DNA from: Candidatus Omnitrophota bacterium
GTDB lineage: Bacteria > Omnitrophota > Gorgyraeia > Zapsychrales > Fredricksoniimonadaceae
Length of the DNA stretch: 37,130 nt
NCBI GenBank assembly: GCA_015233145.1
Contig: JADFYI010000013.1
Span: forward strand, 1-37,130
Reading direction: 5' to 3'
Positions 1-37,130 of this stretch are shown one piece after another. The position numbers and the translations under genes are program-made. Positions within the stretch are counted from its first letter, which is position 1. Each line of letters opens with the position of its first letter. The notes under the pieces are model-generated. The model made no database searches and was not told where the DNA came from. It saw nothing but the letters and a program-made list of their open reading frames with translations.

Positions 1-2
1 GC

Positions 3-1211
3 GAATTTCCTGACGGCAAGCGCATTCTCCGCGCCAAAATTGACATGAGCGCGCCTAATGTCTGGCTGCGCGACCCTGTGTTGTACCGCATCCGCCACGC
101 TGAGCATCATCATGCCGGCAAGGCATGGTGCATTTATCCGATGTATGATTTTGCCCACTGCCTGAGCGATTATATTGAAGGCATCACCCACAGCATTTGC
201 ACCCTGGAATTTGAAGTGCACCGTCCTCTTTATGACTGGATATTGGAATCTTTGGAATTACCGCGCCGTTTGCCGCACCAGTATGAATTTGCGCGGCTGA
301 ACATGACCTATACCGTGATGAGCAAGCGCAAGCTTCTGGAGCTGGTGCAAAAAAACATGGTGAGCGGCTGGGATGACCCGAGGATGCCCACGATTTGCGG
401 GATGCGCCGGCGGGGTTATCCGGCATCCGCCATCCGTGAATTCTGCCGCCGTATCGGCGTTGCCAAGGTTGAGGGCACTATTGACCTGTCTTTGTTGGAG
501 TTTTGCGTGCGTGAAGAGCTTAATAAAACCGCGCCCCGCAGGATGGCGGTGTTAAAACCGTTAAAAGTTGTGATTGAGAATTATCCTGACGGCCAGGTGG
601 ATGAACTTGACTGTATCAATAATCCGGAAGACCCGGCTCTGGGGACCCGTAAAGTCCCGTTTTCCAAGGTTATTTATATTGAACAGGATGATTTTCGCGA
701 AGCGCCTCCCAAGGAATTTTTCCGTCTGGCCCCAGGGCGTGAAGTGCGGCTCCGTTACGCGTATTTTATCAAGTGCACACAAGTCATCAAAGACCCGAAA
801 ACCAATGACATCCTGGAATTGCGCTGTACTTACGACCCGGCCACACGCGGCGGCGATTCTCCGGATGGCCGAAAAGTCAAATCCACGATCCATTGGGTGG
901 ATGCCTCGCGCTGTGCGGATATTGAGGCCCGGCTCTATGACCGGCTTTTTACCTGCGAAGACTTGAACAAAATTCCTGAAGGCAGGGATTATAAAGAATA
1001 TCTTAACCCGCAGTCTTTAACCGTGCTTTCTGGAGCCAAAGGAGAGCCATCCCTTGCCCTTGCCAAAACAGGGGAAATGTTTCAATTTGAACGCCTGGGA
1101 TATTTTTGCGTTGATTCCCTAAGTCCTTCCGGCAGAAAAGTTTTTAACCGAACCGTCAGCCTTAAAGATGAGTGGGCCAGGGTTGAAAAAAAGGCTGGCC
1201 ATATTAAATAA
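3..1211 (+). CDS. glnS: Glutaminyl-tRNA synthetase, C-terminal part (5' end outside window)
   Basis: This encodes the class I enzyme that charges tRNA-Gln with glutamine in the cytoplasm. The open frame runs in from the left edge at base 3; the ATG at 45 is internal, because the 14 codons before it continue typical GlnRS sequence ([15 protein letters not shown]). About 402 codons are visible. The class I KMSKS-type signature appears as VMSKRKL at about 315-335, inside the GlnRS-typical context [10 protein letters not shown]. The later half matches the two anticodon-binding beta-barrels of GlnRS ([12 protein letters not shown], the [13 protein letters not shown] region, and HWVDA). The HIGH motif lies outside the window. 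True GlnRS is restricted among bacteria, many of which use the Glu-tRNA amidotransferase route instead, so its presence is a modest taxonomic clue. Gene identity is secure. Confidence 0.96.
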
Positions 1212-1226
1212 AGCAAAATATTATAA

Positions 1227-1255
1227 TTGCGTCTTATACCTATAAGAGCTATTAT
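1227..1255 (+). promoter_or_regulatory. Candidate promoter with a palindrome in the spacer
   Basis: The 99-nt gap between glnS and the next gene is AT-rich. TTGCGT at 1227-1232 (3/6 to the sigma-70 -35 box) is separated by 17 nt from TATTAT at 1250-1255 (5/6 to the -10 box). A perfect 7-bp inverted repeat, TCTTATA-CC-TATAAGA (1232-1247), fills the spacer and could be an operator. A second -10-like TATAAT lies at 1222-1227 but has no good -35 partner. Sigma-factor preferences of this organism are unknown, so this is a weak call. Confidence 0.32.
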
Positions 1256-1310
1256 GGGCTAAATTATTTTTCGTATGTCTTTGAATCCAAAACCTGTTAT
1301 AGGAAGGCCT

Positions 1311-2249
1311 ATGAAGCATACACACCCTGTTTTTGCCGTGATTCTGACCACGGTTTTCTCGCTGATTTTCTTTTCTTTGGCCCAGGCGGCTGAAATCATC
1401 AACATCAATTATCGCTACAAAGTGGCATTTACAGATCTGACGGAAACTGACGTCAGGGCCAATGACCTGGTGAACGTCACGACATCGGATGGAAAGACTG
1501 TGCATTTGAAAGTTTTGGAAGCTTTTCCGGTGATGGCAAAGTTGACAATTCCCGATGGTGATGAGACCCTCACAGATGACCAGTTTTCCAGGGTTGTGGT
1601 GGGAAGCAAAGTCGTGCCGGCATCGTCAGGGAATCGGACGGCAGCGCCCAAAATAGCGGCTCAGGAATCCAGGCCGCCGCAAACTGCGGCCAAAGAGATT
1701 ACGCGTTCATCAGAGGCCGAGGACGATACCCCGGCCCATGTGGAAAAATATTCTCCAGCCGAGGCTGTGGAGCCTTCTTATAAAACGCCAGTTCAGGAAG
1801 AGACAAAACCGGTTGTTCATGAACCGGTTAAGAAAGATGTTGTGGAAAAGACAGAAGCGTTGAGTGACGCCTCTTCGAAAGACGGATGTTTTGCCCGCAT
1901 GACCGCGCTGGAAACCCGGCTTGACCAGATGATGGCGCATAATGTGAAGCTTACGGAAAATATTTCCCAGCTTTTAACAGAAAAGAACGAAGCCACGGCC
2001 TTGGCCCATGAAAAAGAGGCCAAAGAAGCCGCGGCACGGGCAAAGGCCGAAGATTTGACGTCGCAAAATGGCGCTCTTTTGGAGCGTGTCAAGTCTGCGG
2101 AATCAGCCAAAGCCGCGCTTGAGCAGGATAATGCGGCTGAGCGCAAAGAAATCGAAAATTTAAACTTGAAGCTCGGGGAGCTCAAGAAAAAACTTGCAAG
2201 GATGGTTGAGATCGTTAACGCCAATATGAAAGCCTATGAAAAACAATAA
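1311..2249 (+). CDS. Secreted protein with small N-terminal domain, charged linker and C-terminal coiled coil (unknown function)
   Basis: I do not recognise this family. The frame opens at 1275, but I choose the ATG at 1311 because it has a good ribosome site (AGGAAGG, 1301-1307) and gives a clean signal peptide: KHTH, then a hydrophobic core, then SLAQA before AEI. That makes 312 residues. The mature protein starts with about 75 residues that look like a small beta-rich domain, followed by about 90 residues rich in Pro, Glu, Lys and Ala that should be disordered, with a single cysteine just after (KDGCFAR). The last ~115 residues are heptad-patterned coiled coil ending at AYEKQ. The gene overlaps the giant coiled-coil gene by 14 nt, so the two are probably translated together and may act together, for example as an adaptor or anchor for the giant rod. 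That role is inference. Confidence 0.8.
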   Translation: MKHTHPVFAVILTTVFSLIFFSLAQAAEIININYRYKVAFTDLTETDVRANDLVNVTTSDGKTVHLKVLEAFPVMAKLTIPDGDETLTDDQFSRVVVGSKVVPASSGNRTAAPKIAAQESRPPQTAAKEITRSSEAEDDTPAHVEKYSPAEAVEPSYKTPVQEETKPVVHEPVKKDVVEKTEALSDASSKDGCFARMTALETRLDQMMAHNVKLTENISQLLTEKNEATALAHEKEAKEAAARAKAEDLTSQNGALLERVKSAESAKAALEQDNAAERKEIENLNLKLGELKKKLARMVEIVNANMKAYEKQ

Positions 2250-5200
2250 GCCAGTTTCCCTTCTTCTTGCCGTAACATTCGCCTTTTCAACACTTCCGTA
2301 TCGCTATGTCCTTGCCGAGGACACCAGCGGTATCGTCAAGCAGGACGATATCTTTTTTCTCCAGGAAGATGTGAAAAACCTTAAAACCAAGCTGGCTGTG
2401 AAAGATGCGGAGCTGGGCAAGGCTTTGGCGGAAAAGTCTTCTTTTGAACGTAAGCTCGAGATTGCGGAAAAGGAGCGTTCGCTGCTTGAGGCCAAGGTCG
2501 GCCAGATGCAAAAAAACCTTGTTTTGGAGGGCGGCGAGAATACAACGGTTGCGGAAGTTAAAAAACAGCTGCAGGAAAAAGAGCAGGAATTGAAGCTTTC
2601 AAAGCTTGTACTCGAGGAAAAAAGCGAGCGGTCCTTGAAGCTGGCCAAAGACATTGAGAGCGCGGGCCTGGAAAGCGAAAGGCTTAAAGCAGAACTGCAA
2701 CGCGTTAACGGGGAACTTCAAAGCGTTAAAGACAGCTTGGAAAAACGCGTGGCTGAGGAAAAATCAGGATATGAGTCGAAAATAAAAGATATTCAGGAAC
2801 GGCTCAACGCGGAACAGAAATTCTCCGAAGAAAAAGTCAAGCAGGCCACCTTGCCTCTCGAGGACAAAATCCGTTCGCTGGATTTGAAGGTGGCTGCTAA
2901 AGATGAGGAAGCCCGCACGAAAATGACTGCGGCGACAGCGCCCCTTCAGGAAAAAGTGAACGCTCTGGAAAAACAGCTGGCCGCGGCCAAAACATCAGCT
3001 TCTGATGAGGTTGTTAAAGCCAAAGAATCGTTGCAAAAGAAAATCGAGGCGTTGCAGGGAGAGCTTGCTTCCAGCAAAGAGGCGTCTTCCTCTGAAATAG
3101 AGAAAGCCAAGTCTGCGGCGGAAGCCAGGGTCCATGCCCTGGAAGCTCAGCTTCAAAAGAAAATGGATGAGGCCCAAAAATCCGCAGAAGCCCAGAAAAA
3201 AGGATCAGAGGACACGGTTTCTGGATTGAAAGCGGAAATTGAAAAATTAAAGCAGGATATTACCGGAAAAGAGAGCAAGCTCGCGCAGGCGCTGAAAGAT
3301 AAAGAGGCGCTTTCCAGCCGTTTATCATCCCTGGAAAACGACAAGGCTCTGTTGGCCCAGAAGGCTTCAGGTGACAAGAAAACATCCGAAGACCGTTTGG
3401 CGTCGCTGGACAAGGAACTGGCAGGCGTTAAAGCCTCTGTTGGCGAGAAAGAATCCAGGATTTCGGCGCTGGAGTCCCAAAAAACGTCTTTGCAGAAAAC
3501 AATATCTGAAATGCAGGCTGCTAAAGAAGAAACCGCCAGGCTTGTTGAGGACCTTAAAGCCAAAATTTTTCAAGCAGAGGCTAGGGCCAAAGAGTCTCTC
3601 GAGGTTGCAAAATCAGAAACCCAGAAATCTTTGGAAGCCGTGAAAGCGGAGTCTGCTGAAAAAGTTATTCAGGCCAGGGCTGATGCTCAAAAGGCTGTGG
3701 AAACAGCCAAGGCTGAAGCCCAGAGAGCCATTGAGACAGCCAAAGCCGAGAGGGAGGCCAAAATAATAGAGGCTGATAAAAAGAATGAAGAAAGCCTTGC
3801 TCTTGTTAAGGCAGGAAATGCCAGGGCCAGTGAAGCCCAGGCCAGGGCAGATGCATCTGTGGCTGCCATTAAGGCTGATGCTGCGCAAAAAATTTCCGAT
3901 GCCCAGGCCAAAGCCCAGGCCAGTATAGAGGCAGCCAGGGTTGAGGCCCAAAAAGCCGTGGAAACAGCCAAGGCCGAAGCCAAAAGAGCCCTTGAAGCGG
4001 CAAAAGCTGAGTCAGCTGAACAAATGGCGCAGGTCAATTTAAAGGCTCAGGCCATGATGGACAGCGTTAAAGCTGACGCTGAGTTGAGGATTGCCCAGGC
4101 CAATAAAAAGAGTGAAGAAAGCCTTGCGGCAGCTAAGGCAGAGTCTTTGAAATCGGCGCAGGCTAATGCCAGGGCTGATGAGATTGTTTCTTCTGTCAAG
4201 GCGGATGCGGCAGTAAAAATCAAAGAGGCGAATGCCAGGGCCCAGGCGAGCATTGACGCAGCCAGGGCGGATGATCAAAAACTTTTGGATGCGGCGAAAG
4301 CGGATGCTGCGAGCAAAATTACCCAGGCCAGGGCTGATGCGCAAAAAGCGGTTGAGGCGGTCAAGGCGGAATCACTGGCTGTCATTGATGCGACCAAAGC
4401 CTCCAAAGACCAGGCCCAGGCTGTGTCTGATGCCGAGCTTGCCAGGGCCAAGGAAGAAACTTTAAAGTTGAAGGCGTTTGCGGATGACAAGATCAAAACG
4501 CTGTCTGCTGTTCTTTCTGAAAAAAATAATCTGGAAAAAGAGTTAAGCCGGCAAAAAGCGGAATCCGAAAAATTATCGTCGGATGCTGAAGCGGCAAAGC
4601 AGTCGTTATCCGCGCTTCAGTCTTCGATCCCTGAACGCATTGCCAAAGAAAAGGCGGTGCTGGAAGACAAGATCAGGTCTTTGCAGGCAGAAATTCAAAA
4701 CACTCTTCAAAGCGGCCAGGAAGCCCTGAGAGCTGCCAAGGCTGACGCCCAAAAACAGATTAATGATTTGAACCTCGCGCTACAGGCTGAAAAATCAGCC
4801 TTGCCCGGAAGGCTTAAAGAGTCTCAAGCGCCGTTTGAAGCCAAAATTGCGGAATTAAAGAAGAATTTGGACAATGCCATCCAGGCCGGAAAAGACAAAG
4901 ATAAAATGTACGGTGATCTGGCGCTCGAGTTTAAGGCAGCCAAATTTAATGAAAAAGAATTTAAGTCCTCGCTGGGGGACTTGCAGGCCAAATTTAAAGA
5001 AAATGAGGCCGCCTTACCCGGAAAATTGGCCGAGGCAAAAAAACCTCTGGAAGAAAAGATCAGCCAGCTTAACGGTTCCTTGAACAGTCTGGATCTTGAG
5101 ATTAAAGACAAGGCTAGGCAGATTTCTTCCATCGGGGCGGAAAGAGACGGGCTTTTGAAAGACAAGGCCGCGCTTTCTTCTTCCGTGGCTGAACTTGAGA

Positions 5201-8200
5201 AAAAGCTGGGGACGGCCCAGGCGGATGCCTCTCAAGAAAAGTCTTTTGTTGAAGACGCCATGTCAAAATTAAAGGCTTTTTCCGGCGAGCGTGATAGTTT
5301 GCTTGCCAGGAAAGAATCACTGACACAATCTTTGGCAAAACTTGAAACACAGATGACGAGCGCCAAAGACGAGATCGCGGCATTATCTAAAAATGTTGAT
5401 GCCAAAAACAAAGAAACGTCGGATTTAACAAAAGAGCGTGATGCGCTTTTAAAAGATAAAGAAACTTTAAGCGCAAAGGCTGCCAATTTAAATGCCCTTT
5501 CCCTAAAGACCCAAGAGGATGCCAGGGCCTTAGTTCAGTCGCTTGAACAGTCTATCCCGGTAAAAATTGCTGAGGCTAAAAAGCCGCTTGAAGAAGCCAT
5601 TGGCGGCTTAAACGAGAAGATTAAGAAACTCGACGGGGAAATCATTGATAAAGACCAGGAATTAAAAAATATCAGGGTTCAGCGTGATAATCTGGCCCAG
5701 AAACTGAACAAGCTCACAGCAGATTATGCGTCTTTGGAGGAAAAATCCGGGCTTTTGAAAAACGAGCTTGCTCAGGTCAGGGCGTCCGTTCCCCTGGAGG
5801 TTGAAAAAGCGGTGAAGCCGCTTGCTGCCCAGGTTTCTCAATTAAAAGAGGAAGGGCTTCAAAAAGAAAAGGTTTCGAAAGACCAGATAGCCGCGCTTCA
5901 ATCAAGCTTGGCGGCGACGAAGGCCAAAGCCAAAGACGATGTGGCCATGGCGCAGGAAAAAATTTCTTCTGTGCAGGCTCAGGCCAACAGTCAAATAGCG
6001 ACTGTGCAAGCCAAGGCGAAAGAGGATGTGTCTGCGGCGCAGAGTAAGGCCAAAGAGGAAGCGTCTTCTTTGCAGGCCCAATACAACAGCCAAATAGCGA
6101 CTGTGCAAGCCAAGGCGAAAGAGGATGTGTCTGCGGTGCAGAGTAAGGCCAAAGATCAGCTAGCCGCTATGGAAGCCAAGTCCCAAGAGGATCTGGCCGT
6201 CGTTGAGGCAAAATCCAAAGCCCAGATTTCCCAGGCCCAAAAACGCCAGGCAGAACTTTCCGAGGAGTTAAAGGCCAAAGATCAGGCCTTGTCAGCCAGG
6301 GAAAAGTCTTTAGCTGAAGCGCTTAAAAATATTGATGCCTTGAATAAAGAGATGGCGAGCCTTGGCCAGGAGAAAGCCGCGCTGCTCGCGGAGATTGAAA
6401 AGGCCAAGGCGGCGCAAGCGCAGCTTAATGCGCTTATTCCGCAAAAAGTGAGTGAAGCTCAAAAACCGTTGAATGATAAAATTGCCCAGCTTGAGGCATC
6501 GCTGGATGAGAAATCCGCAGGCCTGGAAGCCAGGAGCAAGGAATTATCTGCGGTCATTTCCAAGCGTGACGATATGGAAAAGGATCTTGCCTCTGCGCGC
6601 GCTGATGGAGAAAAGCTCAAAAAAGATATTATTGCCCTGCAGGAAAAGGCCCGCGATGCCGTCCAATCAGTGCCTGGCAAAGTGGCTGAGGCGGTCAAGC
6701 CGTATCAGGATAAAATCCAGTCTCTTTCTGCCCAGCTTGAGGCGCTCACAAAAACAGAAGCGAGTAAAGAGTCGGAAATTGCTTTCTTAAGCCGCGAGCA
6801 TGATAGTTTGAGCGCCACCCTTGCGAAGGCCTCTAAAGAAAAAGAAGCGCTCGCAAACGATATTTCTTTGGCGCGTGAGAAAATGAAGTCGCTGGAAGAA
6901 TCCATCCCATTAAAAACAGCCCAAACCGCTCTGCCTTTGAACGCCAAAATCAGCTTACTGGAGAAGGCGGCTATTGAACGCGACGAGAGCCTGAAGGCCT
7001 TGAAAGCCTCGAACGCTGAACTTAAATCCACAACAGAACGCCTGTCTTCGGAAAAAACAGCCTTGACTGCAGAAAAAGCAGGGCTGTTAAATGAGCGCAC
7101 CCAGTTAACGCAATCTCTCAAAGATCTTGAAGCTTCAGTCCCTGCCAAAATCGCTGAGGCAAAAAAACCGATAGAAGCAGATTTGTCCGAAGCGCGTGAG
7201 AAGCTGGCGTCATTACAGTCTGCGCTCAAAAGTAAGGAAGAATCACTCAAAGACGCATCCAAACGCGAAGAGGGATTGTCAAAAGACCTGGAGGCTTTAA
7301 AAGCCAAAAAGGCGTCACTGGAGACGGCTTTAAGCGATGCTAAGAATAATATAGAGGCCTTGACCCGGGCGATCCCCCAAAAAGTTGCGGAAGCCCAGGT
7401 GCCTTTGAACGCAAAAATCAGCTCGCTTTCCGACGAAATAAAGGCGCGGGAAGCCGAGGCTGTCCAAAAAGATAATGCGTTTAAGGCCCTGGATGCGGCG
7501 AAAGCGCAAAAAGAAAAAGAATTGTCATCGGCCATCCTTGCGTCACAAAACAAGGCCGCAGATCTGGAAGGCAAATTGAAGGCCTCGGAAGACCAAGCCG
7601 TTTCGCTTAAAGCTTCCATTCCTGTGAAGGTGGCAGAGGTGAGGACAGCCCTTGAAGCCGAAGCTGCCCGGGCGCGTGAAAGAATAGACGTGCTTTCAAA
7701 AGATGCTTTGCAAAAAGCCCAGGCGCTTTCAACGTTAACCCAGGAAAAGGAATCGCTTTTAAAAAGCCTTTCCCAGGAACAGTCGTTACGCCAGAAGCTT
7801 GAAAAAGACCTTGCACAATCAACGGAAAACTTGAAGGGTGTCCAAAACAGCATTCCTGCGAAACTGGCCGAAGTCCGTTTGCCGCTGGAGCAGGAATCTA
7901 AAACGCTTCAAGACAAGCTTTCTTCCCTTTTAAAGGATCTGGGCAAGAAAAACAGCGACCTTGCCGAATCAGAGAAGACCGGTGATGCTTTGTGGAAGGA
8001 ATTGAAAGCAGCCCAGGAGGAGAAGGCAAAGTCTGACCAGGAACTGTCAAAGCTTCGGGCCTGGGTCAAGGGTATGGAAGCGGGCTTGCCCGGAAAGATT
8101 GCGGAAGCTAAAAAGCCGCTGGAAGACAAGATCAATGCCCTGGAAGCAGAAATCCAGTCGCTGACAGCGTCGTTAAAAGATAAGGAAACCTCGCTTAAGG

Positions 8201-11200
8201 CCCTGTCGAATGAATTCAACAACACTTCGGCGCAATTGAAAGCGGAAAAAGAAAAGGCTCAAAAGCTTGCCGGAGACCTTGCTGGCGCGCAGGCGGAATT
8301 GAAGCGGATGACAGAATCAGAGCCTGAAAAACTCGCCTCCGTCCGCACGCCGCTTGAGGCCAAGGTTGCAGATTTTTCCGTCCAGCTTAAAAAAGCCGAA
8401 GAAGAAATCGCTGCAAAAAATGAACAGTTGAAAAAGATAAACGAGGAGTATTCGGCGCAAACAAAAGAGCTTTTGTCGACGGGCGAAGCCAGGGCTGCTG
8501 TGGAAAAAGCCCTGGCCCAGGAGAAAGAGAACCTAAACACGCTTAATGCCAATATCCCGGGCCGTTTGGCATCTGCCAAATTTCCGCTTGAAAAAAAGAT
8601 CGCTGACCTTCAGGAAGAATCCAATAGCCAGAAAAAGGCTTTGAGCGAAAAAGAGTCTCTTTATAACGCCGTGATGAAACAAAAAGAATCCCTGCAGGCT
8701 GAAAAAGAGGCGTTAACAGCGGCCAAGTCCGCCGCAGAACATGATCTTTTCGTGGCCCGCGATAATCTTAAAAAAGTTCAGGACGCTATCCCTCAGATGA
8801 CAGCCCAGGCCCGCCAGCCTCTTGAGGAAAAGGTTAAGGCGCTCGAGTCCCAGGTTTTCGCGAGCAACGAAACCATCAAGGCAAAAGAAAATGCCCTGGC
8901 CTCTCTTAACAAGTCGTACAGTGATCTTGTGAGCAACAAACAGTCTGTTGATGCCAAAGTCTCGTCGTTGGAAAAGGCGCTTTTGGATGCGCAGGCCGCG
9001 TTAAAAAAATCGAACGAATCATTGCCGGCCAAGCTTTCTGAAGCAAAAAAGCCGCTCGAAGAGGCGCTTAATCAACAGCAGGCCACTTTGGAGAAAAAAA
9101 TAGCGGATTTTCAGTTGCAGATGGAAGCCCAGAAAAAGGCTTTTAATGATAAAAACGCGCAGTATAACGATCTGGCCAGGCAGAAAGACGCGCTTGCTGC
9201 TGAAAAGTCAGCGCTTTTGGAGTCGAAAGAGAAAGTTGAACAGGCGCTGGCCCTGGCGCGCGAGGAATTGAAGAAAACCCAGGAGGCTGTCCCCCAAAAA
9301 CTTGCAGAGGTTACAACGCCCCTGCAGGCGAAATCCGATGAGCTCGCAAAACAGTTGGTAGCCAAAGATGCTGAGTTTAAAAATAAAGTGTCAGAGCTTG
9401 AGGCTGTGACGCGTGAGCGTGAGGCCCTGAAGCGCGACACCGATACGCTGTCATTTGCCAAAGCCAAATTGGCTCAGGATGTGGCAGGATTAAACGAGCA
9501 GTTGAAGAAAACCACGGCCAATGTTCCTCTCCAGGTTGAAGCGGCCCAAAAGCCTTTGTCCGAAAAGATTGCGTCGCTTCAGGCAGAGTTGGCGGCGCAG
9601 GAAAAGGCATTAAACGGCAAAGGCAGTGAGTATGCTGCGTTGTTAAAAGAAAAGAATGCCCTGGCTGAAGAAAAGTCTGCGCTGGCCTCGCAGAAAGACC
9701 AGGCCGACCATGCCCTGGCCGCGTTACGCGAGGAATTGAAGAAAACCCAGGAGGCCGTTCCCCAAAAGCTTGCGCAGGCCACGACCCCTTTACAGGAGAA
9801 ATCCGATGGGCTCGCCAAGCAGTTGGCTGCCAAAGATGCTGAATTGAAAAATAAAATATCAGAGCTTGAGGGCGTAACACGCGAGCGTGAGGCCTTAAAA
9901 CATAATATGGAGGCTTTGGCAGCGGAAAAAAGCAGGCTTGCGGTTGATGTCGCTGATATCACTGACCAGCTAAAAAGAGCCACGGCCAGTGTTCCTCTAA
10001 AAGTTGAGGCTTCTCAAAAACCTTTGTTTTTAAAAATCGCCGCGCTTGAAACGAAATTACAGGCCGCGGAAAAGTCGTTAGACGGTAAAGGCAGTGATTA
10101 TGCAGCGCTGTTAAAAGAAAAAAACGCACTCGCTGAAGAAAAGTCTGCGCTGGCCTCGCAGAAAGACCAGGCCGATCATGCCCTGGCTGGGTTGCGCGAA
10201 GAATTGAAGAAAGCCCAGGATGCTGTCCCCCAAAAACTTGCAGAGGTTGCAACGCCTTTGCAGGCCAAGTCCGACGAGCTCGCAAAACAGTTGGCAGCCA
10301 AAGATGCTGAACTTAAAGAAAAAACAGGCCAGATAGAAGCGTCAAAACATGACCAGGAAGAGTTAAAACGCACGCTCGAAAAGTTGTCTTTGGAAAAAAC
10401 AGGGCTTGAAAATCAGGTGACTGCGTTTAATGAAAAAATAAAGGCTCTCACCGATGCGGTGCCGGAAAAGATTTTAGAAGCAGAGAAACCTTTGACCCAA
10501 AAAGTTACGGCCCTTCAGGACGAGCTGGCCAAAGACAAAGAATCCCTGCCGGAGAAACTGGCAGGCGCGAAAAAGCCTTTGGAAGAAAAACTGGAAGCTG
10601 TGAGCGGCCAGGTGAAATCTCTGGACGCGGCTGTTAAAGAAAAAGAGGCTGCGCTTAAAACCCTCGGGAAAGAGCGCGACGACTTAACCCAGCAGCTTCG
10701 CGCGGAAGAAGCCAAGACCTCGAGGCTTACAGCAGCGCTTTCAGCATCCATGGCAGAGTTGAAAAAGACCAATGACGATGTTCCTCAAAAGCTGGCCGTG
10801 ATGCGTCAGCCTTTGGAAGCAGAAATGTTCAAGGCTCAGACCAATCTTGAAAAAACCAGGGCTGAGGTCACGGCCAAGGCCGCCCAGCTCGAAGGGGTTT
10901 CTCACGAGCGTGACACTTTAAAGCAGAACATTCAGCAGTTGTCATCGGAGAAAGAATCTTTGACAAAACAGATTGCGGAACTCAACAATAAAATAAAGTC
11001 TTCGGCCGATGCCTTGCCTGGCCAGTTGAGTGAGGCCCGAAAGCCTTTGGAAGAGACGATTGCCCGCTTAAACGACCAGATGAAATCCATCGAGTCGTCA
11101 GTCCCCGCCAAGGTGGCCGAGGTTAGAGATCCCCTTGAGAAGAAAACAGCGGCATTGCAATCTCAAATTGATGCGCAGTTAAAGGCGCTCAATGACAAGG

Positions 11201-13428
11201 CCCAGCAGTATAACGAGCTTGCGAAAATGAAAGACAGCCTCTTATCGGAAAAAGAGGCGCTGGCTTCTGCCAAACAAAAAACAGAGGGTGAGCTTGCCCA
11301 GGCTCGTGAAGCTTTAAAGAAACTGGAAGGCTCTGTTCCTGAAAAGCTGGTGCAGGCCACCACCCCGCTTCAAACTAAGGCCGACGAGCTGGTAAAGGCT
11401 CTTGACGCCAAAGGCGCTGAGCTTAAAGCCACGCTCGTGGATCTCGAATCAGTGTCGCGCGACCGCGATGGAGTAAAGCGCAGCCTTGAGTCTGCCCTTA
11501 AAGATAAGGATAGCCTTGCCAGCCAGATTGCCGGGCTTAATGAAAAAATAAAATCCGCGGCCGCCTCTGTTACGGACCAGGTGGCAAGCGTGAAAAAGCC
11601 CCTGGAGGAGCGCATCAAATCTTTGGAAGTGCAATCGTCTCTTCAGGCTGAAGACGTGAAGGCCAAGGTGGCATTGATTGACGATGCCCGCCGTAAAAAT
11701 GCCCAAACCGCCAAAGAGTATGAAGCGCTTTTAAAAGAGAAGGAATCCCTGCTGGGGCAGGTGGATTCTTTAAAGAAGGAAGTTGCGGCAAGGGAGGCTG
11801 GCCTGGCCGATAAGCTCGCGCAGGTGCAAAAGCCTCTTCAGGACAAAGTGGGGATCCTTGAAAAAACAGTTTCCGATTATACCGCGCGCCTTCAGGACAA
11901 AGACACGGATGTGGCCAGGTTCAAGGGTGAGAAATCCATGGCCGAAGCGGCTCTTGATAACGAAAAAAAGGCCAGGAGCTCTCTCGAGGAAAAAATGAAA
12001 GACCTTCAGTCCCAGCTGGAAAAGACCGGCACCGGGATTCAGGAGAAGATCGCCCAGGTTCGCGAACCGCTCGAGAAGCACATCAAAGATCTTGAAAATC
12101 AATTAAAAGCGACTGACATTTTGGCAACGTCCAAGATCCAGCAGACCACGATTCCCTTAAATGACAGGATCAGCTTTCTTGAGAATGAACTCAAAACAGC
12201 CCAGGGCGTGCGCACAGAGCAGGAAGGCCTTGTGAAAGACCTTTTGGCCAAGCGCGATGCGCTTTTAAAAAATCTTTCCGAGACTGATGCCGAGCGCCAG
12301 TCCCTGAAAGGCCAGGTCACGGCATTGACAGTCAAGGTTACGGAATTGGAAAATGGCATGCCGGTCAAGCTTGCGCAGGCCAAAGCTCCGGTGGAAACAA
12401 AACTTACCGAGGCCAAAGCCGAGGCTGATCGCTTAAACAACCAAATTGCCAGCCTTTCAACATCGCTTGATGAACGTTCCAAAACCATGAATGAGTTAAA
12501 GGCCCAGAATGCGGATTTGTCCACCAGGCTTGCCGCTCTTTCAGCAGAACGCGCTTCCGCGGACAAGCGTTTTGCAGAGACCAGCGCCGAGCTTAAGAAT
12601 TTCCAGGATTCCATCAGCAAGCGCATCGAAGAGGCCCGCGGCCCCCTGGAACAGACGCTGCATTCACTTGAGAAAAACTTGTTCGAGAAAGAAAACGCCT
12701 TGAAAGACAAGGACGCAGAGATTGTCCGCCTGACAAAAGAGCGCAGTGACTTTGTCCAAAAATTGTCGCGCGCAGATGACCAGCAAAAAGCAGTCGCCCA
12801 ACAGATCGTGGAAGCCAAAGCTCCGCTCGAAAAAGAACTGGCGTCGCTCAAGGCGAACATGGCCGATCTTCAAGCAGTTCAGGTCAACACAAAATCAGCT
12901 TATGAAGACAAGATTGCGGTGCTGAAGAAAGAGGTTGTGAGCCTGTCGGAATCAATCAAGGCGAAAGACGCGCAAATGGCTGACAAGGTTTCTTCCGGTC
13001 GAGCGGACCTTGAACAAAAAGTCGCGGAGCTTGAAAAAGCGTATCAGACCAGGGATATGCAGTTAAAGGAAAAAGAGCTCGCATTATCCCAGGCGGAGTT
13101 AAAGGCAGAGTCTATGGCCAAAGACGCGGACATGATCCGTCAAGACAAGGAAGCGGCGGATGCGGAAAATGCAAAAGTCAGCAGCAAACAAGCGGAGCGT
13201 GACGCCTTGATTAAAGAGCTTAAAGAGTCGCTTGCAAAGCTTAAGGATGAGAAAGCCGCCATAGCAGCCGAGGCGGCTTCTCAAAAAGCCAAGGTCTCTG
13301 ATTTAGAGCAGGCCCTTCGTGCCAAAGATGCGGCGTTAGGTGACGTTCGCCAGAAGGCGGATGCCAAGTCTGAAAACCTGAAGGCTGTCAAAGACGAACT
13401 TCAGGGCGCGATGGAATTGATTAAATAA
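2236..13428 (+). CDS. Giant secreted coiled-coil protein, 3,730 residues, periodic proline hinges
   Basis: The N-terminus is a Sec-type signal peptide: MKNNK, hydrophobic core PVSLLLAVTFAFSTL, probable cut after VLA before EDTSG. Everything after it reads as Lys/Glu/Ala/Leu/Ser-rich coiled coil; I saw no cysteine and very few tryptophans. Sections by residue: five tandem 29-residue repeats (169-313), general coiled coil (314-469), an 11-residue-repeat block (470-720), loosely spaced hinges (about 799-1186), a second 11-residue block (1230-1339), then hinge modules at exact 78-residue spacing (1402-3376), two irregular hinges (3461, 3521) and a hinge-free tail. There is no C-terminal membrane segment, OmpA-like domain, lipobox or sorting signal. 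No Shine-Dalgarno precedes its ATG, which overlaps the upstream stop region, suggesting translational coupling. Fully helical, about 3,700 residues would reach roughly 0.55 micrometre. A structural, tethering or spacer role is inference. A phage tape measure is unlikely given the signal peptide and lack of phage genes. Confidence 0.93.
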   Translation: MKNNKPVSLLLAVTFAFSTLPYRYVLAEDTSGIVKQDDIFFLQEDVKNLKTKLAVKDAELGKALAEKSSFERKLEIAEKERSLLEAKVGQMQKNLVLEGGENTTVAEVKKQLQEKEQELKLSKLVLEEKSERSLKLAKDIESAGLESERLKAELQRVNGELQSVKDSLEKRVAEEKSGYESKIKDIQERLNAEQKFSEEKVKQATLPLEDKIRSLDLKVAAKDEEARTKMTAATAPLQEKVNALEKQLAAAKTSASDEVVKAKESLQKKIEALQGELASSKEASSSEIEKAKSAAEARVHALEAQLQKKMDEAQKSAEAQKKGSEDTVSGLKAEIEKLKQDITGKESKLAQALKDKEALSSRLSSLENDKALLAQKASGDKKTSEDRLASLDKELAGVKASVGEKESRISALESQKTSLQKTISEMQAAKEETARLVEDLKAKIFQAEARAKESLEVAKSETQKSLEAVKAESAEKVIQARADAQKAVETAKAEAQRAIETAKAEREAKIIEADKKNEESLALVKAGNARASEAQARADASVAAIKADAAQKISDAQAKAQASIEAARVEAQKAVETAKAEAKRALEAAKAESAEQMAQVNLKAQAMMDSVKADAELRIAQANKKSEESLAAAKAESLKSAQANARADEIVSSVKADAAVKIKEANARAQASIDAARADDQKLLDAAKADAASKITQARADAQKAVEAVKAESLAVIDATKASKDQAQAVSDAELARAKEETLKLKAFADDKIKTLSAVLSEKNNLEKELSRQKAESEKLSSDAEAAKQSLSALQSSIPERIAKEKAVLEDKIRSLQAEIQNTLQSGQEALRAAKADAQKQINDLNLALQAEKSALPGRLKESQAPFEAKIAELKKNLDNAIQAGKDKDKMYGDLALEFKAAKFNEKEFKSSLGDLQAKFKENEAALPGKLAEAKKPLEEKISQLNGSLNSLDLEIKDKARQISSIGAERDGLLKDKAALSSSVAELEKKLGTAQADASQEKSFVEDAMSKLKAFSGERDSLLARKESLTQSLAKLETQMTSAKDEIAALSKNVDAKNKETSDLTKERDALLKDKETLSAKAANLNALSLKTQEDARALVQSLEQSIPVKIAEAKKPLEEAIGGLNEKIKKLDGEIIDKDQELKNIRVQRDNLAQKLNKLTADYASLEEKSGLLKNELAQVRASVPLEVEKAVKPLAAQVSQLKEEGLQKEKVSKDQIAALQSSLAATKAKAKDDVAMAQEKISSVQAQANSQIATVQAKAKEDVSAAQSKAKEEASSLQAQYNSQIATVQAKAKEDVSAVQSKAKDQLAAMEAKSQEDLAVVEAKSKAQISQAQKRQAELSEELKAKDQALSAREKSLAEALKNIDALNKEMASLGQEKAALLAEIEKAKAAQAQLNALIPQKVSEAQKPLNDKIAQLEASLDEKSAGLEARSKELSAVISKRDDMEKDLASARADGEKLKKDIIALQEKARDAVQSVPGKVAEAVKPYQDKIQSLSAQLEALTKTEASKESEIAFLSREHDSLSATLAKASKEKEALANDISLAREKMKSLEESIPLKTAQTALPLNAKISLLEKAAIERDESLKALKASNAELKSTTERLSSEKTALTAEKAGLLNERTQLTQSLKDLEASVPAKIAEAKKPIEADLSEAREKLASLQSALKSKEESLKDASKREEGLSKDLEALKAKKASLETALSDAKNNIEALTRAIPQKVAEAQVPLNAKISSLSDEIKAREAEAVQKDNAFKALDAAKAQKEKELSSAILASQNKAADLEGKLKASEDQAVSLKASIPVKVAEVRTALEAEAARARERIDVLSKDALQKAQALSTLTQEKESLLKSLSQEQSLRQKLEKDLAQSTENLKGVQNSIPAKLAEVRLPLEQESKTLQDKLSSLLKDLGKKNSDLAESEKTGDALWKELKAAQEEKAKSDQELSKLRAWVKGMEAGLPGKIAEAKKPLEDKINALEAEIQSLTASLKDKETSLKALSNEFNNTSAQLKAEKEKAQKLAGDLAGAQAELKRMTESEPEKLASVRTPLEAKVADFSVQLKKAEEEIAAKNEQLKKINEEYSAQTKELLSTGEARAAVEKALAQEKENLNTLNANIPGRLASAKFPLEKKIADLQEESNSQKKALSEKESLYNAVMKQKESLQAEKEALTAAKSAAEHDLFVARDNLKKVQDAIPQMTAQARQPLEEKVKALESQVFASNETIKAKENALASLNKSYSDLVSNKQSVDAKVSSLEKALLDAQAALKKSNESLPAKLSEAKKPLEEALNQQQATLEKKIADFQLQMEAQKKAFNDKNAQYNDLARQKDALAAEKSALLESKEKVEQALALAREELKKTQEAVPQKLAEVTTPLQAKSDELAKQLVAKDAEFKNKVSELEAVTREREALKRDTDTLSFAKAKLAQDVAGLNEQLKKTTANVPLQVEAAQKPLSEKIASLQAELAAQEKALNGKGSEYAALLKEKNALAEEKSALASQKDQADHALAALREELKKTQEAVPQKLAQATTPLQEKSDGLAKQLAAKDAELKNKISELEGVTREREALKHNMEALAAEKSRLAVDVADITDQLKRATASVPLKVEASQKPLFLKIAALETKLQAAEKSLDGKGSDYAALLKEKNALAEEKSALASQKDQADHALAGLREELKKAQDAVPQKLAEVATPLQAKSDELAKQLAAKDAELKEKTGQIEASKHDQEELKRTLEKLSLEKTGLENQVTAFNEKIKALTDAVPEKILEAEKPLTQKVTALQDELAKDKESLPEKLAGAKKPLEEKLEAVSGQVKSLDAAVKEKEAALKTLGKERDDLTQQLRAEEAKTSRLTAALSASMAELKKTNDDVPQKLAVMRQPLEAEMFKAQTNLEKTRAEVTAKAAQLEGVSHERDTLKQNIQQLSSEKESLTKQIAELNNKIKSSADALPGQLSEARKPLEETIARLNDQMKSIESSVPAKVAEVRDPLEKKTAALQSQIDAQLKALNDKAQQYNELAKMKDSLLSEKEALASAKQKTEGELAQAREALKKLEGSVPEKLVQATTPLQTKADELVKALDAKGAELKATLVDLESVSRDRDGVKRSLESALKDKDSLASQIAGLNEKIKSAAASVTDQVASVKKPLEERIKSLEVQSSLQAEDVKAKVALIDDARRKNAQTAKEYEALLKEKESLLGQVDSLKKEVAAREAGLADKLAQVQKPLQDKVGILEKTVSDYTARLQDKDTDVARFKGEKSMAEAALDNEKKARSSLEEKMKDLQSQLEKTGTGIQEKIAQVREPLEKHIKDLENQLKATDILATSKIQQTTIPLNDRISFLENELKTAQGVRTEQEGLVKDLLAKRDALLKNLSETDAERQSLKGQVTALTVKVTELENGMPVKLAQAKAPVETKLTEAKAEADRLNNQIASLSTSLDERSKTMNELKAQNADLSTRLAALSAERASADKRFAETSAELKNFQDSISKRIEEARGPLEQTLHSLEKNLFEKENALKDKDAEIVRLTKERSDFVQKLSRADDQQKAVAQQIVEAKAPLEKELASLKANMADLQAVQVNTKSAYEDKIAVLKKEVVSLSESIKAKDAQMADKVSSGRADLEQKVAELEKAYQTRDMQLKEKELALSQAELKAESMAKDADMIRQDKEAADAENAKVSSKQAERDALIKELKESLAKLKDEKAAIAAEAASQKAKVSDLEQALRAKDAALGDVRQKADAKSENLKAVKDELQGAMELIK
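2740..3174 (+). repeat. Five tandem 29-residue (87-bp) coiled-coil repeats in the giant gene
   Basis: Residues 169-313 align without gaps as five consecutive 29-residue units starting at 169, 198, 227, 256 and 285. Position 15 of each unit is I or V (SKI, DKI, EKV, KKI, ARV), and the hinge proline occupies position 10 in units 2 and 3 (TLPLEDKI, TAPLQEKV). The same 29-residue step reappears later between hinges at residues 799/828/857, 2743/2772, 2928/2957 and 3269/3298. Twenty-nine equals 11+11+7, a combination compatible with a nearly straight helix bundle. Confidence 0.85.
3643..4395 (+). repeat. Hendecad (11-residue) repeat block in the giant protein
   Basis: Residues 470-720 divide into 21 units of 11 residues plus two units of 10 residues (ARADASVAAI and ARADEIVSSV), with no other slippage. 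Typical units are RADAQKAVETA, KAEAQRAIETA and KADAASKITQA. The two 10-residue units end two longer super-blocks of 76 and 109 residues whose final segments resemble each other (KKxEESL, then an ARAD unit, then a KAD unit). Hendecads favour right-handed or straight packing, unlike the heptad regions around them. Confidence 0.85.
5923..6252 (+). repeat. Second hendecad block with a near-identical 99-bp direct repeat
   Basis: Residues 1230-1339 read as ten consecutive 11-residue units (for example SQIATVQAKAK, EDVSAAQSKAK). Within it, 65 bases at 5992-6056 and 6091-6155 differ at a single position (C/T), giving a 99-bp period, which is three hendecads. The near-identity includes synonymous positions, so it reflects recent duplication or gene conversion rather than protein constraint alone. 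Confidence 0.85.
6439..12615 (+). repeat. Array of 78-residue (234-bp) hinge modules
   Basis: Each module starts with a hinge of the form [SAN]-[IVL]-P-x-K-[LIV]-A-[EQ]-x-x-x-P-L-[EQ], two prolines nine residues apart, followed by coiled coil. First-proline positions (residues) are 1402, 1480, 1558, 1636, 1714, 1796, 1874, 1952, 2030, 2108, 2186, 2264, 2353, 2431, 2509, 2587, 2665, 2743, 2772, 2850, 2928, 2957, 3035, then equivalents at 3113, 3191, 3269, 3298 and 3376. Twenty-two of these 27 intervals are exactly 78; the others are 82, 89 and three of 29. Positions were worked out by codon counting. Confidence 0.88.
9241..10323 (+). repeat. 468-bp tandem duplication inside the giant gene
   Basis: The stretch around the hinge AVPQKLA recurs at 9262, 9730 and 10198 with an exact 468-bp step, which is two 78-residue modules. 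DNA similarity is high: 9659-9720 and 10127-10188 (encoding the EEKSALASQKDQAD region) are nearly identical, including synonymous sites. This is the most recently amplified part of the gene. Confidence 0.85.
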
Positions 13429-13474
13429 TAAAAAACAGCATTTCATTGCATATCTTGCAATAAAGATGATTGAT

Positions 13475-13517
13475 AAGGGCGTGATTCCTAAGAAGGAGCA
13501 CGCCCTTTCTATTTATT
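13475..13517 (+). terminator. Rho-independent-type terminator after the giant gene
   Basis: AAGGGCGTG (13475-13483) and CACGCCCTT (13499-13507) form a perfect 9-bp stem. The 15-nt loop can pair further (TCCT with AGGA). A T-rich tail (TTTCTATTTATT) follows. It lies 46 nt after the stop codon and separates the coiled-coil pair from the polysaccharide operon. Confidence 0.75.
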
Positions 13518-13539
13518 AATAAATTTATTATATCTATTC

Positions 13540-13567
13540 TTGACTAATCATTTAACAGAGTCAAAAT
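13540..13567 (+). promoter_or_regulatory. Candidate promoter of the polysaccharide operon
   Basis: TTGACT (13540-13545, 5/6 to the -35 consensus) is followed after 16 nt by CAAAAT (13562-13567, 4/6 to the -10 consensus), about 48 nt before the first gene of the operon. It lies just after the terminator, in the only sizeable gap before a long co-directional gene run. The stretch 13511-13530 is very AT-rich, including the palindrome ATTTATTAATAAAT. Confidence 0.4.
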
Positions 13568-13615
13568 AAAGACGGGTTTGACTTTAAAGCACATTCAGAA
13601 GGGAAAGTCTGTCTC

Positions 13616-14689
13616 ATGATAGCTGAGTATCAATATCTGTGGGGCACAATGGCAAGATTCCTTTGGCCTTTTTGCGCATCGGTTTTTGCGGTCATCGTTT
13701 TTACGCCCCTCATGATTTTTATCGCCCGCCGTTTTAACATCCTTGATTATCCTAACGCACGAAAAATTCATACGACACCTGTGCCCCGTCTCGGCGGGGC
13801 AGCGCTTCTTTTGGGGTTTTGGATTGTGGCGCTTTTTAACCTTCCCTGGACCAGGGAATTTTTGGCCATGACAGCGGCCGGAACGATTGTCGGCGTTATG
13901 GGCATCATGGATGATGTGCGCACGCTTTCTTCCCGCATTCGCCTTGTGGGGCAGATTGTTGCCTGCGCGATTGTCATGTCGTCAGGGCTGGTTGTTTCTT
14001 TTATGCCGAAAATCTGGTGGGGCCAGGTGTTCGCGGTTTTCTTTACGATTCTCTGGATTGTCGGCATTACAAATGCCTTGAACTTTTCCGACGGCCTTGA
14101 CGGCCTTGCGTCAGGCATTTCTTTTATTGCGAGCCTGTTTTTCTTTTTAGTGGCGATTTACCTTCGCCAGCTTCCGGTGGCGTTTGCCGCAGCACTTCTG
14201 GCAGGCTCCTGTCTGGGATTTTTGGTCTGGAATTTCAAGCCTGCCAAAATTTATCTGGGTGACGGGGGCAGCACCTTTTTGGGCTTTATGCTGGCGTGTC
14301 TGGCGCTTTATGGAGGATGGTCAGAGCATGGCTGGGTGATTGCCTGCGGAATCCCGACGATCATTTTGGGTGTTTTGGTTTTTGACATGATTTATATCAC
14401 GATCGCGCGGATAAAAAACGGGCAGGTTCGCACCTTTCAGGAGTGGCTTGATTTCACGGGTAAAGACCATTTTCATCACCGGCTGATGAGCATGGGCTTA
14501 AGCGAAGTGATGGCTGTTGTTTTCATTTATCTTGTCTGCCTTATTCTGGGCTTAAATGTGCTGGTTTTGGAGAAATTACATAATCCTTTGGCCGTGACCG
14601 TGCTGTTGATTCAGTCGGTTATGATTTTTCTGGTGATTTTCTTTTTAATGCGTGCCGGCCATGCATTAAAAGACACAAAAAAGAAATAG
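13616..14689 (+). CDS. WecA/TagO-like undecaprenyl-phosphate sugar-1-phosphate transferase
   Basis: A 357-residue multi-spanning membrane enzyme of the MraY/WecA family. It would transfer a sugar-1-phosphate (in WecA, GlcNAc-1-P) from a UDP-sugar to undecaprenyl phosphate on the cytoplasmic face, starting the glycan. Family motifs are all present: the DD pair at 99-100 (MDDVRTL), NALNFSDGLDG at 153-163, LGDGGS at 214-219 and the DHFHHRL loop at 284-290. About ten to eleven hydrophobic segments are visible. The actual sugar cannot be read from the sequence. The start at 13616 has a distant GAAGGG; the ATG at 13649 is an alternative. First gene of the operon, right after the terminator and candidate promoter. 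Confidence 0.93.
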   Translation: MIAEYQYLWGTMARFLWPFCASVFAVIVFTPLMIFIARRFNILDYPNARKIHTTPVPRLGGAALLLGFWIVALFNLPWTREFLAMTAAGTIVGVMGIMDDVRTLSSRIRLVGQIVACAIVMSSGLVVSFMPKIWWGQVFAVFFTILWIVGITNALNFSDGLDGLASGISFIASLFFFLVAIYLRQLPVAFAAALLAGSCLGFLVWNFKPAKIYLGDGGSTFLGFMLACLALYGGWSEHGWVIACGIPTIILGVLVFDMIYITIARIKNGQVRTFQEWLDFTGKDHFHHRLMSMGLSEVMAVVFIYLVCLILGLNVLVLEKLHNPLAVTVLLIQSVMIFLVIFFLMRAGHALKDTKKK

Positions 14690-14697
14690 AGTGGTGG

Positions 14698-15672
14698 ATG
14701 GCTAAAAACGATATTCGTTCGAGAACAATCACTTTTTTGGCCGCTCAAAGCATTATTTTGGGCGTCATCATGCTGGTGTTCATTGTTTTGGCGAGCGTTT
14801 TATTTGTCAAAAACGCGACACGCTGGACGCTTAAAACCATTGAAGATGATGTCCTGATGTTTGTCCAGCAGACCGCGCGCATGGGCGAAATACCTAAGCG
14901 CGGCGATCTGGGCGAGCACACGTTTTTTATCCTGAATCAGGATGGGAAATACGTTTTGCCGAGGCTTTCGCACTCGGATGAGGATGCCAGGCTCTGGCAG
15001 GAATATGAGCTGAAGCTGATTTACGAAATGCAGAAACGGCGCGACGGATGGATTTATTATCCTGAACGTTTTGGCATTGATGAGGGCCAGCATGTGATCC
15101 GTTATATTTATCTTGAAAAACAGGGCTGGATTGTTGCGGCGGAAGGCTACCTTCCGGGTGCCTGGAATATGCTCAAAGGTTTTTTAACGCCGAAACTTTT
15201 TTTGGGCCTGTTTCTTGTGGTGTGCCTGGCGTATGGCCTTATGCTTTTAAATGCTTTCTGGCATTTTCGAAAAATGATGAAAGCGATCTTGCGTTCGCAG
15301 GAAAATAATTTTATTACTGTCCCGAATGCGGTGAAGTCCCTGGCTCCAGAGCCTGTCTTTCATAAGGCCGAAGACCGGCCTTTGAGTGATGGCATGATCC
15401 GTAGCGCCGGAGACCGGGCCCTGCCTAAGACCCGTGTTGAGCGCGAGCGGGCTTATGAAGAAGCGCCGCCCTTAAGCCGCCAGGAGCCGGAAAGTCCTGA
15501 TCAGGGGCTTGAGTTTTCTCATGTTGAGACCAATATGGTTTCTGAAAAAAAGGAAATCGAACAGTTTACGCCCCGTCAGCTTGACAATGTTAAGGGCTCA
15601 ACAATTGATACCATGGATATCCGTTCTCCGTTGTTAAAGAAAGTGATTGAAGAAATGCGGGGGAAAAAATAA
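14698..15672 (+). CDS. Membrane protein with extracytoplasmic Cache-like domain, no output domain
   Basis: A 324-residue protein with one transmembrane helix at about 12-38, an outside region at about 39-162, a second helix at about 163-189 and a charged cytoplasmic tail of about 135 residues. The outside region resembles a single Cache sensor domain: FFILNQDGKYV near 76-86, a GWIYYPERF segment, and near its end VIRYIYLEKQGWIVAAEGY, which is the typical last strand and helix of such domains. Cache domains usually bind small molecules and sit in kinases or chemoreceptors, but here no HAMP, kinase, GGDEF or methyl-accepting module follows. It lies 8 nt after the WecA-like gene and 6 nt before the ATPase gene, so it may feed a signal to the ATPase or HD-GYP protein encoded next. 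The domain call is from pattern; the function is inference. Confidence 0.72.
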   Translation: MAKNDIRSRTITFLAAQSIILGVIMLVFIVLASVLFVKNATRWTLKTIEDDVLMFVQQTARMGEIPKRGDLGEHTFFILNQDGKYVLPRLSHSDEDARLWQEYELKLIYEMQKRRDGWIYYPERFGIDEGQHVIRYIYLEKQGWIVAAEGYLPGAWNMLKGFLTPKLFLGLFLVVCLAYGLMLLNAFWHFRKMMKAILRSQENNFITVPNAVKSLAPEPVFHKAEDRPLSDGMIRSAGDRALPKTRVERERAYEEAPPLSRQEPESPDQGLEFSHVETNMVSEKKEIEQFTPRQLDNVKGSTIDTMDIRSPLLKKVIEEMRGKK

Positions 15673-15678
15673 GCGTTT

Positions 15679-16512
15679 ATGTATACGCAACACTGGCATT
15701 TATATGAAAGGCCTTTTGAGCTGACACCGGATCCCAAATATGTGTACTATTCCAAGGCCCATGAAGAGGCCCTGTTACGGTTGATGTATACGGTCCGGGA
15801 TTCCAAGGGCGCCATGCTTTTAACGGGTGGCTATGGCTGCGGGAAAACCGTGTTGAGCCGTGTCTTTTTAAACGAGCTTGTGGTCGCGGAAAAATACGAG
15901 GTGGCCCTGATCACCAACCCGCGGTATTCGGCGAAAGAACTTTTGGTTGAAATCATTTATCAGCTCGGCGGAGACCGTAACGATTACAAGTCCAAGGGGG
16001 AGCTTCTTCACATTTTCAATGAAATGATTTACCGGAATCTGGAAAAAGGCAAGGAAACCGTTATAGTGATAGATGAAGCGCAGGCGATTGAAGATTTGGA
16101 GACCTTTGAAGAGTTAAGGCTTCTTTTGAATTTTCAGCAGAATAACAGGTTTCTTTTGACCCTGATTCTGATCGGGCAGCCGGAACTGCGTTCGCGCCTG
16201 AAGGGTCTGCCGCAGCTCAAGCAGCGGCTGATCATCGAATATCATTTGAATCCTTTGGATGAAAAGGACTGCTATCAGTATATTGATCATCGCCTCAAGA
16301 TCGCCGGGGCAGGGCGGGAGATTTTTGACAATAAGGCCAAGCAGCTGATCTTCAAGCATTCGAGCGGGATTCCGCGCGTGATTAATGGGCTGGCCGATAC
16401 CGCCCTTTTGGTGGGGTTTTCGGAAAATAAAAAAGTTGTCGATGATCAATTAATGAAGCGCGTCTTTGAAACAAGCGGCGCGCTTGAGGGGCATGTTCCA
16501 TGGTCCGCCTGA
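15679..16512 (+). CDS. ExeA/GspA-type AAA ATPase
   Basis: A 277-residue cytoplasmic P-loop ATPase of the ExeA-like family. The start, MYTQHWHLYERPFELTPDP, is the family's conserved N-terminus. Walker A is GGYGCGKT at 50-57, Walker B VIVIDEAQ at 128-135, and the sensor region is LILIGQPELR near 162-171. Unlike ExeA it stops after the ATPase core and has no transmembrane or peptidoglycan-binding part. Stand-alone proteins of this kind are common members of exosortase-associated exopolysaccharide loci, which suits the neighbours here. Its partner is unknown; the overlapping HD-GYP gene is the obvious candidate. Confidence 0.88.
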   Translation: MYTQHWHLYERPFELTPDPKYVYYSKAHEEALLRLMYTVRDSKGAMLLTGGYGCGKTVLSRVFLNELVVAEKYEVALITNPRYSAKELLVEIIYQLGGDRNDYKSKGELLHIFNEMIYRNLEKGKETVIVIDEAQAIEDLETFEELRLLLNFQQNNRFLLTLILIGQPELRSRLKGLPQLKQRLIIEYHLNPLDEKDCYQYIDHRLKIAGAGREIFDNKAKQLIFKHSSGIPRVINGLADTALLVGFSENKKVVDDQLMKRVFETSGALEGHVPWSA

Positions 16513-17633
16513 TTAAGATTATTAAAAACAGTTTCAAAAGGTCCAGGGAGGCCGCAGGCCCAGACAGCCAGGTGGTCTCAGGCGCTTCAGGGATGCCGCA
16601 GCCTTCCGCGCCACCGGCGCCCATCGGGAGCGTCCGCAGCGCAGAAAATCCGTATCGCAGAAAATCGTCCTCGCAATCCAGCGCCCCGGAAACGCAGGAA
16701 ACTGTTGAGCGTATTTCAGGGCTTAAAGATCTTTATCGTGACCTTCAGGCTGCCGTGGAGTGCGCCCTGACCGGCATCATTGCCCGTCAAAAAGTTGAAG
16801 ATGTGATCGCTCACGTTGTGCATGCCTTTGAAAAAAGGCCTTACAACGAGCTTCTTGTGATGGCGTATGCTTTTTCCAAAAACAATTATCTGGCATCACA
16901 TATTACCAATGATGTCATTTTGTCCGTCGGATTTGCGGCCAGCTTAGGCTACAGCCGCCAGGAAATGATTGACCTGGGGGTTTGCGCCTTTACCCATGAC
17001 CTGGGGATGTCGGGGTTTGACGGCGTTGTCAAAAAAGGCCAGCAGCTGTCTGACCAGGAAATTGAAGACATCAAGCAGCATCCGTTACGTTCCGCGGAAA
17101 TTGTCAGGCCTGTTTTTTCCGAAAAAGTGGCTGCGGTTGTTTTGGATGTCCATGAACGCGAAAACGGCCAGGGGTATCCGCGCGGCATCCCCGGCGCGGA
17201 AATCCATTTATGGGCCAAGATCATTTCAGTGTGTGACACGTTTGAGGCATTAACACATCCCCGGGTTTTTCGAACACCTTACAGCCCCTATGAGGCTATG
17301 AAAATTATTATTAAGAAAAAAGACATTCTTTTTGACGACACCATTGTCAAAAGGTTCATTGATTTTATTTCGATTTATCCTGTGGGTTCTTTTGTGTATT
17401 TAAACAGCGGGGAGACGGCCATGGTTGTGGGGAGTAACGCCGGGTTTCCCACAAGGCCGATGGTCAAGATTCTGGTGAATGAAAACCGTGAGCTGGAAGA
17501 AGGGCTCAGGATTATTGATCTTGCCAAACAGGATTTTGTGTATATCAGCGGCGCTGTAGAGCCGGAAAGAGAAAGAGACATTGACCATTTTCTTAAACCT
17601 CGCGGGTTGGCGGTGACGGATGAACTGGCATAA
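16500..17633 (+). CDS. HD-GYP domain protein with partly substituted active site
   Basis: A 377-residue protein whose central part (about 90-300) is an HD-GYP domain, the family that hydrolyses cyclic di-GMP and related signals. Visible motifs are H134 (SHITNDV), H166-D167 (THDLGM), H194 (KQHPLRSAE), VHERENGQGYP at 217-227 and D246 (CDTFEAL). Two usual residues are changed: the lysine of HDxGK is M170, and the first histidine of the HHE motif is V217, so a metal ligand is missing. It may therefore be weakly active or act as a binding protein. The first ~65 residues are basic and Pro/Ser-rich with no receiver domain. The start overlaps the ATPase gene by 13 nt and has GAGGGG at 16486-16491. 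It likely ties polysaccharide export to a cyclic-nucleotide signal. Confidence 0.9.
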   Translation: MVRLIKIIKNSFKRSREAAGPDSQVVSGASGMPQPSAPPAPIGSVRSAENPYRRKSSSQSSAPETQETVERISGLKDLYRDLQAAVECALTGIIARQKVEDVIAHVVHAFEKRPYNELLVMAYAFSKNNYLASHITNDVILSVGFAASLGYSRQEMIDLGVCAFTHDLGMSGFDGVVKKGQQLSDQEIEDIKQHPLRSAEIVRPVFSEKVAAVVLDVHERENGQGYPRGIPGAEIHLWAKIISVCDTFEALTHPRVFRTPYSPYEAMKIIIKKKDILFDDTIVKRFIDFISIYPVGSFVYLNSGETAMVVGSNAGFPTRPMVKILVNENRELEEGLRIIDLAKQDFVYISGAVEPERERDIDHFLKPRGLAVTDELA

Positions 17634-18504
17634 ATATTTCAGGTTTTTTCTAATTGTGGTTTTTGGGGGAGGGTACGTATTTTCTTCAGCACAAGCCCTG
17701 GCCCAGGCCGGAGTTTCTGATTCCATGCGCCAGGACATGGTCCTTGAGTATGGCAGGAAACTCAACATGGAAGATAAAATGTCTGTTTCAGCGCCGCAAG
17801 GGAGCGCCACGCCGGTTAATCCATATGCCAAAGAGGGCCAGCAAATGGAGGCCCAGCTGCAGGTGATTGCCGACAATGAGGATGCCAGTTATACCATTGT
17901 CGCTGGAGATACGCTTACCATTTCTTTTAAAGACCGCGACCAGACCAACCGTGCTGCTTATAAAGTTTCTCCGGCCGGAGAGGTGTTCTTTCCCCTTTTA
18001 GGGCCGGTGAAGGTGGCAGGCTTGAATCGTAAACAGGCCCGTGACCGCATGGACGCGATGATGAAAGAGTATATCCGGGATCCCAGGCTTGCCATCGCGA
18101 TTAATACCGACGGGAGAATTATGATTTTTGGCGCAGTGGGAACTCCGGGGATTTATAACATGGTCAATAAAATGTCAGTGATGGAGGCCCTTTTGGCGGC
18201 CGGGGGATATTACAAGCAAACCGCTGAAATGGGAAGCGTCATCGTTATCCGCGGCTCATCGGAAAAGCCTGTCCTTTTAAAGCTGAATTTAAAAAAGATG
18301 ATTACCCGAGGCGACCGTTCGGAAGATATTCCCGTGAAGCCCGGGGATTTTATTTATGTTCCGACGTCATTTATCAGCAACCTGGAAAGTTTCTGGAATA
18401 CGGCTAACGGCCTTATTGTGCGCTGGTATACCCTTGGCGGAAGCCAGCCCGTTGTTAATGACAGGTTTCACTGGTTCGGCGTCGGCAATCACGATAAACA
18501 GTAA
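17620..18504 (+). CDS. Wza-like polysaccharide export protein (Poly_export plus SLBB)
   Basis: A 294-residue outer-membrane or periplasmic export protein. It has a signal peptide (hydrophobic core at 8-22, probable cut after ALA at about 28), a polysaccharide-export domain at about 90-163 (YTIVAGDTLTISF to RDPRLAIAI) and one SLBB domain at about 167-250 (FGAVGTPGIYN, then PVKPGDFIYVP). There is no lipobox cysteine, unlike E. coli Wza. The C-terminal tail (IVRWYTLGG) is short and could hold the amphipathic membrane helix. It overlaps the HD-GYP gene by 14 nt and precedes the chain-length/kinase gene, the usual Wza-Wzc order. Confidence 0.92.
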   Translation: MNWHKYFRFFLIVVFGGGYVFSSAQALAQAGVSDSMRQDMVLEYGRKLNMEDKMSVSAPQGSATPVNPYAKEGQQMEAQLQVIADNEDASYTIVAGDTLTISFKDRDQTNRAAYKVSPAGEVFFPLLGPVKVAGLNRKQARDRMDAMMKEYIRDPRLAIAINTDGRIMIFGAVGTPGIYNMVNKMSVMEALLAAGGYYKQTAEMGSVIVIRGSSEKPVLLKLNLKKMITRGDRSEDIPVKPGDFIYVPTSFISNLESFWNTANGLIVRWYTLGGSQPVVNDRFHWFGVGNHDKQ

Positions 18505-18518
18505 GGGCTATCCTTAAG

Positions 18519-20783
18519 ATGGAAGACATTGACAATATTAACGAAGTGCCGCTCAGCGAATACTGGCGTATCGTCAAAAAGCGCCGCATGACGGTATTGG
18601 CGATTTTTCTGGCTGTTATTGCTTCCACCGCTATTTTTACTTCCTTGCAGCCTTCGGTGTATGAAGCCTCCATTGAATTGAAAATTGAAAAAAGCGTGCC
18701 CTTGGGGCGGGATTTAAAGGCAGATGCCCAGGGGCTTGAAAAACCCCTGGACTTGGGGACTGAGCTTCGGCTTTTTAAGAGTTTAAACATCCTTTCAAAG
18801 GTTGTGGAAAAGGTCGAAGTCCTTCCAGTTGACCCTGAGCAGCGGTCCCAGGCCCTTCATGCCATGGCTCTGGCTTATCAGAGCAGGATTCGTGTTGAGC
18901 AGATTCCTGATACGACCATTATCGTTATCCATGGCATGGCCGAAAGCCCTGAAAAGGCCAAGCTTTTGGTGAGCGCGATCGGGGATGTTTATGCCGCGGA
19001 AAATATTCATGGCAAAAAGAAGCAGATGGAAGCGGTTTTGGTTTATATCGACGGGCAAGTTGCGGAATATAAAAAACAGATGGAAGATACCGAAGCCCAG
19101 CTTTTAAAATTCAAGCAGGATGAAAAAGTTTTTGCGGTGACCCCCGAAGTCAAGGCCAGCCTTGACCGTATGACGGTGGAACGTACATTTGATTTTGAAA
19201 GCCAGATGCTTTCGATTGACACGGAACTTAAAAGTCTGACAGCAGAGATCGACGCCAAAAAAGCGGCCGGGACGCTTAAATTTATGACCCCCGAGCAGTT
19301 GTCGGACAACTTTATTTTTACAGGCCTTAAGCGCCGCATGCAGGAGCTTGAGTTTGAGCGGTTTTTGCTCTTGGTGGATTATACCGAAAAACATCCTGCC
19401 GTCGTTGAAAAAGACAAGACGATCAGTGAAATTAAATCAAAGATTGTGGAAATGATCAAGTCGCATACCCCTGAGCCTGTTGACCTCGCCGCCGAAGGCG
19501 ACCTGGCCCTGGTTTTAAAGAAGCTTTTCCTCGAAAGCCGTAGGGAGGTTATTTACCGCATCATTAATAAATACTACAGCGATGAAGGCTCATTGTCGTC
19601 GAACCAGCGTGATTATGTGAAGTTTACGCGCGAGCAGGAACGGATCATGAATGCTTACAATACGCTTCTGGCCAACCGTGAAGAGGCCAAACTTTCTTTG
19701 GCAAGCACCGACAGCCAGTCGGTAGCCATTGTTTCTCCCGCGAGCGCCGGACGCAGCCCCATTTCGCCCAAGGCAGGGCTGAATTATCTTGTGAGCATTG
19801 TTGCGGGGCTTATTTTGGGGGTGATGTGCGCGTTTTTGCAGGAAAGCATGGACACCACGATTTCAACGATTGTGGACGTGGAACACAAACTTCAGTTATC
19901 GGTTTTGGGTATTATTCCTATTATGAAGTCTGTTGAAGAGGTGACCGTGGCCGAGGGGGAAGTGGAAAAAATTGTCCCCAAAATTGATACGTTGGTGACC
20001 TTTCACGAGCCGCGTTCATGGCCGGCGCAGAGTTTTAAAATTTTAAGGACCAATCTTTTACAGGGCATGAAAAGCGATTCTCATAGCCCCTATGGCGCTT
20101 CAGGCGGCAGGGTTATCCTTTTTACGAGTTCCGAACAGCAGGAAGGGAAATCCACGGTCATTGCCAATGTCGCCATTTCCATGGCCCAGCTGGGGAAGAA
20201 AACCATTCTTGTGGAATGTAATCTTCGTCGACCGACGTTATATAAGCGGTTTGGGCTGCGCCGCGACCCGGGCGTGACCGATATCCTTTTGGGAAAACTG
20301 CCCTGGAAGGAAGCCCTTAAAGGGCCGACGGATATCCTGGCCGGAGGGTTGGATGTGGATAAGCTTTTAAAGATGCCGGGGCTGGACAATTTACGAATTA
20401 TTACAGCCGGGTATTCTATTGATAATATTTCCGAGATATTAAGCGCGGGCATTTTTGATACGTTTATTGCCCAGTTGCGCCAGGAATTTGACGTTATCCT
20501 TCTCGACTGTTCGCCGGTTTTGCCTGTGCCGGATTCCAGCATGATTGCCAGCCGTGTCGACGGTGTTGTCATGGTTTATAAAGTCGGAAAAACATCAAAA
20601 GACGTGCTTCGGATGGCAAAATCAAGGCTGGAACATGCCAACGCAAAAATTTTGGGGATAGTCCTTAATCAGATAAGGGCAGAAGAGCAGGTTGGCGCCT
20701 CCGCGTATCATTTCCGTGAATACGTTGAGACAAAGCCCAAAGCCCCCTTTTCTCCGGCACAATGGTTTACAAAAAATTCATAA
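18519..20783 (+). CDS. Wzc-like chain-length determinant with BY-kinase-type ATPase domain
   Basis: A 754-residue inner-membrane copolymerase that would control chain length and work with the Wza-like exporter. It has an N-terminal Wzz domain with a membrane helix near 25-42, a long periplasmic region with coiled-coil parts (about 165-400), a second helix near 421-440 and a cytoplasmic P-loop domain. In that domain, Walker A is TSSEQQEGKST at 536-546, the Walker A' region is VECNLRRP at 565-572 and Walker B is VILLDCSP at 659-666. In BY-kinases Walker A' normally carries two aspartates (DxDxR); here they are E and N. The C-terminus lacks a tyrosine cluster, with only Y730 and Y735. Kinase activity is therefore doubtful, although ATP binding is plausible. 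Confidence 0.9.
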   Translation: MEDIDNINEVPLSEYWRIVKKRRMTVLAIFLAVIASTAIFTSLQPSVYEASIELKIEKSVPLGRDLKADAQGLEKPLDLGTELRLFKSLNILSKVVEKVEVLPVDPEQRSQALHAMALAYQSRIRVEQIPDTTIIVIHGMAESPEKAKLLVSAIGDVYAAENIHGKKKQMEAVLVYIDGQVAEYKKQMEDTEAQLLKFKQDEKVFAVTPEVKASLDRMTVERTFDFESQMLSIDTELKSLTAEIDAKKAAGTLKFMTPEQLSDNFIFTGLKRRMQELEFERFLLLVDYTEKHPAVVEKDKTISEIKSKIVEMIKSHTPEPVDLAAEGDLALVLKKLFLESRREVIYRIINKYYSDEGSLSSNQRDYVKFTREQERIMNAYNTLLANREEAKLSLASTDSQSVAIVSPASAGRSPISPKAGLNYLVSIVAGLILGVMCAFLQESMDTTISTIVDVEHKLQLSVLGIIPIMKSVEEVTVAEGEVEKIVPKIDTLVTFHEPRSWPAQSFKILRTNLLQGMKSDSHSPYGASGGRVILFTSSEQQEGKSTVIANVAISMAQLGKKTILVECNLRRPTLYKRFGLRRDPGVTDILLGKLPWKEALKGPTDILAGGLDVDKLLKMPGLDNLRIITAGYSIDNISEILSAGIFDTFIAQLRQEFDVILLDCSPVLPVPDSSMIASRVDGVVMVYKVGKTSKDVLRMAKSRLEHANAKILGIVLNQIRAEEQVGASAYHFREYVETKPKAPFSPAQWFTKNS

Positions 20784-20797
20784 CCCCAGGGATTTTC

Positions 20798-22315
20798 ATG
20801 CTGAGACGCCAGTCAGCGTTGGTTACTCCAGGAGCGCTCTGGCCGATTGTTGCCATTGTTTTGCTGGGGCTTTTTGTCGGGAAATTCGTTACGGTTTCCC
20901 CGGGGTCTTTGCCGATACTCGCCCTTGCAGCGGTCGTCATGTTTTTTCTGGCGTTTTTTAAGCCAAGCATTGCTTTGGTTGTGATGGTCTTTGCCATGCT
21001 TCTTTCGCCGGAAGCGGTGATCGGGTCAGTTCCCAAGCATGATATTGTCATCCGTATTGAAGATTTTCTGATTGTGGTCATGGGCGCGGCATGGATCGCG
21101 CGGGGTGCGGTTTCCAAGGGGTTTGATGTCATTCCCCGCACGCCGGTCAACATGTGGATTGGCTTTTATTGCGTGTGCATCGTTGTTTCGACTTCCCAGG
21201 GGATTATTACAAGCGGGGTGAATCCCTTAAAGGCCAGCTTTTATATTTTAAAGGAGCTGGAATATTACATTCTTTTTTTTATTGTGGTTGGCTCAACGTA
21301 CAAAGCGTCGCATTACCGGATGTATTTGACCGCGTTTTTTTTAACTTTCATGGCGGTCAATCTTTTTGCGTTCAGCCAGATCGGGCATGTCCAGCGTGTT
21401 TCAGCGCCTTTTGAAGGGCCCAGGGGCGAGCCGAACACCCTGGGCGCGTATTTGCTCCTGATGATGTGTATCGCGCTCGGCCTTTTTTGCCATTTACGTT
21501 CCAGAATTTTACGCTGGGCTGTTCTTTTTTCCATGATCGCGGGGCTGCTGCCGTTTTTATATACCCTGTCTCGCTCGAGCTATCTCGCGATTGTTCCGGC
21601 GTATTTGGCCCTGATTTTTTATAGCCGTTCTTCGCGGCGGGGATATTTAGTCATGGGTTTTTTGGCGGCGGTCGCTTTGGGGCTGCTTTTTCTCCCCGAA
21701 CATGTCAAAGACCGGCTTTTGTATACTTTTTTGGCCAGGCCGCAGGCCAATATCAAGCCTGTTGAATTTCTGGGCCTTAAGCTTGACCCGTCGGCTTCTT
21801 CGCGCTGGTGGGACTGGGTGGCGGCTGTTCAGTACTGGATCAAGCAGCCGTTTTTCGGTTACGGGGTGACGGCCAAAGCGTTTATGGACAGCCAGTATCT
21901 GAACAATCTCGTTGAAAAAGGCGCGGTCGGATTTTTATCGTTTGCGTTTTTGATCGGGGGGCTTCAGCGTAATGCCTTAAGGATTTATCGAACCGGCCGC
22001 GATGAACTGACCCGGGGGCTCGCGCTCGGATTTTTGGCCGGTAATATCGGCATGCTTGTGCATGCCATGACAGCGAACACTTTTATTTTGATCCGTGTCA
22101 TGGAGCCGTACTGGTTTTTGTCGGCGTTGGTCTTGTCAGCGCCAAGGGTTTTGGAAGCCAAACCGGCCGCAGCGCCGGCCAGAGGCAACGCCTTGCCCCA
22201 GGAAAAAGATTCTCGCCGGGAATCAGGGGAAGAAAAGACTTTCTGGCGGCGCAATATCAGTTATCTTTTGAGAAACGGCCCGGGTTCTCCCAAAGGAGGG
22301 ACCGATGCGACATGA
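20798..22315 (+). CDS. O-antigen ligase/polymerase-family membrane protein (Wzy-like)
   Basis: A polytopic membrane protein of about 505 residues with ten or more hydrophobic segments. The C-terminal half carries the signature of the O-antigen ligase/Wzy_C family: TLSRSSYLAI followed by a large loop containing RWWDWVAAVQYWIKQPFFGYG, then a LNNLVEKGAVGF helix. Members either polymerise lipid-linked repeat units or transfer glycan to an acceptor. A longer frame starts at 20762, overlapping the previous gene by 22 nt, but that ATG has no ribosome site. The ATG at 20798 has AGGGA five bases upstream and follows the previous stop by 14 nt, so I prefer it. The last ~50 residues are charged and probably cytoplasmic. 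Confidence 0.88.
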   Translation: MLRRQSALVTPGALWPIVAIVLLGLFVGKFVTVSPGSLPILALAAVVMFFLAFFKPSIALVVMVFAMLLSPEAVIGSVPKHDIVIRIEDFLIVVMGAAWIARGAVSKGFDVIPRTPVNMWIGFYCVCIVVSTSQGIITSGVNPLKASFYILKELEYYILFFIVVGSTYKASHYRMYLTAFFLTFMAVNLFAFSQIGHVQRVSAPFEGPRGEPNTLGAYLLLMMCIALGLFCHLRSRILRWAVLFSMIAGLLPFLYTLSRSSYLAIVPAYLALIFYSRSSRRGYLVMGFLAAVALGLLFLPEHVKDRLLYTFLARPQANIKPVEFLGLKLDPSASSRWWDWVAAVQYWIKQPFFGYGVTAKAFMDSQYLNNLVEKGAVGFLSFAFLIGGLQRNALRIYRTGRDELTRGLALGFLAGNIGMLVHAMTANTFILIRVMEPYWFLSALVLSAPRVLEAKPAAAPARGNALPQEKDSRRESGEEKTFWRRNISYLLRNGPGSPKGGTDAT

Positions 22316-23135
22316 GCGCTATGAACCCAATCGCATGCTTAAAAAAGGGATCAAGGCCTGGGGCCCCATGGTTGTTGAGCTTTGGGAAGCCAGGGAGCTT
22401 GCCTCCAGGCTTTTCATGCGAAACCTGGCCGCGCGTTACAAGCAGGCGTTTTTAGGATTTTTGTGGGCTGTTATAGTTCCCTTTGTGGCGATCGGGACTT
22501 TTATTTTTTTAAACCGGATGGGCATTGTGAATATCGGAAAAACTGATGTGCCCTATCCTTTGTTTGCCCTGTTAGGCCTTTCAGCCTATCAGCTTTTTTC
22601 AACCGGGATAACAGCCTCTTGCGGCGCTTTGGTTGAAGCCGGAGACATGATTGCCAAGGTAAATTTTCCGAGGGAAGTTCTCGTGATTGCGGCGATTGCG
22701 CAGGCTGTGTTTGAGCTCCTTATTAAAATGGCTTTAATTGCAGCGGTGTGTATTTATTATCAGTATCTTCCGCCGGTAATGGCGCTGATGGCTGTGGCGG
22801 CGCTCTTGCCTTTGCTGGTTTTGACCATGGGCCTGGGATTGATTTTGTCGCTCGCCAATGCGGTTGTGCGTGATACGGCGCAGGCTGTGGGGATCTTGAT
22901 GACGTTTTTGATGTTTTTAACACCTGTCCTTTATCCGGCGGTCGGGCCGCGGGCGTTTTGGCTGAGGGTCAACCCTTTGACAGCGCTTATCGAGGGGCCT
23001 CGCGATCTTTTTATTTACGGGAGCCTTCGGCATCCCACAGCGTTTTGGGTCGTTTCTTCTGCTGCCCTTTTGATATTGTTGTGCGCCTGGCGGGTGTTTC
23101 ATCTGGTTGAGACCAAAGTGCCGGAAAGGCTGTAG
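22305..23135 (+). CDS. wzm: ABC-2 type polysaccharide transporter permease (Wzm-like)
   Basis: A 276-residue membrane permease with six predicted helices and a short amphipathic N-terminus (LASRLFMRNLAARYKQAFLGFLWAVI), which is the hallmark of polysaccharide and polyol-phosphate exporters. The loop GDMIAKVNFPREVLVIAA is also characteristic. With an ATPase partner (the gene at 23964) it would move a lipid-linked glycan across the inner membrane. It has the strongest ribosome site of the operon, AAAGGAGG at 22293-22300, and overlaps the previous gene by 11 nt. Its ATPase gene is separated from it by one unrelated gene, which is unusual. Confidence 0.93.
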   Translation: MRHERYEPNRMLKKGIKAWGPMVVELWEARELASRLFMRNLAARYKQAFLGFLWAVIVPFVAIGTFIFLNRMGIVNIGKTDVPYPLFALLGLSAYQLFSTGITASCGALVEAGDMIAKVNFPREVLVIAAIAQAVFELLIKMALIAAVCIYYQYLPPVMALMAVAALLPLLVLTMGLGLILSLANAVVRDTAQAVGILMTFLMFLTPVLYPAVGPRAFWLRVNPLTALIEGPRDLFIYGSLRHPTAFWVVSSAALLILLCAWRVFHLVETKVPERL

Positions 23136-23149
23136 GAGTAACGAGCTAA

Positions 23150-23932
23150 ATGTTTTTACGTTATTTTTTTATCGGAATGATTTTGAGTTTCTTTTTTTGC
23201 CATGACGCCATGGCGTGTGTGGCACAAGAAGCGCCCTTTTTGTTCAAGGTGCAGTCATTAACGATTAATAAGGCCAGGCTGGAAAGCCTTTGTCAAAAAG
23301 AAACATGTGTTGTTGAGCCTGATAAAAGTGAAATCCGGCTCACCGCGGCTTCAGACCCCGGCATAGGGGTCAGGGTTTCAACGTCTTTGGTTTTTGTATT
23401 GCCTTATAACATCGGGAAGGTTTGGCCAAAAATCTGGCCGGGCAAGGCAGACCCCAAAACGTACAACTGGGCTAAAACAGTTCGCGCAGAGCTTTTGCAT
23501 TTGAGAGACCTTGGCGTTTTGGACATGAGCGATGCGGATATTTCTTTTGTGACAGAACATGCTGGAAGCGGCAAGGCTGTTGGGAAATGTTTCAATGAAT
23601 GGTTTGAAGGCGCGGCAGAATGTTTCCTTGGGTGCCGGGCAAACGGGGAAGGTATCAGCATTTATGATTGGAGTGTTAAACAGCTTGGCATGGATTGGGA
23701 GGATTTTGTCCAAAAAATAGAGCAGTTCAAGTGGGGGCGTGAGGAGAGCAGTAACCAGGTCTTTCTAAATTTTGAAAAAATTTATTCTTCCCGAAAGGAT
23801 TGGGAGCAGGTTTTTGGTAAAAATCTTTCAATGTTGATTGAAAAGAAAATTGCAGAGTCCATGTGGATGTGCCCGAACTGTGTGACGGGTGAAGTTAATG
23901 CCACGGAAAATTTTCCTCCGGAGGCGCTTTAA
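23150..23932 (+). CDS. Secreted cysteine-rich protein of unknown function, lodged between wzm and wzt
   Basis: I do not recognise this 260-residue protein. It has a signal peptide (MFLRYFFIGMILSFFFCHDAMA) with an AxA site placing C23 at the mature N-terminus; the context is a poor lipobox, so a lipoprotein is possible but not favoured. The mature part has eight cysteines (23, 48, 53, 147, 158, 162, 241, 244), including a C-terminal CPNC, which suggests disulfides or metal binding. The middle is rich in Trp and aromatics (KVWPKIWPG, EWFEGAAECFLGC). A ribosome site AGGAG lies ten bases before the ATG. Gaps of 14 and 31 nt on either side make it part of the operon. A periplasmic role in glycan export or modification is inferred from position only. 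Confidence 0.75.
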   Translation: MFLRYFFIGMILSFFFCHDAMACVAQEAPFLFKVQSLTINKARLESLCQKETCVVEPDKSEIRLTAASDPGIGVRVSTSLVFVLPYNIGKVWPKIWPGKADPKTYNWAKTVRAELLHLRDLGVLDMSDADISFVTEHAGSGKAVGKCFNEWFEGAAECFLGCRANGEGISIYDWSVKQLGMDWEDFVQKIEQFKWGREESSNQVFLNFEKIYSSRKDWEQVFGKNLSMLIEKKIAESMWMCPNCVTGEVNATENFPPEAL

Positions 23933-23963
23933 AGACAAATGTTAGTAGGATTTCGGGGTCACA

Positions 23964-25187
23964 ATGCCTGATTTTGCCATCCGCGTTTCAAGCGCGGGAA
24001 AAAAATTTTCAAAGTCGCTTAAAGACATGATGTTTTACGGCGCCAAAGATATTGTGCTGGGGTCTTTTGCCCTTGGAGATGAATCGTCATTGTTAAGGCG
24101 GGGTGAGTTTTGGGCTGTGGACGATGTCTCTTTTGAGCTCAAGCGCGGAGAGTCGGTCGGCATCATCGGGCCCAATGGCTCAGGCAAAACAACACTCCTT
24201 AGGATGCTCAACGGTATTTTTATGCCTGACAAAGGCACGATTGAGGTGAACGGCAAGGTCGGGGGGCTTATTCACGTCGGGGCAGGGTTTCATCCCATGC
24301 TTTCGGGCCGTGAAAATATTTATGTCAACGGCGCAATCCTGGGGATGTCCAGGAAAGAAATTGACCGGAAATTTTCTTCAATCGTGGATTTCGCCGACAT
24401 CGGAGATTTCCTGGATTCTCCGGTGAAGCAATATTCGTCGGGGATGTATGTGCGGCTGGGCTTTTCGGTTGCCGTGCATAGCGATCCGGACATCCTTTTG
24501 GTGGATGAAGTTTTGGCTGTGGGCGACAGGGATTTTTCGCTCAAGTGTTACCAGAAAATGAAAGAAATCCGTGAACGCGGCACGTCCATTGTCCTTGTGT
24601 CGCATAACGAATATGTGATCCGCGAGCGCACGGAAAAATGCCTTTATCTGGAAGGCGGAAAGCCCAAAGCTTTTGGGCCGAGCGACGAGATGATTTCTTT
24701 ATATATCAAGGATGGGCTCTTGAAAAAGGCAGCGAACCGTCCGTCGGCACCTTATGAAGGGAAGGCGCAAAAACCGCGCAGGGCGGAAATCCTTTCTGTC
24801 CGGTTTTTGTCATCTGACGGCACTGAGGTGCGCGGGCTTTCTTCAGGGGAGGATTTTCGTGCGGAGATCCGTTTTCGTGCAACAGAAGCGGTTGTGGAGC
24901 CTTTTTTCTCGGTTAATTTTTATACGGACCGGGGGCTCGTGTACGCCGCCAACAGCGCTTATGAAAAAGTTGCCTTTGACACGATCGCGCCAGGGGATGG
25001 AAAGCTGACGCTGCACCTGCCTCGGCTCGATATTCCGACGGAAACATATTATGTCTCCGTTATTATCGGTGAGGGTAGGGAGTGTTATGCTCTGGATGCC
25101 CAGCATTTTGCTTATACTTTTATCGTTGAGCGGGCCACAAACGCCCGCGGGCTTTTAAAATTACCGACAGCCTGGAAAATGGAGTGA
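23964..25187 (+). CDS. wzt: ABC transporter ATPase with C-terminal glycan-binding domain (Wzt-like)
   Basis: A 407-residue ATPase partner of the Wzm-like permease. The nucleotide-binding domain has Walker A GPNGSGKT at 69-76, the Wzt-type signature YSSGMYVRL at 157-165, Walker B DILLVDEVL at 176-184 and the switch histidine H214. After about residue 265 a beta-rich domain follows (AEILSVRFLSSDG to HFAYTFIVE), matching the Wzt C-terminal domain that, in characterised O-antigen exporters, recognises the modified non-reducing end of the glycan. Its presence suggests that chain termination may be coupled to export here, despite the Wzy- and Wzc-like genes nearby. Confidence 0.94.
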   Translation: MPDFAIRVSSAGKKFSKSLKDMMFYGAKDIVLGSFALGDESSLLRRGEFWAVDDVSFELKRGESVGIIGPNGSGKTTLLRMLNGIFMPDKGTIEVNGKVGGLIHVGAGFHPMLSGRENIYVNGAILGMSRKEIDRKFSSIVDFADIGDFLDSPVKQYSSGMYVRLGFSVAVHSDPDILLVDEVLAVGDRDFSLKCYQKMKEIRERGTSIVLVSHNEYVIRERTEKCLYLEGGKPKAFGPSDEMISLYIKDGLLKKAANRPSAPYEGKAQKPRRAEILSVRFLSSDGTEVRGLSSGEDFRAEIRFRATEAVVEPFFSVNFYTDRGLVYAANSAYEKVAFDTIAPGDGKLTLHLPRLDIPTETYYVSVIIGEGRECYALDAQHFAYTFIVERATNARGLLKLPTAWKME

Positions 25188-25193
25188 TTTGTA

Positions 25194-26333
25194 ATGAAAA
25201 ATTTGGCAATTGTCCCTGGAAACAGCTTTGAAGATTTGGTGGAAAAAGGCCTCGCGCAGAGCCTCGCGGGCTATTTCAATCCGCAGGGGTTTTTTGATAA
25301 TGTTTTTTGTTTTTCCCCTTTTGAGAATGTTGAGCGAGAAGCGTTTAAGATGCACATTATTCCGACCAAAGATGTGGACCTGGTTTCCCGAATCAACGCG
25401 CTCGCGGTTGACATTGTGCGCGCCTACGGCGGCGGGACGCCGCTCGAGATGTCGGTTTTTTTCAGGGCCAAGGGGGTGCCGGTTGTTGTTTCCATCCATG
25501 ACAAGCGATTGGAGAAAATCAGCCCGGCCATCCGTTTTGCTGATGCGGTTTTTGTGGTTTCCGAGGAGTTGCGCGCCATTGTCCAGAAGCTGAATGTCCG
25601 CCGCGAAAGGATTTTTGTCGTTCCTAACGGGGTTGACGGGGCTCTTATGAAGCCCCTGGGGCCTAATGATTTGGGAGATTTTCCGGCGAGGTTTCCTTTC
25701 AAGCGAAGGATTCTTCATGTCGGCAGAAAATCCAAGGAAAAAAACATTGAGGCCATTATCCGTGCCCTTCACAGGCTGGGCCCTGAGTATGGCCTTGTGG
25801 CTGTCGGCCAGGGAGACCCTTCTTTTTATGAAACGCTGGCCAGGCAGCTCGGCGTTGCGGACCGCTGTATTTTTTTAGGCGGGATTTCACAGGCGGAGGT
25901 GGTGCGTTTTTATAATTGGGCGGATTGCGTGTGCCATCCGAGCAGGTCAGAGGCTATGTGCAATGTGCTTTTGGAAGCCCTGGCCTGTGGGATTCCGGTT
26001 GTCACCACTGACACGGCAGCTGCCGGCCTGGGGGACGCGCCAAGCCGGGCGATGCTCCTTGTGCGCGACCCTGAAGATGACGAAAGCCTTTCTGTTCTTA
26101 TCCGCCGCGCGTGTGAAAATCCTGAAGCCCGCCGGGAATTGAGAGACAATGCCAGGAAAAGCGTTGAGCATCTTTTTTTGAAATACACGCAGGCGCACGA
26201 GATTGAATGCTACAAAAAGGTCTGGCAGATGCACCTTCGGGGCGATTTTCGCCGCGGCATTTTTGACGCCATGGAACTGAAGGTGGCGCATATGGAGCGG
26301 AGGGCTGAAAAAAAGCTTCAGGAGAAAAAATGA
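25194..26333 (+). CDS. GT4-family glycosyltransferase
   Basis: A 379-residue GT-B-fold enzyme, cytoplasmic, that would add a sugar from a nucleotide-sugar donor. The C-terminal half has HVGRKSKEKNI at about 175-185 and the family EX7E motif (E253 to E261) in HPSRSEAMCNVLLEALACGIPVVTT. The N-terminal half is short and divergent, without the usual glycine-rich GGxxR loop, although FVVSEELR and VPNGVD are typical GT4 linker elements. A ribosome site (GGAGTGA) lies in the end of the wzt gene, 6 nt upstream. Donor and linkage cannot be told from sequence. Confidence 0.9.
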   Translation: MKNLAIVPGNSFEDLVEKGLAQSLAGYFNPQGFFDNVFCFSPFENVEREAFKMHIIPTKDVDLVSRINALAVDIVRAYGGGTPLEMSVFFRAKGVPVVVSIHDKRLEKISPAIRFADAVFVVSEELRAIVQKLNVRRERIFVVPNGVDGALMKPLGPNDLGDFPARFPFKRRILHVGRKSKEKNIEAIIRALHRLGPEYGLVAVGQGDPSFYETLARQLGVADRCIFLGGISQAEVVRFYNWADCVCHPSRSEAMCNVLLEALACGIPVVTTDTAAAGLGDAPSRAMLLVRDPEDDESLSVLIRRACENPEARRELRDNARKSVEHLFLKYTQAHEIECYKKVWQMHLRGDFRRGIFDAMELKVAHMERRAEKKLQEKK

Positions 26334-27163
26334 GCAGCCGCGTGACGATTGTTGTTCCGACGTATAACCGCGTCAACTTGTTGGCCGAGGCGCTTAAAAG
26401 CTGCCTGGCCCAGACGCATGAGGACCTGGAGGTTATTGTTGTCGATGATGCCTCAACAGACACCACGGAAAGTTTTGTGCGCGGCCTTTCAGACCCCCGG
26501 GTTATTTATGTTAAGAAGCCCCGGCAGACAGGTTCGGTCGCTTCAATCAATATGGGTTTTGCCCGCGCGTCAGGTGATTACCTGACCTGGTCTTCGGATG
26601 ATGATCTTTATGCGCCCGGAGCCATAAAAAGGCTTGTCAAGGCGCTGGAAGAAAATAGAAGCATTGATTTTTTTTATGCCCATTATGCGATGATTGATCT
26701 TGAGGGAAAAATCCTTTACCCTGCGCGCGTGGAAGATCCCGAAGGCCTGGACCGGGATAATTATGTGGGTCATTGTTTTCTTTACCGCAGAAAAGTTTAT
26801 GAGGTGGTGGGAGATTATCACGCGGAGCCAGTGCTGGCCGAGGAGTATGAATATTGGCTTCGTGTGCGTGCGAAGTTTAAGATGAAAAGGATACCGGAGC
26901 TTCTTTATTATCACCGGATACATCCTCAAAGCATCACGGTCAAAGCGGGAGAGTCGCGGGTGCAGGAAGCTGTGGCTCAAGCCCGCCGCCCGTTTATTCC
27001 GCGCTGGAAGCACTATTTTTATCGCGGGGAATTGTTTTATCATAACGGCAGGCGATGGAAGGCCGCGGGATGTATTTTAGTTTCGATAGTGCTTTGCCCT
27101 CTCAAGAAGGCGGCATGGCGGATTTTGGCGAAATTAATTTTGCAAAACAATAAGGCAAAATAA
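26330..27163 (+). CDS. GT2-family glycosyltransferase
   Basis: A 277-residue GT-A enzyme. It shows VTIVVPTYNRVNLL at 5-18, VVDDAS at 37-42, the metal-binding SSDDDLY at 88-94 and the acceptor-side acidic motif in LAEEYEYWLR. After the catalytic domain there is a basic tail with one short hydrophobic stretch (AAGCILVSIVLCPLKKAAW), so it may be membrane-associated. The start overlaps the previous stop as ATGA, with GGAG at 26321-26324. Confidence 0.91.
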   Translation: MSSRVTIVVPTYNRVNLLAEALKSCLAQTHEDLEVIVVDDASTDTTESFVRGLSDPRVIYVKKPRQTGSVASINMGFARASGDYLTWSSDDDLYAPGAIKRLVKALEENRSIDFFYAHYAMIDLEGKILYPARVEDPEGLDRDNYVGHCFLYRRKVYEVVGDYHAEPVLAEEYEYWLRVRAKFKMKRIPELLYYHRIHPQSITVKAGESRVQEAVAQARRPFIPRWKHYFYRGELFYHNGRRWKAAGCILVSIVLCPLKKAAWRILAKLILQNNKAK

Positions 27164-27166
27164 AAC

Positions 27167-29104
27167 ATGTGCGGCATCGCGGGATATATTTTGAAAGAGC
27201 GAAAAACGGTTGATCCGGCTTTTATCGCGCGTTTTTTAAACGGCATCCGCCAGCGCGGGCCTGATGATGAAGGTGTCGGGCTCATCGACCGCGCCGGCCG
27301 AAACACGGGCTTTTTCTGGATGGAAAAGACCAGCAAGGAGGTTTCTGCCAAACTTTCCCGCCTGGAAGGGAAAACCATCCCCCATGATGTCGCATTGTTG
27401 CATACGCGTTTTTCGATCATTGACCTTTCTTCCGGAGGGCATCAGCCTTTTGTCAGCCAGGATGGGCTGGCCGTTCTCATCTTTAATGGCGAAATTTATA
27501 ACTATCTGGAACTGAGGACAGAACTGGCGGCAAAGGGCGTGCGTTTTCGGACGTCTTCGGATACTGAGGTTTTGGTTGAAGGGTGGCGGGCCTGGAAGGG
27601 GGATTTGTGGAACAAGCTTAACGGCTTTTGGGCCGCCGTCATTTATGATAAGAAAAATAATACGGTTGTCTTTTCACGCGACCGGATGGGTGTGGCCCCC
27701 CTTTATTACCGTGAAACCCCGGAGGGGTTGTTTTTTTCAAGCCTGATTGATCCTTTGCGCTTTATTGCTCCCGGCGGAGACGTTTTCGATGAGGATGCTA
27801 TTCGCGGGTATCTCGACACCGGGATCAAAGACCATGACGGGACCACATTTTTTCGCTATATCCGCTCATTTCCCGCCGCATCCAGCGTGACTTTTAACTA
27901 CGGCGCCGGGTCCTGGGTTTTGGGTGCGGAGACCCGCCAGTATTGGGACCTTCCCTCAAGGCCTCTCACCGAAGACGATATAAGCCTTAAAGACTCCTCA
28001 GCCCAGCTGGAAGCTCTCCTCGTGGACAGTGTCCGCCTGCGCCTGAGGGCCGATGTCCCCGTAGCTTTTGAATTGTCAGGCGGGCTTGACAGCTCATCGG
28101 TTGTGGCGGCCGCTGCCAGGATGTATGACCGGAAATTAACAGCCTATACCATCAAGGTGCGCGGCAAGGATGAAGAGCCTTATGCCCGGGCCATGGCCAA
28201 ACGTTACAATATTGATTTGCGGGTGCTGACAAATGTGGAAGACAATTTCTCCCACAATGCCGAGAGTTTCAGCCGTGTGATGGAAGAGCCCTATGACACG
28301 CCTGCCAATTATGCCCATCACGTGATGCTTAAAGAGATGCGGCGCGATGGGTTTAAAGTTGTGCTGACCGGCGCCGGTGGCGATGAAGTGCTTGCCGGCT
28401 ACGAGGCGAGTTTTTGGCCAACGGCATGGCGTGAGTGGCGCGCTCACGGCGGAAAATCTCTCTGGCAGGCCGACTATTACGAGTTTTGCCGGCGTTTCCG
28501 ATGGGGGCCGGATTTGAAAAAAACCTTTGGCGCCTATGGGCGCGGGTTGATGCGCATGACCGGGCTCGCGGGAATGTTTCGAGGCCCTGAAAAAGACTTT
28601 GTATTTTCAAGGGCCTTTAAATATGTTGAAGATTATGACGAGTTCCATTTTTACGAACAGAGGCGTTTTCATTTTTATATAGCCCTTTTGCCGTATTACT
28701 TGCGGAGCACCGATCACTACACCATGAACATCCCCGTGGAACACCGTTTTCCATTTCTGGATTATCGCGTGGCCGAGTTTGGAATGCTGATGCCGATTTC
28801 TTATTTGTTTCGTAACGGCTGGAATAAATATATCCTGCGCCAGGCCATGGCCAAGAGACTGCCTCCCAAAGTGTTGTGGCGCGGCAAGAAAATGGGGTTT
28901 CCTTTTGATTTTGAAAATTATTTCCTGCCGCGCGCGGATGAATTCCAAATTTATCTGAGGATTCTTGAGTCCAAGGGGTTTCGTTCCTGGCAGGATGAAA
29001 CTTATAAAACGCTCGCCTTGAAAGAACCCGAGCGTTTATGGCGCATGCTTTCTGTCGGGATTTGGCTTAAAAGCTTAAAAACACAGGCCGTTGATTTGAC
29101 ATGA
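27167..29104 (+). CDS. asnB: Asparagine synthase-like glutamine amidotransferase
   Basis: A 645-residue protein of the glutamine-hydrolysing asparagine synthase family. The N-terminal glutaminase has the catalytic C2 (MCGIAGY), R81 in HTRFSIIDL, FNGEIYN at 106-112 and D132. The synthase domain has the ATP pyrophosphatase loop SGGLDSS at 304-310 and TGAGGDEVLAGY near 400. Both halves look intact. Relatives in exopolysaccharide and O-antigen loci are thought to amidate sugar carboxylates, or amidate amino acids attached to the glycan, rather than make free asparagine, and the position between glycosyltransferases favours such a role. That substrate is inference. Confidence 0.92.
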   Translation: MCGIAGYILKERKTVDPAFIARFLNGIRQRGPDDEGVGLIDRAGRNTGFFWMEKTSKEVSAKLSRLEGKTIPHDVALLHTRFSIIDLSSGGHQPFVSQDGLAVLIFNGEIYNYLELRTELAAKGVRFRTSSDTEVLVEGWRAWKGDLWNKLNGFWAAVIYDKKNNTVVFSRDRMGVAPLYYRETPEGLFFSSLIDPLRFIAPGGDVFDEDAIRGYLDTGIKDHDGTTFFRYIRSFPAASSVTFNYGAGSWVLGAETRQYWDLPSRPLTEDDISLKDSSAQLEALLVDSVRLRLRADVPVAFELSGGLDSSSVVAAAARMYDRKLTAYTIKVRGKDEEPYARAMAKRYNIDLRVLTNVEDNFSHNAESFSRVMEEPYDTPANYAHHVMLKEMRRDGFKVVLTGAGGDEVLAGYEASFWPTAWREWRAHGGKSLWQADYYEFCRRFRWGPDLKKTFGAYGRGLMRMTGLAGMFRGPEKDFVFSRAFKYVEDYDEFHFYEQRRFHFYIALLPYYLRSTDHYTMNIPVEHRFPFLDYRVAEFGMLMPISYLFRNGWNKYILRQAMAKRLPPKVLWRGKKMGFPFDFENYFLPRADEFQIYLRILESKGFRSWQDETYKTLALKEPERLWRMLSVGIWLKSLKTQAVDLT

Positions 29105-30336
29105 AAATAGCTTTTATTGTCGGTGCTTTTCCGGCGGTATCAGAAACGTTTGTTTTGGACCAGATGCTTGGCCTTTTAAATGCCGGGCATGAGATTCTGA
29201 TTTTTTCCGGCGCGCATGGCGATGAGGTGGTTGTCCATGATGATGTTCTTTCTTCCGGGATCCTGAATCGCGTGCGTTTTTATAATGAAAGGCCTGTGTC
29301 ACGCTGGGCGCGCGTGACACGCTTTTTTGCTCTCTTTCCATCGGCAGTGCGAAGTTCGCCTTGCGCGGTTTTAAATTCGCTGAACGTTTTTCGTTTTGGC
29401 CGCGAAGCGCTGTCCTTGAACATGTTTTTTAAAACGCTTGTTTTTCTGGAAGCCAGGGACGTTGACATTATTTTTTGCCACTTTGGGGCCAACGGCCTTG
29501 TGGGTGTCTTGATGAAAGATGTTGTCGGCTTTCACGCCGAGCTTGTGGTCGTGTTTCATGCGGGAGATCTTTCTTCGTATGTTGAAAGAAAAGGCAAGGG
29601 CGTTTATAAAGGCCTTTTTCAAAAAGGCGCGCTTTTTTTACCGGTAAGTTTTTACGCGCAAAAGAAACTTGTTGAGTTGGGATGCCCGCCGGAAAGAATC
29701 CGGGTGCATCATATGGGCGTTGATCTTTCAAAATTGCCCATGACAACGAAAGATTTTCGCGCCCAAGCTCCTTTAAGGCTTTTTTCCGCTGCGCGGCTGG
29801 TTGAGAAAAAAGGATTGCGTTATGCCCTGGAGGCTGTTGCGCTGCTTGTAAAAGAGGGAATCCCTTGCGAGTACCGCATTGCCGGCGACGGGCCGTTACG
29901 GTCAGGCCTTGAGGCCCTGGCCAGGGAGCTGAATATTGGATCGCAGGTGAAATTTTTCGGATGGCAAAAAAGAGATGCCATCCGGCAAATGCTCAGGGAG
30001 GCTGATATTTGCCTTTTGCCGAGCGTCAAGGCTGTTAACGGCGATGAAGAGGGTATTCCTGTCAGCTTGATGGAAGCCATGGCGTGCGGGGTGGTGGTTG
30101 TGGCAACGGCTACGGGTGCAACTTCGGAGCTTGTTAAAAACAATGAAACCGGATGCCTTGTGGAAGAAAAAAATGCGCGTGCCATTGCTGAAAAGGTTTG
30201 CTTTTTATACCGCAACCCTTCCGAAGGCCGCAGGATGGCCTTGAAGGCGCGCGAAGAGGTTCAAAATCAATATAATAACGATGTGCTAAACAAAATTTTG
30301 GCACAAGAATTCCAGGCGGTGGTTTATGAAAAGTAA
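29101..30336 (+). CDS. WcaL/AmsK-like GT4 glycosyltransferase
   Basis: A 411-residue GT-B enzyme. The start IAFIVGAFPAVSETFVLDQ and the C-terminal segment LLPSVKAVNGDEEGIPVSLMEAMACG are typical of the colanic-acid WcaL type; the latter contains the GT4 EX7E pair. SAARLVEKKGL marks the donor-binding half, and FHAGDLSSY the acceptor-side domain. The start codon overlaps the previous stop (ATGA). It probably adds a side-chain or main-chain sugar to the lipid-linked unit; the sugar is unknown. Confidence 0.92.
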   Translation: MKIAFIVGAFPAVSETFVLDQMLGLLNAGHEILIFSGAHGDEVVVHDDVLSSGILNRVRFYNERPVSRWARVTRFFALFPSAVRSSPCAVLNSLNVFRFGREALSLNMFFKTLVFLEARDVDIIFCHFGANGLVGVLMKDVVGFHAELVVVFHAGDLSSYVERKGKGVYKGLFQKGALFLPVSFYAQKKLVELGCPPERIRVHHMGVDLSKLPMTTKDFRAQAPLRLFSAARLVEKKGLRYALEAVALLVKEGIPCEYRIAGDGPLRSGLEALARELNIGSQVKFFGWQKRDAIRQMLREADICLLPSVKAVNGDEEGIPVSLMEAMACGVVVVATATGATSELVKNNETGCLVEEKNARAIAEKVCFLYRNPSEGRRMALKAREEVQNQYNNDVLNKILAQEFQAVVYEK

Positions 30337-31879
30337 TTCTCGGGATGTGTTTTGGACAATTTTTGTATCAGCATGGCTTTCCATGGCAGGGTTTGTCCTT
30401 GTTATGGTGACAACGGGTGCTTATGGGCTTGGCGTTACCCCGGATACGGTCAACTACCTGCATGCGGCTAGGTCTTTTTCTGTGGGCGAGGGGTTTTTGG
30501 GCTTCTCGAAAATGGGAGAGGCTATTCCTTTAACGCACTTTCCTCTGCTTTTTCCAGCGGTGCTGTCTTTGGGGAATTATTTAGGGCTTGATACCCTGGA
30601 ATGGGCCAGGGTTCTCATGGCTTTTTTGTTCGGTGTTAATATTTTCCTTTTGTCCATGATCGGATTTTATACCACGGGAAACCGGCGGGGCGCTTTGTTG
30701 GCCGGCGGGCTCGCGCTTATTTTTGTACACATTGTTGAGGTCCACCTGATGGCGCTTTCGGAGCCCATGTTTTTGACAATCATTCTTTTGTTTTTAGGAA
30801 CGCTCATGCGGTATTTGGAAAAAGGCAATATCAGGGAACTTATTTTGGCAGGATTTTTAGCCGGGACAGCGATTGTGACGCGTTACAGCGGCGTTGCGCT
30901 TTTGCTGACCGGGGTCGTGGTCGTTATGGCCAATTCTTTTAAATCAGGTAAAGAAAAATGGCGGGATGTTTTTTTCTTTTTTATGCTGGCCATCATTTTT
31001 CCTGTGCTGTGGTTTTGCCGAAACGTGAATGTCTCCGGGCATCTGTTGGCTTATCCTCTCGGGCTTTCGCGGCATGTCTTTGTGTCACTTGGCAACGGGG
31101 TAAACACACTCTCTGAATACCTGATGCCCGATACCATGCCGTTTGCGGTGCGGCTTGTTATTTTAGGGGCGTTTCTCACTTTTTCCGGAGTCTTGGCGTA
31201 TAAGGTCATTTCCACGGCTTCTGTGGATGATAAACGATCGCGCGCCTGGCTGGGCTTAAAGGTGATGGGGATATTTTTTGTTGTTTATACGCTTGTCGCT
31301 TTTTTGGCCATTATGTTTGTTGACAGGGGCGCTGTTGAACTCGATAAGAGGATTTTGATTCCTTTGGCGGTTGTGTCTGTGGGATTGGTTCCGGTCTTGA
31401 TGCCGAGAGCGGTTTCGGAAAAGAAAACAACGCGAACCTTGAGGGCGAGGATGGTTTTTTTAATTATTTTTATGGTTTTGATGTTTCTTCGCACAACACA
31501 GCTTGTTAAGAATTTTCGTCACGACGGGTTTGGGTATAACGGACGAGAGTGGACACAGTCGTCTTTTGTTAAAACCGTAAAAACATTAAGCGACCAGGGC
31601 ATTGTGTATTCCAACGACCCTGAGGCGTTTTATTTCCTGACACAGCGGCCCAGTGTCCTTATTCCGCAGGAAGGGCGGGTTGTTTCCTATTTTTCCCATC
31701 CCGAGGAAGCGGCCAGGGCTTTTGTTGAGAAAAAGGGGCTTGTTGTTATTTTTGAAGAAAAATATTTTCGGCCAGACCCTTTATGGTGGAAGTTTTCCCA
31801 AAGCGCGTCTCTTGTTCCGTTGCTGCGCGACGGGTGGGGTGTGATTTATGGTTCTCCTTCGCTCAAGCATGCTAAATAA
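30326..31879 (+). CDS. Polytopic GT-C-type glycosyltransferase, first copy
   Basis: A 517-residue membrane protein with about ten hydrophobic segments and a soluble C-terminal domain of about 120 residues. After the first helix comes LGVTPDTVNYLHAARSF, with D40 placed as the first-loop catalytic acid of GT-C enzymes (ArnT/PMT-like), which use lipid-linked sugars on the periplasmic face. RYSGVALLLTG in the middle also fits the dolichyl-mannosyl-transferase-like fold. The end (SNDPEAFYFLTQR) resembles the C-terminal soluble domain of this class. It overlaps the previous gene by 11 nt. Substrate unknown. Confidence 0.8.
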   Translation: MKSNSRDVFWTIFVSAWLSMAGFVLVMVTTGAYGLGVTPDTVNYLHAARSFSVGEGFLGFSKMGEAIPLTHFPLLFPAVLSLGNYLGLDTLEWARVLMAFLFGVNIFLLSMIGFYTTGNRRGALLAGGLALIFVHIVEVHLMALSEPMFLTIILLFLGTLMRYLEKGNIRELILAGFLAGTAIVTRYSGVALLLTGVVVVMANSFKSGKEKWRDVFFFFMLAIIFPVLWFCRNVNVSGHLLAYPLGLSRHVFVSLGNGVNTLSEYLMPDTMPFAVRLVILGAFLTFSGVLAYKVISTASVDDKRSRAWLGLKVMGIFFVVYTLVAFLAIMFVDRGAVELDKRILIPLAVVSVGLVPVLMPRAVSEKKTTRTLRARMVFLIIFMVLMFLRTTQLVKNFRHDGFGYNGREWTQSSFVKTVKTLSDQGIVYSNDPEAFYFLTQRPSVLIPQEGRVVSYFSHPEEAARAFVEKKGLVVIFEEKYFRPDPLWWKFSQSASLVPLLRDGWGVIYGSPSLKHAK

Positions 31880-33383
31880 TTTCAAAGGAGCTTCGCAGAA
31901 ATGGACGGTTGCGGCTTTGGCCGGAGCTGTTTTTTTTGGCATAATTTATTTTTTTTCGGTGAATGCCTTTGACCATTCTGTTCCCGGGGGAGACACTTCG
32001 GCTTATGTACTTCTGGCAAGATCGCTCAAAGAAACCGGGGCATTAAGGTCGGTTTGGTCGGTCGGCTCGCCGCTTCACGGGCAGCTTTCGACGGGGTTTC
32101 CGATGCTCTTGGTGCCTTTTTTAACACAGGGCGGCATCCATATCACCCTGGCGCGTTATATGGTGGTCGTGTTTGCCGCCGGGTCGTTTTTGGCCGTATT
32201 CTTTTTGTTTCGCCGGACATCTGAAATCCTGGCGCTGGGGACAGCCCTTTTAACAGCAGGGAATTTGCTGATTTTTCTTTATGGCCGGAGTGTCCTTTCT
32301 GAGGTCCCGTATCTTTTTTTATCGCTTGCCGCATTGATGGCCTGGAACTGCTATGAAAGGGCCGAAGCCAAAAGCATTGCTTTTGATTTTGGTCTGGCTG
32401 TCCTTTTGGTCGAGGCATTTTTAATGCGTTCGGCGGGAATTTTCTTAATTTTGGCGATATTGGGACGTCTCATTGTTCTTTCCCGTAGGCGCGGTGGCAA
32501 TTTCTTAAGGTCGAATCCATGGTTGGTTTGGCCCGTGATTGCGGTTGTTGCGCTGTGGTGCGTCAGGGAAGCCTGGGTCGTGCATCTTTCCCAACAGACG
32601 TATTTTTACGAGATTTTCGCTGGAGATGAAGGCCGCGGAGGCTCTTTTTTGGCGTTTCTCAAAGGCGGCGCGCGCGGTGCGTATGCTTTTTTAGTTTATG
32701 CCATTCCGCAGGCGTTGTCGAATGTTCGTTTTAGCGGCAGAAGTTTTTTGGCCGTGTCCCTTTCCGCTGTTTTTTTGTATGGCTTTTTACGTTCTTTGAT
32801 TCACGAACGCCGTGCCGAAGCCATTTATGTGGCCATGTATCTGGGCTTTGCCTCGTTTTGGCCGTGGGTACAGACCTCCGGGGCAAGGTATGTGGCGCCT
32901 TTTGTTCCGTTTTTAATTTATTATTTTCTTTTGGGGGTGAAAGATATTTATGGTGTTATCCAAAAAAATCTTTTTTTAAAAAGTTTTTTTTGGATGGCAG
33001 TGTTTCTGGTCGCAGGGGTGTATGGGGCGCATGGGCCCTGGGGGATTCAAAAGTCCCTGTCAGTTGCCCAGGAAAATTCTGCGCCCGCAGTGTTTGAATG
33101 GGTGAGAAGCCATGTTTCTGCCAATGAGGCTGTGTTCAGCTTTGACCCGCCGGCCATGTTTTACAACACGGCCCGGCGGGCCCCGGATGCGGCAGTAACA
33201 ACAGTCAGTTCAAGGTCTTTACAAAGGCTTGTGAATAATGGCCGCGTTGCCTGGGTTGTGGATGACACGCGGCTTAAAGAATCAGGCACGGTTGTTGCTC
33301 CCCTGGTTAAGGGCGGGGTTTTTCAGAAAGAATTTGAGGCCGGGACCTATATCGTCTATCGGGTTAAAAGACAGGTGTTATGA
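31848..33383 (+). CDS. Polytopic GT-C-type glycosyltransferase, second copy
   Basis: A 511-residue membrane protein of the same general type as its upstream neighbour. The first outside loop reads VPGGDTSAYVLLARSLKETG, with D49 as the probable catalytic acid, followed by eight to ten helices. An RSAGIFLIL segment matches the RYSGVALLL segment of the previous protein, and a soluble end (FSFDPPAMFYNTARR) matches too. The start at 31848 overlaps the upstream gene by 32 nt, a relatively large overlap; the ATG at 31869 is an alternative, but neither has a strong ribosome site. The two genes probably arose by an old duplication, but they are now divergent. Confidence 0.8.
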   Translation: MVLLRSSMLNNFKGASQKWTVAALAGAVFFGIIYFFSVNAFDHSVPGGDTSAYVLLARSLKETGALRSVWSVGSPLHGQLSTGFPMLLVPFLTQGGIHITLARYMVVVFAAGSFLAVFFLFRRTSEILALGTALLTAGNLLIFLYGRSVLSEVPYLFLSLAALMAWNCYERAEAKSIAFDFGLAVLLVEAFLMRSAGIFLILAILGRLIVLSRRRGGNFLRSNPWLVWPVIAVVALWCVREAWVVHLSQQTYFYEIFAGDEGRGGSFLAFLKGGARGAYAFLVYAIPQALSNVRFSGRSFLAVSLSAVFLYGFLRSLIHERRAEAIYVAMYLGFASFWPWVQTSGARYVAPFVPFLIYYFLLGVKDIYGVIQKNLFLKSFFWMAVFLVAGVYGAHGPWGIQKSLSVAQENSAPAVFEWVRSHVSANEAVFSFDPPAMFYNTARRAPDAAVTTVSSRSLQRLVNNGRVAWVVDDTRLKESGTVVAPLVKGGVFQKEFEAGTYIVYRVKRQVL

Positions 33384-35881
33384 CAGAAGAAAGAGCGCCC
33401 AGTGTCAGCGTGATTATGCCAACCTTTCGACGGCCAGAACTTTTAAATATGGCCGTCACAAGCGTTTTGGCGCAAACTTTTACGGATTTTGAGCTTTGCG
33501 TTATTGACGATGACCCCGAGGCATCAGCGCGGTTAGCAATGGAAAAGTTTCACGACAGGCGTATAAGCTATTCTCTGAATCGGGGTGAGGGGGCTGCTGC
33601 GGCGCGTAACACGGGCCTGGCCCGCGCCCGAGGACAATTTATCGCGTTTTTAGATGATGATGATGTCTGGAAGCCTGATTTTTTGGAAAAAATGACGCAA
33701 GCCCTTAAAGTCCTGCCGGCCAGGGTTGGGGTTTTGCATTGCGCGGTTGAACATGTTTTGGACAACGACAAAAGCGTTATTAATTATCCTCGCCACAAGG
33801 ATGATGTTTTTACCGCCATGCTGCGGGGGGAGAAATCCAGCGGGATTATTGCGCTTGTCCGGCGGGAAGTGTTTGATGCGTGCGGCAACTTTGATGAGCG
33901 GCTTTTAAGCGCCCAGGATTGGGAGCTATGGATCCGGGTGTCGAAAAAATTTCATTTTAATTATATTCCTGATGTTTTGGCTGTAATCCGCGCGCAGGGT
34001 GATCGTATTTCGAAAGATCCCGGCCGCGCGATTTCTTCACGGGAATTGATTCTCCAAAAATATTCAAGTGATTTTAAGCGTTATCCCGAGGCGCGCGTGA
34101 TTCTTTTAAAACGCCTTGGGAAATTGAATGCCCAGCTTGGGCAGTGGAAAAAGGCCTGGCATTGGTTTAAACAAGCGGCCGAAAACAATCCCGCAGAGTG
34201 GTTAAAAATTGTTGGTTGGCTCGTTATTGAGCAGCCGCTTTTATCCTCTAGCGGGCGGTATGCCTGGGGGGCTGTTGGTTTGGCTGTGGCGGTGGCAGGG
34301 TATTCCCAGTTTTATGCGCTTAAGTCCATGTATGTCATGAACGATGATGTGTGCCAGCACATCTGGTGGATGGAAGTTTTTCGAAACCCAGCGCTTTTTT
34401 CGCATGACCTTCTTTTGAGTTATGCCCTTACGATTGAACACCTGGGCATGCTTCTTTTATACAAGGCCGCGTCTTTCGTGATGGCGCCGCTGACGCTGAC
34501 CAAGGTGCTGCCATTTTTGCTTTTTCCTGCGTCGGCATGGGCCATATTTCGGATTGCTTTTACCTGGACGAAAAGCCCGTACACGTCATTTCTCGTGTCC
34601 ATTGCATTCATGGTCACGCCGATTTATATTCAGCACATGACCGGCGGGCAGGCGCATGTTTTTGGATATCCGTTATTTCTGTTCTTTTTATATTTTTTAT
34701 CAGCGGAAAAGTATCGTTCTGCGCTTTTGGCTTTACTCGTGAGTGTTTTCTTTTTTCCAGTGATTTTTGTTTTAGGGGTTGGGCTTTGGGGCGCGGGATG
34801 CACAAAATTAGAAAATAGAAAAATCCTTCTTAAAGGCAGCCGAGAATTTTTGGCGGCAGTGTTGATTGGGCTTGTGATTTTGGCATTTAAGTTTTTGGCC
34901 CTTAGCTCTGTGGTTTTGGGCGAGCCTTTTTCAAGGGCCCAGGTCATGGGGATGCCGGAATTGACATCGAGCGGCCGCTGGCAGGTTTGGCCGGTAGACC
35001 CGATGCTTCGCATCATGGTCCATTTTGCAGAACAGGGCGTTTTTATCTTTAAAGCTGTTCAAAAATCAGCCTTTCCCTTATCAGTCAAACACGCCCTTTT
35101 AAACATGCATATTCTTTGGTGTGTTTTCTTTTTGGGGGCTTTGGCATGGTGGTGGCGCGTCCGCAAAAATGTTTTAGACGGCGCGAAATGGCTGATGGCC
35201 GTGCTTGTTGTCAGCGGCGTATTTTATGTCATCGCCGGGCAGTTTCTTTTAAAATTTTACGCGCCTGACAGGTATGTGTCTTATTCGGTCACGATTGCAG
35301 CGCTCTTGTTTTTAGTGATTCCTCTGGGGATGTTCGTATCGCAGTGGCCAGAGCCAGGTGTTCAGCGGGTTTTAAAGGTTGTTGCGGCTGTTCTTTTTTT
35401 AAGCGCAGTTCCCTTGGTCAGAAACGCGGGGCTCACGGATTATTCTACCCATAAAAAATTGTATGCGTTCTTAAGAACCCTTCCCGCGAATGTCCTCATC
35501 GCCGCGTATCCGGAAACAGCCGACGGGATCCCGACATTCTCAAAACGCAGTGTTTTTATTAATGAGGAGCTTTCGGTTCCTCTTTATGACCGTTACTGGC
35601 AGACCATCAAACTGCGGACGTTTGATTTTTTTTCAGCGTATTATGCCGGCGACCCAAGGGTTGTGAATTCTTTTGTCCGGCGTAACGGGATTACGCATCT
35701 GGTGATCGAGCGAAAACATTTTTCAAAAGATTTTTTGGAAGGAAGAATTTATTTTGAACCGTTCGGCTCCTGGGTTAAAGGATGGCTCAAGCCGGGGCAG
35801 AAGTTTTATCTGGAAAATATCCCGCTCAAAAACTGTGTTTTTCAGGATCAGGATGTTTGTGTGCTGGAGGTTAAGCGTTAA
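33380..35881 (+). CDS. GT2 glycosyltransferase fused to a GT-C-like membrane domain
   Basis: An 833-residue two-part protein. Residues 1-235 are a GT2 domain: VSVIMPTFRRPELL, VIDDDPEA at 41-48, LDDDDVW at 91-97 and SAQDWELWIR at 177-186. Residues 240-285 are a helical linker (LGQWKKAWHWFKQAAENNP, TPR-like). From about 295 on there are about nine to eleven hydrophobic helices with an early outside loop MYVMNDDVCQHIWW (NDD at 321-323), which fits a GT-C catalytic loop, then a soluble C-terminal part (LPANVLIAAYPET). A plausible reading is that the GT2 half makes a lipid-linked sugar inside and the GT-C half uses it outside. The frame is continuous, so this is a real fusion rather than two genes. 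The start overlaps the previous stop by 4 nt. Confidence 0.85.
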   Translation: MTEERAPSVSVIMPTFRRPELLNMAVTSVLAQTFTDFELCVIDDDPEASARLAMEKFHDRRISYSLNRGEGAAAARNTGLARARGQFIAFLDDDDVWKPDFLEKMTQALKVLPARVGVLHCAVEHVLDNDKSVINYPRHKDDVFTAMLRGEKSSGIIALVRREVFDACGNFDERLLSAQDWELWIRVSKKFHFNYIPDVLAVIRAQGDRISKDPGRAISSRELILQKYSSDFKRYPEARVILLKRLGKLNAQLGQWKKAWHWFKQAAENNPAEWLKIVGWLVIEQPLLSSSGRYAWGAVGLAVAVAGYSQFYALKSMYVMNDDVCQHIWWMEVFRNPALFSHDLLLSYALTIEHLGMLLLYKAASFVMAPLTLTKVLPFLLFPASAWAIFRIAFTWTKSPYTSFLVSIAFMVTPIYIQHMTGGQAHVFGYPLFLFFLYFLSAEKYRSALLALLVSVFFFPVIFVLGVGLWGAGCTKLENRKILLKGSREFLAAVLIGLVILAFKFLALSSVVLGEPFSRAQVMGMPELTSSGRWQVWPVDPMLRIMVHFAEQGVFIFKAVQKSAFPLSVKHALLNMHILWCVFFLGALAWWWRVRKNVLDGAKWLMAVLVVSGVFYVIAGQFLLKFYAPDRYVSYSVTIAALLFLVIPLGMFVSQWPEPGVQRVLKVVAAVLFLSAVPLVRNAGLTDYSTHKKLYAFLRTLPANVLIAAYPETADGIPTFSKRSVFINEELSVPLYDRYWQTIKLRTFDFFSAYYAGDPRVVNSFVRRNGITHLVIERKHFSKDFLEGRIYFEPFGSWVKGWLKPGQKFYLENIPLKNCVFQDQDVCVLEVKR

Positions 35882-35883
35882 AT

Positions 35884-36885
35884 ATGAAAATTGTTTTGTG
35901 CGGAAATCATAACCCGTATTTTTTTAACAGTGTCCAGTGCCGTGAAAAGGCTTTGCGCGAGCTGGGGCATGAGGTTATTTTCTTTGATAAACGAAAGTTT
36001 TTGATTCCCGGAAAAATCCGAAAAATATTTCCCGCGCTTCATGCCTGGGACCTGCGCCGCATGGAAAAGGAACTGGCGCTGCTTGTCCGTGTGGCCTGGC
36101 CTGACCTTTTTCTGGTCATTGGAGGGGGCATTTCGCCGGATGTGGTGAAGGAAATTTCGGCGCGCGATGTCCCGACCCTGCTTTGGACCACGGATGCTCC
36201 TTTTGATGTGCCCGGGTTACAAAAAGAGGCAGCTGCTTATGACCATGTCATTTGCTCAGGGAGCGAAGCGGTTCCCATTGTCGCTGAAGTCAAGGGAAGT
36301 TCCCGGGTAGACTGGATCCCTTTTGCCGCAGACCCGAAAATTCATTGTCCGGCAATGCTGTCCAGTGAGGATAAGGCAAAATACGGCCGTGAGGTGGCTT
36401 TTGTGGGCTCTTATTATCCGAACAGGCAAAAAACCCTGGAAAGCATTTCTGACTTTCGCCTCGGCATTTGGGGCCCGTCGTGGGATCGTGCGGAAAAAAC
36501 ACCTTTGGCCTCTTTGGCAGAGGCCCGGCGTGTGAACGTGGCGGAGTGGACAAAAATTTATACTGCGGCCAATATTGTTGTGGTTGTGCATTATAGAGAC
36601 GGGGAAACGCCCTGCGACCAGGCCTCCCCCAAGCTTTTTGAGGCTTTGTCCTGCGGGGCTTTTGTGTTATGCGATGACCAGAAAGATGCGCGAACGCTTT
36701 TTCAGGATAAAAAACACCTTGTTTTCTTTAAAGACAACGATGATTTGAGGGCCAAGGTTGAGTATTATTTGCCAAGGTTTGAAGAACGCCGCCGCATTGC
36801 CGCTGCGGGACGGGAGATTGTATTAGCGCGCCACACGTATCACAACCGTATGGAAGAGATGCTCAAAATAGTTGTCAAAGGGTAA
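35884..36885 (+). CDS. CgeB-like glycosyltransferase
   Basis: A 333-residue GT-B-type protein resembling the CgeB family. Evidence: the short Rossmann N-terminus (KIVLCGNHNPYFFNSVQ), LLWTTDAPFDVPG, an AFVGSYYPNRQKTLESI segment, and the C-terminal block DQASPKLFEALSCGAFVLCDDQKD, which carries the donor-binding region of the GT1_2-type domain. Such proteins are found in polysaccharide and glycosylation clusters; the donor is not known. It begins 2 nt after the previous stop. Confidence 0.85.
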   Translation: MKIVLCGNHNPYFFNSVQCREKALRELGHEVIFFDKRKFLIPGKIRKIFPALHAWDLRRMEKELALLVRVAWPDLFLVIGGGISPDVVKEISARDVPTLLWTTDAPFDVPGLQKEAAAYDHVICSGSEAVPIVAEVKGSSRVDWIPFAADPKIHCPAMLSSEDKAKYGREVAFVGSYYPNRQKTLESISDFRLGIWGPSWDRAEKTPLASLAEARRVNVAEWTKIYTAANIVVVVHYRDGETPCDQASPKLFEALSCGAFVLCDDQKDARTLFQDKKHLVFFKDNDDLRAKVEYYLPRFEERRRIAAAGREIVLARHTYHNRMEEMLKIVVKG

Positions 36886-36889
36886 TATT

Positions 36890-37130
36890 ATGTCACTCGT
36901 CAATAGCACAGGAATTCCGGCGTTCATGAGGGTTATTCGCCAAAAAGAACTGGCTGTCCTCATTTATCATGGCGTGCGCCGTTTTGTTAATGCCGGAGAG
37001 TATACTCCCTCTCTGGCAGCCCATATCCCGGTCAGGTTTTTTGAAGAGCACCTGCGTTATTTAAAACGTTGTTATGTACCGGTGTCTTTAACGGATGGCC
37101 TAGCCTGGCAGAAAGGGAACGCCCGGCATC
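36890..37130 (+). CDS. Polysaccharide deacetylase (NodB-type), N-terminal part, cut by window end
   Basis: An open frame of 80 codons runs off the right edge from an ATG 4 nt after the previous stop, with AAAGGG at 36878-36882 as ribosome site. The start reads MSLVNSTGIPAFMRVIRQKELAVLIYHGVRRF; LIYHGV is the conserved first strand of carbohydrate esterase 4 deacetylases (usually LxYHxV). IPVRFFEEHLRYLKRCYVPVSL is the usual following segment, in which the enzyme's start of fold is read as 'F..HL..L'. The catalytic TFDDG motif would lie beyond the window. It would remove N-acetyl groups from the nascent or exported glycan. Confidence 0.8.
   Translation, partial: MSLVNSTGIPAFMRVIRQKELAVLIYHGVRRFVNAGEYTPSLAAHIPVRFFEEHLRYLKRCYVPVSLTDGLAWQKGNARH

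Follow-up and report, generated by a model that had tools for sequence, protein, structure and literature searches.

What kind of protein is encoded by an 11.2 kb gene of Candidatus Omnitrophota whose product carries pairs of prolines at a distance of exactly 78 residues, and what could such a spacing mean for the shape and the role of the protein? The gene lies in a window of 37,130 nucleotides, which is one entire contig of a 1.81 Mb genome (58 contigs, 80% complete). All sequences used here are metagenome assemblies.

Layout of the giant protein

The features of the gene and of its product are given below, with residue numbers for the protein.

2236-13428, + strand: open reading frame of the giant exported coiled-coil protein, 3,730 aa
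2236-2319, + strand: Sec-type signal peptide, residues 1-28, ending ...RYVLA/ED, without lipobox (from the sequence)
2320-2940, + strand: conserved N-terminal helical domain with a QDxxFF motif, residues 29-235, with single-proline hinges at 198 and 227
3553-4635, + strand: Ala-rich coil (28% Ala), almost without prolines, residues 440-800, core period ~3.62
4630-6438, + strand: irregular hinges at residues 799, 857, 928, 1108 and 1186; intervals 58, 71, 180, 78 and 216
6439-7620, + strand: run 1, hinges 1402, 1480, 1558, 1636 and 1714; four intervals of 78, then 82
7621-9291, + strand: run 2, hinges 1796 to 2264; six intervals of 78, then 89 (hinge positions; AlphaFold model)
9292-10461, + strand: run 3, hinges 2353 to 2743; five intervals of 78; holds a recent two-unit (156-residue) duplication
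10462-10548, + strand: 29-residue hinge module, residues 2743-2771
10549-11016, + strand: run 4, hinges 2772 and 2850; two intervals of 78
11017-11103, + strand: 29-residue hinge module, residues 2928-2956
11104-12039, + strand: run 5, hinges 2957 to 3191; four intervals of 78; the last two without the first proline
12040-12126, + strand: 29-residue hinge module, residues 3269-3297
12127-12795, + strand: run 6, hinges 3298, 3376 and 3461; intervals 78, 85 and 60
12796-13371, + strand: last hinge (3521) and the C-terminal coil beyond it
13372-13425, + strand: conserved C-terminal motif NLKAVKDELQGAMELIK; in relatives ..VTNALELLQVP and ..LDSAIDLLNNIK

Past the signal peptide, the protein has no membrane-length hydrophobic stretch (maximal 19-residue hydropathy of 0.86 beyond residue 40). 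The Ala-rich stretch is probably a straighter segment of the coil; it is made of AKAEAQKAVET-like repeats, unlike the heptad-rich units. The whole protein contains no cysteine and two tryptophans.

The proline pairs follow an exact clock of 78 residues

A preliminary description of this DNA had reported a spacing of exactly 78 residues in 22 of the 27 intervals between residues 1402 and 3376, and once more at 1108-1186. Our recount of the 28 sites gave the same numbers, the remaining intervals being 82, 89 and three of 29, and the outlying interval at 1108-1186 is indeed present. Both prolines (P-x8-P) are found at 23 of the 28 sites. The second one is absent at site 1796 and the first one at sites 3113, 3191, 3269 and 3298; these five one-proline sites retain the remainder of the motif, and counting across them had been right. 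In residues 1391-3400, 39 of the 51 prolines have another proline exactly 78 residues downstream, against 1.3 expected, and a chance origin of the spacing is excluded. The autocorrelation that had been named as a check peaks at lag 78 for proline (0.79, z ~36), and lag 78 also comes out on top for hydrophobic residues (z ~22) and for charge (z ~11.5). All 64 prolines after the signal peptide occupy hinge position +0 or +9, so that the coil, described earlier as proline-poor outside the hinges, contains no other proline there at all, which is stronger than what had been claimed. The hinges at 799, 857, 928, 3461 and 3521 and the single-proline forms at 198 and 227 extend the pattern; these outlying hinges, the elementary spacing of 29 residues and the relatives with the same pattern were absent from the preliminary description. 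Finally, the hydrophobic core has a Fourier period of 3.55, which fits 22 stripes per 78 residues.

A 29-residue joint followed by whole heptads

Related giants were scanned with a position-specific matrix built from 146 P-x8-P sites. Being seeded on proline pairs, this matrix biases the detection of prolines and not their spacing; a reversed matrix is invalid as a decoy since P-x8-P is symmetric. Among the 451 intervals of at most 140 residues in 18 proteins, 29 was found 183 times, 78 was found 129 times and 71 was found 18 times. Other intervals were 18 (14 times), 107, which is 29+78 (12 times), and 58, which is twice 29 (10 times), with more besides. In total, 354 of the 451 intervals equal 1 modulo 7, and the counts of 78, 71 and 85 stand at 129 : 18 : 3. 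The matrix was trained on 14 of the 18 proteins, and those outside the training repeat the pattern (65 intervals of 78 and 30 of 29), nearly all of it coming from G038, G063, G069 and G078.

Column profiles of 133 units place hydrophobic stripes at positions 0, 4, 7, 11, 15, 18, 22, 25, 29, 32 and so on to 74. The first 29 positions of the unit are the same as the stand-alone 29-residue module, with steps of 4, 3, 4, 4, 3, 4, 3 and 4, or 3.625 residues per stripe; this module corresponds to two hendecads and one heptad, in other words to two stutters and a heptad. The remainder of the unit, positions 29-78, is made of seven plain heptads. Fillers of 0, 6, 7 and 8 heptads give 29, 71, 78 and 85 residues, respectively. 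The elementary building block is therefore a joint of 29 residues to which n heptads are added, with a strong preference for n = 0 and n = 7, and the giant's family has P-x8-P joints at such 29+7n intervals. Within the joint, the prolines sit just past stripe 0 and just ahead of stripe 11. The hydrophobic seam is in phase across the joints: each joint adds a skip of one residue through its two stutters, and the seam therefore continues. Insertions are mostly of +1 (two stutters) or +4, unlike the 2- or 6-residue heptad insertions of the alpha/beta coiled coil. Lys or Arg occupies the core positions 32, 43 and 57 in 78, 55 and 72% of the units of family f1 and in 64, 47 and 55% of those of family f5, against ~3% at other core positions.

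The joints look weakened rather than broken

The preliminary description had proposed that the prolines break the helix and divide the protein into stiff segments joined by kinks. Residues 1784-2293 were modelled as a monomer by AlphaFold2 with an alignment of ten rows of non-overlapping runs; such a ten-row model without partner chain cannot settle bending. In this model, the helix runs unbroken through six of seven hinges, with a single DSSP break at hinge 2030 (local position 246), and the confidence, averaged over blocks, drops to a local minimum at all six internal hinges. The minima and the one break agree with this proposal, whereas the continuous helix at most hinges and the in-phase seam do not. 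A model in which the P-x8-P sites leave the helix uninterrupted had been named as its refutation; that situation was found at most sites, which appear as weak points and not as helix ends.

Could the protein nevertheless be a chain of independent stiff rods of 11.6 nm, in which the proline pairs end the helix, flexible hinges join the segments and their equal length is selected? With two prolines in each joint and none elsewhere, Ser or Thr ahead of some prolines that could serve as helix N-caps, the confidence minimum at every internal hinge with one DSSP break and a length of 78 retained in two diverged families, this deserves consideration. However, the predicted helix is continuous at six of seven hinges, and free hinges do not require an in-phase stripe or intervals of 29+7n; we regard it as unlikely, though seriously possible. 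Kinked or weakened joints appear likelier than separate rods, given the helix predicted through six of seven hinges and the in-phase seam. Nine residues at 100 degrees bring the two prolines to opposite helix faces, ~180 degrees apart, so their kinks should largely cancel; by this geometry, each pair would give a softened jog, without bends adding up along the rod.

A zigzag bundle, in which every proline pair would reverse the chain and the helices would pack antiparallel as in a spectrin array, would benefit from equal segment lengths and could have the prolines at its turns. It is very improbable, as segments of 29 and 78 are freely mixed (for instance 78, 29, 29, 71 in G063), leaving neighbours unequal in length, the hydrophobic stripe stays in phase across the hinge and AlphaFold predicts what is essentially a single long helix for the monomer.

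The family occurs in one order of Omnitrophota

Related giant coiled coils are not confined to one gene and occur across one order of Candidatus Omnitrophota. A profile of the 78-residue unit matches 25 of the 81 genomes of the order (E <= 1e-8), and when 237 genomes were drawn evenly from the phylum, all matches at E <= 1e-8 fell inside the order. Among these 237 genomes, all from one phylum, the family is found only in this order. The C-terminal motif of the giant matches records named Candidatus Omnitrophota, Candidatus Omnitrophus sp. and Candidatus Elulimicrobium sp. Whole-protein BLAST between orthologs was too generic to establish the orthology of units and was discarded.

Family f3 keeps an almost pure 29-residue clock (55 hinges in G024 and 42 in G029). 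The f3 and f4 relatives with this 29-residue proline clock are encoded at a different locus, beside trmB. The giant coils seen beside trmB are L017:6474-12485, L018:7545-12359 and L019:5930-12760, and their clock is nearly perfect in f3.

The N-terminal domain also stands alone, as proteins of 280-320 aa in many relatives, so the array looks as though it had been elaborated from a small helical protein that is exported. The giant's own genome has a second short N-domain protein (291-295 aa) without array (G000:C33:137796-138344; L047:6703-7578). Short N-domain homologs (L047, L030, L029 and L054) were seen near CcdA-like or thioredoxin-type genes and a glycyl-radical activating enzyme; these recurring neighbours form a context different from that of the giant.

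Length of the unit and length of the protein

The statement that sequences have diverged while segment length has not was borne out: the mean identity of 78-residue units is 24% within and 20% between proteins, and that of their bodies 22% and 17%. Copying is also at work. Residues 2353-2508 were recently duplicated to 2509-2664 (9292-10227), with body identities of 0.64 and 0.83, so the array grows by multi-unit copies, and unit copies within one protein are up to 98% alike. Selection on segment length, as suggested earlier, is plausible, but it is confounded by the register, which favours 29+7n, and by block duplication. The constant length is partly mechanical since the register disfavours most other lengths and duplication spreads units.

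At the extreme, 78 itself would have no function, tandem block duplication having spread the unit and register-breaking indels having been purged. The two-unit duplication in the giant gene, with its body identities, the nearly identical copies found within one protein, the large share of intervals equal to 1 modulo 7 and the very variable total length all go in this direction. Nevertheless, 71 and 85 also fit the register and are far rarer than 78, different families share three conserved polar positions of the core and both 29 and 78 persist, so we consider a functionless 78 improbable. That 78 is kept far above 71 or 85 in two families diverged to ~17% body identity favours selection. Since the register alone allows 71 and 85, both rarer, and the core Lys/Arg are shared by the two families, the comparison of sequences points to the 78-residue unit as a conserved design and not a by-product, and its length would have a selected function.

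In contrast, the molecular ruler raised earlier finds no support in the sense of a fixed total length, which varies widely: the complete partner-linked genes encode 598 (G066), 1,687 (G061), 3,730, 3,913, 4,119 and 5,134 residues.

A partner gene and an exopolysaccharide neighbourhood

Two features of the window flank the giant gene:

1275-2249, + strand: partner gene, 324 aa, sharing 14 bases with the start of the giant gene
13616-20783, + strand: exopolysaccharide-export cluster with conserved synteny, downstream of the giant gene

The partner consists of a signal peptide, a small beta-strand domain (EIININYRYKVAFTDL...), a disordered linker and a C-terminal helix of 120 residues. Both giant and partner have signal-peptide-like N-termini. 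The partner domain is kept upstream of the giant in two families and present in 18 of the 81 genomes of the order; the array was found in 16 of these 18 genomes against 9 of the 63 without it (Fisher p = 7e-9). According to match coordinates, partner and array lie on one contig within ~6 kb in 15 of the 16 genomes. In G070, the beta-domain is fused to the hinged coil in one open reading frame (L059:2969-4597), which suggests that partner and coil normally work together. The nine array genomes without a partner match, among the 81, and the separate locus of the f3 and f4 relatives count against the explanation that we favour below. A fold search with a low-confidence model of the beta-domain gave no PDB match at E <= 0.001.

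The downstream cluster encodes a WecA/MraY-like transferase, a two-TM protein, an AAA_22 ATPase (XrtA-system-like), an HD protein, a polysaccharide-export protein and a Wzz/tyrosine autokinase. This exopolysaccharide (EPS) synteny was found in G006, G022, G001, G003, G069 and G061, the genes being arranged alike in G006 of family f1 and in G069 and G061 of family f5. The XrtA/PEP-CTERM components TIGR03015, TIGR03027 and TIGR03007 match, all below the curated NCBIfam cut-offs. No exosortase was found in the 80%-complete host genome, and one is present in 12 of the 24 genomes searched. EPS synteny alone does not prove function.

Comparison with known systems

The preliminary description knew of no bacterial family with this layout. 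This held: all Pfam matches are below cut-off, the PDB profile matches listed are generic coiled coils, and the literature gave no described match to a proline-hinged giant coil. Among the PDB matches listed, none covers the proline pair, all beginning at or after unit position 11. The giant coiled-coil rod is a known kind of protein; its proline-jointed version appears to be new.

The myosin II rod is a long heptad coiled coil with +1 skip residues at set distances, which relax its supercoil. The giant is likewise a long heptad coil broken at set distances by +1 skips. However, the myosin II skips are without a proline pair and cytoplasmic, the skip of the giant is a 29-residue proline module used dozens of times, and no homology was found, the Pfam myosin tail family being absent from the giant's matches. 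Myosin-like packing by charge is not supported either: a charge-stagger scan showed strong repulsion at a stagger of 78, and none of the long staggers was clearly favoured. In apolipoproteins A-I and A-IV, 11/22-mer amphipathic helices are punctuated by prolines at regular intervals; unlike the giant, they bind lipid, have a 22-residue period and lack heptad filler, and the giant has no Pfam match to them.

Omp-alpha of Thermotoga maritima has an SLH domain and a C-terminal membrane anchor. In the giant, the Pfam scan detected no SLH domain, and a C-terminal membrane anchor is absent (no hydrophobic stretch after residue 40). Like the giant, Omp-alpha is an exported bacterial coiled-coil rod, about tenfold shorter at ~50 nm, and it was proposed to be an envelope spacer (PMC5082667). 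Giantin and the other golgins differ from the giant in being eukaryotic and in having a C-terminal transmembrane anchor. To our knowledge, they have no proline clock. These tethers form a coil of ~0.5 micrometre whose length is kept while the sequence diverges (PMC5082667). Within the phylum, giant open reading frames of >20 kb were described by Seymour et al. 2023 (PMC10066038), transmembrane helices or adhesion domains being present in many of them. The gene studied here is, like them, very large and poorly annotated, and it differs in its 11.2 kb length and in encoding a coil only, no transmembrane or adhesion domains being found. The main text of that survey does not mention coiled coils.

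Proposed role

The account that we favour, and to which we would give about an even chance, is that the giant is an exported alpha-helical coiled-coil rod, linked to its partner, that serves as a semi-flexible scaffold or spacer of the envelope or capsule and keeps its register through the proline joints. It starts from observations, namely the repeat rule, the core pattern, the signal-peptide-like N-termini, the partner linkage and the EPS synteny; dimerization, kink geometry, location and function are what we infer. With Ile or Val at a, Leu at d and Lys/Asn in the core, the rod would probably be a parallel dimer. It would be built from one 29-residue joint and a variable filler of whole heptads, and made together with the small beta-domain/coiled-coil partner from the exopolysaccharide locus. 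In the cell envelope or the capsule, this long and semi-flexible rod would most likely serve as scaffold or spacer, and its reach may have changed in evolution by gain or loss of units.

A cytoplasmic cytoskeletal rod resembling intermediate filaments, of the crescentin or FilP type, is extremely unlikely in view of the signal-peptide-like N-termini of giant and partner and of the exported-polysaccharide context, despite weak Pfam matches to Filament (22.2 bits, cut-off 40) and Rod_CreS (17.3, cut-off 100; gathering scores), both below cut-off. A more elaborate form of the exported rod, which we consider quite doubtful, is a quantised, register-coded fibre: a polar-core code (Lys/Arg/Asn at 32, 43 and 57) and a joint in each unit would allow chains to associate either in register or with an offset of whole units. 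Long fibres of overlapping chains could then form in the capsule or envelope, the 29-residue module acting as a flexible link. If true, bacteria would have an extracellular filament system that exceeds giantin in length and has no relation to pili or S-layers.

If the scaffold or spacer reading is right, these proteins would be among the longest known coiled coils, with 3,730 to 5,134 aa and ~0.55 to 0.76 micrometre when fully extended, in bacteria reported as mostly ultra-small cells. The 29-residue joint plus n heptads would be a natural design rule for rods of any length with register kept, useful for protein design, and the family would offer a handle on the envelope or capsule of an uncultured phylum.
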